Shown here one piece after another: positions 1 through 64,000 of a stretch of 64,000 nt of DNA; position 1 is the stretch's first letter; each line of letters begins with the position of its first letter. The stretch comes from Serpula lacrymans var. lacrymans S7.9 (taxonomy: Eukaryota; Basidiomycota; Agaricomycetes; Boletales; Serpulaceae). The stretch covers positions 470,507 through 534,506 of the forward strand of contig NW_006763307.1 of assembly GCF_000218685.1 (NCBI RefSeq). Direction: 5' to 3'. The translations under genes were made by a program, and so were the position numbers. The notes beneath the pieces were generated by a model. It was not told where the DNA came from and made no database searches. It worked only from the letters and a program-made list of their open reading frames with translations.

Positions 1-1
1 A

Positions 2-94
2 GACGAGGTCGTGTCGCCTTTTGTATTTATGGACGTCGCATGCCGACTAATTCTCGAGCTCGCTGGCGGCGCCGAGTAGAATTGCTGTTACCAC
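2..94 (+). CDS. Possible C-terminal end of a gene entering from the left edge
   Basis: One frame is open from base 2 to a TAG at 92-94. It encodes about 30 residues with a balanced composition (start DEVVSPFVFMDVACR, end ELAGGAE). The following 260 bases are AT-rich and look like a 3' untranslated region. No family can be named from so short a stretch, and chance is not excluded. Confidence 0.3.
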
Positions 95-357
95 TCACGG
101 ACCTGATAGTTGCTATCATCTAGATGTTTTCCTTGTCACATGTAATTGTATTATTTGTCTGTTCGGATCGTAAAGTGTTCATCTATTCTAACTAGAGTGT
201 TTTCTATGTTGTACTTTTTTGCCTCCCCCTTTCCACGTATGCAGCATCTTTATTCAATACGGCATTGATTTATTTAAGGAACTCTTTTCTCTTCCCCCTC
301 CAAAATATACATGATACCAGTGTTTGCAATTACATTTGAAAAAGTGCGAGTGCTCCG

Positions 358-1646
358 TTAGTTGTATTGTACTGGCGGGAAAATTCCAAGCACTTGGATC
401 GGTCCAGTCGTAGCTGCAGCGGTAGCAATATAGGACAACAATTTGTTTCCATTCTTGACGGTCACATACGCCCTCATATGGATAGTCGATCCTGGGTAGG
501 GAAACATCGCCATGGGTATGGGCGCCATGTGCTCAGCGAAGAAGCCTTTGTCGCCATTTATGCATTCGAAAGGAGTCCATATCATCGGGGGCAGTTCTAG
601 AGTAGTCTCGCGCCGGTCCACATAATTGAGCCTGTGCTTTGGTGCTAGGATGAATTGATGTTGCCTGAATTCGACTTGGGAGCGTAAAACGACGCTAGTG
701 ACTTCTGGTGGTGGATGGTGGTGGGGTTCTTGAGAGATTATTTCAATTTTCAAGGGGAAAGCATGTTGAGCTCTGTAGGGAGAACGAAAGAATCAATGTT
801 GTGTTCTTTTTCTTTTCGAAAGTAATTTTTACTTACAGATCAGAGGTGTCGTATATGGGAGCCATCATAGGTAGAGGATGCAGAGCTATTCTATACATCT
901 CGTGATCTTCGAGAGAGCCTATAACATTGCTTCCATGAGCGTCCATACCATACTGTGGGATAGAAAGTCTTGGGTTTTGATCGTCAATTGACTGTAGGGT
1001 GTCTAAATTAGTTGCGTTCGTCAGCGCAATTTTGGCATCGACATACTGGATAGTAAACATCAACGACCTCAGAAGGACGTGGCCGATCGTCCTCCAAGTC
1101 TGACACATCTTCTTGCGAATCAAACTCATCAGAGCCACTCGCGGCAGATTGTACAGAGTCATCATTGGATTCTGCGACGACGCCTCGAAAGTACGACGAA
1201 GCACTATAACGAACAGGCGTTTCCAGCCCTTGTTCAAATGTTGGATCACCGAGTGCATTATCCTCCAGAGCGGGAGTTGATTCTTCATGCTTTCGATTCG
1301 GTCCTCCAGTGACGCCTTCATCGCTTGAACAGTCTTTGATGGTACTGGCCTCGGTTGCGGTAGTGTGCCACACTGGAGCTGAATGCTGTATCCTTCGACG
1401 AGTGTGGGTCGTCAGACTATCCTCACAGCCGCTCTCGTTCAGAGATCGCTTCCTAGATATCGTATGTTGACTGGGTTCGGCGATCGCATACATATATCTG
1501 GATTTTGTGTCCGCTTGAGGTTCAACCGAAGAAAGTGGTGCATGATGAGATATGCATGGCTGTCTTGTCTCCCTGGCAAAGCTGTCACGGCCGATATCTT
1601 GGTTTGCAGAAGAGGAGGAAGAATCGGGGAAGGTCTGGGGTTCCAT
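358..1646 (-). CDS. Hypothetical three-exon protein, about 400 aa
   Basis: I do not recognise this protein. The reading frame starts at 1646. The first exon is Ser/Glu/Asp-rich and looks disordered, with a basic patch (HTRRRIQH), and reaches YYP at about 1047. An intron with clean signals follows (GTATGT donor near 1046, CTAAT branch-like site, TACAG acceptor near 992). Exon 2 continues from SIDDQNPR to TSDL. A second intron (GTAAGT donor near 836, CCTACAG acceptor near 775) leads into exon 3, which begins AQHAFPLKIEIISQEP and contains a His/Pro run (PHHHPPP), ending at 358. The exon 3 region looks folded (many aromatic residues). Splicing joins all three in frame, which supports a real gene. 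The acidic disordered N-terminus would fit a nuclear or regulatory protein, but that is only a guess. Confidence 0.55.
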
Positions 1647-2093
1647 TGCGCTTGGAAATGGTGGGAGAAGTGAGGAAAGTACAGACAGGTATAATAGCTG
1701 AGAGTTCAGGGTTCTTATACCTGACAGAAATCATGCCACATATGCCACCATAAAGCACGAAGCCACTGGTACTCTGACCACCCAAAACATACCTAGTAAT
1801 CGGTGGCTGTCTCACTTAAAGCGCTTCAGCTTCGTGTCGGCTAATCGGACGACTCCAAAGAATACCTAGAAAGCTCCCTGAACGAGAGGCTTGATTGATT
1901 TCTTTTATTGACATAATTGCTGATGTCTATGCCTTAAGAGATATCGAGCGCTTTTTTATGCAAAACAATGAGGGTGGATTACACGAATAGGACCCAAGTT
2001 GAAGAAACCTGTGAGTGACAGTGGCGGGGTCGGACTGGTCGGACTCGGAACTCCTTGCGTCGGAAGTATGTTTAATAACTGTTTATGACAGCT

Positions 2094-2120
2094 AGTACTA
2101 GTACCACCAGTACTAGTACT
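2094..2120. repeat. Perfect 11-bp inverted repeat built from GTACTAGTAC
   Basis: AGTACTAGTAC (2094-2104) and GTACTAGTACT (2110-2120) are exact reverse complements around a 5-base spacer (CACCA). Each arm also contains the palindrome GTACTAGTAC. It lies in non-coding sequence between the hypothetical gene and the DUF6533-like remnant. It could be a dimeric protein-binding site or a chance hairpin. Confidence 0.6.
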
Positions 2121-2469
2121 ACTTCAATCTATGTAACTTGAATGCTTTTGTCACTTCGGATACGTTACCTTCTCCCAATAGTCCCAGGTATGTGGATTTT
2201 ACCATCAACGCATCGCTATAGACGATGATCTTCTTTTGGCTCGCTTCTAGAAATTCTTCGAAACCCCTGGTACTTATCTGCATTTTGGACCAGATATTCC
2301 CGACGCAGTGCAGTGTTTTATTTTCTCAGCAGGCTATATGGCGATGAAATACTAGTAGCACATATGTTATAAAGGGTCCAATATTCCAAAGTCGTTAAAT
2401 CGAGATCGGTATATATAAGTGGTCTTGAGTGTAGTAACATGCACTGGTCGCATATAAATCCCTCATATC

Positions 2470-2910
2470 ATGACATCAGTAAGCTTGACAGTAGTATCCA
2501 ATCTTCAAACAGTGAAGGTATGACCCTTTGAATTGTTTCAATATTTGCCTATTTTTAAAGTATTTACACCTCAGTATTTCAAGGGTGCGCAAGGCTTTGC
2601 TTATATTATCTATTCCTGCTAATCACGTCCATTGCGTATGAAGTCGCCGGTGCAGCTCTACTGGTAGGTGTTTGTATTCAAAATTCCGCCCAGTGTGAAT
2701 AAGCTCATGCTTTTTCAAGGTCTCAGATTATTGCTTAACTTTTGGGTGTGATGTACGTTTGAGCTTTATGTTTTCTGTTTCTAGCTCTTATCCAATGCCG
2801 CAGATTCAATTCGTTAGATTCACGCCCTGGGCCTCGCCACGTATAATCTTCATGTTTGCTCGCTACCTCCCTTTCATCGCTGTATCGGCGGATCTTTACT
2901 GTGAGCGGTT
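2470..2910 (+). pseudogene. DUF6533-like membrane protein remnant
   Basis: A start at 2470 (MTSVSLTVVSNLQTVK) runs to a GTATGA donor at 2518. After a CTCAG acceptor the next exon (2575-2663) reads YFKGAQGFAYIIYS and then, in a different frame, LLITSIAYEVAGAALL up to a GTAGGT donor. A third exon reads TPWASPRIIFMFARYLPF and a further dozen residues to about 2909. The order tyrosine-rich helix, E-V, W, then (F)xxxRYLPF matches the N-terminal DUF6533 domain of Agaricomycete seven-helix-like membrane proteins. The frame change at about 2621-2624 looks like a one-base loss. No convincing downstream exons were found, so I call it a decayed copy. Alternative: a live gene with unusual splicing. Confidence 0.42.
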
Positions 2911-4862
2911 TCTCTTATAGCTAGAGCATATATAACCTCATATGAGATGCAGTTTCTTTAGCACCCCACATAGATCTAGATATGGTTAGCAATACGATTC
3001 TAGACTATCTGCCAGTCTGATGCGTTGCATAGTGTCTGCCACTTTACAAGACCATTGCGTGTTCGTGGCCACTAGTATCATTTCTATATCGTATCGGGTT
3101 CTGATTGACTCTGATGCAGGGCTCAACATACTGAGTATACTTGCAGCTGAAGGTTCGGAATTGTTCTTTGTGTCTATCCTGACCCTAACCGTATTGTTAA
3201 ATAGGTCTTCTTGTTCTTCGTACTTATGTTTTATGGGAACGTAACCGAAGGATATTCATGATACTTTTCGTACTTTACTCGGTAGATATTTCGATTTTAA
3301 AAACGACGTCGAACTGACACGCACGCTCTGCTGTGGCGTTTAAGATCCTTTTTATTTCGGGCTGTATAACGCCTACAGTGGGCACACTCTCGTATAGCTG
3401 TAAGGCGCCACCTTAAGCTCTTGCTTTTTATGAAGCTAATCAACTAAACTCCAGTCATATCGCCACCATATCCATCTATGACAGGTTGCTATCAAGCAAC
3501 GGCAAATCGTTTGGAAGCTGTAGAGTTCGCAGGTCTGGCAATATTTGAGCTGTGTAAGTCCTGAACCTGATGGCATGCCTATTCTTGACTGAACCATTGG
3601 ACATCTCAGCTATACTTGGTCTCAATCTCTGTCGAAGGGATTTCGTACGATCCTTCAAGAGTCAACTGGCGCATACCCTATACCAGGACAATATATTATA
3701 TGTAATCTCCTTATTTAGTGAGTGGCCCCCGTTGCGCTTGTCAGGATACTTATGGACTCCATTAAAGCCATTTCTACGGCAAACATTGTCATATGTGTTC
3801 TTCCGGTGAGTAACGCGCAACTTCAGTATATTTTTAAATAATCGAACTTACTCTGTTTCTGCATATCAGACGGAATGGAACCAATTACTGGACATGTGAC
3901 GCGCATTCTCTTTCGGGATGTAGCGTAGATTATACTGATACGCTGTTCCGACAGATTACAAGGAGTCTTGCATAGCATACTTGCATCGCGGATTTGGTTC
4001 AATTTGCTGGGAAAAGATAGTACGAATATTACACTTCCTTATGGAGGAACTAACGAAACACTGGCGTTTTCTACTATATCGTTTGCATAGCAATGACTCA
4101 ATGGTATGTTTACATTTCCCCTATCCCATCAGATTCAATCAACATGCAAGTCATTTTCCCTCATACTTTGATTTTGGATATAGGTTGAGCCACTGTTATC
4201 AACTTTATGAAAATGCCCATTGTTGAAGTTGCTGTCTAAAATCAAAACATCTAAAAGATGGTACCGGGTTACTCCGTTGCTTTTATAAGAAAGGATGAAC
4301 AGTTGTGTGTGTAGGTACAGTACGCAGTGATCCAAGCCAGGACAAGAGTCGTGCGCACAACTGGTGCACTGACGGTCCCGGGGGTAGGTATTAATCTAGC
4401 CAAAGTACGTCGTTTACGTCTGATGAAAACATAAATTCGCGTTGAGACCTGAAGGACATTATCGCCATCGGCATACTACCTTCCAAAGCAAGATCAGATG
4501 GAAGGCACTTGATTCGTGTTTGTGATCCATCGGTCATGAGTCAGTATAGCGACGCCATTAACCAGTAGCAGGCTACGGCCTTTTCAAATAACTTTGACAA
4601 CCGCAGGCACACGGATGGTCATCCGAGGCACCTCTGGAGATGCATCTCGTATACCAAGAAATTATGGAAAGCCGGACAGTCGCGGTTCATATGTCGCTCC
4701 AACTTTCTCTAACCGAGACTAGGACCTCGACCACTAGTATCTCCAAACACGTCGATTTATCTTCCGTACAATTTAATACTCCTTGTACTTGTCGTCATAA
4801 TGAAGCATAAGGCATATTGCATATTTAACATGGACATGTACATAGAAGAAACCTATATGACA
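2911..4862. other. No supportable gene
   Basis: Short frames occur on both strands (longest about 80 codons) with no domain, no consistent splice chain and stop-rich flanks. Pieces such as 3020-3244 and 3570-3809 (plus) could be worn exons of the DUF6533-like remnant, but I cannot show this. Confidence 0.5.
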
Positions 4863-4878
4863 TTAAACAGCCGCTTCA

Positions 4879-4945
4879 CCCTCGAGCTCATCACCCTCCT
4901 CAGCATCACCCTCCTCAGCATCACCCTCTTCAGCATTACCCTCGA
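4879..4945 (-). repeat. Short tandem repeat encoding an acidic tail
   Basis: About four units of a 15-base repeat (core ATCACCCTCCTCAGC on plus) lie at the 3' end of the alpha-kinase frame. On the minus strand they read as repeated EEGDA. The array is flanked on both sides by CCTCGAGCTC, so the tail begins and ends with ELEG. Confidence 0.7.
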
Positions 4946-6225
4946 GCTCGTTTGTTTCATCACCCTGAGGCACCAGGACATGAAGACCAAACCATCTGCA
5001 ATATTTATTACAGGCATGTTCGTGCTCAAATGAAAGCACAGCTGATTGCACATTTCCTTCTCCGAACATATCATTATTGAAACCGACTTTGTCGCTAGAC
5101 TCGAAGAATATATCATTAGCAACCGCAGAAAAAGACCTTGAAAGACACATACGGATTAGTCATGATTTGCGGGTCTGACAGAAGACTTCTACTCCCTGAA
5201 ACAAAGTTACAGTATGACCAGTATCAGTCCTGAATGTACTTACCTTGAAAATCTGAGATATAAACGGCTTTCCCTGTCTTCTCATACTGTACATGTTGTG
5301 TAAATTACAAGAATTCGGCCAACTCATACCTATCCTCACCTTTCTCCAGCATGGGAGCCGCATCAGAATTATGAATATACTTGATGAATTCTCCATCTTG
5401 ATGTTCATTTATCTTTTCCTCTAGAAGATAAACAGCTCTGATCGATGTCTGGGAATGAGCCGGGCCTTTTTTGTGGAGCCCTGTGTGTGCAATGGCTACT
5501 CCAGCCCTAACAAATAGTACCCGAGGAATGTTGAAGGAGGGTGAGGATAACGATGATTTCAGAGTGCTGTCAATGAATGCATAGGTCATTGACATGAGTG
5601 ACTGCGCCCAATATAAGATGTTGGCCTCCATTTCGATCTTGTTTAACTCCTCAGTTGCCGAGTAACGACCAACTGCAAATTCTTTTTTATCCTCATCCAT
5701 CAAGAATTGTGCACCGGTTCCAAAACATGATTTCCCCTGTTTGCCAACCATGATTTTGTGATATAAACGCTTCACAGCTACTTCTTCTGGGCTATTGTGG
5801 CCCAAGCCATTGTTAACAGATCCGAAAAGTGTTAACCACCCCGCATGTGTTGTTTTGAAGGACCCGAATCCCATAGACTCTTTTAACGATACATCTAGTG
5901 CACCACGAATACAATTCTTTGGGTGTAGATGAAAACGCTGATTGTTGTCATCCTCTAATAGTTCATCAATGAAAGTATTGGGGACTGGGTAGAAGTTGAT
6001 ATTTTCTGATAGCAGTGACACTGATGATACTATTAGTATCTTGATCTTTAAATCATGAAATATGTGCTCACTGTTGATGGAGGAAGCAGTTGTCTCTGAT
6101 CCGCCGAGGACAAGAGCCTTTTGCATGCACATGTGATCAGGTGAGTGAAACTCCCTTCTATCGCGCTTTGATGGAGGTGTTTGTGGGTTTGTAGGAGATG
6201 ATGACTACATAAGCATGAACACCTA

Positions 6226-6572
6226 ATAAAACTAAGTGAAACTCAGCTGCTGCTCGAGAGGCTATAGAAATGACTTTATTATTTACCTAAGTGAAACTAC
6301 AATAGATGTTAGTTTAAGGTGATCTCTAATAAATGTAATGTAACATACCTCAGCCGCTGCCCGAGAGGCTATAGAAACGACTGAGGTATTCCTATACTAA
6401 ACCCCCTACTACTTATAGTTGGAGGTGCTACTCGCTACAGTATAATGACTCCTAGGAGTACAATTGTGCTCCTAGGAGAACAATGGTTACTCCATGGAGT
6501 GGTGGCTATGCTCCATGGAGAACAATGGCTGCTTTGGCAGAGACCGGGTTTATCCGATTTTGTCAACACCGT
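6226..6572. repeat. Repeat X, uninterrupted copy (unclassified, about 345 bp)
   Basis: This stretch recurs at 13783-13874 (left part) and at 26330-26358 plus 32532-32966 (right part). It has two related blocks, each with CTCAGC(T/C)GCTGC...GAGGCTATAGAAA.GACT, at about 6241 and 6350. Then follow a block starting CTGAGGTATTCCTATAC, a cluster of palindromes and an end near GTTTTGTCA. No coding capacity is seen. The junction GATGTTAGTTTAAGG at about 6305-6319 is the empty site for the large TIR element at 13875-26329. It could be a non-autonomous element or an LTR-type fragment; its termini are estimates from where copies stop matching. Confidence 0.7.
6449..6520. repeat. Four 10-bp perfect palindromes at about 21-bp spacing
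   Basis: CTCCTAGGAG occurs at 6449-6458 and 6469-6478, and CTCCATGGAG at 6490-6499 and 6511-6520. Starts are 20, 21 and 21 bases apart, i.e. about two DNA turns. A decayed version is present in the X copy at about 32646-32915, where a solo LTR splits it. The regular spacing looks like a binding array or a cruciform-prone segment. Confidence 0.75.
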
Positions 6573-7811
6573 CAGTGGGAATAACACATAAACTTTAAAC
6601 CATACATACAGTGTTCTTTCGCTGTCTCTTTGGTGCAGGCAAATGTGTTGGACCCAATCTCTCATCAAAATTGTTTGCCGCCTCAAGATCTTGTATATTT
6701 TCCACAACTCTAGCGAAAAGCAGGGTCATCAGAAGACAAAATGCAAATTATACCAATAACTCACTGCCATGACCCAGCCTCAGGTGGTTTGTGTTGAGTC
6801 TTTCCAGCTGCACTTGACCCTTTCCATTGGGTTGGAATCTGATGTGTTTTTCTAAGGTACTGGGCTGGTTTTGATGGTTGGTGTTGCATTGGGATTGCAG
6901 ACCCAGTGTTTGGGGCCTGCAGTGGGAAGTTGGTGTCTGTCGCAGCATTATTAGATGCTATATTCTGTGGTTTTTATGTCAGTAGTCATGCATATATTAA
7001 TATGATAAATGTACCTCTATCTCCTCTGTGAAGTCAAGCCATCATTCCCATTCCCTCAACTTCACAACCACCGCCAACTTAAATGCCTTTGCTGGCTTTT
7101 TGAACACTTGAGTACCAATTGTACCAATTGTACCACCACTTTTCACCTTTGCATCCACCAAGCATTGCTCGTAGAAGTAAGGCCTGTCTGAGGGGTAGTC
7201 TCCTAAATCCAGCCATGAATTTCCTATAGTTTTTCGCACAACCATTTGATCCCACTGCCAGTCAAACCCTGGACAGACTTCGAGAAATTGAGGTTGAAGT
7301 TTTTGTCTGGCCTTCATACTGACTTGCACAACTGTGGCCATGGCATCCAACGTAAAACCTTCACAGATGTTCATTACCATGCCTTTTGGTTTGCCTGCAT
7401 CTTCATGCATGCCTATTACCTCAACCAGAACCTCTTCTGACACTGCATAACTCCGCTTGGCAAACTGCGATACATCATATTTATGATATAGATGATTAAC
7501 AGTGTATCCTAAAGACCCAGGAAACAACTGTTCAGCATCTCGGCCCCGAGGATCATTGTGTGTAAGCTGGGGATTGACATAGGCATTAGAAAGTTGTGGG
7601 TTTACAAGCATGTTCTCTTGGTATTGTGTGCTCCACCCCTTTGGTACGTTGACATTTGGCCTGGGAGGTCCATATGTATGAGCCCGCATTTCAGCCTGAG
7701 AGTTGTCTATTGGACGTAATTAGTACTTATATATTGTCTTATAATATTGATTAACTTAGTACCTGGAACAAAGAGAGGCACTATGGATAAAGGTGTCAAG
7801 CTGGTCGACAT

Positions 7812-8156
7812 TGTTACAATTGACATACCAGCACCTACTTACGCTTCACTTTTGTACTTCTACTTTTATTTTCCAAGTCACATGACCAGTCATGTGACAT
7901 ATCACCTGACCAGTGTCTAGACTCATCATGTGACCGGTCACATGCTAGACATTGGACTTTGAACTTTATTTACAACTGTACAGTACCTCATGTATTTTAG
8001 TATATATACAAGAGCAATACATGGGGAAGGACTCAGCGAGTCCTCCTGTTGTCTAGCACAACTAACTCACTGCAGCCTAAGGGGTAACCACTCCCCATCA
8101 TCTTCTTTATAGTGTGTTCCTGTGTGCGCCAGAGTAAATAACTCTTGGTTGTTACA
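7812..8156 (+). mobile_element. Solo LTR, Gypsy family related to the element at 26359-32531
   Basis: It starts TGTTAC and ends GTTACA, and is flanked by the exact 5-base duplication GACAT (7807-7811 and 8157-8161). Its right part (AGTGTGTTCCTGTGTGCGCC, CTCTTGGTTGTTACA) is the reverse complement of the plus-strand LTR ends at 26359 and 32114, so it is a relative in the opposite orientation to that element. The internal region has been lost, presumably by LTR-LTR recombination. It interrupts an exon of the alpha-kinase gene. Confidence 0.88.
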
Positions 8157-9309
8157 GACATTGGTGTAACACATATTGAGGAACCTAAGGCCATGGGAAA
8201 TGAGTTAAAAACAAAGAGAAAAAAATAGGAACACACCGTCACGCTGGGCTATATTAACTGCACAGTTTATACTGGCAGGATCAAGGGATCCAAACTGACC
8301 AGAAGAACTGGCATTTAAAGTAGCCTGTGGTTGAACAGGGCCAGTGAGAGTGTTGATGCTGCCAACAAGGGGCTCAGATTCGCTTGAGGACCAGGCGGAG
8401 GATGGTAAAGAAGATGGGAGAGTGGATACAACATCTCTTTTGGTAGGCTGTTTAGTCCCATTGTCAGCTAATGAGGAGAATAGGACCTTGGTTGGCCCCC
8501 CACGGCGAGTGCCTAGTATATAGTTTAGAGTTTGACACCCTACAATGTAATAGGACTTACTGGGGCGGACAGAGGTGTTGAGCTTCTTTGTGTAGTGAGT
8601 ATAACATGACCCACACACATATTTGCCGGCCTTTGCACTATTGTGACTGAGGACATAGTGGCTGGCAACTTCAATTGTCATCCCACAGGCTTGTCGCTCG
8701 CATTTTGAGGCCTGTAGAGCTCGGATGTCTTCGGTAAACTGAGTTACGACTTCAAGTTCTTCAAGTTCTTGCATTTTGTGGTATGGATTGTGGTTCGAAT
8801 AAATGCCTGCTCCAGGTAATAAGCAAGGTGCAAGATAATTGCATGTATAAGAGACTCACTGTAGATCCTCAGAGGCGCCAGACCCAACTGAGCTAAAATG
8901 TCTGGAGGCCACAAGCCACAAAAGCGCGTGGTATGATATCAGAAATTTTAATCATGATGCTGGAGACGGCAGCTCACCTTTGAGAATTACCATCAAATAT
9001 TGATCTGGCAAAGGTTGCAAACCTGGCAATGTCCGTATATATGAATTTTAATCTGCACAAAATCAGTCAACTTCAAGATTGAAGCAGCTGAGAAGGCGAA
9101 GCATGTGGGAGAAAGTTAGTTTGCATCTATGAAATAAATGTGACTCACTGCTACCTGCCCCACCCCACATTGGCTTGTCCCTTTAACAATACACTGTCAC
9201 CTTCCACCTTCATTCCCAATTATCAGTTCTTCACAAGATGGCTAGGACTGGTTTAGTGAACCAAAACAAGCCCAACCGTTAGTGCTAATGTTTTTGTTGA
9301 TTTGGGATA

Positions 9310-10616
9310 ATGATCTCACCACCAATGTTTTATACAGCACCAATAGAAACGATTAAAGAGATCATATTACACTACTGGAAGATGAAGAAGAACGACAAAG
9401 AGATTTTAGATCTTATCCTCAAAAAAATTGACCGAAGTAAATTTGGTCTGGAACAGGAAGGTACGTAGTATGTGTTAGAACCACTTGGACCATAGATATT
9501 GAAACAACTCAAACTCACCTAGCCATGCCTCTCGTCACTCAAAGTGACCCTGGATCTGAGAATTATGGAATTGCCAATGCCCACACCATGCTACGACAAA
9601 TGCACGACCCAGCACTAATGGGAACTCTTCAGCACAGGTGGATGCGAATCAAGAAAAATATAAAACTAGAAATTGCATGGTCTCAACTGCGCCGCCGATT
9701 CATACTAGGATTTGAAGATATATTGGACAAGGGTGTTGTGAATAACTGGTATGATGCTGATATTGATCTCCAGCGGTAAGCATGATTCTTCATTCAAAAC
9801 TTAATCAGCTGAATATCAAAATTTAGTATGGTTTTTCACTGGGTTTTCATCCCATGGCTCCAATGTGAATTAGACAGCTATTGTGACCGTGTCAACAACA
9901 CACAGAAGCGAGCCGATAAGAACAAAATACTACCACATGGTGTTCCCAACCACATCTTTGAAACACCTGAGGACTTTGGTGCATATGATTGTAAGGTGAT
10001 AGTATTCTAAGGAATTATTGCCAAAGGATTTCCTAATACTTTCTGCAGGTCATAGTGAGCCCAGATGCAGTTGAGCATGTACGCAATCTGTATGCACCAA
10101 AAGATCATGCAGTCTTTGAACTTGTACCTGTGAAGTTTTCAGCGTTGGCTGAGATTTTTTACAATGGGATGGGACATCCAGCCGTAGAGAGAGAGACAGT
10201 CTGGCCTATTTACTGTGCATTACTGTGCCAGTTTGAACAATATAAAGACAATGCAGCACAGGATGAATGGTTGCAAGATTTAGCAAGATTGCAAGACATT
10301 ACAACCAAGGATGTGGCCAAAATTGTTCTTCTTGATGGTATGGACGAGCTGCCCAATGGGATGGACAAGCCTCGCCCAGATGGCTCGTATTATATGGGTG
10401 GCGTGAACAAAGGACATGGCCCAGGTATGTCGTGCAAGTACATGTGAGAATGATTGCAATATAACACTTACCATTACAGTCCGCAACTTCGAGGATGACG
10501 GCGAGCAGTCAAGTAATCATGGTGAGAGCTATAGAGATTTACTTGAAGATGGTCAGCTTGTGGCAAGTTTCTCGTCAGAAAATGAGATGGAGTCTGAATC
10601 TGTAGTAGATGAGTAG
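9310..10616 (+). pseudogene. Integrase-core transposase, internally deleted
   Basis: Exon 1 (9310-9460, about 50 codons) includes HYWKMKKNDKEILDLIL, the helical N-terminus typical of a large Agaricomycete family of DDE integrase-core proteins (I recall it as rva_4-like). A GTACGT donor follows. The next exon (from about 9523) begins MPLVTQSDPGSEN, already the middle of the catalytic domain with the second Asp, and continues WYDADIDLQR, VFHWVFIPWLQ, RVNNTQKRADKNKILPHG (9828-10010), then an exon to about 10422 and a last exon ending DEMESESVVDE-like acidic sequence at 10616. Complete members have some 200 residues between these parts, including the first catalytic Asp, which are absent here. 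So this is a deletion derivative. The remaining frame is open across clean introns, so it may still be transcribed. Upstream, 8775-9309 shows no gene. Confidence 0.65.
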
Positions 10617-11946
10617 TAGTGTAGATCCTTGGTATACCATTTACTTCCTGCAAAATCTAAGACCAACTATTCATGCAATGAAAGTGGTGATTGAGAGCAA
10701 TATACGGAACAAGAACTTTGTCCTGAATGGACATGGCATGTAGGGATGTGAATGGTATAATACAGTCTGCAGGAAATGCACAGTCCGCTTGCAAAGAGCA
10801 ACACAACAAGGGTAAGGCAGCCTTGTGTTTGTTGGAGAGCGAATTGCAGCATTGACTGGGAGAGTGTGTCGCTGCCGTTGTTGATGATGAGAACTGTTGT
10901 TAGAAAACCACACACAAAAACAAACCAACACACAATCCTCCCAGATTCCACGGAACTTGTTTATGGGCTTTGCCTCCTAGAACAGTGGGTGCTCTGGTTG
11001 TTCGTGGGGTGGTATGTATGAAGATCCTTCAAATTAAAACCCAGAGGTGTATGAGTGTGGGTTTTGAGGAGGAGGGATAGTTGAATTGATAGAAGGATAG
11101 GGGCTTTGTGACGAGTATAGACGAGCACTACCTTGCTAATCGTAGCACAAGGTAGGTTTGAGAACGACAATATGACGAGGTTCCCAGTGATAGCAGGCTC
11201 CTGACGCACAAACTGTAGTGCTCAGAAGGACTCTAATCGAAAGGGATGACAATGACTTCAAAAGTGGGAAGTGACAATGACAGCAGTTGACAGTGGTAGA
11301 AGTGTAAAGTGTTGTGACCACACTGGATCACAAGTAGCAGAGTAGTGAACTTGAGAGTAGAGGAGAAGTCTGGATTGGAGTTCATGTTTTTTTACAAGGT
11401 AAAATACAGGGGTTTATATAGTGAAAGAAAAGTAGGCTATGCACAGTATAGCTGTGCAAAAAGAATGAGAAAGAACATGAAGGAAGGAATGTATGCTGAC
11501 AAATCCTGCGTAGGTAGTACAGGATAAGATTGTCAAAAAAGGAAAAGAAAGAGATAGAACAATGAATGCTGTGAGTAATGTCACAGGTTTGTACAACCAT
11601 AAAGTAAAGTCCAATAGCAAAAAAAGAGCAGGAAAATCATGATGTCATGGGAAGATGCAGTAAAAAAAGGGCAAGGCAAAACACTATCAGTATCAACACA
11701 GTTCCTTTATTGTCAGTCAGGCATTCTAAAAAAATATGTGTCCATAAAAATGATTCAAAAATCAAAAATAATCGCACTGTAAATGAATGTTCTGCTGAAG
11801 AAAAAGAAACTGGAGCCACCGGTCCACCACCTAGTCCAAATCCAACAGTTCCATGGCCTTACCAATGGACTGGTTGTGTTGGACCACCTGATCAAACGAG
11901 GGAGGGAGAGGAGTAGTTCCAATTTGGAACAAGTGAGTCCCAGGCA
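10617..11946. other. No supportable gene; possible old LTR/UTR
   Basis: Frames up to about 95 codons overlap on both strands, without domains. On the minus strand CACTATATAAACCCC near 11409-11425 resembles a TATA box, and the region on its downstream side (toward 10640) lacks coding sequence, as a leader or LTR would. A plus frame (11647-11916) with a Pro-rich end is possible but unsupported. Confidence 0.4.
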
Positions 11947-11951
11947 GCGTG

Positions 11952-12580
11952 TGTGAGGAATCGATTTTTCTTATCGCATTCCCGTCATGTCGTGGTTAGC
12001 AGACTCAATCCCCGTCACTCCTCTTGCTCTTGGACTAGAGATTACAGCAGGTGTCTTATTACTTTTATCATTTTTCTTCTTATTCTCTCTTCACACTCAC
12101 GTTCTATCGTACCTACAACGAGGTAGACTCGTTGTCGACCCTCGAGAAGATATCCAGATGACATAGTCACGATCCAGTGCTATGTCTGGGGATACTTCGG
12201 AGGAATATTGATAAGCGAAGAAGGTTGTGAGTCAGCGCCTTCTCCTGGGCTTACTGATACAGCCAATCGTACATCCCTTACCAATACGCTTTCTTATACG
12301 ATTAGTAAAGACGATAGATCGGACCACTTTCTTCCTTTTATTCTTATTGGTTAGCTAGCTGGTCAGACCACTTTCTCAGTACTTCCCTTTCTCGGTCTGA
12401 CCATCGTCGTTCACTATATAGAGAAGTACATACTTGATGTATTGTTCTCCAGTTCAATATTAGTTTGGATTTGCGCTCTTACCGATACTCTTCATTCTCA
12501 TACTCTGATTCACCGCCTTCAAGGAAGGACTTGACCAGACATTGGGCTTTGTTATATAGCTTCGTATTTGTTGCCTGACA
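11952..12580 (+). mobile_element. Solo LTR, family B, copy 1
   Basis: It begins TGTGAGGAATCG and ends TTGCCTGACA, with the 5-base duplication GCGTG on both sides (11947-11951 and 12581-12585). The 629 bp match the reverse complement of 22594-23220 almost throughout. It contains TATATAGAGAAGTAC near 12415-12430, a likely promoter, and a long direct-reading pyrimidine-rich 5' part. No internal region is present. The sense direction relative to a parent element is not known; the strand given is arbitrary. Confidence 0.88.
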
Positions 12581-12585
12581 GCGTG

Positions 12586-13782
12586 TGGTAGGTGTAGCTG
12601 TAGCGAAGACGATGGACAAAAGATAAGTGTACCCAAGTGAATGGGACAGCGATGAACATGGGCGACGCAAGGGGATGAACCTTCTCCAGCTCAAAAACTA
12701 CCCACCCACGCTCCAACCAGGCAAGACAAGCGACCAATGTTTTGATAGTATATGATGGCAGATCAACGTCATGAAGATGGACCTGTTGCCCTATTTGGAC
12801 CGGCCGCCGGGGCTTTGCTGATATCAGCAGTGGCACGTGGTAGTCAACGGATCGGCGATGGAAGCGGATAGGAAGTGGTGACATCAGAAATGGTGGGGGT
12901 GCAAATAAGATGAGGAGGAGGAGGGTGGAGGTGACGGAAAAGTGGATTAGAATGGGGATCCAGAAATGACCGTCAGGTGAGAATAAAAAGGAGAGGAAGG
13001 GGCCCATGGTGGGGCTAGGCAAAGGAAGGGGAGTAAGGGAAACGACAAAAGCGAGGGCGCAATGCAATGTGTAGCCAGTGGCGACGCGAAAATTTGCCGA
13101 AATGCCGAAATGCGGAAAGTACCGGATGGAAAAGCAAAGGTGAGCGTGACTGGATTGCCTAATAGAGGTGGTGCTGATCAGCCACAAGTTCAAAAGGGCA
13201 ATATTAATTACTATTCCACGTGGCACTGTGCCTGTGTGGCGCAAAGGCGAGTCTTTTTGAATATTCGCTTCGTTATTGACACCTGTCCATGCTACCAATC
13301 AACTTTGGTGCATGACACTGTGCATCGTGCGCAGTGTGGTGGTAGGAGGCAGGGCCCTGGGACCCTCGTCACGTCAGAGTGTTCGAAGTCCTGTTACTGT
13401 AATGGGAAGTCAGAATAATATATGAACCGTGACTGTCCGGCTTTCCATAAGAAATTGTCAAACTATTTAAGCCAGCTTCTTGTATGCAACACCTGTGTTT
13501 GTACGTACCATCTCGGCAGTAAGAATGTTTCTCGTTTCTTCTTGCAAGAAGCTCGTAGGCCAGTTTGACAATGAGCCCAAGCGCCTGACAAGAATTACAT
13601 GTTATCATAAAGCATATTCAACGCCTTTTCGCTACACAGGTGAGTAGCCCAATGTCAAATCAAGCTGCATGACTGGCTATTTTCATGGAGAAGAGACTGA
13701 ATCTTATTCTGAAAGATGTTCTTCAAGAATGTGAGGGCCTTCCCGATTTGCATTGTGGTATGATATTGGATATAATAAATCT
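12586..13782. other. No supportable gene
   Basis: A 248-codon minus frame (12552-13298) is open but runs through the end of the solo LTR, is biased in composition (Pro/Leu/Ser from G/A-rich plus-strand DNA) and shows no domain. I treat it as chance. The segment 12900-13080 is strongly purine-rich on plus. Confidence 0.45.
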
Positions 13783-13874
13783 AAGTGAAGCTCAGCCGCT
13801 GCCTAAAAGGCTATAGAAACAACTTTATTATTTATCTAAGTGAAGCTATCTAAGTGAAGCTACAATAGATGTTA
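13783..13874. repeat. Repeat X, left fragment at the insertion site of the TIR element
   Basis: CTAAGTGAAGCTCAGCCGCTGC through CTACAATAGATGTTA matches 6231-6310 of the uninterrupted copy, with an extra internal repeat of CTAAGTGAAGCTAT. It stops exactly at TA (13873-13874), where the terminal inverted repeat begins. Confidence 0.8.
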
Positions 13875-13900
13875 CATCAGTAAAAGTCAAAGTTACTTTG
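13875..13900 (+). repeat. Left terminal inverted repeat of the Plavaka-type element
   Basis: The first 14 bases, CATCAGTAAAAGTC, are identical to the inverted right end; after a 4-base mismatch block both continue TTACTTT. It is preceded by the TA duplication. Confidence 0.85.
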
Positions 13901-15787
13901 GTCGTTTTAGACAGCTTAATGTTACTTTTAAGCTAGATCAAGCTGACAAAGGTGACAAAGTCAACCTAAGATCAAACTTGCTCGACTTCAAGGTCTACTA
14001 AGGTACCCAGAAAAGTATCAAGTTTCATAAGAGAAATCAACATATTTGATTACAACAAAAGTAAAACCAAGTGCCTGCTAAGACAAAAACTAAGTGTAAT
14101 AAAATTTACAAGGCAAAAATAAGAGATCAGGAAGCTATTCCGAAAGCATGGTGATCAATAAATTTATTGACATAGTAGGCATGGAAAGCATCAAGGGAAT
14201 TGGAAAAGGAAAGTTCTCTGGGCATGAAACAATCACCATAAATTGGGAGTAAATGAGCAGCCTGCAAAATGCAATCAACATGTATAATTTTGAGGGCTGG
14301 ATAGCCTTCTTCATTGACGTCTGGTTGAACCATCCATAAGCCAGTCAGTTCATCTGGGTGATCAGCAATGTGTGAGAACCACTGAATCAGTGCGCATGGA
14401 TAAAATATCCCATCATATACAAAAGAAAAAAAAAGGTGAACTCGAACAACATCAAGTCCTTGCATTGCAAGAGCAGTGGGGTCATGTTCAACAAACACAC
14501 AGTCATAGCGAGAAGGACCGCCCCGCCATGACGGACACGCTTGAATTGTCTCTCGTCGCATCCCACCAATCCCACTGGGATTGCTTGGTGCATAAAAAAA
14601 TGCTACGGCGGAGTGGTGAACAGCGATTTTTGAATTGAAAAGAGGGCAGCAAGAAAGGGGAACATTGGAGCCTTCTGAATCATTCAGACTTCTGTGAAGC
14701 TGATCAAATAAAAATTGTCGGATCATTTCATGCAGTTGGGATTGGTTGATCCAAGCACTAAGCTGTTTCACCCTTTGTGGATAGCCAGACTCTGGTTCAA
14801 GGAGACATCAGTTAATGGACAAGAAGAGGCAGAAAAGAATGTACGTAGACACTTTGCAAGTTCTACATGGCTCACTACACCCACATCAGAAACAGGTCCA
14901 CTTTCCTCATCAGCGTCATCAAAGTGATTTGCTTCATTGTTGTGTTGAGATGAAATACGATTGGCGGCTTGATTGTGGTCATCCGGCATCCCCACCATAT
15001 CATGATTATCAACTAGATAACGGATGAGTAAATAGTTAAAGGACAGCTGGAATAGACTATGTTACATACCTAATATAGTGTTTGCATAATTGAGAATATG
15101 GTCAGAAAGCATCCCCCAGTCTGTGAAATCAACTCGGGCCGCTGCTAATTTGTTGAGTCTTTGATTGACGAGTAACATCTGGCCAAGCGCCTCAAAACGG
15201 CTTGAACAATGCCATGGCTCCTTGACTGCTTTGATATGCTTTGACTCTGTGATTGAGGAACATAGGCCATTTGGAGAGCCAAATATTCTGATTAGCATGA
15301 GATAATGTACCAGAGAATGTTGGCGGGGGAGAGAAAAGCCATTTTGCCGAACACCAACATTCTGGAAGATAATATGGTACCGATGGAATCTTGATAGGAC
15401 ATCTTGTACAAGCACAAGGGTGTCTTCATCATGTGAATCACACCATACAAAATAGCAAAATTCAAGAAAAGCCTGAAATGTTCTGACTACGTCAGGTGGT
15501 ACATGTAGTTGAGTTCAGTATACTATAGTTCAGTAGTAAAAAGAAACATAAAAACCTTCATTAAAGCCTTGGAATCATCTCCAGTCCACTGCTTAAACCC
15601 ACGACCTTGAGGAAATCGTCAGAGGCCTGGAAATAATGGTGCAGCAGAGATACTGAACAGATTGTCAGAGCCTGATATATAAAAATGAGATACTAATTAA
15701 TACATACTGAACATCTATGTCATCCATTATTTCATCTGCTTGTTTTCTCCCATGGGTTTTGACTAACTATTCTTCCACCCATGATAC

Positions 15788-16066
15788 TGTTCAATTGAGA
15801 ACTTCTGGGAAGTGTCTAGCCACTTGCTGAGAGCTAACAGGGACAGAACTAGAGTCCAGTATGAGTAACTAAAGAATAGGAATACTGGACTCTGCAATAC
15901 TAGTCCGAAGTTTTGTAAACAAAGGTAAACAAATCAGCCACAAAGGCGAAATTATAGAATGCTCAGTGAATACTGAATAATACAGCAAAAAAAATAAAGA
16001 GGAAAGTGATTTAGAAAGAAGGGAAAATAGATAGCACAACTAGGTGCAGAATCACCAAAACTAACA
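15788..16066 (-). repeat. Copia 3' LTR
   Basis: In the element's direction it starts TGTTAGTTTTGG (right after the purine tract GGGGGGAG at about 16067-16074) and ends CTCAATTGAACA. It contains an inverted pair AGTCCAGTAT/ATACTGGACT near 15854-15892. Length 279 bp, against 228 bp for the other end. A second purine run, ATCAGGGGGGAG, lies about 40 bp upstream and encodes the last residues of pol. Confidence 0.75.
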
Positions 16067-16095
16067 CTCCCCCCTGATGCTGCACCTCCCAAGCA

Positions 16096-19000
16096 TTAGC
16101 TCCCCCCTGATCTAACAAGTCCCATTATCTGTCTGAACATGTCAACTTTAGGCTTAGCCAGAGCCTTGGTCAACAAATCAGCAGGCATTTCAGCAGTGGG
16201 CACAAAGGTGGGAGCAATTTGGCCAGAGCCAACAATATCTTTCAACCAATGCCAGCGTAAATCAAGGTGCTTCATTCGACCATGGTGTTCAGGATTCTTG
16301 GACACAGAGATGGCAGATTGGTTGTCAATGTGAAGGGTGGAAGGAGAGGTGATAGGACAGCCTATTTTCTTCAGCAGATTTCGCATTCAGCAGATCTCCT
16401 TGCCAGCTTCAACAGCAGCAATATATTCTGCCTCAATGGTGGAAAGAGCAACAATGCTTTGAAGTTTGGAACTCCAAGAGACAGCACCAGATCCAATCTT
16501 GACAAGGTAAGCACCAGTAGAACGTCCAGAGTCCTTGTCACCACCATGATCAGCATCAGAGAAAGTGGTGAAGAGTTCAGTGGAATTAGGATCAGGGCCA
16601 AGGACAAGTGAGTGATTGAGGGTGCCTTGCAAGTAGCGGAATAAGTGCTTGACAGCACCCCAGTGAGTGGGCCCAGGATTGGAATTGAATCTGGCAAGAA
16701 CTCCAACAGTATAGGTAATGTCAGGACGAGTGGTGGTGGCCAAATGCATCAGAGCACCAACAGCAGCAAGATAGGGAATGTCCTTTATCAGTTGCACTTC
16801 TTCTGGTGTCTTGGGAGACATATCCTTGGTGAGGCGTGAACCGGGGTCCATTGGAGTGGACACAGGCTTGCAGTCCTTCATGCCAAAGCGCTCCAGAATG
16901 TCCAGAGTGTACTGATGTTGGGAGAGGGAGATGGTGCGATTGCTGAGGTCTCTGGTGATGGAAATGCCAAGTAGGTAGGAAGTAGGGCCAAGATCACGAA
17001 GTTTGAAGTGCTGAGAGAGGTCCTTGACAGCTTGGTCAAGTGCAGAATTGGATGTGGATGCCAGTGTCATGTCATCAACAAAGACAGGTAGAATAATGCG
17101 CACTCCACCTCTATTAAACACATAGATGGCAGAGTCAGAGTAAGTGCGATTAAATCCGAGTTTTTCAAGCACAATGTGCATCTTCTGGTTCCACATCCTG
17201 CCTCCTTGCTTGGTCCCATAAATGGCCTTGTTGAGTTGGCAGACCAGATTACGACCACCTTGATGGAATCCCTCTGGTTGCTGCATGTAGACCTTTACAT
17301 CCATGACACCATTGAGAAATGCATGAGAGATGTCAATGGAGAGCAAATGGAGGTTGTGGATGGCAGCAATTGCAAGGATAACTCTGATAGATGAGATGCG
17401 AACAGTGGGTGTAAATAGAGGTTGTGGATGGCAGCAATTGCAAGGATAACTCTGATAGATGAGATGCGAACAGTGGGTGCAAATATTTCAAGGAAGTCAA
17501 AGCCAGGGCGCTGGTTGTAACCTTTAGCCACATATCTGGCCTTGTAGCGCTCAATGGAGCCATCGGAGTTGTGCTTGATCTTAAAGACCCACTTGCCACC
17601 AATTGCCTTTTCTCCAGGAGGTAGTTCCACAAGTGACCAAGTTCCATTGTGCTCATGAGCTTGGAGCTCTTCCATGGCTGCTTCTCTCCATTTATCTGCA
17701 TCAGGACGCTTCATTGCATCTGCAAATGACCTAGGCTCAGCAGAGTCTCCAAAGTGTGCCACTTCATCATCAACTGCCTCAGAATCACTACTCTCACCGT
17801 TATCACTCTCAATGGCAGGAGTAGGTTGTCTGTGTTGAAGCCACCATGGTCTAGGTGGTCTCCTAGCCCTTGCAGGGCGTCTCAGTGCAATAGGCAAGTC
17901 AGGAGAAGGTGAGCGATGAGGAGGGTGATCTGGAAGCTCAAGAGGTTGATTCACAGGTGGTTTTGCATCAAGGTCCAAATCAGGCCCATCATCAGGCAAG
18001 TGCTGAGGTTGCTGAGGTTGCTGAAGTACAGCTGGTGGGTCAATATCTCCCCCTGGACCTGGTGCAGGGACATCCTCATCCAGGCCCAAAGGCATGGGAA
18101 GTGAAGGTGGCAAATGTGGAGTAGGAATGGCAGTGGTAGAAGTCTTTTTCAAGCCAGGGAAGTAGCGCTCATCAAAATCAGCTCTTTCAGAGATAATGGT
18201 GTGTTTGGTGGTAGGATTGTAGAATTTCCAACCCTTGTACCCAGCAGGGTAACCAATGAACACACATTTCTCCATGTGAGAGCCAAAAACACCTCTCTTA
18301 TCCTTTTGCACATGCACATAAGCAGTGCACCCCCAAACACGAAGGTGTGACATGTCTGGTTTATGTCCATGCCACAATTGATAAGGAGTAGCATTGACCA
18401 CTGCATCAGTGGGACACCTATTCCAGACATGCACCAAGGCACCTAGGCATTCACCCCAGAAGATATTAGGCAATCCAGACTCTGAAAGCATGGTAGTGAT
18501 TCTTTCAGAGAGAAGCCTGTTTGCTCTTTCTGCAACTCCATTCTGCTGAGGCCTATTCCGGGTGGTATGCTGTCTGACAATGCCATGATCATCTGTGAAT
18601 TGCTCAAACTCCTTGGAGATGTACTCTCCCCCTTTGTCATCGCGCAGAGCCTTGATTTTTCGCTCTAATTGAGTCTCAGCATAAGCCTTGAAACTCTTGA
18701 AAGCATTAAAGACATCTGACTTGGCCTTCAAAGGGACAACAACACAAAATCGAGTGTAATCATCGATGAAGGTGACCCAATATCGATACCCAGAGAATGA
18801 AGGGGAGGAGACTTGGTGTACATCAGAGTGGATGAGGTCTAGAGGGTGAGCAGAGCGATGAGAAGATGAAGGGAATGGGTTGGCAGACATTTTTCCAGAC
18901 AGACATGGTTCACAGATAGGATCAGGAGTAGATTTAGACTCAAGTGTCATTCCAGTAACAAGGTTTTCTTGTGTCAATTTCTTGACATCAGCATAGTGGT

Positions 19001-19748
19001 GGTGAGCCAATCTTCAATGCCAAAGGTTTAAGTCAAGTGGAATTGTTGCAGAAAAGTGTCCCAATTCAACACAAGAAACAGTGGATCCATCAAAGAATGC
19101 AGCATTATTGTTGTTGATGGTTGCAGTGAATAAGAGAGTGTTGCCATGTATGAAGGACATAAATTGAGATGAAATGATGACTTTAAAACCACTTTGACGA
19201 GTTAAGTACAAAACTGAGAGGAGATTATTTCGAAGATCTGGTACATGCAGCACTCTGGAGAATTCTACAGCCCTTGATTCCTTGCCATTGATGATAGGGT
19301 TAAACACCACAGTACCAATACCAGCTGAATAAACAACAGTATGATCTGCTAGCTTTATGGGAACACGATATGGTGCATAATTGCGAATCCAGTGACGATG
19401 AGGTGTCATATGAGAAGTGGCACCTGTGTCTGCATTCCAATCAATGTTGGCATCAAGCTGGAGAGGGCAGTGTAAGTCAGAGGGATGAATAGAGTGGAGG
19501 CTTGCATTTCTAGCCGACTCTGCAACCACAGTAGAAAAATGGTATTTTGCACCAGATATGGCAGATTGATTACAATGATGGCAGTTAGGAGATGAGCAAG
19601 AACAATGAGTAGGAGCAGAATATGAATGAGGAGTACATTTAGTTTTATCCATGGTGTGGAAATGAGCTGGCGAAGCAGTGGAGGTGGATAATGGAGAAGG
19701 TCCAAAAAGTGCACAGAAAGGTCCAAAGGGTCCAAAAGAGCGGTCCAA
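16096..19748 (-). pseudogene. Copia PR-IN-RT-RNaseH polyprotein, three breaks
   Basis: Reading leftward: a Cys/His-rich start (HCSCSSPNCHHCNQ) that may be the zinc knuckle's remains; protease with NADTGATSHM; the pre-integrase segment ending DLNLWH; integrase with CEPCLSGK zinc ligands, then HSDVHQVSSPS, DYTRFCVVVPL and the DDE segment to GVAERANRLL; a Pro-rich linker; RT from LPPGEKAIGGKWVFKIK through LSIDISHAFLNG and YLVFVDDMTL-like FVDDM (catalytic Asp pair); RNase H with FSDADHGG, LSTIEAEYIAA and HIDNQSAISVSKNP. Breaks: TGA at 19014-19016 where Arg follows WH (CGA to TGA fits); a 68-bp tandem duplication at 17351-17486 that shifts the RT frame; TGA at 16387-16389 where Trp is expected after GKEIC. 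No Gag domain is found upstream. The product would have copied and integrated the element. Confidence 0.88.
17351..17486. repeat. 68-bp tandem duplication inside the Copia RT frame
   Basis: 17351-17418 is repeated at 17419-17486 with about two base differences (GTGTAAATAG versus GTGCAAATAT at the ends). 68 is not a multiple of three, so it breaks the reading frame between VRISSIRVILAIAAIHNL and LSIDISHAFLNG. Confidence 0.9.
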
Positions 19749-20551
19749 AAGCGGTCCAGGAGGGTGCTAAGGCCTCCTAGTGATACTACAGGGTTACGCC
19801 TGTGTTCCCCTTTCAATACTACACTGATATTAACAGAGAAATCGCCTCGAGACAGTGTTGGTTAAAAGGGCTTGTATATGAGTCAACAAAGTGACTTAAG
19901 CTCCCCAAACACCGCAGACTGAGAGAGGCTCTGGGAAACAGCAAACTGAGGCAATGCAGGCGAGCTTCACAGTCTATAGGCTTGTTCTATCTGATAATGG
20001 ACAGAGCAGAGAAGATTGGAGCTTTATGCAAGCACCAGATATGCCAAAAAGCGAAAATATAGGCCAAAAAAAATCGAAATTGTCACAGGGACAGATGGAG
20101 TGGATGGATTGCCCCCAAAATATAGGTGTGGGGAGCGATTATATGGTGCAATAGATAGGCCAAGTATGGCCAGAAACGAAGCACAGGGAGTGGAGGGGTA
20201 TAATAGGGGTGGAAGTGGTGATCAGAAAATGATAGGGGCTCACAGGGAGATCAAACTCAAAATCCACCACTCTGAGGAGTCTCCTAGGGTTTTCAAGGTC
20301 GTAGAAGACAATGGTAGGAGTTTGGGGACAATCAGATAAGGATTGGGTGAGATATGGCACTGATAAGGCCAAAAAAGCGTCCAAAATGAGGTTCCAAGCA
20401 ACAAAGGCTTATAGGGAGTAATCCAGATGGAATCAAAGCAAACAGAGATGATAGAGAGGGTTACCAGAGACCCAGAAGACAATTTGCAAGAGGGATAAGC
20501 AGTAGGGTGCTTGGATGATGAGGTATGAAGTCAGGAAGATGGCTAGAGCAC

Positions 20552-20564
20552 AGGGCTCATAACC
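20552..20564 (-). promoter_or_regulatory. Primer-binding site, half-tRNA(iMet) type
   Basis: Directly after the 5' LTR end (TTTTAACA) the element reads GGTTATGAGCCCT. This is complementary to the anticodon arm of initiator tRNA-Met (GGGCTCATAACC), the cleaved half-tRNA primer known for Drosophila copia and Ty5. It fixes the LTR boundary at 20565. Confidence 0.8.
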
Positions 20565-20792
20565 TGTTAAAATTGGATATTGACCAGACCAGGGATTGAA
20601 CCTGGAACCTTCTGGATACATGCCAGCTGCTCTACCAATTGAGCTATATGGTCAAGGTTATACAATGTAGGATCTTAAACATGACATGCAACCATGGACG
20701 TCTTACACAGAATAGCTGCTGCATACTGGGCTGGCTTACAAATCAGAGGTATTATCCTATGGAGTATTGGTATGTCAGAGTATATTCTAACA
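20565..20792 (-). repeat. Copia 5' LTR containing a tRNA-like unit
   Basis: In the element's direction it starts TGTTAGAATATACTC, next to the target duplication, and ends CCAATTTTAACA, next to the primer site. Length 228 bp. The last 90 bp hold a tRNA cloverleaf. I see no alignment with the 3' LTR beyond the ends. Confidence 0.72.
20581..20653 (-). tRNA. tRNA-like Pol III unit embedded in the LTR (anticodon position TGT, degenerate)
   Basis: The minus strand folds as a complete tRNA of 73 bases: acceptor GACCATA/TCTGGTC (6 of 7 pairs), D arm GCTC/GAGC with the A box TAGCTCAATTGG, anticodon arm CTGG/CCAG with loop CATGTAT, T arm CCAGG/CCTGG with the B box GGTTCAATCCC, discriminator A. A T-run (CAATTTT) 9 bases downstream would end Pol III transcription four bases before the LTR end. 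The loop has A where the universal U33 should be, so a working tRNA(Thr, UGU) is unlikely; it is better read as a tRNA-derived Pol III promoter. Alternative: a captured tRNA gene or SINE head. Confidence 0.75.
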
Positions 20793-22593
20793 GATACAAG
20801 GTGATCCTTGAATGTGCCCTTAATGACTTGATGAAGGAGATCTGGGACGAGAGTTTTATGTATGTCGACTCGGGGAAAGTTGTTGGTAAAAGGCTATTTT
20901 TAATCAAAAGATATATTAGTACAGATCCTCGAAATTAACCACGGCATGAGACTTACTGTGATATCTGCTACTAATCCATACTGATCCCACAGAATCCCTC
21001 GGTCAAAGGCTTTGATCAATGCCTCAGTGTGTAACCTTGAGCGCCAACCAGCTTTGCCATCAAGATTATTGGGTGCTGCAGTACAACTACACCAATATCA
21101 GCCGAGTTTACTTTTAAAGAGTTGAGATGCATACCGAGGACACCATCCCTGAACAATACAAGCTAGTAAGGCTTGTTCAGGATAGTCTGCTATGTATGGG
21201 CCAATCCCATACACAACTCGCTGGAAGTGCTGGTCAGCACAGCGAACAACCTCCGGGGTGGTCATGGCTGGCTTGAGATCTTGAAGAATAGCTGATACTG
21301 ACGTGTGGAACATTTGTCATCAAAAATTGCGAAACCTTGTGTCATTCCCATATTTCTTATCGGCTTAGTAAAAGTTAGTTGAATGAAGGAATGATATGAA
21401 AAAAATACACACTTTTTGGTATAGAAAGAAACCCTAAGAGAGCAAGAGCATTTTGATGGGCTTGACAAACACTGTTGTGAACATTACCAATAGAGATATA
21501 TATCGGGTAATATTCATTTTGTCCTGTTGCAACGGAAACAGTCGTTTTGTCACTACCGAGTATGATGGGTACAAATGTCGATCCGTGTGTGCTTTGGTCT
21601 TCTGCGATGATGTTGGCCTCTTTCCATGCCCAATTACCCGACATGAAGTCTTTGTACTTCCGTTTTCCATTTGCACAAAACTCCCGGTAAGGTACATAGT
21701 CAATATTATCCTTGAAATCAGAATTAGATAGTATGTTGTGTACTATCATTTGTGGACTGCGGTACCAGACGTCAAAACTTTGTGACATCCATGGCGGCGC
21801 ATTTTCCTGAGGTACTTCTCCATTGTAACTAAGCGAAAACAAATCCCATGGTACACCACCAATAGGGGTCGCATCAATGGTCCGGTATAAGTTGTCCTTG
21901 TCAGAAAATGGAATTTGAGCGTCGTCTATGCCATGTTTTATAAATGAGGCTCTCCATAGCTCTGTAAGAGTATTAATGTCTCCTGCCAACATCTGTGTCT
22001 TTGTATAGAGCAGTTCTGCTGTCTCAAACTCAATACAATCCCTGTACGGCATCCACTCAGAGCGAGACGGGCGTTGAGGAATAGTTGGTGGAGTGTTTGG
22101 TGGTAGGCATTGGCCGTTCTCATCACATGGCTTGCCTGTTCTGTGATTTAGCCAAATGTCGCCAGGAAACTTTGAGGGACTTACCATTAAGATATCTGTG
22201 GTATTCGTACTCAGACTGACTGGGTGGTTCTTGCTTGTTTCCATCTGGAACACTTCAATTATTGTTTATTTCGCCTCTGTCTACATCCATCAGTACATTT
22301 GGCATGTGGGTGGGCAATTGGGGCAGGCAAAAGAGTTGAGTGTTCTTGTGAAAAGTATGCATGTGTTTCTCGAGGCCTGAGGTATTCCAGAACCAGTGTT
22401 TGCATTGCTGGATTTCACATGGGATGGTCTGTATCCTTTGAGGGCGCCGAACACGCTGAATACGAGGGACTGGAGCCATTATAGCCCATGAAAGTGTGTG
22501 AATGAGCAATTGACTGCTATGCGACTCGGGATCGTGCGACAAGACTCAGAATTGAGTCTCAAAACAAGCATAAATTGTTTTAGTCACACTTAC

Positions 22594-23220
22594 TATCAGG
22601 CAACAAATACGAAGCTATATAACAAAGCACAATGCCTGGTCAAGTCCTTGCTGGAAGGCGGTGAATCAGGGTATGAGAATGAAGAGTATCGGTATAAGCG
22701 CAAATCCAAACTAATATTGAACTAGAGAACAATACATCGAGTATGTACCTCTTTATATAGTGAACGGCGATGGTCAGTCCGAGAAAGGGAAGAACTGAGA
22801 AAGTGGTCTGACCAGCTAGCTAACCAATAAGAAAAAAGGAGAAGGTGGTCCGATCTATCGTATTTACTAATCGTATGAGAAGATGTATTGGTAAGGGATG
22901 TGCAATTGGCTGTATCAGTAAGCCCATGAGAAGGCGCTGACTCACAACCTTCTTTGCTTATCAATATTCCTCCGAAGTATTCCCAGACATAGCACTGGAT
23001 CGTGGCTATTTCATCTGGATATCTTCTCGAGGGTCAACAACAAGTCTACCTCGTTGTAGGTACGATAGAATGTGAGTATGAAGAGAGAATAAAAAGAAAA
23101 ATGATAAAAGTAATAAGACACCTGCTGTAATCTCTAGTCCAAGGGCAAGAGGAGTGACGGGGATTGAGTCTGCTAACCACGACATGACGGGAATGCGATA
23201 AGAAAAATCGATTCCTCACA
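22594..23220 (-). mobile_element. Solo LTR, family B, copy 2 (inverted relative to copy 1)
   Basis: The minus strand starts TGTGAGGAATCG and ends TTGCCTGATA (TA replaces the usual CA). The duplication CTTAC flanks it on plus (22589-22593 and 23221-23225). It matches 11952-12580 in inverse orientation. It sits between the divergent starts of the transposase (22479) and the companion gene (23290), where their promoters should be. Confidence 0.88.
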
Positions 23221-23289
23221 CTTACCTTGAACCACCTCATTGTTCAATATCCCCCCCCCTAACTGCTCCACAACTCCTTTCACCTTCAA

Positions 23290-25741
23290 ATGACCCACCC
23301 GACTACTTGCGCAAAAAATGCTAGCCAACATCCTGGCAAAGTTTTGCTGGAACTGCAATGCAAAAGGTGTACAAAGGCTGAGATCACAGCAGCAAAGAAG
23401 AAAGAAGAACTTACATTGGAGCAAGTTGAACAAGGGGTGCGAGCAGGACTTGCAGCGGTGGCAGCAATTGAAGATAAGCAGGTGCTTGAGGATGGGGAGG
23501 CTTCATTGACAATGCCCCCACCCTCTCAGTGCCGCTTAGTTCATCGCATGAGTAGCATGAGGACTGTACCTGATAGCGAGGAAGAGAGAGGAAAATCAGT
23601 TACAGCCAGTGAGGATGGAGATGCTGTAGCAGACCTCTATGATGATGAACCATCCCAGCGTCAAGGAGTCATTGAGCCACAGGGACCGAACTACGTTGAT
23701 ATCAAATCTTCGTGGGTTCCAAATTATGACTACCTTGAGTCATCTCAGCCTCAGCACTATGGGCCATTTGAGCTTCAGGAAAACGAGATGGAGCTCAGGT
23801 CGACACCAGATGAACAATCCCAGGCTGCAGGTTCTGACTCAGATCATGCAGGTTTAGAACTTATGGATGAAAGAGAAACCGCCTTACCTTGCACCCAAAG
23901 AAGCAAGGTGATTGAAATTGATTCCAGCAACAAGGAAGGAAAGTGTCAAAGAAAAAAGTTGAAGGTAACTATGAGTGGGAGAACAGCTGTTACAGCGTTG
24001 CGAAAGCAGCCAGCTGCACCAGCTGCTCAAAGCAACATGGAGGTTGCGGCTATGAAACCAGTGGCGGCTCAAGTTGGTGGCCAAAAGCCATGTGCAAAAG
24101 TCAGTTTCTTCCTGAAGCTTATCACCGCAATCACTGATCACTATTACCACCGCAACAACAACATGCTCTACCTCACTGAAACCACACTGCTCTTCTACCG
24201 GAACTTAAGGCCTACAAAATCCATAGAGCCACCAAATTCCAAGCTCTCTGGCATCAAATCATGGTGTTCAAAGGTCATTATGTTGGAAAAGGAGTCTAAA
24301 AAAGGCCTACACGGCACCTCAAGTCTCAGTGAAAAAGGCTCTTCTGCGTCAAGCTTCTTCAATAAAACAACACGTAGTTCCTGTACCTCGGTGCCAGTGT
24401 CTGTGCAAAAAGGCCCCATTTCCAGAGACACACAGGATACAGAGGCAGCTTTGCAGTACCAAATGGGAGGTCTAGAGGACAAACTTGAGACAGACAAAAG
24501 AGATCATGCATTAGCAGGGAAAAAACGCGGATTAAGCTCAGTAAGTTTTTTTTTCCCATCTGTTTAACGCTGATAAACATTAGCAGGTTTCTTCTGTGAA
24601 AATTGAGAAGACAACCGATGTTTTCCCTGTAAAGCGTGCAAAGACCGAAACTATAGCAAAGACTAGGAATGCCAATTTACCTGAAGGCTGTCTTGAAGGT
24701 GGCCGCTGGCACAGCGTGTTTGTACCCACATATGAAAAATGGGCAGCATCTCAGAAAAATCCGTGGAGCATTGAGGACTCAAAGGCCATTCCAGCCATGC
24801 AAGCCATCTGGGATGTCATCTTCCCGGACATTCCATACACAATTACCCCCAATGGCCCCGTATATCGTATAGTAAGCTCTTGCCATTTCAATGACTTATA
24901 TATTCACTCATTTTCCCTTATTTTAGCTTGGCCAACGGGTTTCTGAATGGCGTGGTAGCTTTGGTTCAGCAGCTGCTGTAATTGTTGAGCACTTCTTTGC
25001 ATCTGACCCTGATTCTATGACACATACATCAACCGCCAATTGTTTTCTCAAAGCATGATTGAAGACTTTGCTTTTCTCTACGAAGATGTAGGGGACAGCG
25101 CTTCAGTGAGTCTGATCTCAAATTGTTTTGAAATTTTCCCCATAACTGATGGAAATGTAGGAACACCAAGAATTGTTTCGCTCAACATTCATCTTACAGA
25201 TGTTTGCATCACACCTTAATTCTATATCCGGTGCTGTGGAGGTCAAAGCATTGAGAGCAGCTGGTGTTCCAGTGAATTCATCTGACGTTCAGAAGTTCCC
25301 TCCTGTAGGGGCTCTGGCCTTGTCTGCTGCCGCTGTAAGTAATATATGCACTCTTTGGCACTTTGATAATCTTTTATTTTATTTTAGGTCGAGCATATTT
25401 TCACAATGTGGGCAAAAAAACAAATCATGTGGGATGAAAACTCAGAGGGCGGTAATGGTACCGCAAATGAGGGGAAGGCATCTTCGAAGGTGCTTATAAA
25501 GCCCATCCCCAAGCTGAATAAATCAACCGGGAAGGAGACCGCTAGTCATGCGTTATTCTCTGATACTAACTGGGGACAAGTGACCCGCTATTATTGCTTG
25601 TCCATTCAGAAACTCAAACAGGACTCTATTGAAGACATTGTACAAAAAGCCAAAGTGTTTGCGAGGATTCCTAAAAGTGCAGTGTCCTCTTCTGTGGACA
25701 ATGACTCTGAAGATCCTTGTGCTTGCCTTGTTGATGTCTAA
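23290..25741 (+). CDS. Unnamed companion gene of the Plavaka-type element
   Basis: Exon 1 (23290 to about 24540) encodes a basic, Lys/Glu-rich N-terminus (HPGKVLLELQCKRCTKAEI, then a likely coiled coil) and a long acidic/Ser-rich stretch (PDSEEERGKS, IEIDSSNKEGK) and ends near KKRGLSS. Later exons carry a conserved C-terminal domain: GRWHSVFVPTYEKWAAS, AIPAMQAIWDVIFPDIPYT, LGQRVSEWRGSFGSAAAVIV, SQSMIEDFAFLYEDVGD, FRSTFILQMFASHLNSISGA, PPVGALALSAAAVEHIFTMW and KLKQDSIEDIVQKAKVF, ending at 25741. I know this architecture as an abundant, unnamed protein family in repeat-rich Agaricomycetes but know no function. A frame change near 25025-25040 (between DSMTH and YINRQLFSQ) may be a one-base lesion. 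Position inside the TIRs, divergent from the transposase, suggests an accessory role such as end binding (like TnpA of plant CACTA elements); this is inference. Confidence 0.7.
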
Positions 25742-26301
25742 GGTTACATTCCTCATTCTCATTTCTCGTCACTGATGGCTGATATTGCAATTACAATCAC
25801 AGATATCAGTGTGCTGCTGCTAGGATCTGATGGTCCATATGCAATTAAGCTGATGATTAGCAACTCTCCCCAACGCATCCATTATACATTTCTGTCCACT
25901 AATGATTGTTTTCTGAGTCGTTACATGCCGCTATATGCTCATTTGGACTGGATTGTTTCATTTTTTTCCCCTGCTTTACTCTTACTTGTTTTTTGATTAT
26001 CTTGCTATGCTTAGTTACTATGCCTTGAAATTGTCTTATAATGAACTGTTTTTGTGCTTTGTCTCTCCTTGAAGTGCCTTATAAGTGTTTTAACAGTCCT
26101 TTAATGGATTTCCAAGTCATCTTAAGGCCTTGTCAAGACAGCCATAAGCTTGAATCCAGACGGTTATAAGCTCAAATCTAGATGGCCATAAGCTCAAATC
26201 CAGAGCAGCAACCTCCTTGGTTGATCTTGAAGGAGGGCTTTGTACTTGGAAAATATTGTGTCTTAAGTCGTCTTAAATGGCAATTAAGCTCAATTAAGAT
26301 C

Positions 26302-26329
26302 AAAAAAGTAAGCTCGACTTTTACTGATG
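26302..26329 (-). repeat. Right terminal inverted repeat of the Plavaka-type element
   Basis: Read on minus it is CATCAGTAAAAGTC followed by GAGCTTACTTT, matching the left end at 13875. TA follows at 26330-26331 and then repeat X resumes with GTTTAAGGTGATCTC. Confidence 0.85.
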
Positions 26330-26358
26330 TAGTTTAAGGTGATCTCTAATAAATGTAA

Positions 26359-26775
26359 TGTAACAACCAAGAGTTAGTTACTCTGGCGCACACAGAAACA
26401 CACTATAAGGAAGATGATGAGGGAGTGGTTACCCTTTAGGCTGCAGAGAGTTAGTTGGTTAACAACAGGAGGACTCGCTGAGGAGTCTCCTGGATTTATT
26501 GGGGTATATATACTACTACAGGGTTATTTGTACATATGTACTATACAGTTGATAGCGACAGTGGCTGATGATGTCATGGGGCCTAGCCCGCATGGCCAGC
26601 TCCACTGTGTGAGAGAATTGTGTCTATAATAAAAAAAAAGGCAACGCGGCGCGAGAAAGAGGAGTTTGGAAAAAAGGGGAAGTGCCGTGTGGCACCATGT
26701 GTGAAAGCTAAAGTAAAGGTTTAAAGCAGAGAAATAAAAGTAAAGGGAAGGTCCGAAAATTGTGTTATTGTAACA
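26359..26775 (-). repeat. Gypsy 3' LTR
   Basis: On plus it reads TGTAACAACCAAGAG to TTATTGTAACA (417 bp). It is about 97-98% identical to 32114-32531. GGTATATATACTACTAC (about 26503) gives a TATA-like box on minus. The adjoining 26776-26792 reads on minus CCTTAGAAGGGGGGTAG, the polypurine tract that primes plus-strand synthesis. Confidence 0.92.
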
Positions 26776-26786
26776 CTACCCCCCTT

Positions 26787-28310
26787 CTAAGGCTCGACTT
26801 CCAGGCGAGACCAAATACCGGAGGTAGTGGTAAAATTTTCGGGCATAGGTTGAAAAAGAGAATTAAAAAGATTTGAATCCATGCCTCTAAGCTTCCTAGG
26901 AGCTGAGGGATTCTTAGAATAAAATTCGTGAACAGCGTTGCGGGAATTGTCCAGATGGGCTTCTGGTTCCCACGTTCTGTCCTTGTCTCCATAGCCCTTC
27001 CATAGGACTAGGAACTCTAATTTACCACGCTTCAAGCGTGCATCCACCACCCATTCGACTTCAAACTCTTCTTCACCTTCCTGGGTGACTACAACTGGTC
27101 CGGGCCGGTCTACACGCTGTCCCGGCAGCGGCCCTTTGTAGGGTTTCACACGGCTTATATTGACCGTGGGTACTACCCTCATCCGTTTTGGGAGTTCCAG
27201 CTCCACTGCGTTGGGTTTGACTTCCTTAATCTGGTAAGGGCCAATCCACTTTTCGGTCAGTTTTCTAGACTGCCGATCTTTTAATTTTAAGTGGTCGGTA
27301 TCTAACCAGACCAGGTCGCCGACCTTGTAGTCAGGGGCCTTGGAGCGTCTACGCTCTGCCCTGTCTTTCATTTGCTCTGCAGTTTTAAATAGTGCCTTGC
27401 GCGTTTTGTCTAAGACAGCTTTCATGTCCTTGGCCATGTTCCCAGCAGCCTCGTTCTTGCTTTTACCAGGTTCTACACCCATTCTGGGGAGGTATGATCT
27501 AGTAACCTCAAATGGTGCCTTTCCTGTAGCCGACGACTGTTTGATATTATAAGAGAACTGGGCTATCTTTAGCCACTTGGCCCAATCTGTCTGTCTGTCA
27601 TTAATAAATATCCGGAGATATTGTTTCAACTCCTGGTGGAGTCTCTCCGTTTGTCCATCAGTTTGCGGATGGAACACCGTTGATAATTTAGGTTTGATGC
27701 CCAGCATCTTGCATAATTCTTCTGTAAATTCGCTAGTGAATTGAGGTCCCCTATCGGAGATCACCGTTTCTGGTAACCCATAGATAGACCATACAAAATC
27801 TTTAAATAAATCTGCCGTACCCGCGGCGGTAATGGTTTTATTGGTAGGTATGAATACTACTTCTTTGGAGAAGCGATCGACTACCACTATTACTGAATTG
27901 TACCCATTTGACTCGGGCAGATCTGTTGTGAAATCAACCAATATATCCTGCCAGGGACCAGTTGGTATCAGATTTGGCATAAGTTTACCGGCCGGCGGTT
28001 GATGAGAATTTTTTGCCATGGCACATCTCAGACAGGATTTTACATATCCCTGTACGTCTTTGACCATGCCAGGCCACATGTAGTTTCTGGAGATCAACTC
28101 CATTGTTCGTTGCCACCCAGGGTGCCCAGCCACTGGAGTGTCGTGATGTCTATCTATTGCCTTGATCCTTGCGGACTCAGGCACATAGATTTTGTCTTTA
28201 AAATGGAAGAGCCCGTCTTCCCATAAATAGTTTTCATTGCCGTCAAGGTGCGCCTTCTCTTCTGAGGAGATGTCTTTCTTGAAGACTTCCAGAAGATCGG
28301 AATCCTGCCC
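26787..28310 (-). CDS. Gypsy integrase with C-terminal chromodomain
   Basis: The open frame begins without a start codon of its own (it would be part of the polyprotein), at about NVRIGQDSDLLEVF. The integrase zinc-binding HHCC motif follows (HHDTPVAGHPGW, CLRCAMAK), then the catalytic core: DILVDFTTDLPES, VISDRGPQFTSEF and DGQTERLHQELKQYL (D, D, E). A GPY/F-like segment (KWIGPYQIKEV) precedes the chromodomain (FEVEWVVDARLKRGKLEFLV, WKGYGDKDRTWEPEAHL), which in chromoviruses steers integration to modified histones. The frame ends at 26787, near the purine tract. This part looks intact; the lesion is upstream, where the connection to RNase H is lost. Confidence 0.9.
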   Translation of the reverse strand, partial: GQDSDLLEVFKKDISSEEKAHLDGNENYLWEDGLFHFKDKIYVPESARIKAIDRHHDTPVAGHPGWQRTMELISRNYMWPGMVKDVQGYVKSCLRCAMAKNSHQPPAGKLMPNLIPTGPWQDILVDFTTDLPESNGYNSVIVVVDRFSKEVVFIPTNKTITAAGTADLFKDFVWSIYGLPETVISDRGPQFTSEFTEELCKMLGIKPKLSTVFHPQTDGQTERLHQELKQYLRIFINDRQTDWAKWLKIAQFSYNIKQSSATGKAPFEVTRSYLPRMGVEPGKSKNEAAGNMAKDMKAVLDKTRKALFKTAEQMKDRAERRRSKAPDYKVGDLVWLDTDHLKLKDRQSRKLTEKWIGPYQIKEVKPNAVELELPKRMRVVPTVNISRVKPYKGPLPGQRVDRPGPVVVTQEGEEEFEVEWVVDARLKRGKLEFLVLWKGYGDKDRTWEPEAHLDNSRNAVHEFYSKNPSAPRKLRGMDSNLFNSLFQPMPENFTTTSGIWSRLEVEP

Positions 28311-28314
28311 GATT

Positions 28315-29034
28315 CTAACATTGGCCAGGCTTATGAATTAATTTATAATTAAACCTTGACAAGTATACCGCGTAGTGGGCCTGTCTTCGGTTCAAGTCTC
28401 GGGCCGTCATAAAATATTCCAGATTCTTATGATCAGTCCAAATTTCAAATTGGTGCCTAGCACCTTCTAAGTAGTGCTGCCAGTGCTCTAAAGCTCTAAT
28501 GATGGCCAGCATCTCTTTATCATATATTTGATAGTTGCGCTCTGTAGGCGACAAACTATGCGATAAATAGGCACAAGGCCTCCAAAGATCGTCAGGGCAT
28601 TTAATTGACAAAACAGCCCCAGTAGCAAAATCAGAAGAGTCGGTTTCTAGCCGGAACTCTTTGTCTAATTCTGGAAATGCTAATATGGGCGCCATTGTAA
28701 ACGCCTGTTTAAGCTTATTAAAAGCTTCTTGTTCTTTGGCGCCCCAGTGCCAAACAATGTCCTTTTTAGTGAGATCGTTCAACGGTCTTGTGATTTTTGT
28801 GAAGTTTTTGATAAACCTTTGGTAGAAATTGCCTAAGCCAAGGAAGGCCCTAACTCCTTTGACGCAAGTAGGTTCTGGCCACTCCAAAATAGCTTGAACT
28901 TTCTCAGGATCCATCCTGATTCCGTTCTGGCCTATGATCATACTGAGGAAGTCTACTTCCTTCACTTTAAAATTACATTTTTTGGGTTTGACGAATAGGT
29001 GCCGTTCCTGTAAACGTCGAAGGACTTCTTGCAC
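28315..29034 (-). pseudogene. Gypsy RT thumb and RNase H segment
   Basis: It starts in the connection after the RT palm (QEVLRRLQERHLFVKPKKC), with FLGLGNFYQRFIKNF, LETDSSDFATGAVLS (RNase H first Asp), YQIYDKEMLAIIRALEHW (Glu) and IWTDHKNLEYF (Asp), ending HKPGQC then stop at 28315. Related elements have some 70 more residues before the integrase text that here follows at once (NVRIGQDSD), so a deletion has removed the tether and shifted the frame. Confidence 0.82.
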
Positions 29035-29053
29035 GATCCTGTCATGCTCAGTC

Positions 29054-30541
29054 TCATCGTCTGACTTTGTAGATTATTAATAAATTGTCGTTGTAGATGA
29101 CGACACAGTTTTCCATATCCGCAAAGATCTCGTTCATCATGCTCTGGAAGGTCGCCGGTGAATTGGTCAACCCAAAAAACATAATGAGGGGTTCAAAGGA
29201 TCCTCGGTGGCACGTGAACGCGGCCTTCCAAGCATCTGTTTCTTTGATTTGTACGTTATTGTACCCCCATCTGAGATCCATCTTTGTCAAGATCTTGGCA
29301 CCAGCCAATTTGTCTACTAGCTGACTGATCAAAGGTAGCGGATACACATTTTTAACTGTGTGCTCATTCACGTAACGATAGTCTATAATCATACGCTTCT
29401 TACCATCCTTTTTAGGAATGAAGAACACTGGGGACGTCATAAGGCTTTTGGAAGGTCTGATGTAACCCTTCCTAAGCTGTTCATCTATGAAACTTGAGAC
29501 CTCATCTCTTTCTGGAGCAGAGAGTGGTATCATGTGTCCTTTTCTCGGTTTGAAGGTGTCCTTCAAATCTATAGCATGGTCCCAAGGCTTAGCCTCTGGG
29601 AAGCGCTCTGATTTATGTTTTGAAAAGACTTTCCAGAAGTCATGGTACTCAGGAGGTACCAGCCTCTTAATCTCTTCTTCGGGTTTTACTTCATCATCGT
29701 CATCATCAATCTTTTCTAAAGATCTGAGCTCATAAACGTTTTCAGCGTTTATCTTCTCAAGACATTTGTTGTGACGGACATGATTCGGTTTACCCAAGTT
29801 TACACACTCCTGAGGGCAACATGACAATGTGACAACCCCTGTCTGCCAGTTGATCTCAGGATTGTGTTTAAATAGCCAGGTCCAGCCTAAGATTAAATTA
29901 ATCTTCCCTAGTTGGGTAGCTTCGGCGGTGACTCGTTCTCTGTGTCCTTGGTATTCAACAACAAAAGAACATTTGTGCGTGATGCAGCCACCCGCGTTAA
30001 GCGTACCGTCAACATTATAGACGGGAATAGATACATCTAGTTTTACAAGGAGGAGTCCAATTTGCTCCGCCCAGACCTGATTGATGAAGATTCCGTTAGC
30101 GCCTGAATCAAGTAGTGCGCTGGTTGGGTGTACTATGCCCCGGGCAAGATTTTCCACACCAGCATCTAAACGGATCTCTTTTCGGAATAAATATGTGCAC
30201 ATCAACACACGCCTTGGGATTTTGGGAAAGGGTGGCTCCAATAAAGAAGAAGAGGTATCAAAATTTACATGTTTTTCTATTTTATTTTTACCAGAATCAA
30301 GCACCCTAGTGTTTGTCTCGCCAGGGCCACGCTCCAGAGGAGACGCCGGTGCAGCAGTAGTATCATAAATATTACAGTTACAATGTTTCATACAAGTACA
30401 TACTTCAGATAATAAGTTTAGAAATTTATTTACAAATTGGGGAGCCATCCCCATCTTTCCTTTATTGCTTGTGCAACACCCCGGAGCAGGGGCCACCTTG
30501 TTGTGGTTTACTTCATTGTTCATAGGAGCGAAGGCACCCAA
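29054..30541 (-). pseudogene. Gypsy protease and RT fingers-palm
   Basis: The aspartic protease has ALLDSGANGIFINQ and LGWTWLFKHNPEI. The RT has WDHAIDLKDTFKPRKGHMIP, KGYIRPSKSLMTSPVFFIPK, TKMDLRWGYNNVQIKE and FGLTNSPATFQSMMN. The catalytic box reads IYNDN instead of the usual YxDD, and the frame then runs to a stop at 29054. The next base phase continues SDDETEHDRIVQEVL, so one base was gained or lost near 29063. The protease end of the frame is out of phase with Gag, as is common where frameshifting joins Gag to Pol. Confidence 0.85.
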
Positions 30542-30546
30542 GTGAC

Positions 30547-31596
30547 CTAAGCTCCGAACTCTTTTCCCTGAGCCTTCATTTCATTGACCTGTTGGTCATA
30601 GAAGAAAGCTCAGATTTCATCGTATGAACGACCGGCCAGAGTATTGAGCCGATTGTCCGGTTTTTCGATTTCTAATTGGTGCGCCTGGCGCCCTTGGTTA
30701 TTTTGAGCAGTCTGCACTCCATTTGGACACTTTCGGGCTATGTGCGCCTCCTGCCCACAATTGTAGCAGGTGAATCTGCGCGTCTGTCCGCCTTGGACCG
30801 CACCGATATCCATAGGAGCACCTCGACCTGGTTGCAGCCCGAACGGCTGGAACCCGTGAGAGTGTTTATGTTGGTTTGATGACCCAGGGCGCCTCTGGGA
30901 TTCGTTGTTTTTGGTGATGGACCCGCCACCTTGGTGCATTTGGTAAAGCTCCATGGCTCTACCGATTCGTCGTACTTCCTCAGCCGCCAGGGCCAAGTTC
31001 TCGTTTCTTGTATCCTGCAAGTAGATTTGTTCTGCAATGCAAGGGTTCACATTGCGCTCCAGCAGTTCTACTGCATGTTCATTACCAAGCCCTCCTTGGA
31101 TGGAGAGGGCCAGGAAACGGGTAACATAGTCATCCGTCCTCATGTTTCCTTGTTTGAAGGAACGGATTTGCTGACGCGCCCAGTCACGCTCAGCTTGCAG
31201 TTTGAAATATTTTTCAATCTCTTTCTTGAGATCGTCCCAGGTTGGCCACACTCCCGCGGTGTAGCATTCCTGCAATCTTACTTGGGCGTATCGACCTGCC
31301 ACAGGTCCTTTTAGTCGAGATAGCACCGCAGTGGCTACCTCAAAATCATCGGTGAACGCGTCCCAGTTTGCCTTGACCCAAATTTGGAGCTTGATCCACC
31401 ACTCGGCGAATTGTGCTCTGTCTCCTTCGAAGGCGCCAGGGTCAGCAACGACTTCAACTTTCTTGTTGAATTTCTTCTCGACCAAGGGGGTTGCCGCAGG
31501 AGGGTTATTCTGCAGCTCAGCGAGTTGCGAGGTCAATGTTGCAATCTGCGTACGCATAGCGTGCAGCAGAGCATTCATATCTTGTTGCGACGACAT
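30547..31596 (-). pseudogene. Gypsy Gag with zinc knuckle, one stop codon
   Basis: The frame starts at 31596. It has a short coiled N-terminus (ALLHAMRTQIATLTSQLAEL), a retrotransposon-gag domain (FAEWWIKLQIWVKANWDAFT, DWARQQIRSFKQGNMRTDDY) and the CCHC knuckle CYNCGQEAHIARKC. A TGA at 30610-30612 follows SYDEI; the same frame continues AFFYDQQVNEMKAQGKEFGA to a TAG at 30547, so the stop most likely replaces an Arg codon CGA. Gag builds the particle and binds the RNA. Confidence 0.85.
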
Positions 31597-32113
31597 GTCG
31601 ACTTGTTCTCTTTGTAAAGTAATAAAAACGTAACTGGGGGTCCCCGCTTGCTATCTGCGGATCTACCTCTTCCCAGCTAAGTATCGGATCTCAATCTCCA
31701 ACTACCCACACTATAGTATTTGAAAAGTATATAAAAAGTATTTGTAAGAAACCCTGGTCCAAATGGTTGTCAGGGGGTGGTCCGCTTGTTAAGCTGTCAA
31801 CCCTTCTCCAACTGGCGGAGGCAAGTGCCCGGCCTGGTCAGAGGTATTTGAAGAAGAAGTTTTGTATGTTAATTCTAATCAACAGCGGTTCCACACCGAC
31901 TGCTGAGCTAAGTACTCCCCTTAACGCTGGGGGCCGCATATCAAAGGTTTTGGTTCTTCTCCCAAAGCACTACAAGGCCGTCGCGAAGAGCGCACCTATC
32001 TGCTATGCGGGATATTCCCAACCAATAACCAAATCTCCTTCACCCTGGAGTCCGGGTGCCCAGTGGGACTTTTTTGCACAAACATGCGAGAGAGTAGAAA
32101 GAGCGAGTCCTAA

Positions 32114-32531
32114 TGTAACAACCAAGAGTTAATTACTCTGGCGCACACAGAAACACACTATAAGGAAGATGATGAGGGAGTGGTTACCCTTTAGGCTGCA
32201 GAGAGTTAGTTGGTTAACAACAGGAGGACTCGCTGAGGAGTCTCCTGGATTTATTGGGGTATATATACTACTACAGGGTTATTTGTACATATGTACTATA
32301 CAGTTGATAGCGACAGTGGCTGATGATGTCATGGGGCCTAGCCCGCATGGCCAGCTCCACTGTGTGAGAGAGTTGTGTCTATAATAAGAAGAAAGGCAAC
32401 GCAGCGCGAGAAAGAGGAGTTTGGACAAAAGGGGAAGTGCCGCGTGGCACCATGTGTGAAAGCTAAAGTACAAGGTTTAAAGCGGAGAAATAAAAGTAAA
32501 GGGAAGGTCCGAAAATTGTGTTATCGTAACA
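32114..32531 (-). repeat. Gypsy 5' LTR
   Basis: 418 bp, TGTAACAACCAAGAGTT to TTATCGTAACA on plus. It differs from the 3' LTR by about nine substitutions and one indel, several of them A/G or C/T, which suggests a fairly recent insertion. The sequence inside it on minus is TTAGGACTCGCTC; I see no classic TGG-starting primer site there. Confidence 0.92.
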
Positions 32532-32966
32532 TGTAATGTAACATACCTCAGCCACTGCCTAAGAGGCTATAGAAACGACTGAGGTATTCCTATACTAAAC
32601 CCCCTACTACTTATAGTCGGAAGTGCTGCTCGCTACAGTATAATGACTCCTAGGAGAACAATGTGACTCCATGTGTAGAAATTATATTACATAAGCAAAC
32701 TTCGGAGCTTCGCCCGAAGATTTACTCTGTGATTATAACCGGCTTTTTGTGGCCACCATTGTTCTTTCACATGATATTTACATATGTTTGTTATATAAGA
32801 AGCATGTATTTACATTTTCACGGCATCCATTTGCCAAAGGAATCCTTCTCCCGCACCTGTTCCCGCGCCCTGAGGGACCAAATATCCAACACCATGAAGC
32901 AGCCATTATGCTCCACGGAGAACAATGGCTGCTTTAGCAGAGACTGGGTTTATCTGGTTTTGTCAC
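32532..32966. repeat. Repeat X, right fragment, itself interrupted by a solo LTR
   Basis: TGTAATGTAACATACCTCAGCC through GTTTTGTCA matches 6334-6572 of the intact copy. The first five bases are the Gypsy target duplication. The 29 bp at 26330-26358 are the portion left of the Gypsy. A 218-bp solo LTR lies at 32674-32891. Confidence 0.8.
32674..32891. mobile_element. Solo LTR, family C
   Basis: It starts TGTAGAAATTATA, ends ATATCCAACA and is flanked by CCATG on both sides (32669-32673 and 32892-32896), at a point where the intact X copy reads straight through one of its palindromes. It contains a small hairpin, CTTCGGAGCTTCGCCCGAAG. No related internal region is present in the window. Confidence 0.75.
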
Positions 32967-33244
32967 ATTGGTAGTCATGAAAGGAGAAGGCCCCATCAGG
33001 GAATTGTGGAATTCTGGCATTTTCAGTAATTACATTACAGTGATATGATGAGAGAGATGTCAAAGTGTATCACGCCAATGAATGCAGTACTCTGCACATT
33101 GTAAACATTGATGTGAACGACCTATGAGGGGATGCAGCATAACAAGACTAACACCATCACAGAGGGGTAGGCAGTGGCACAATCACATCACCTGGCAATA
33201 ACTCAAAACAACTGGGTCCAGGTCTGCCCCAGAGGGCCATGTTA

Positions 33245-33385
33245 TTTTGGACCTACAAAACTTTGTCAGAATAATGTATTTTTTTTGTTGACATACATAT
33301 TTCCATTAATACTATCTTTTGTTTGGAAATATAAAAATATGTCAACAAAAATACACTATTCTGACAAAATTTTGTAGGTTCAAAA
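33245..33385. mobile_element. Foldback MITE, 141 bp
   Basis: Two arms of about 60 bases (TTTTGGACCTACAAAACTTT inward from the left; CAAAATTTTGTAGGTTCAAAA at the right) are near-perfect inverse copies around a loop of about 20 bases. TA lies on both sides, allowing one extra A at the right, which fits a Tc1/mariner-type target. No coding capacity. It is the last mobile sequence before the gene-rich part. Confidence 0.75.
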
Positions 33386-33629
33386 ATACAATCAAATACT
33401 CTAACTACTTTCAAGCTTTTTCATCAATTTTGGGTGAGACAAAAGTTGGTTATGCTTGGTGTGTAAGGAAACAGCACCTCGTCCTCGTCCTCATTCTCGC
33501 TATTGCCATACTCAACTGTCGGTGCTTGCTTGCAAAATAGATTTGTTATGATCCATATTTATCGCATAATGTAATATATAGGAGATAGGAATGGTGTGGT
33601 CTACGATGGGATGTATCGTTGATACATTT

Positions 33630-35886
33630 TTAAAAGGGGCCTACAAAACTGGCTGGTGGGTGTTCTTTGTACCAGCCACCGCGATGCAAAGTGCTCTGAC
33701 GACTTAACTGGGCTAGTTTCTCCGATGTCATATCCGGTGACCTTGCCACGATATGACATGGGAATGGGAGTGGATGGCTGTTTTCATAGTTGGACTGATT
33801 AAGAAAAGTGAAAGGTGAAAAAGAGTAAACCAAAACTGACGAGGTACTTCCAGATGTCCACTGTGGCTCAATCTTAATATCTTTTCCACATGTATCCTGT
33901 GCTTTCGTGAACCTGAATTCTGCTAATAACGACACGATGGCCGACCACAGAGACGCATCGGCCATATATCGGCCCACACAGATTCGTCTCCCGAACCCAT
34001 ACGCGAAGCTGACAGTATCATGGTTCAGCTTTCCTTCTGCGGTTAGAAACCTTTCTGGTTTGAATTCTGATGGATTTGGGTACTTGTGTTCGTTACGAGA
34101 CATAGCCCTTGTTGAACGAATGGGTGTCAATAACTAAAAGAATTCTCATGGATATGTGTGCTCACCACGCGTTGGCGATTACTGTCGCTCCTGTCAATTG
34201 TGTCAGTCAAGAAGCCACAAACATTGAAATGTATATCAAACCCTTTGGTATACAGTATCCCTCGTAAACATCAGCACTTGTGGTAGCATGAGGAACACCT
34301 ATTGAAAAAGTTGCGGGAAGCGTTTCAATGGAGGTTGAAGGTGCTAACCTAAAGGTGCAACAGGATGCCATCTCAGGGTTTCCCGGACAATAGCGTCTAT
34401 GTATGGGAGAGAAGGTCGATCGCTGAAGTCAGGCAGCCTGTTTGTGCCTACAATAGAGTCAATTTCTAGCTGAGCTCGTTCTTGAACGCGTGGGTGAAGA
34501 ACCATCGCGAGCAAAAAGACAAGTAATGTCGCAGAAGTCTGTTCAATGATATAGATGAGGATAAATTGAAAGATTCCATGTCACTAACCGTTTCTGAACC
34601 AGCTGACAGGAAAACCAATGTGGTATATGAGTGTTTGAACTAGAAAAAGGTTGCACGTTACTTACCACAGAATGCAGTAGCAGAAGTATCTTTAATTGCT
34701 GCTTCAAATTTACCTGTAGCATCCCTGTTCTTGAATCTTCTCAAGGAATCAGAAACCATGCAAGGCCCGACCGTCCGCAAATGCTAGCAATTCAGCATTA
34801 CTAAATTATATACTCAAATTCTGAACATCAACGTACCATTTTTTCTTGTACAATCCGATATGCCGTTTCAAGCATATTTTGTGTGGACCGTCGGCAGCGA
34901 AAAGCATCATGCTTTACATTAGCACCAGGCAACCATAAAGGGAGTCGAAAGACTGATGGAGTTATGGGTCGCAAGATAGCATGAAGCATGAAGCCACTTA
35001 CGAAATGGAAAGGCGTTAAGTATTGCAACTTTCCTAGGTGCAGTCGCTCCTACAGTCAAATCCACAGTTTGCTTTGCCATCATCACGAGCGGGTCGGTGC
35101 AAGACGTGACCTCATAGCCACAGACGGCAGACATTACGATAGCAGCAGCGTACCTGTATTAGACCATGTTCACCAAGGTGAAAAAAAGAAACGTTTCAGA
35201 CTATCTAACTGACGTTTGAAAGTGATCGGCATAACTTTCAGGAGTTGATAAAAGCTGAAGCAAAAGTTGGCGTGCTTTGCGAAGCTGCATAGGGCGATAG
35301 TGCAAAGATGCATAGTTTCGAAAGGATTGTTGGAAGAGCCTTCTATGCATACGCCACAGGTCACCATAAGGAAGAAATACGGAACTGAATGATAGTCCAA
35401 ATCTATCAATAACATGATCGAAATACTAAGAAGCTAATAACACGATGAACCAATAATTCACATACGGTTTGACTGTTGATATCACTGGTCTGTCTGAATA
35501 ATTGTAGGCACGCTTCTCTAGAAGGTCTTTCGCAACTTTCTCTGAGTTGATGACAAAAATTTCCTGGCCCAGGACACGAGAATACACCAGATCACCTGAG
35601 GCAGTAGCTTGATTAATGCCAGTAATCTGAAACTATACTGATAGTCACAACCATACATCGCACCCCACTCCGCGTAACTGATCCAAGGTGCGTGTGCTTC
35701 AATATCGAGAAGATTTCCGAGAAAAGGAAGTGGACGCGGACCAGGAGGCAAGAGTTGCCTTGTTTTACGGGCTTTCTTCCAGAGCAAGTTGCCTACTTGC
35801 CCTGCAGTCAAGACAACAAAAAGCAAAGCTAAGGCGAAGGAACTCATGGATGGCATTGCTCCACGGTCGTAGTTGGTCCAAAACAT
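33630..35886 (-). CDS. Cytochrome P450 monooxygenase
   Basis: The start is at 35886 or at the internal MPSMSS. The N-terminus has a membrane anchor (SSFALALLFVVLTAGQVGNL) followed by the Pro hinge LPPGPRPLPFLGN. Exons then give DLVYSRVLGQEIFVINSEKV, FGLSFSSVFLPYGDLWRMHR (C-helix W..R), the K-helix ExxR (IVRETLRWHPVAPL), GATVIANAW, the PERF motif (YPNPSEFKPERF) and the haem loop FAYGFGRRICVGRYMADASL with the Cys ligand. The C-terminus reads HPLPFPCHIVAR. At least eight introns; an optional 57-bp one before SNYENSHP would keep the frame either way. It is an ER-bound enzyme that inserts one oxygen atom into a small molecule using electrons from a reductase. Layout resembles the O-methylsterigmatocystin oxidoreductase-like group of mushrooms; the substrate cannot be inferred. 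Divergent from the hydrolase at 36446. Confidence 0.9.
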
Positions 35887-36445
35887 GAGAAAGCGAACAC
35901 GTTTTCGTCGTTATCATTGGGCGCCTTTAAAAATGTTGTGGCCGAGAACCCTGCCCGACCTTGTGCCCGACACCGAGTTCATTGTTGATGCGGCCAGCGT
36001 GAGAGTTTTGCTACTTTGGGATCGTGCTAGATACCTCTTTGTTTGGCTGCAGCGTCTGGATTCAACAACCTACCACAGGAAGAAACAACGTACTTATGAT
36101 AACAAACTCTTTACGAAAATCATTCAAGACAGTGATGTTATTTCGAAAGAATTTCGCCGTATAGATACCATTCCTTTCAACGCGGAGGCTTTCCTTTGGT
36201 ACTGCACTGGTGATGAGCAGTTTGCTTGATCGGCGCTATGGTCATTACGGGCATGATGTGAACAATGAACTAATCCTATAAATCTGCTTATAGATCATCT
36301 TACATGTACACTCGCAAATGGTGGACTCTCGCCGAGGTCACTGTAATACTTCAAACGCTACTGCCATATAAAACGGAGCTCTGGTTGAATTTGAATGGCC
36401 AGCATTCAGGTGAATCTACAAGTCTCTTGCCATCAGCCAAAAAAA

Positions 36446-37478
36446 ATGGCCATCCCTATTACAAACATCCGTACCGTCTCAGCAGATGGTGTAGACATAT
36501 TTTATCGCGAAGCGGGTGACCCAGCTGCGCCTACGGTGCTTCTCCTGCATGGCTACCCAGCTTCATCTTTTAGCTACCGGAACCTCATCATGGCTCTCGC
36601 ACCCAAGTATCATGTTATTGTGAGGATATTTTTACAGCAACAGTTACTAAATATTCACTAGCCCTACGTTGTGAAAAGGCTCCCGATCTTCCTGGTTTCG
36701 GTTTCACCGTGGTACCCACCGAACGCAACTACGTGTACACATTTGCCAACTTCGCAAAGACCGTCGAGGCATTCACCGATGTCCTCAAGTTAACTCGGTA
36801 CTCAATGTACGTATTTGACTATGGCGCGCCGACTGGCTTCAGGTATGTCCTCTAACCACCTAGTGGAGTATATAATAATCATATTTCACAGGTTGGCACT
36901 CTCTCGACCTGACGCAATCACAGCCATTATCACCCAGAATGGAAATGCGTTCGTCGAAGGGCTTGGTCCATTCTGGGATAACATTCGCCCATACTGGAAG
37001 AATCCGAATCCCGAGACGCGAGAGTCCACCAGGTGGTTGACTTCGTTCGGTGCGATTAAATGGCAGGTAAGAATTCTTTGTTGTTGTTTTTGGCCCGTAC
37101 CTATTGTTGAAATACTCTTAACAGTACGACACGGGGGAAGCGAACCCTGCATCTATCCCTCCTGAGACTTACAATCTCGACGACCATCTCCTCTCCCGTC
37201 CGGGAAATGTTGACATACAGCTTGATTTGTTCCTCGATTACGCTACGAACATCGAGCTCTACCCCGCGTTCCATGAGTATTTGCGCAAATATCAACCACC
37301 CGTTCTCGCTATCTGGGGCGCCAACGATGAAGTATTCGTACCTGCCGGGGCTACCGCGTTCAAGAGGGTTTTACCTAATGCCCAAGTAGACTTTGTCGAC
37401 GGCGGTCATTTCGCGTTAGAAAACCACTTAGAGGTGATTGCAACCAAAATGTTAGAGTTCTTGGAAAGGAGCGTCTGA
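36446..37478 (+). CDS. Alpha/beta hydrolase, epoxide hydrolase / haloalkane dehalogenase-like
   Basis: I chose the start at 36446 (MAIPITNIRTVSADG), which begins at the conserved domain; an in-frame ATG at 36395 would add 17 residues. Four exons. Residues about 33-40 carry the oxyanion motif LLLHGYPASS; LPGFGFT follows after intron 1. The nucleophile elbow is VFDYGAPTG, with Asp (about residue 105) in place of Ser, the mark of epoxide hydrolases and haloalkane dehalogenases. Further on are IWGANDEVF (acid Asp) and VDGGHFALE (catalytic His). The stop is at 37478; total about 290 residues, as expected. It probably acts in the cytosol on epoxides or related electrophiles. It is divergently placed 560 bp from the P450, so joint regulation is possible but not shown. 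Confidence 0.88.
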
Positions 37479-37773
37479 TCTTATCGTCGAAATATTGGAA
37501 CGGCGCCACTGTATAGTGTAATATATCTTGTATGTACGATAAGCCCAAAGATTGGTTTATTGTTTTTATCGATGACTGTTACATCACGGAATCGAAGCTA
37601 ACGAGCGCCTGAGAATTTGAAAGAATTTGAACGTCCTCAGTCTGATTATCTTTTCATCTTGAGCACTGCTTGGATGGAGGGTTTCTTATATATAAAGCTA
37701 TAGGTGCTTGCTCGAGCCTGCGGTTATAGAAATCATGTCCCATACTCCGCCATCAAGCATGTCGTACACCAGA

Positions 37774-39467
37774 TCAGGCTTTCCATTTCCATCGTCCCTT
37801 ATCCCTCGCGTCCAGCCAGCGGACATACGCTATGCACGCAGTAGCCGCCATAAGTAGTGCACCATCGAACAGCACCACATCATTGTACCTCTTCTTCAGC
37901 TCCCCTACACTCAGCCCTGTTCCTCCCGTTGCACCAACCCTCGAATGGCTTCCTATCATAACCCCTGCGACAGGCGCTCCCAATAACGTTCCCATACCCC
38001 TGATGAAATAAATCATAGCGTTTGCCGCTGCGTAGTTTTGTACGCCAAAGACTTCTGTTAGAGTTGTGGGCAAGAGGGCATTGTAACCACCGGCGTAAAT
38101 TCCGTAGAGGGTTACAAAGGCGAGAAACTGGGCCCGAGGTGCAGAGTACCAAAGGGCTAGGACGGATATGGCAGATAGGAGGGCCTGAAGAGGATATTTT
38201 TGGAACACACGAGAGTGATTAACTGAAGAATAGCGGAGAAAGATGATAGTAACGAGATACTCACACTTACAACCATGGTATTCTGTCTTCCCACTTTATC
38301 TGCCAACACACCCATTCCCACGCGAGAAACGCTATTTACAGCGTTAAAGAGCGCAAGTACGAGTGATGCTGTAGTTGAGGAGTAGTTGAGGACGGAGGTG
38401 CAGTATGTCGTCATGTAGTATGCCGGGACAAGATTGCCTGCAGCTTGGAGGAACGCACCAAGGGACTAAATGCGCGAATGAGACACTCGTGCAAGAGAGG
38501 AAGAGAAATTACTATATACCTGCCAGAAGAATGTCCCCCTCATTATCAGCCCTAATCCCCCTCCTCTAATCCCTCCCAAGCCCCCACTCCTCTCTCTGAC
38601 TACTAGTGCTATTGGAATCCCAACAATGACGTTCCATATTCCAAGCACGCGCAATGTCCATCTCACCCCGACGCGCGCAATTAGTGCATGCGTTACGGGC
38701 GCAAAAACCAGCCCACCGAACCCCGAGCCAGAAAGGACGAGACCCATCGCAAAGCCTCTGTGTTGGTCGAAATACAGCGGTGTAAGAGACATCAAGGGAA
38801 AATAGTAGAACGAGGCGCCAATGCCATAGAGGAGCGCTTGTGTGAGGAAAAGGTGAACGAGCTTAACAAAGCGATTAAGTATAATGTCGCTTCACCATAT
38901 AATATGGGACATACCTTTGTACTAAAACTTGCTAGGACTAATCCGAGGCTCATCAAGATCACACCAAAGAGAGTGATATGCCTGCCATTTCGATATTTTC
39001 TTAAACACGGGTTTACGAATATGCTGCCGGACCAGGTGAGTCCATAGCCAATCGTGCCTGCGAGAGAAACAAGCGCATCCTGACCTATGGCAGAAGGGAT
39101 GTTGCTCCCTGGGGATGTATAGAATTCCTAGACCATTGGGAAAACGTTAGCGCGCAAGGAAGACAGAAGATTTTGTATAACTCACCTGAAAGATGCCGTA
39201 CGTGGAGTTGATACCGATGATTTGGAATATCATGGTAAACCCTGCAAGAAGTAAAAGAGCTTGATACCGTCTCGTGGGGCGTGAATCTGTTACTGCATTA
39301 GGGGGTGCTTCAGCATCGGCATTGTCGTTGGCGCCATCTGAAGCTGTGATTTGAACTTGTTGTTCAGGTGAGTTGGCATGTGCGACCTGTTGTCCGCTTC
39401 CGCTCGTGTGACCATTGAGGCTTTGGGGTTGGAGCGTGGATAGATGATATGATTCTGCCATAGCCAT
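37774..39467 (-). CDS. MFS transporter, monocarboxylate-transporter-like
   Basis: The start MAMAESYHL at 39467 (an upstream in-frame ATG at 39500 is possible) opens a polar cytosolic tail of about 75 residues. The first helix follows (YQALLLLAGFTMIFQIIGIN, then STYGIFQ). Exons carry SIGQDALVSLAGTIGYGLTW, FDQHRGFAMGLVLSGSGFGG (signature of MCT-type MFS proteins), VNSVSRVGMGVLADKVGRQN (the loop between the two halves, RxGxGxLADxxGR) and FLAFVTLYGIYAGGYNALLP. The C-terminus RDKGRWKWKA ends at 37774. It is expected to have twelve membrane helices and to move small carboxylates or related compounds across the plasma membrane. Introns are short and numerous. Paralogues are common in mushroom genomes; the substrate is unknown. 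Confidence 0.85.
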
Positions 39468-39915
39468 ATCTTGCTGATGTCGTCGAAAATAAAAATACAC
39501 GGTACGGAAAATACATAAAGCTGGAAGAGTTTTGAGGTCACTTGACGAATGAGAGCTGATCTTTCTCAGATTTCAGCGCTTGACTGCCACGGTTGACATT
39601 GGTTATCCCGAGATCGTCCGAATTTTGATAATGACTCAGAGCTGAAAGATGAGACTTGTCAGCGGGATAACCGTGCCTTACAAGGATAATATTCATGCCC
39701 ACCTCATTAGCTACAGATTCTGAGATACTTCCACTTGCTTTCCCTGGCAGTTGATCGTTCGAGTGCAGGTGTATTTTGGTTCGAAGCTCGACTTGGCCAG
39801 TGGCACAAAGTACTCATGTCATTACGTTATTATTATGGTTAGGGTTACTGGTATACTTACTTTACTGCAAATCCATTCAAACAGAATTATAGACCGGATT
39901 CGGGAGTAAAATCGG

Positions 39916-42349
39916 ATGCAGCTTCAAGTTCACATGTTAGCCTCGAGCAGAGCCCATCGATCATCAGCGACTCTTTTTAGAACCATGTCCTCGAAAGCAT
40001 ACGTCGTCCCCATCGACCCCAAGAACCCTCCCAGCAACGTCGCTCCCGGTGTCAACCCCGCAAAACTCTGGTCTACTGTTCCGTCAGGAAAGACGCCTGC
40101 GAAAGTGGGAAAGTCTCATCTGTTCTTCGGAGACAATGTCGCCTCTCTTGCATCCCTTGGCGACAAATTTCCAGACAAGAAGGGCGACGAGAGGAGAGAG
40201 CTCATCAGGAAGGCCGTTGGAAGTGCCATCAAGGATGTAAAATCATTAGGTGAAGGTGTTACTGAAGCTGTCGTAGATTCGTCCTTAGACGCGCAAGCTG
40301 CTGGTACTTTTTTTATATTACCACTTTCCCTCGATACATGCTCACGAGATCGTAAACAGCTGTCGCAGCTCATCTCGCACTGTATAACTTTACTTTGAAG
40401 ACTTCGCCCCCCTCGGCTTTTGATCCTCGTTCGAAAGCCCTGCAATCTGAAAAGATAAAAATCAACTCAATAACAGAGGTTGCTCCAGAAGCATGGAAAC
40501 AAGGTGTTGTATACGCAAGAGCGCAAAATCTTGCTCGCACAGTAAGTGCTAGAAATACTACAAACCAGTGTCGGCCCCTCACATGTTTTTTGCATCGAAA
40601 TTTAAAAGTTAATGGAATATCCCGCCAACATGATGACTCCGACGGTAAGTGAGCGCAGGGAGTGGCTTCCCAGGACTACTATCTTTTACACTTCCATGTA
40701 CAGATCTTCACCGAGCGGATCAAAGCCGAGTTCGCTGGCATTCCTAATGTAGAAATCATAGTTCGTGACGAAGGTAAGACTGATTCATGATACTCCAACT
40801 CCGTCAGTTTCTTGAAAAATATATATCTCTTTAGCCTGGGCTGCCGAGAAGGGCATGGTGATTTTTCCATGCCATAAAGTTAATGAGCCTATAATGATTT
40901 ACCTGGAATTTCAAGCATACATTCCTCTCGGTCGCCAAAGGAACATCAGAACCAGCAAAGTTATTGGAAATGTCAGTGACTGATATCAGCCCCGCACTTT
41001 TACTAACGTTTTTGTTATAGTCATTACAATGGAGCCTCCAAAGATGCTCAGCCACTAGCATTCGTAGGTAAAGGTATAACCTTCGATTCTGGAGGAATCA
41101 GTATAAAACCCCTTGCGGTAGGTCTCTTATTCGCTTTATAAGGATAGCGCTTGATCTGAACGTTTTCCAGGGGATGAAATTGATGCGTGGAGACATGGGT
41201 AAGGAGAAAAATCTACTACAGCATCACACCTTTTAACTCATACTCTTTTCAAAAATAGGTGGTGCTGCGGCTGTTGTTTCCTCAGCTTTGGCTATTGCAC
41301 AATTGAAGCTTCCGTAAGATGGACCGTCTTTTTTGCCTTCAAAAGATTAATATTTAAGTCATGCTCCAGGATTAACCTTGTAGTTGTTACCCCTCTCACC
41401 GAGAATATGCCTGGACCTAGTGCCAATAAACCTGGTGACATGTAAGCTCATCTTTGATTCCTTGTGACATTTTATTCACTGATAGTCAGTGTTTATGCGA
41501 TGAATGGCAAGTCTGTCGAAATTGACAACACAGATGCCGAAGGTCGCTTGGTATTATCTGGTGAGGAATAATTGTTTGGGTCACCATCGTCATACCTATC
41601 TCTCGCTGTAGATGCTCTCTACTACACAAGCACTGAGTTCAAGCCACACACGTTGATCGACGTCGCCACTCTCACTGGGTAGGTCATGAGACTATCAGTG
41701 TAAGTGAATTACTGAATTCCGTATAGTGCAATGGAAGTTGCCTTGGGAGAAGTATATTCTGGCGTATTCTCAGTCTGTCGCTGTTTTATACTTAACACAA
41801 ATCAGTATGTTAACGATATCTATAGACTTCTGATTCACTCTGGAGTGAGCTCAATGTCGCGGGCGAGTCTGAATATGACCGCTTCTGGCGCATGCCGTTC
41901 GATGAGGACTTTGGGCCACAAATCTATTCATCCAATGCTGATCTCTGTAACGTAAGTCATGTCACACCTTCTGAATCTGTAGTATGTCATTTATACGTTT
42001 TCTTGTAGACTGGTGGCAAGCCGGCAGGATCTTGCACAGCTGCCCTGTTCCTGAAGGCCTTCGTGGAGGGCATCGAAGCAAAAGACGGGGGTGAGGCACC
42101 TTTGCGATGGGCGCATATTGATATAGCTGGTTCCATGGAGGTGGGCTACACATCTTTGATCTCGTCATCAGTCTTTTACATCGCATAACCTAGGCTACGA
42201 GGCCGACTCCTTATCTCGAGACTGGAATGACTGGGCGCCCCGTTCGGTGAGCGAAGACGTGTAAAGACTTTGTTGGTTGTCGTCGCTGATGACAATGATC
42301 GTCATTTAGGGCTCTCGTGGAGTTTGTGCGACGGCTTTCCCAGGCTTGA
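39916..42349 (+). CDS. Leucine aminopeptidase (M17 cytosol aminopeptidase)
   Basis: The start at 39916 gives a basic, Ser/Arg-rich leader ([17 protein letters not shown]) that may target mitochondria; an internal start at MSSKAY (39985) would give a cytosolic form. The N-terminal domain contains [15 protein letters not shown]. About a dozen introns interrupt the catalytic domain: [39 protein letters not shown] (Lys and Asp metal ligands), [31 protein letters not shown] and the family signature [14 protein letters not shown], then [38 protein letters not shown] and WAHIDIAGS. The last exon ends EFVRRLSQA at 42349. M17 enzymes are two-zinc hexamers that remove N-terminal residues from peptides. 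All catalytic motifs seen are intact. The length (about 520 residues) is normal. Confidence 0.93.
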
Positions 42350-43459
42350 CGTGCTTCTTTGACTTGGGAGGTCTCGAGTCGTCGAGATGGTTGCGGTTCA
42401 AATCTAGACATATAGAATGGACGTGACCGGGAATGGAGAAGGGAATAGACCTGCTTCCCTGTTTATACATGACACACATAGCAGGAACAATGCTAACCAA
42501 GTAGCCAAGATCAATGGCATATCTGAAAACTTGAATATCATTGTTAGGACAGCACTCTGTCGGTTTTAGGTCTGTTCTCTGTTCCGCACGCTGGTGAGTA
42601 CTTGATCTTTTGTACACTGTGTTACCCCCGTCAGGCCTTTCTCGAAATAGCTGAACGCCGCTGGTAAGCAGTCGATTTAATATGCTGTGTATCCGGTAAT
42701 TGTATCTACACCGGTTATCTGTTGTGCAACTGATCGATGGAAGAGCTATCCTAGGCGAGGCACATTGATCTAACAACCTGTCGCTGACGCCACAATATCT
42801 TCATGGTCAAGCGCTCAAGCACTGGCACTGATTCGTACATTCAGCTCTGTCAGTGTGTGAGATTCACGAGTGTCCTCAAACCCTGGATTCTCGAGTTGTC
42901 AGAAAACCCCCCCTCCCGGTTATGCTATGGTAACTTTCAAAGTATAGGACATGGCTGTTTTGTGATTGTCCCATATGAATGCAAGTGACTCTCATTGACT
43001 TCCTGCTGTATGTCATTTCCAATCAGTTGTCGCGAATAGCCAATCTGACTGCTGGTTTTCTACCTGTCTAGCGAAGAACTAGTACACTAATACCCATGCT
43101 TGAAACTAAATCCCACATTCGTGAACTCTTTTTTAATTCAGTTGACTCCAGTGGGCTGTCCGAGGTGCTCAGCATCATGATGGTAACCACTTACAAATGC
43201 AAATCTGCGTGTTGAGCTGCTCCTCAATTCCGAGTACAAACTTTGATCAAGAGTTATGGTCCTTATACCATGTCACTACATGATGATGGAATCACCAATA
43301 GCTGTGGAACAGTGATGCTCTGTCCGGGGATACAGATGAACCTTTGCAGTGCATCACCTATAAGTTCTCATTCTCTGGGACCTTGTGCGCCCATTTTTTC
43401 TTTTTCGCTTTTCTCCAGCTGCCCAGGTCAACTTACGCCCTCTCGTACACCTTGGCAAG
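42350..43459. other. Intergenic, no supportable gene
   Basis: Frames on both strands are short and lack domains. The minus frame 42306-42776 overlaps the last aminopeptidase exon and is taken as a shadow. The right part presumably holds the promoter of the gene that starts at 43460. Confidence 0.5.
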
Positions 43460-45567
43460 ATGACAGTGACATTGGGAAGTGGATTATCCAGGCCACCGCC
43501 TACGACTGACATAAAGGATACCTTCGGTGCTATGTTTGTGGGTTTTGTGTTTGCTACAGCGTGAGGCGTTCTTTTTCCCCCTTCTGCTCGACTGATTGCT
43601 CATTTCTTCGTGCACGACATGCAGACTCTTTGGTCTCACATGTCTACAAACGTACATGTATATTCACTCACACTCGACGGAGAACCACCTTTGGTTTAAG
43701 ATTATGGTAAGTCGTGAACTTCTGTACTTTACTCCTTGGTTTTCATCAGTAGCGTGGTCTGTAAGTTTTGTGTGCTCTGGTTCGTCTATCATATTGCAAG
43801 ACTTTAGATTTCGGTCTCACTGTCAGCTTGGACAGGTTTCTAGATGCGTTTCAAATCAGCCTTCTCACGCATGCTATATATTTCTATCTTGTGGAAAATT
43901 ACTTCGAACTATTAGTACTTGAGAATATAGTATGGTCATTCAAGGTATGCTTCTTTTATGGGAACCTATCCGCCACTCTCTCACTTATCTCTGGCTTTCA
44001 GCTTCAGAGTATCGCCGGTGTGAGCTCATAAGCTTGAATGATACTTCCTGATATTGATGACATGATGTTAATGTTAGGTCATAATCATTTTTACAGTTCA
44101 TGGGTCAGTTTTGTATTATCTTTTCTATGCTCGTGATTCAAATATCTGCATCAAATGTCATATGATGTTTTATAAAGTCTTTATTGTCATCGCATCTGGA
44201 TCTGTGAGATATAAGTGTTTTTGTTTATCGCAATGGCTATTCTAATCATTCTTATCATTGTAGTGAGTAAAGTAAAACATCGTTTGCTTCCTGCAGCAGT
44301 GGTATGTTCATCTCTTTACCTCCCATTCCCTATCCCATAGTGATCGCTTGCTACTCCTTATAGACCGTCGTCAGCGTTGTTTGTATCGGTGCGTACTGGC
44401 CAGTTCTTTGTCTCGTTAGGTAACAGTTACTGAGATACTTTAACATGGTGGTTCTCATAGGCCTTAACTTCCGTAAGAATTTCATCATCGTTTGGAAGTA
44501 GATCATCTTTGACTGATGGCCATGTCGTTGTAATAGCACTATGCTATTACCTGTGAGTATTTCCCATCCTGAATACAACTTGAGAGAGGAAATGACAGCT
44601 ATTGGCAGGTATCATGCTGCTCAGTGGTGGGAACTTGGCGCCGTTCAGGTAACGTGGAGGTTGTCTCAATGAATTTCATCTTCGAATTCGACTTATATGC
44701 ATCATGAACAAATCCAGTGGTCAATATATGCCACGCTCAGTTCTTTGGCTTTCAACGATGTTGTAATTGCAATCTGCATGTGCTACCTTCTGGCAACTTC
44801 TCGGACTGGATTTCCAAGGTAACACCCTAAGTGCCCAGATCCCGTCACTCAATCTTACATCATTCAGAACAGACTCCAGGATCAAATTTATGATATCCTA
44901 CGCTATAAGTACTGGAATAGTGACAAGGTAACTATTGTCAGTGTTCCTCATCTTGCTATCGTTTACCTGACAGATTCGTTATAAAGTATATTCTCAGTCT
45001 CGAGTATGATAGCAGTACGTTCCTGAGTCCTTGATTTGCTCTTTTCACTCCAACGTATATGAAAAAGCTTAGCTGATGACACCGGTTGATTCATTGCAGT
45101 ATTCTACGAAGAGGTCTAGCTTCATTGACGTAGCACTGGAATTCATATTCATCAAACGTCGGTGTTTTCCCTGAAAATGTGCTTTATTTCTGTTATCTTC
45201 GTGCACTTCTTATAGTGTATGTCAACTCATTCATGGCCATGATGAATGCTCGTTATTTCCAAGGCAATAACTTGAATGCTACTGTCAGTGGGACCTTGGC
45301 TCGCTTGAGTGCTGTCCCTCGAGCGGGAACGAAAGGCCCAGACGAAGACAACTGTGGACGCCATATCATCACTCTCGGACACAATGGCGACTCTTTGGAT
45401 ACTGGCACAGGCACTGTGAGTCATAGTAATAACTATCTGACTGCTCTCTCATAATCTCATCTTCTCTGTAACCGATTCAGGATAACTATCACAAGCGTTT
45501 ATCCATCGCTATTGGGTCGGATGAGCTTACTCTCGAGTTTACGGGCGAGAACGATCATGACGTATAG
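43460..45567 (+). CDS. DUF6534-type integral membrane protein, copy A
   Basis: The start at 43460 gives MTVTLGSGLSRPPPTTDIKD and then the first helix FGAMFVGFVFATALFGLTCL across intron 1 (donor at about 43563, acceptor at 43624). QTYMYIHSHSTENHLWFKIM follows. Later exons give FLDAFQISLLTHAIYFYLVE, VIVQ-type helices (LQSIAGV), YKVFIVIASGS and, near the end, YVNSFMAMMNARYFQGNN, which matches the C-terminal N(S/A)xxAxxNAR motif of these proteins. The tail DELTLEFTGENDHDV ends at 45567. About nine exons, seven predicted helices. The family is specific to Agaricomycetes, sits in membranes and has no established function; a receptor-like fold has been suggested for it. The neighbour at 46858 is a paralogue. 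Confidence 0.72.
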
Positions 45568-46857
45568 ATCCTTACAGGAGCGATATATTAGAAAAAAACT
45601 AAACAAGGCTCCCTCTAACTTATAAGATATCCTGTATTGAAATTTGTTAGACTTTTATCATATTGCATATATAGAGTGTGGTGGTACTTATTTCAGCAAA
45701 ACGATATTTTGTTCATTGCGACACACGATCCAGTTTGTGCGAATGCCAGTGCATATGTTGAAGTTCCGCCACGTGCACGATGCTGTGTGCCGTTTTCGAC
45801 CGCCACCATCTTCTGATTCTTTCCACCACCGTGGCTGGCACCTGGTACATTCTGGCTGGTTCACATTCTTTCGTTTAAACAGCCATTGGATCATTACAAT
45901 ACGAATATCATCATCTGATTTGCCCTTCAAGGCTTTTCAATAGCAACCAGCCTCTGTCATACAGCACGAACGCATGCTAATGGGATGGTATTGTTGAATA
46001 TAAGTCCACGCAGAGCATGCGCATTCACATTCCAGGAGCTGTTGTCTTACCTGCATGGATGTGAGATCTTGATGTATGAGGTCCCCGCCCCGTGTCAACT
46101 TGGCTTTTTACAACTCTTGATAGATACATCTTGATGCACGATATCTGGTGAGTCTCGCCTGGTTCAGTATACAACTACGGTACACGAATCATCAGTTTTC
46201 TAATCCTAGCCCGGTGGCTGGATCCGAGACCACCGACCAATGATCTATCTCAGTATAGCACTACTTCACTGCTAAGTCATTCCGCCAGAATACCATTGCA
46301 CAGGACTTGTTCGTGTTCAATTCACAACAATCTTAGCTCAATGTGTCATACAAGCTTGAAGGGACGGCCTTTTAATGCGACTGAAAGTAGCTGTCTTTAC
46401 CTCCTAAAGAACGGGTCATTCTGCATCATATCTATTAAATTTATATAGTATAGCAATTTCTGTCAGTTACCGTGAGTTCAGCTATCTCTGTTGTCCCTGA
46501 TACTTAAACCTATGCAGCAGATTGATAACTGGTTGCAGATGGTGAGATGAATAATGGTCCAACCATCTGTCGAAACCAACGTCCGTGGATTAATTGGGAA
46601 GTTCTGGTGACAAAGTCACAAACTGCACCTAACATCGTCCAACTCTGATCAGCATCAACCATGATTGATACAGCCCAGCGGTTGCCGAGCCCTGAATTCC
46701 AGGACCTGAGACACGATGTTGCACTGCATTGGTTATAGTTGGATATAAGTTCTTGAGGATATCCTGAACTAGTGAATCCTTCTGGCAGCTGGCAGCTACG
46801 CAAGTTATTTGCCTCTCTCACCGACTTTCTCGAAAAAAGAATCTAAAAATCTCAACG
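45568..46857. other. Spacer between tandem paralogues, no supportable gene
   Basis: Frames (45644-45943 plus, 46510-46821 minus) are short and domain-free. Nothing repeated was noticed here. Confidence 0.5.
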
Positions 46858-48925
46858 ATGTTGGAACCTGATTCCCAGTCTCAGATATCGCTTCACATAC
46901 AGGACTCCTTTGGTGTTATGTATATTGGTCTATTAATCGCTACTGTGTGAGGAATCTTGTATCGTATTTCTTGTCGATTTCGCTAATGTCATGGCTTTCA
47001 TAGTTTATTTGGCCTCACTTGTCTACAGACTTACGTGTATTTCCAGGCAAAGCGAACGAGCAGTTCCCTATGGTATAAGATAACAGTGCGCACGTAAATT
47101 GTTTTATACCAATTTCCCTCGGAGCTCATAGGTCTCATGATATCAAGTTTTGCTGGTTATGGTTTGTTTTTACAATCAATTACTGGATTTTGGTCTCATC
47201 TTGACTCTATGTAGGTTTCTGGATTTATTTCATCTCATACTTCTTGCACATGCGCTGTACTTCTACCTCGTGCAAAACTATTCCTCTTCAAGAGCACTTG
47301 GTACTATAGTATGGTCATTCAAAGTAAGTTCTTCCATTTTCAATGGGTTCAGGCCTTCATCACCCACCTTCCATCATAGCTGCAAATTGTCGTTGGCGTA
47401 AGTCCATGAGATTTTAATCACAGCGGGCTCGTGGTAACAGGATAGTTATCACAGGCTCTAGTCGTGTTTTCAGTTCATGCGTAAGCCATCTAGTCTTGTT
47501 CATCTTCATGACTTCAATTTTTGCACGATATATCAAGTCTTTATTGTCATCGTATCTGGGTCTGTGAGTTTCAGCTATTCCTTGCAATAGCTTTCTATGT
47601 AGGACTTAAACACTTCAATTTTAGTGAGTAGGGGAAAATACCAGTTTCTTCCTGCGGTAGTGGTATGTCTTCAAGCTTTGGTTCCTCACTTACTACCGCT
47701 AACGATCAGTGCTCAATTGGCATAGATTGTTATATCTATTGTCTGTTTCGGTATGTCCTTAGTGTTTCCTTGTTAGCTGCCGCTAACTTGGCGTTTCTAA
47801 TAGGCCTTACCTGCTGTAAGCAATGTTTTGTGGCACAGTGGTGAAGTTCTCTTGGCTGATTGATACCTTGCCATGCCGGCCACTCAAACCAGTGCTTTGC
47901 TATTATATGTGAGCTTTTCGCGCCCAAGCGAATAATAATAGGATGTGATCGTCGTTCGCAGATACTATCTTCATGGGTGGTCATATACGCGCGATAATGA
48001 GGTAGAGTCGGGATGATCCTATTGGACCCTCTCTACGGCTCTTGTTAATGAACAATCACAGTGGATGATATATGTCGCGTGTGGCTCCTTAATCGTCGCT
48101 GATGTCATAATTACGGCTTCCATGTGCTATCTCCTAGCCAATGCCCGAACTGGATTTGAAAGGTAGCATTCTGAAATAGCTTTTCGTTCATCATTTTCTC
48201 TAACAGACCATCCAGCACGAACTCCAAGATTATCAGCCTAATCTCTTATACTGTGAGCACAGGGATTGTAACAAGGTGAGTTTTTTTTGTTATTTGGAGT
48301 CATATCTCACCCTTGTTGATCTGTTCGACCTATGTTAAAGCTTGTGTTCCATCGCGACTATAGCATCTGTATGTTCTATAATGCTTTACTATGCACGCAC
48401 CTCATTAAACTAACAATTCTTGTTGGCGTCGTTGTGCGCTCATTCTAGTGGGCTGCAAATGATCAGAGCTTCGTCGGTGTGGCCATGGAATTCATACTGG
48501 TTAAACGTCAGTATTCTTGTGAATCAAGTAACAGTTTCTCCCTCGCTTAAACTTCTCTATTTCTACAGTATATATCAACTCGTTCATGACCATGATGAAT
48601 GCTCGTTACTACCAAGGTGACAATGCCCCTGCATGTCCAGCTCCTGCTGGTATCAGGACTAAAAGCACTCGCATGGAATGCAAACACCAAATTAACTTTG
48701 GTCGCAAGGTCGAATATTTGAACAACGTGTCAAAAGAGGATGATAAATCTGTAGACCTGGTAAGTCACAAGTATCTGACTTATCTCGGACTATTTTATTT
48801 TACGCATTGTTGTCTGACCTCACCTACCTTTCGAATAGCCGGATCACGTCAATAGTCCCAAGCGTTTAACGGTCTCGATTGAATCAAGCGCGGATCAATT
48901 GACATTCGAACAACTAGAAGTTTAG
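46858..48925 (+). CDS. DUF6534-type integral membrane protein, copy B
   Basis: The start at 46858 gives MLEPDSQSQISLHIQD and the helix FGVMYIGLLIATV, joined after intron 1 to LFGLTCLQTYVYFQ. The order of exons and many residues parallel copy A: FLDLFHLILLAHALYFYLVQ, YQVFIVIVSGS, SRGKYQFLPAVV and YINSFMTMMNARYYQGDN. It ends with LTVSIESSADQLTFEQLEV at 48925, against LSIAIGSDELTLEFT in copy A. Intron positions look shared, so the two arose by tandem duplication. Copy B has an extra 20 or so residues after the NAR motif (PACPAPAGIRTK). Function unknown; membrane location expected. Confidence 0.72.
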
Positions 48926-49149
48926 AACTCCTCCCTTTCATTATAGATGGCAGACATGGTAGAAAAGTTGATTATCTCGATACGTGAAGTGGTATCTTTG
49001 ATCATGAATACGCTGACAGCTGAAAGATAAATTTTGGGTTGAGCACTTGTATCGTCGTTCATGACACGTCTTCCAACGACCACATTCAAATAGTTGCTAT
49101 ATTGCCAATCTTACATCATGTCTTTTATTCTTCTATGAAGGTATTTTCA

Positions 49150-50438
<1,289 letters not shown>

Positions 50439-52472
50439 GATGGTAAGAGGATAACGTTTCAGTTCTGCATCGAAAGACTTTAAAATTTCTTAATTCTGAC
50501 TCGACCTAGATCAAATCAGTCCGCGCACGGTTGTTTTACTATGGCCAATCTAATCTAATCTGTTATTTTGCACCGCCACAATATATATCCGACTCCTTCC
50601 CGAAGTCACGGTGCAACTTTGCAACCATTTTTTATAGTCTCCTGTAAGCAGATAAGCAGAACCTTCCTAAATATTTCTTCTCCTTCTGCTGCGATGGCCG
50701 TATGGCCGTACTAAGAGTTGGCGATCTCAACACGGTGTTATCATGAACACGTTCGTGGAGCGATGCTGGCGGACTCTTCGCAATGCGACACCCCTCTGGA
50801 CTTTGCATTTGCTTTGAGTCCTGAACATCGCACCAAGCTTTATGTTAGACCTTCATCGTGTATCTGTTTCAAAATATCTGTGTAACAGGAACGCAAAAAG
50901 TCACGTCTGTTATCCATACACTTCTACATGATTTGCCATCTAACGGTTGGCGTTTACTGTAGTCTCTTCTATGGCGACACCTCAAAAACAATGTTCATGC
51001 AGAATTGCTTGGTAGGGTACATCAAGCGTTCAATGACTCAACTCTTGTGCAGCTATGTGGTATATCTGCGAAGAAATTGGACATGTTTAGTTGTGACAGA
51101 GACATATTCGTATGAATGACTTGGTCCCACAAATATTCCCAATCCTGAGCAACAGACTTTGACTTTGGGCTCATCTCAACACGGTAGAACCTAGAATGAA
51201 ATTGACTACGACTGCCGATACAAGTCCCAATGCAGTGACGGATTCACTCCCACCAGGTAATACCTAGTTATCTTTTTTTTCTCGTGGTTCACAGCAACCT
51301 TTCAAATCTTCGGGATGATTCATACGTGCAGTATCTTCCAGGTATAGTTTTATCAATCCAACTGTCTTCCTCGCATGCCTGAAAAATGAGCCAGGAGTTC
51401 AATACTTCACAGGTGAGCAACATTCCTTCTGCAATTCACCAAGAAGCCCTTGCTTCTCTTGCAGATTGGCTACCAAACTCGCCTGGTCCGGAAGTGTATT
51501 CGATATTCCGTATAGGAAAGTCAAACACATCATCCTCTTCGGAGTTTTCATGACGAGTCTTGCTACTCTTGGTTGCTACTTTGTGTGCTGCTGAAAACGC
51601 ACGATGGTTGGTTGACGTTGCGGGTATCAAGAGCAGTTGCACCGGTTAGCTCATATTGTTCTTGACAGATATATTTTTTCTATGGGTATCTTGTGGGGGG
51701 CGGACTCCAAGTAAGCAAGTTGTGTATACTGGTTGTAATAAGCTTAGCTCTTCTCCTGAAGCCGTCGTATGCCATTGTATCTGTCTAGATCTGAACTCTA
51801 CTCAACTTCTTGTTCCTTCGCAATCCCGCGGCCTTGTCGTACAAATCGATATTTACCCTCAAGGTCCGCCGGTCCGTCCGGGCCGCTATGTTTCCTCGCA
51901 CACCATTTACTGATGTTTCTGTTCAACGATGTCGACGATAGAATGGTGAGCATGTATGACTCCGTGGTATATATGTGGCTGGATAAGATAAGCTAGAGGT
52001 GTATGCCACATCTGCATATATCAACTTGAACTCCTCCATCTTGTTATCTGCACCAAGGAATATTAGTATCGCCTTTCTATGATGCGTACGTCCCGTCTGG
52101 TTGATGCTTACGACTTAGCCAACGTTACTACTTACGGCTTTTCGTTTCACGTGCGCCCTGTCCATCTAACTCGTGTCCAATCCCGGTTTCCCTCCAGAAA
52201 CTCAGAACCCTGGCACAAGAGATCGTCTTCCTTGACATGTCAGATGCACTACAAATTGCATAAACACCTCATATATGAACACCTCCACCCTGTGACTCTC
52301 TTGCATCACATGAACGGCTTACCCGGGCCTATTCAAATTCTCTATGTTTCTCGACAACTCTGACGTTGTACACACTCATGGCTTTTGCTATATATCGTGC
52401 TGTGAAACAATATACTGGAGTCCCGCGTCGTACGTCTCACCCGCATACCACGTCTAACAATCGACTTTTGCA
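50439..52472. other. Intergenic, no confident gene
   Basis: A weak plus-strand chain can be drawn (MKLTTTADTSPNAVTDSLPP near 51195, a hydrophobic stretch near 51690-51780), but frames do not join well and no domain appears. It may be a decayed gene. The rest is AT-rich. Confidence 0.4.
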
Positions 52473-55197
52473 ATGTTGTTACCTATTCTTCTTCCACTTC
52501 TACTTTCCACCCATATCCACGCGTGGACAACCTACACTGTTCCACACTCCACAGGTTCAGATGACACTCCTGCTCTCCTCTCTGCTCTTCAGGACACCAC
52601 CTATACTTCGGATGTCACCATCCTTTTCGCACCAAACACTACATACAATGTCTGGTCCCCTATTGTATTTCCTGTGTTTACGAACGTCGAAGTAAGAATC
52701 GAGGGTAACCTGTCATACCCCACGAATATGACAACAGTCCAAAGTAAGTTACATGCGTTGGTGTGGTGTTTTAGGGAGCGAGGTGACTGATTTATGATTT
52801 CATGGACTAGGTTATGTCAATGCTTCGGTAAGCATGCCTCTCGGCTCACAAGCTCATCTATCATGTTCACTTAATGTTATAAATGCTGTGTAGAACTACG
52901 CTGGTGCATGGTACGCTGGATAATGTCACCATTGATGACCCAGTCTAATTCCATCTTCGAACCTTAGGATCTCATTCATGGGAGGAAACAACGTAACCCT
53001 TCGAGGAAATACTGATCCTGACTGGGGTTGGGTAGACGGACATGGCCAGCAAGTAAGTTACTTCAAGCTTCTTTTGTTCCGTCGTTAACGTCGTTGCAAA
53101 GTGGTGGAATATCATGGAACAGGCCGGCCGTCCTTACGGTTGGCTCTTTGGGAACATTACAAATGGTGTCATTAGGGATATGAAGATATACAAGGTAAAT
53201 TTATGTTCTCAGTTCCATAACAATCAACCCATATTGTTCTGGATCTCGCCTACATTCGCACAATTTTTCCCTTTGCTCCCCGTCTGCAATCCAACTGATT
53301 CGTTTTCCCTTTCCTAAACAGCCCATTGCCTGGAATTTCCTCACAACGGGATCGTCTTACCTTCACGTTTTCAACAACATCATTCTTGCTGGATCAGATA
53401 ATGCGGTGAGTACCACTTGGAAGAACGTATATTCTGTTTTGGGAATATACAATGCAAAATTAAATTTTCGAAATCGAGTGTCATATATGCGCTGGGTTTT
53501 CATTTTGGGATTTCTCGAATGCACACATGTCTGTCCTATTGGCTTGGTTGCTACCCATACCAGCCTTATTCTTGTTCGCATTCCTATAACACACCATGCC
53601 CCTCCTAATAAGCTACGATATGAATGCTAACGTGTCTCTCTGTGATCAGTCGTTCCCATTCAACACGTAAGTTGCATTTTATTCGTTCAATCGTAATGGC
53701 CGCTGATGACGTTGGACATCGATGATAGTGATGGTAGGCTCCGTGCTTGACTACCTCCCATTCCCCAGACCCCCCTGACTCCATCCCTAAGGCTTTTCTG
53801 CTGGCGGCACTGATATGCTCTTCGAGCGGAATCATGTACACAACGGAGATGACTGCATAACAGTCATAAACGGGGCTAAGAACATCACTTTCCGGTTCGT
53901 ACAAGTCTTGCCTTCTTTACGGCCAAAGGACTAAAGACGACATTCTTGATTTTATAACCAACAGTGATAGCTATTGTGAAGGCAGCCATGGTCTATCGGT
54001 CGGATCCTTAGGCAAAGCTGGACAGGACTCACAAGTATCCGATCTTTTGTGAGTCTTTGCTCCTGCTTTCGTTTTTTTTGCCAGCAATAACGTGAAATAT
54101 GATTCAGGTTTGAGAACGTCATTATGGTATGTGCTCCTATCTTATGCTCACACAATATACGTCAAAATAATAATCTCCATTCATGGAATCGCTAATGCTT
54201 GGCACCACCCTTCTGTATCCGATCCCTTGTGATTCAGAACCACACGCTTTATGGTGCTCGATTCAAGAGTTGGACAGGTGGAAACGGATTGGCCCAAAAG
54301 TATCAAATCTCCTCGCTGCAACATGTGTACACCCTAACATAATATTTCCTCCAAGCGCAACCTGGCGAAACATCATGTTCATCGACGTCATGTTCCCCGT
54401 GAGCCTTATCCCTTCTTGACGAACATAGGCTCCTCTAACCTCTTCTTCAATGTCCCTTCACCTCCCCTCAAGATCTATGTTACACAAAAGTAAGCCTCTA
54501 CGATTTAATTTAACTCGTTGCTGATGAAATTGTAATAGCTACTGGGACCAAAACGTATGTAGTGACTCCGAACCTAACATCCCTCCTCACCAAACAAAAA
54601 CGATAGGTCGGCCCAAAACCCAATTCAACTAACACAAACGAAACACACATCGAAAACTTTTTGTTCGAGAACTTTGTTGGCGTCATCAACGAGTGCGTCC
54701 TCTCTATCGTCCCCCTCTCTCTTCGGTGTGTAGAATGGTAGTACTAATTACGTGTTCTTGCCCCTTTAAGTACCCCCGGCTACGTAGAGGGTTCCTGCAT
54801 CAGCGATCCCTGCTGGTAAGTATTCTCCCTTACTCCACCTCCCCGACTTAGCATCTTTCTTCACATCCCTAGGTACGCAGTCACCAATGCCACCGGAAAA
54901 GAAGTCGTCATATTTGACTTGTATCCTGACACTGGTTGGCATCACTCCCTATTCCTATGTACTTCGCCCTTATAATTTTTTTTTACAATTACACACAGCT
55001 ACGAACATTGTCGCTAAAGATATCTTCGCTCGTACACTAACTGGTGCCCCTGTTGCTGCCATGTGTAACACCTCCACTGTAAGTAAAGTCGTTATTGGTT
55101 TCACCTCCGATTTACGGCTGATATGTCTCAGATTTCTACTGATGTCGGTTTTGTCTGTGAGGACGGTCCCTTCATCCCCACTGTTGCTGGATTTTAA
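52473..55197 (+). CDS. Glycoside hydrolase family 28 pectinase (polygalacturonase-like), secreted
   Basis: The start at 52473 gives a signal peptide (LLPILLPLLLSTHIHA, likely cut before WTTYTV). The mature protein opens with GSDDTPALLSALQDT, usual for GH28. Through about 14 short exons come NYAGAWISFMGGNNVTLRG, WGWVDGHGQQWWNIMEQ, NGVIRDMKIYK and then the four catalytic blocks: FPFNTDGFSAGG (Asn-Thr-Asp), HVHNGDDCITVINGAKNI (Asp-Asp), YCEGSHGLSVGSLGKAGQ (Gly-His-Gly) and YGARFKSWTGGNG (Arg-x-Lys). TPGYVEGSCISDPCWYAVTN and VCEDGPFIPTVAGF end it at 55197. Many Asn-x-Thr/Ser sites fit secretion. GH28 enzymes are right-handed beta-helices that hydrolyse galacturonan backbones of pectin; RFK in place of RIK and the overall layout suggest an exo-polygalacturonase or rhamnogalacturonase subgroup, which I cannot settle. 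Confidence 0.9.
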
Positions 55198-55476
55198 TGT
55201 CCTGTACAATAAATATCCTAACATGGACAGATGATGCAATATATCTCACAAATTAAAGTTGTTTGCGAAAGCCTATGTTGAAACACTAGCTAATACAAAC
55301 AAAATTTTATGTACGTTTTACAAGAATATAAGGAGATGCGGGTAGGGTGCATGAAGACAATACAGAAGAGTACACACGAACAAACCATTTATCATATACA
55401 TACTCAACATACGCCATATCGAGATATTAGAAGACGCCGAAAAGGGAAACGACACGATGTAAAGGAAAAGATAATT

Positions 55477-56266
<790 letters not shown>

Positions 56267-58256
56267 TTGAGATAAAAGTTCAAGCTAGTTTTGAGATTAG
56301 AAAACTGGATTGCTTGATGTCGCTGGGTACGATGATGATGGTTGTGGGCAAGAATGCGACAAGAGCGGTTGTCCGTTAATGAAAGCCGCGTCGTGTAATT
56401 TCCCACGCATTTGTTTCTGCGCCACAGTAAACGGACGCACTGACCAGGAGGCGCGGCACCGTGACTGTGTCTCTGACTCCCAACTGGCCAAGTCCTACTC
56501 AAGGCTCCCCTCATATCTGGCTTACTCTACGGAATGGCCTAGTCACCTTAGCTGTTATCGTGTCTTTTCCCCAGCATCTTGCATAGCGTCAGCTCAGGGG
56601 TTTTCTGGATACGTGGACGCAGTCAATTGAAAGTTAGAGATACCTCGGTCTGGCCCAAGCGGAATGTTAAACCTGAAAATTCCTCAATATATACGGAGAC
56701 CATGTTATGGCTTACTGGTCTGGCGTCTAGGACTCGAAGTATATGAAGAGTCATATCGAATCCGTTGGATGGTAGTACTGTCCTATCATTCTCGCGACGA
56801 CGTTCTTGGGCGCTGTCCTTCAAAACGTTCGAGGACTCAAGTATTGGCAATTCTTCAGAGATGTTGAAACTCCTTAGCTGCCTATTAACACTGATGATAC
56901 CCGTACTTGGCACCTTGAACATATCAAAAATTGCCAACGTAGACTCTAGGCAACGTCTATATCAAGGAATAGATATAACGTTGTCCTGGATTAAGTGACG
57001 CATACTCTCGTAGCAAACCAGCAGGTGAGTGTATTTGGGCCTCACATAATTCCTCTACTATGCTTAAGTGTAGTTTAGTACGTGTCAGCGTGCATATTAT
57101 AGACTGTACAGATAAATGTACTTAGCGTCTTATTCGATCCAAACTTTGCTTATGGTGTGTTGGTGATCATCATAGCCATCGAGAAGACCAATGAGTATGG
57201 ATAAGCTCCGCTGCATTGAACATTTTACTGACTGTTATATGCCCTGAAAGTCTGGAGAACAGCACTGTGCCTTGTCCGTATCTGCTGTGGCTGTACGAAA
57301 TGATCACTGGATGCTGTTCGGTACAACCATAAACATCTTGTGGGTGTTGCAGTGAGCGTCAGCAACGCGTCTTCTTACAATCATAGAAATATTTTGATTT
57401 CCCGCTAAATACGATCATACGTACAAAAATATCGATCCCTCCCTTGTTCCTGAGCGCTGAGGAACGTTGATCAGGTCCGTACAGCAGCGATCGCTTAGTT
57501 GGCAACAATCTAACATGTCTGCTTCTTTTTATTTTATCACATGGATTATAACGGTCGTCTATTTGATCTTATCAACATTAATCATATGCTATCGGCCTGC
57601 AGTACCGCCGTTATAGCATCTATCGTCATCTTGCATTACATGGGCTCTCGAAATGACAAGCAGTGAGTACTAGTGAGTCGTCTTTGGATCCCGGGCCATA
57701 TAGTGGATTTGTTGTGATTGCATGGCGTGTCTTGATGTGATCCGGAAGTGTCTATGACTGTTGTCTTACCACCCCCCCTGGACAGCGCCGCATTGAGCAA
57801 ATTACCCATTTGTTAATTTGTCCGCATCAACGCGATTCCAGCCCACTCAATTCTTTAGCTTTGCCTTACGATGTGATGGGAGTCATGGGACAAGCATCGC
57901 CAGGTCTCCTACTTCCCGAAAAGGCAATGAAGTATGTTTTATGCTGCCAACCCGGCCCAACCCCATCTGATCAGCGTCCCGATGAAATAATCCAACGCAA
58001 CGGTCGGGAGTTTTGAGTTAGCCTGTCTTGATCGTATCAATTTTACTTGTGGCTGTCCCATGATATGCCCTTTTGTTCTAGGCGGATTAGAGCACGAATA
58101 ATATAAAGGCAAGCAGATCATGATCGTTGACCTTCAAGCTCCCTTTATCCTCTTTACGCATACCTTCTACTTTTGTAAGTAATCCTCTTTTCCGAACTCT
58201 ACGTCTTCCAGCTAATAATTTCCTGATGGTCGCAGCCCTTACGATCTACTATCATA
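56267..58256. other. Intergenic, no confident gene
   Basis: The first few hundred bases hold the H3 promoter. A 34-codon hydrophobic frame at 57513-57617 (MSASFYFITWIITVVYLILS...) is the only membrane-like segment and may be chance. Frames at 56623-56937 (minus) and 57810-58016 (plus) show no domain. Confidence 0.45.
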
Positions 58257-58695
58257 ATGGCCCTCCGCACTGATCGTGTCCGCATTGTCGCTCTGTTCAA
58301 GAAGAAAGATGGTATCTCGAAGGAGGATTTCGACAAGTTCTGGCTCGATGACCATTCGAAGCTTTTTAACTCGCTCCCTGTAGTTAAGAAGAACATCCTC
58401 AAATATGAGCAGGTTCGTGTGAAGTTTTTGACTTTAGCAGTCCTGCGTTTCTGATTGTAACACACTGTTACAGGCTCATGCCAACCCTGTTGTTAGCCAA
58501 GCCATTGGCGAGGCTGGTCTGAACGTTTCCCCATGGGACGCCATGGCCGTGTTTGAGGCTGCAACCTTCGAGGCCCTCACAGAGGTCTTCACTGACGAGG
58601 AGTACCGCCGTGTTGTGGCTGCTGAGGAGCTAAAGTTTTTCGAGAAGGGTGGCCAGATGTTTGCCTCGAACTTTGCTACCATCATTGATAACTAG
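58257..58695 (+). CDS. EthD-domain protein (dimeric alpha/beta barrel)
   Basis: Two exons encode about 125 residues. MALRTDRVRIVALFKKKDG starts the first strand; ISKEDFDKFWLDDHSKLF is the EthD motif (F..FW..DH), and KKNILKYEQ closes exon 1. After the intron (donor at about 58413, CAG acceptor near 58473) the frame reads AHANPVVSQAIGEAGLNVSP, AMAVFEAATFEALTEVFTDE and FFEKGGQMFASNFATIIDN to 58695. Proteins of this fold are small dimers; some degrade ethers or cyclise polyketides, many are unstudied. Here no pathway neighbour indicates a substrate. The codon use is GC-rich and strongly biased, suggesting good expression. Confidence 0.85.
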
Positions 58696-59108
58696 ACGAC
58701 CTTGACGACATCGTGAGTGTTTCTGGTAATTTGTGACGCATCGCACTCAGATTGACATTTTGGGACACAGTTAGTCTCGAACCCAGAAGCTAGGGCTCCA
58801 CGCTAGGTCTGTTCCCACCCGTCTGGATTCGAGACTAGGACACAGTATGCTCATTACATGCAAAAGAGTTATGTTTTTATACCACCATCATGAAGGGATT
58901 ATGTTGTGTAGAACTCTGTAATCATTATCGGCTCGCAGCCGAATACAAAACAGTAAAATCATCTATGGCAGCCACAGATCACCAGTTGGGGAGAGCTGTG
59001 GATTACTATGACGTAAGCCCAGGTCGGAGTGTGAACGCATGGACCGCCAATATTACGCGGATGAGAGTCTCCTAACCGCTGCCACTTGAGATTATCTCGA
59101 TATTTATC

Positions 59109-59934
59109 ATGCACCAACCACCGAGTGCGCCCATCCTCAACTCTTTCCCGTCTGCCAATGAGCTCGTTGAATCATTGGCAGCTTTTATTGTAAAGCTCCA
59201 GAAGGACTCTATCGACAAGAAGGGGAGGTTCACCGTAGCAATATCTGGTGGTTCGCTCCCGAAACAGTTGAAGGGCCTCATTGGCAATGCATCAGTAAAA
59301 TGGGACAAGTGGTTCGTATTTTTGAAGGTTATTAAAGGTCATGAATGTTGACGGATCGGATAGGCAAGTTTTCTATGCTGATGAGCGGGCTGTTCCGCTT
59401 GATCATCCCGACTCAAACCACAAGCTTTGTTTCGACGAGCTCTTCTCTAAAGTTCCCATACCTTCTACCAATATCCATACTCTCGACCCTTCTTTTATCG
59501 AAGACTTGGAGGAGCTGTCAGATCATTACGAGAAAGAACTCATTCGCGAGTTCGCTCAGAAGGACTCTGCTCGATTTCCTGTCTTCGACCTTATTCTTCT
59601 CGGCATTGGTCCGGATGGGCATACCGCATCCCTTTTTCCAGGTCATGAGCTACTTGCAGAAGAAGACAGATGGGTCGCATATATCGAGGATTCACCGAAA
59701 CCACCTCCCAAACGGATCACTCTCACTTACCCTGTCATAAATCACGCTGCACAGGTGGCTTTCGTTGCAACGGGTGAAGGGAAAGTTGATATGTTAAGTA
59801 ACATATTGGATAAGCCGGAGGAAGGGCTTCCTGCTTCCAGGGTTAAGCCCGTATATCCAGGTCAATTATATTGGTTCGTTGACGATGCTGCTTCTGCCAA
59901 GGTGCAGTATCCTCGTACTCCCTTCAGGTTGTAG
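59109..59934 (+). CDS. 6-phosphogluconolactonase
   Basis: Exon 1 (from 59109) has [20 protein letters not shown] and the motif [18 protein letters not shown], typical of the glucosamine-6-phosphate isomerase/6PGL fold. The GTTCGT donor near 59312 and GATAG acceptor near 59363 join WDKW to [20 protein letters not shown]. Further on come [20 protein letters not shown] (the catalytic [13 protein letters not shown] box with His) and [20 protein letters not shown], ending YPRTPFRL at 59934. Total about 257 residues, normal for the fungal SOL-type enzyme. It hydrolyses 6-phosphogluconolactone in the oxidative pentose phosphate pathway, in the cytosol. It looks complete. Confidence 0.93.
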
Positions 59935-60158
59935 ACTCGATGGCTGGAGTGTTATGAAGAAGATAAAGAAGTTGTACCCGTATTGTTATACTGTATACAA
60001 TCAATTCTCCGTTGTTTGCATTGAATCCATATGTTCCTGTAAGACTTTTGCTGTACGTAAGTTTGCGTAACTGTGGCGTGAACTTGAACCCAAGCCTGCA
60101 TAGTACAACGTTCTTATATTTCTCAACTCAAATTACATCTTCTTACATTTTTCAAAAG

Positions 60159-61346
60159 ATGCCGTCTCGTCGAGATAGGGAAACAGAGAAATCACTGGAA
60201 AGAGATCGCTCTCGTTCTCCAGGCAGAGCTTACAGCCTACCATCCGGTGTGGATCCCATATCTGAGAAAGATTACTTTTTGAAGAGTGACGAATTCAGAG
60301 TATGGCTAAAAGATGAGAAAGGGAAGGTATGTCGCGTTTTTCTGTAATAAATAAAAGCGTGGTGCAGTGTAATGTAACTTTTTCCAGTACTTTGATGAGC
60401 TTTCAGGAGATAGAGCAAGAAGGTGGGTACTACCCTGCATTCACGACAGTTAATCGTATTCACACATATGTCAGCTACTTTCGCAAATTTGTCAAGGTAA
60501 ACTTCTGTGTTTCAAAGCATTTTTTCTGCCTTTTTCTCAAATAAAACCTTGAAAGGCTTGGAACCGGGGGAAATTATCCAGTTCGTTTCGTTCTCTTTCC
60601 TCCTTATTTGGTTGATCATGAGGCCCTACTTATACATCTCATTATTAGAAACACTGTATAGTGGCGTGAATCTTTCGGCGCAGTCTGCAACGAACCAGAC
60701 AGCATATAAATGGTCGTTCGGCCCAGGAGTTAGTTCAGAAGCCCTCAGGGCTGTCCGGGAAGAAGTGGGCTCTGCTACATACGGCCGCGACTTGAAATCC
60801 CAAGCTACTTCAAGTAGTAAGGGTGCTAATCGTGTACACGGTCCTACATTACCCTCTGCGTCAGACCTGGTACTGGCTCGAGAGGCCGCATCAGAATATC
60901 AAGCCGCAGAACGTGATTACAAAAGGAAACGAGATCGCACAGAAGCGAAGGAAAGAGTGGAGGATATGGTTGGACCAAAACCAGTCGGCAGAGAAGCTAT
61001 GCTAGAAAAGAAGAGAGCACGCAGGGAGAACGACAAGAATTTCAGGGAGAAGGGCGACGATGGATTTGAGGCGGACGAGTCGACATTACTAGGCGGAGGC
61101 GATAGCTTTCGGGACCAGTACGTGATTTTTTATCATTGTGTCGTGCCTAATACTCAAATGCTACATTTGTATCCCTCCTCAAGCATCGCAAGACGTGATG
61201 CTGCACGGAAGCGATTTGAAGAAAAGAGGAACGCAGACAAAGGGGATAAAAATTCTTCTACACAAGAACGTGCAACCGCCATACGAGAGAAAGACAAGGC
61301 TACCATGGATATGTTCCAGCAGCTGGCCAAGCAAAGGTTTGGTTGA
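60159..61346 (+). CDS. Conserved RS-rich protein, possibly splicing-associated
   Basis: The start at 60159 gives MPSRRDRETEKSLERDRSRS, an Arg/Ser-rich tail. The conserved block DYFLKSDEFRVWLKDEKGK, YFDELSGDRAR, SYFRKFVKAWNRGKL spans four tiny exons (60388-60422, 60475-60496, 60556-60579 among them), followed by LYSGVNLS. The C-terminal half (exon from about 60650) is charged and probably coiled: YQAAERDYKRKRDRTEAKER, REAMLEKKRARREN and, after a last intron, RRDAARKRFEEKR to TMDMFQQLAKQRFG at 61346. The ordered block is conserved across eukaryotes in small RS-containing nuclear proteins, but I cannot give a firm name. A nuclear, RNA-processing role is inferred from composition only. Confidence 0.75.
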
Positions 61347-61891
61347 TTACCTCCGAGGAACTCTCTTGTCCACTACATGTACTCCTAATCAACGCTTGCG
61401 CCTACTTGTGACACTATTTTTTCCATTCAGAAGGATATTCGGTTGTACATCATACTAACAACACGGCACCTCTGCATGGGAACGATCGTTTATGTCCAGG
61501 CTTGGTCCTCGAAATCAAGGAGACCATGTTGTTCGACAATCCAAATCAGACACTGAACCATTCCGAAGCTCGTGAATTACTATGAGATTGATTTTTGTAG
61601 AAAACCAGACTGGAACAATGAATGTGAGTGTCAGCTGACGTCCAACCGGTTTCATAGATGAGTGAGGTGAGTCCCATGCTCGGTCCTCTAGGTCAGTCAT
61701 GGGTGGAGAAGAGCAAGTATGACTCACAAAATCACCATCTCGTTGGTATATTCCAAAGGGTATGTATCATCTGTTCCTTTTGGAAACGCAATGACGAAAA
61801 TTCGAAAGGCGAAGTAGTATTGGGCCCTCATCCTCATCGTAGTCTTCATCGAGAGACCTGGTGTAGCTCGTAGAGCAGCAATCGCTTAAAA

Positions 61892-62146
61892 CAGGATGTT
61901 CTTAGAAAAGCGGAGAAGACAAAGGCCGAACAAGACATCGACACTGAAGCACAGAAGGCCAAGTCCAGGTGCGATGATAGGACAGTATCTATATCTGATA
62001 ACCTCGGCATATCATCTGGCACTCAGGAAGACTTGACCATGGCGATGCATAATAGATGTCGAAAGCAATTGAACATTCCAGATTCAGATTCCAACAGCTA
62101 CATGGCAGGAGAGATTAAACTCGGTGCAATTTGGTATCAGCAATGA
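61892..62146 (+). other. Open frame without start, possible last exon of an unknown or decayed gene
   Basis: 85 codons are open (QDVLRKAEKTKAEQDIDTEA and onward to KLGAIWYQQ, TGA at 62144-62146). The Lys/Glu-rich start looks coil-forming. No upstream exon in 61350-61890 joins convincingly. The stretch 61350-62449 otherwise shows no gene. Confidence 0.3.
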
Positions 62147-62449
62147 CGGGATGCTGGACATGGATGAGATAGACAGGTCACCACGACAGCGTACATGTCC
62201 AACAAACCCTGGCACCCATCTCGGTTACGAGAAAATTACGGTTTTGACAGTGTTAATTTGAATGGAAGTTTTGGAGCCCTGAGTGATTGAAGATCGATAT
62301 ATATGGGAGTCTACTTCCAGCCTCAATCTCACCCGTTCTGAAAATCGACGAGCAACATGAAATTTCAAACCGCACAAACAACAAATTAGCAATGTCTGGA
62401 TAACAATGTATGCGACTAGAATGACATTGCACCCTTGAAATAAAATAAC

Positions 62450-63724
62450 TCATGCAGTACCCATTCGCTTTTCTTTTCCTCTTGGCCTTTCGCGAACAAC
62501 CATCTTGTTGCTGTTCTTTGGGCCCTTAGGTCCAGGTTTGCGAGTGCGCTTGCCCTTGGTAGGCCATCCCCATATAGATACAGGATGTTTGTTCGATTTC
62601 GATTTACCACGTCCACCTCCGTGAGGGTGGTCCTTCCTATAATGCACACGCGAATTTTACATGAAGATGAAAACTAATTGGTTTAATGGGACTTACGCGT
62701 TCATCGCTACACCTCTGACACGAGGCCTCCAACCCAGCCAGCGATTTCTCCCAGCTTTACCCAGTTTACGGCTCTTCCACAACGGGTTGCTCACCTTTCC
62801 CACTATTGCACAGCAGTCTTGCAATATCTTTCGCACTTCACCGCTCTGCAATCGAACGAGGGAATACCGCCCAGATTCCTCGTGCGTAACAATTTGTGCG
62901 AACGACCCTGCGGAACGCACGAGTAAACCCTTGCCGTCGGGTTTCAGGGAGACACAATGAATGACCGTGCCTGTAGGGATAAGACGTAGAGGAAGGACGT
63001 TCCCAGGCTTGACTGTTTTGGCACGAAGAATACCAAGTGCAAGAGCTGCTGAAGAGGACTCTGTGCTAGATTGTGCTTGAGCCTCTGTGGCCTCGCCAGT
63101 GCTGTTACGCTTATCCCTAGAGTCAACATATCCAGGGACAAACCCTTCGGGTATACCCGACCTGAAGCTCTCTACTACATCGCCAGCCCTCATACCCTCG
63201 CATGCTAGAATATAGCTCCACTTCTTCAGCCCGTCCAATTCTGGATTCCTGTTCTTCACCAGTGCAATATGTGCCGACCTGCCAGGGTCGTACTCTATGC
63301 GCACGACATCACATATACCTGGCGCCTTGCGCATGAAATCAACGACACGAATACGTTGCTTGTGTCCTCCTCCTCTGAAGCGTACTGTGATGCGACCGTG
63401 AGCATTTCGACCACCTTTTTTTCGGAGAGGTGCGGTGAGGAGACGGAGAGGTCTTCCTGGGTAGATATGGTTGTTGATAGGTCTACGAAGGTGACGAACA
63501 CCAGGTGAAACGGGTTTGTAGGTTTTAAAAAGGGTGGTCGATGCGTCTAGAGAAGTTGCAGAGGGTGCTGAGGTCGGTGGGGGAGTGAGCTGTGTAGCAT
63601 AAGTGCGCGTTATGGTATTTGAATGTAAACTTGAGCGTAGAAGATTATAACAAGGCCTTTGAGTGGGCTGAGATAGGGATTGCACGCATCTCAGCAAGCT
63701 TGAGCTGCCACGCAGACCAAACAT
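62450..63724 (-). CDS. RML2: Mitochondrial large-subunit ribosomal protein uL2m
   Basis: The start at 63724 ([18 protein letters not shown]) gives a basic, Ser-rich mitochondrial leader; the frame stays open 64 codons further upstream but that part does not look like a leader. The uL2 core follows: [67 protein letters not shown] (OB fold), [19 protein letters not shown] (SH3-like fold), [20 protein letters not shown] and [25 protein letters not shown] text ([20 protein letters not shown]). One intron (donor GTAAGT near 62695, TATAG acceptor near 62640) separates it from [18 protein letters not shown], which carries the peptidyl-transferase-loop motif with the conserved His. Stop at 62450. About 405 residues including the leader, with an acidic/Ser insertion between the two folds ([17 protein letters not shown]). 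Needed for mitochondrial translation. Confidence 0.95.
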
Positions 63725-64000
63725 TCGTAGCAGAACAGAACCAAAGCTCTGAGGTGAAAACTTGAAAACAGCGAAATAAGCGCCACTCCGTTTCTGGGCG
63801 CGTTTGTTTGCAGCGACCAAACAAGCGCGTCCTGCTCCTGTTCCCCAATCACAAAACCATGGTATGCAAGCATTTACCCTACACAGGACTGTAATAATGG
63901 ACTTTACAGGCTGCACAAATATCCACAGGAACGTCCGAGCTGCGGGACATCACAAAAATGGAGCGGATAGGTACCTCCAGCCAGTCTTTTGTTGCACCTT
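63725..64000. other. 5' flank of uL2m and window edge
   Basis: An ATG at about 63949-63960 on plus (CAAAAATGGAGCGG) could start a divergent gene, but only a dozen codons are inside the window. Confidence 0.25.

What the first reader, a model, noticed from the sequence alone, without database searches (positions are those of the whole stretch)
13875..26329. A complete two-gene Plavaka-type transposon delimited by TIRs, TA duplication and an empty site
TIRs 12.4 kb apart match exactly for 14 bases, flank the two halves of repeat X and enclose a transposase and a divergent second gene. The unoccupied X copy shows the same sequence joined at a single TA. Plavaka elements are known, but defined ends and a carried second gene are seldom described, so this locus can anchor the family's true structure.
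Basis: partly seen in the sequence, partly recalled or inferred. Interest (0 to 1): 0.8.

Follow-up and report, generated by a model that had tools for sequence, protein, structure and literature searches.

The report
Two-gene fungal Plavaka transposon, now decayed
This is an old, broken copy of a known kind of fungal jumping gene, and its relatives in the same genome suggest that a fungal protein family of unknown function belongs to these jumping genes as a second, oppositely oriented gene.

Summary
Exact 14-bp inverted ends (13875-13888, 26316-26329) with TA on both sides enclose a Plavaka transposase (PF18759) and a divergent second gene. The window's other X copy and 10 further X copies have a single TA at that site. 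It is a PlavakaB-type DNA transposon: published PlavakaB termini are CATCA..TGATG with 2-3-bp target duplications (PMC12730594). The ends are complete but the copy is not intact: a 5.0-kb Copia-type insertion splits the transposase, a 0.62-kb insertion sits between the genes, and gene 2 has a frame break. TA is not a fixed target: the second full copy is flanked by TT, and 3 of 6 sister copies by 3-bp repeats. All 5 exact genomic copies of the 14-mer lie at sequences matching this element's ends. New here: gene 2 is homologous to DUF6532 (PF20149). In this genome 42 of 79 gene-2-type places lie within 10 kb of a Plavaka match, 38 of the 42 divergent (random mean 1.6, maximum 7 in 1,000 trials); KDZ transposases and DUF6698 sit at chance. 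So DUF6532 looks like the usual second gene of these elements in this fungus (probably Serpula lacrymans). An accessory role in transposition is inferred, not shown.

The parts
13875..13888 (+). left terminal inverted repeat CATCAGTAAAAGTC
   Evidence: exact
26316..26329 (-). right terminal inverted repeat
   Evidence: exact
13873..13874 (.). TA target duplication, left
26330..26331 (.). TA target duplication, right
13773..13874 (+). left half of repeat X
26330..26358 (+). right half of repeat X (resumes after the LTR element at about 32537)
6224..6345 (+). unoccupied copy of X, single TA at the insertion point
14127..22545 (-). Plavaka transposase gene (broken, interrupted by the Copia-type insertion); C2H2-like stretch at 22258-22545 read by eye (no Pfam match)
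   Evidence: PF18759 in 21378-22265, E 1.5e-63; C(2)C across the intron near 21093-21145; H(3)H and E in ORF 15062-15514
21378..22265 (-). transposase exon with PF18759 positions 1-166
15788..20792 (-). nested 5,005-bp insertion with Copia-type integrase and reverse transcriptase, TSD GATAC; no LTR pair found
   Evidence: single target site in L066
22594..23215 (.). nested 622-bp insertion, 10-bp TSD TCACACTTAC; inverted relative at 11951-12581
23290..25741 (+). second gene, DUF6532-related by homology to L068, with a frame break in the exon starting 24927
26359..32531 (-). LTR element (Gypsy-type by eye) inserted in X, TSD TGTAA

Best explanation
A PlavakaB-type cut-and-paste DNA transposon of the CACTA/Mirage/Chapaev/Transib group inserted into a copy of repeat X and duplicated TA. 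It carried two divergent genes: a transposase and a DUF6532-type protein. The copy then decayed through nested insertions and frame breaks. Shown: the ends, TSD, empty site, both genes, and the recurrence of the divergent pair in at least three families of this genome. Inferred: the transposase cuts at the CATCAG ends, and the DUF6532 protein is a transposition accessory (end binding, complex assembly or protection from silencing), transcribed from the region between the two genes.
For: Ends, TA and empty site. PF18759 E 1.5e-63, with the C(2)C and H(3)H..E signature that PMC12730594 gives for the group. Second copy L066: seven aligned pieces 93-98% identical, same ends (one mismatch in the right 14-mer), TT flanks, both genes. 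Six sister copies with CATCAGTAAA(A/G)TGTC ends, 3-bp TSD in 3 of 6. A third family at C1:5038154-5045160 and on C9, 99.5-99.8% alike over the three compared pieces, with CATC..GATG ends, TA on both sides in both copies, and the same two genes. Gene 2 of L068 matches PF20149, E 1.6e-8, above the cut-off, and is homologous to gene 2 of the window. Association: 42 of 79 gene-2 places near Plavaka, 38 of the 42 divergent; random 6.3 near and 1.6 divergent, maxima 15 and 7; KDZ control 5 of 79 against 4.7 expected; DUF6698 control 6 of 71 against 5.1 expected. Of 23 transposase places of the window's subfamily, 17 have a divergent gene 2 within 10 kb. Gene 2 dN/dS 0.34 between L068 and the C14 relative, 0.93 between recent copies.
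Against: PF20149 does not score on the window's own gene-2 exons or on P0003, the L066 protein; the link runs through homology to L068. 37 of 79 gene-2 places have no detected Plavaka within 10 kb; 5 of 23 subfamily transposases have no gene 2 there and one has it convergent. 3 of 6 sister copies show no TSD. Copies of one family are not independent events. No function of DUF6532 was shown: the model is helical with no convincing PDB match.
Confidence: 0.85

Rival explanations
1. The second gene is a host or selfish passenger captured by the transposon and has no part in transposition.
For: 37 of 79 gene-2 places have no Plavaka found nearby. Apart from DUF6532 itself no known domain was found in it and no convincing fold relative. 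Gene 2 is less constrained than the transposase (dN/dS 0.34 against 0.12 for the same pair of loci).
Against: The same divergent arrangement is kept in at least three families with different ends. Gene 2 shows purifying selection between families. DUF6698, another family of unknown function that is frequent in this genome, is not linked to Plavaka.
Confidence: 0.25
2. DUF6532 genes and Plavaka are neighbours only because both lie in repeat-rich regions.
For: The genome is rich in nested insertions, and the random model ignores clustering of repeats.
Against: KDZ and DUF6698 show no excess near DUF6532 or Plavaka. 38 of 42 near pairs are divergent, where about a quarter is expected. Copies bounded by inverted ends enclose both genes.
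Confidence: 0.03
3. The inverted ends are chance or belong to another element, and the true Plavaka ends lie elsewhere.
For: Only 14 bp match exactly; beyond that the two ends differ.
Against: Empty site, a second copy starting and ending at the same bases, and 5 of 5 exact genomic 14-mers at sequences matching these ends.
Confidence: 0.01

Closest known systems
PlavakaB lineage (Biology 2025, PMC12730594)
   Same: Plavaka transposase, CATCA..TGATG ends, 2- or 3-bp TSD, CMCT motifs; the paper reports six TET-less Plavaka families from S. lacrymans, probably this host, so this family may already be in its Data S1 (supplement not readable here)
   Different: The passages and two sections read name no DUF6532 or other second protein for TET-less Plavaka; this element carries no TET/JBP match
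Plavaka families of Marasmius oreades (PMC8290104)
   Same: Defined there by PF18759; the paper says TIR motifs were characterised in its Fig. S3 (not seen)
   Different: No second gene is mentioned in the three passages seen
CACTA/EnSpm with TNPA and TNPD (recalled, not from a call)
   Same: Related DDE transposase group; an accessory protein besides the transposase
   Different: No sequence or fold link between DUF6532 and TNPA was tested; PMC12730594 gives CAC..GTG ends and 3-bp TSDs for the fungal EnSpm families it describes

Membership tests
PlavakaB | Plavaka transposase domain PF18759 | tested here: met
   E 1.5e-63, 215.4 bits, cut-off 26.3
PlavakaB | termini 5'-CATCA..TGATG-3' | tested here: met
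   definition from PMC12730594 section 3.2.2
PlavakaB | 2- or 3-bp TSD | tested here: met
   TA here with empty site, TT in L066, 3 bp in 3 of 6 sister copies
PlavakaB | C(2)C and H(3-4)H motifs of the CMCT group | tested here: met
   CPRC across the intron; HSLVH and TES in ORF 15062-15514; read by eye, not aligned to references
PlavakaB | phylogenetic placement in PlavakaB rather than PlavakaA | not tested
   reference sequences of the two lineages were not at hand
TET+ Plavaka | carries a TET/JBP dioxygenase | tested here: not met
   PF12851 search of the genome gave 18 matches, none on contig C18
DUF6532 (PF20149) for gene 2 | score above the Pfam cut-off | tested here: inconclusive
   window exons and P0003 do not score; the homologous gene in sister copy L068 scores 35.1 against 24 and P0001 38.9
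PlavakaA | termini TGT..ACA | tested here: not met
   ends are CATCAG..CTGATG

The most novel reading that the evidence does not exclude
DUF6532, a protein family of unknown function found in several groups of mushroom-forming fungi, is the conserved second protein of PlavakaB transposons: a new helical accessory factor for DDE transposition, kept in divergent orientation across families and sometimes joined by a TET/JBP-like oxygenase. Many DUF6532 genes annotated as host genes would then be transposon genes.
Probability: 0.6. Interest if true: 0.6.

Novelty: new member of a known kind. Interest (0 to 1): 0.48.

Why it matters
The element belongs to a lineage whose ends were published in 2025, so the ends are not new. 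What is added is an identity for the second gene. It turns a fungal domain of unknown function into a candidate transposon component, and it gives a simple criterion (divergent PF18759 and PF20149 between CATC ends) for annotating Plavaka elements and for not counting DUF6532 genes as host genes.

Tried and rejected

Papers: 'Plavaka' 11 papers held, 10 listed; 'DUF6532' 1 paper, which only lists the domain name; combined terms (listings and starts of abstracts only). PMC12730594 was seen as passages and sections 3.2.2 and 3.2.3, its supplement not at all; PMC8955403, PMC8290104, PMC9674265 and PMC7473861 as passages only.

Limits of the counts: the Plavaka list is a lower bound (123 of 385 candidates scored). 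In one search, 102 of the 109 KDZ rows were used (left out: 6 marked below the cut-off and 1 further exon of a place already in the list), and 6 of the 77 matches were added to the Plavaka list. The length of contig C10 was an estimate, and contigs missing from the length table were given 60,000 bases. In one search I gave 72 DUF6698 rows picked by eye, one per place, out of a listing that was itself cut (173 matches), and a hand-reduced Plavaka list that merges to the same 107 places. The 23 places are one row per place with E below 1e-20. An earlier run on DUF6532 alone agrees (22 of 53 near, 20 divergent).
Full report
What is there. The window lies in contig C18 of a 42.6-Mb genome. Two gene-2 homologues in public data lie on contigs whose lengths equal those of C17 and C14 (853,755 and 1,109,249) and bear the names Serpula lacrymans S7.3 and S7.9, so the host is probably S. 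lacrymans, the dry-rot fungus. The 14-bp inverted ends are exact at 13875-13888 and 26316-26329, with TA on both sides. Repeat X continues across a single TA in the window's other copy and in 10 further copies found in loci fetched for other reasons. The string ATGTTAGTTTAAGG is exact in 9 of these 11; L002 and L057 differ by one and two bases. The occupied copy has 14 extra bases upstream, so the empty-site match is not letter-perfect over its whole length.

Anatomy. The transposase is on the minus strand. Its PF18759 match covers profile positions 1-166 in one exon (E 1.5e-63). Further pieces follow downstream, with the C(2)C motif across an intron and the H(3)H and glutamate motif in ORF 15062-15514. 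A 5,005-bp insertion with Copia-type integrase and reverse transcriptase splits this gene (15788-20792, duplication GATAC; no LTR pair was found in it), and a 622-bp insertion lies between the genes (22594-23215, duplication TCACACTTAC). In both cases the second copy, L066, has a single target site. An LTR element, Gypsy-type by eye (26359-32531, duplication TGTAA), is inserted in X, 29 bases beyond the right end. The order of events is X, then Plavaka, then the other three insertions in unknown order; that the LTR element came after Plavaka is an assumption.

Other copies. The 14-mer occurs exactly 5 times in the genome: twice here; at the left end of L066 (C17:773724; its right end has one mismatch); at C4:3015464, the left end of a piece 99% identical over 416 bases; and at C16:251010-251023, the right end of a relative 79% identical. 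No other end was found for the C4 and C16 pieces. L066 encloses both genes between the same ends and is flanked by TT. Six copies of a sister family (66-76% identical to the window in the aligned pieces of L067 and L068) start and end with CATCAGTAAA(A/G)TGTC. Three have 3-bp duplications (CTG in L068, CTA in L070, AAG in L072) and three have none (L067, L069, L071); L072 lacks the stretch with most of the transposase and the start of gene 2. A third family with two copies, 99.5-99.8% alike over the three compared pieces, has ends CATCTGTAAAATCC and CATCCAACTGAAAAAT with TA on both sides of both copies, although the flanks differ. It holds a 601-aa open frame with the Plavaka match and a 201-aa open frame with DUF6532 (E 1.1e-14); in the C9 copy the two genes lie further apart.

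The second gene. In sister copy L068 it has six exons and 708 residues (splicing done by eye on GT-AG borders) and matches PF20149 with 35.1 bits against a cut-off of 24. The window gene is homologous to it in several stretches along its length, but its own broken exons do not score, nor does P0003, the predicted protein of L066. Homologues occur in Lactarius, Lactifluus, Russula, Amanita, Piloderma, Tricholoma, Suillus and Gautieria. One Gautieria gene model joins a Plavaka piece (PF18759, E 1.9e-32) to a stretch matching the gene-2 profile (E 1.3e-64), although PF20149 itself does not score on it: a hint of linkage in another fungus.

Association in the genome. DUF6532 matches (53 merged places) and gene-2 query matches (26) make 79 places. 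42 lie within 10 kb of one of 107 Plavaka places, and 38 of the 42 are divergent (2 convergent, 2 same strand). Random placement gives 6.3 near and 1.6 divergent on average, at most 15 and 7 in 1,000 trials. The DUF6532 profile alone gives 22 of 53 near, 20 divergent. Controls are flat: KDZ transposases 5 of 79 (4.7 expected), DUF6698 6 of 71 (5.1 expected). Seen from the transposase, 17 of 23 places of the window's subfamily have a divergent gene 2 within 10 kb, one has it convergent, and five have none. Against the reading: 37 of 79 gene-2 places have no Plavaka found near them. Part of this is the incomplete Plavaka list; part may be real solo or host genes. Copies of one family count several times.

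Selection and structure. Between L068 and the C14 relative, gene 2 has dN/dS 0.34 over 294 codons; between L068 and its recent copy L071 it has 0.93, as expected for decaying copies; against L066 synonymous sites are saturated (pS 0.79, pN 0.35). A transposase exon of L068 against the C14 relative has 0.12. This fits a gene maintained while elements move, less tightly than the transposase. The predicted domain, from a Russula homologue, is helical (mean pLDDT 76.8, pTM 0.73, 40-sequence alignment), with no convincing PDB relative. A role in end binding, assembly or anti-silencing is therefore inference.

Relation to the literature. PMC12730594 (sections 3.2.2 and 3.2.3 and passages seen) defines PlavakaB by CATCA..TGATG ends and 2- or 3-bp duplications and mentions six TET-less families from S. 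lacrymans. This element fits the features tested; its place in the tree was not tested. The text seen names no second protein for TET-less Plavaka. 'DUF6532' occurs in 1 paper of the library, as a domain name in a list. The statement that the link is not in print rests on these searches only; supplements and subscription papers were not seen.

Noticed in passing
L073:4165-4554 (C1:1068964-1069353) and C1:4497055, C1:493656, C1:425115: TET/JBP-like frames (below the Pfam cut-off) lie about 1.4-1.5 kb upstream of DUF6532 matches on the same strand at 4 of 18 TET places; two of these are about 5.7 kb from a divergent Plavaka transposase. They look like three-gene Plavaka loci in a fungus for which PMC12730594 reports no TET+ Plavaka.
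   Followed up: partly
genome-wide, TET against KDZ: 5 of 18 TET/JBP matches lie within 5 kb of a KDZ transposase, all convergent.
   Followed up: no
L076 and L026 (C14:283193-288510): Gene 2 of this element is much closer to the sister family (dS 0.28) than its transposase exon is (dS 1.23), which may mean exchange of genes between Plavaka families.
   Followed up: no
window 11951-12581 and 22594-23215: Two inverted relatives of a roughly 0.6-kb element with 9-10-bp target duplications, possibly a MULE-type non-autonomous transposon.
   Followed up: partly
P0027, Gautieria morchelliformis: One 424-aa gene model joins a Plavaka transposase fragment and a gene-2-type fragment.
   Followed up: partly
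window 6224-6565, 13773-13874, 32537-32965: Repeat X is itself a frequent element of unknown type: both halves in 10 of the first 68 fetched loci, apart from the two that cover the window, and a piece in L068.
   Followed up: no
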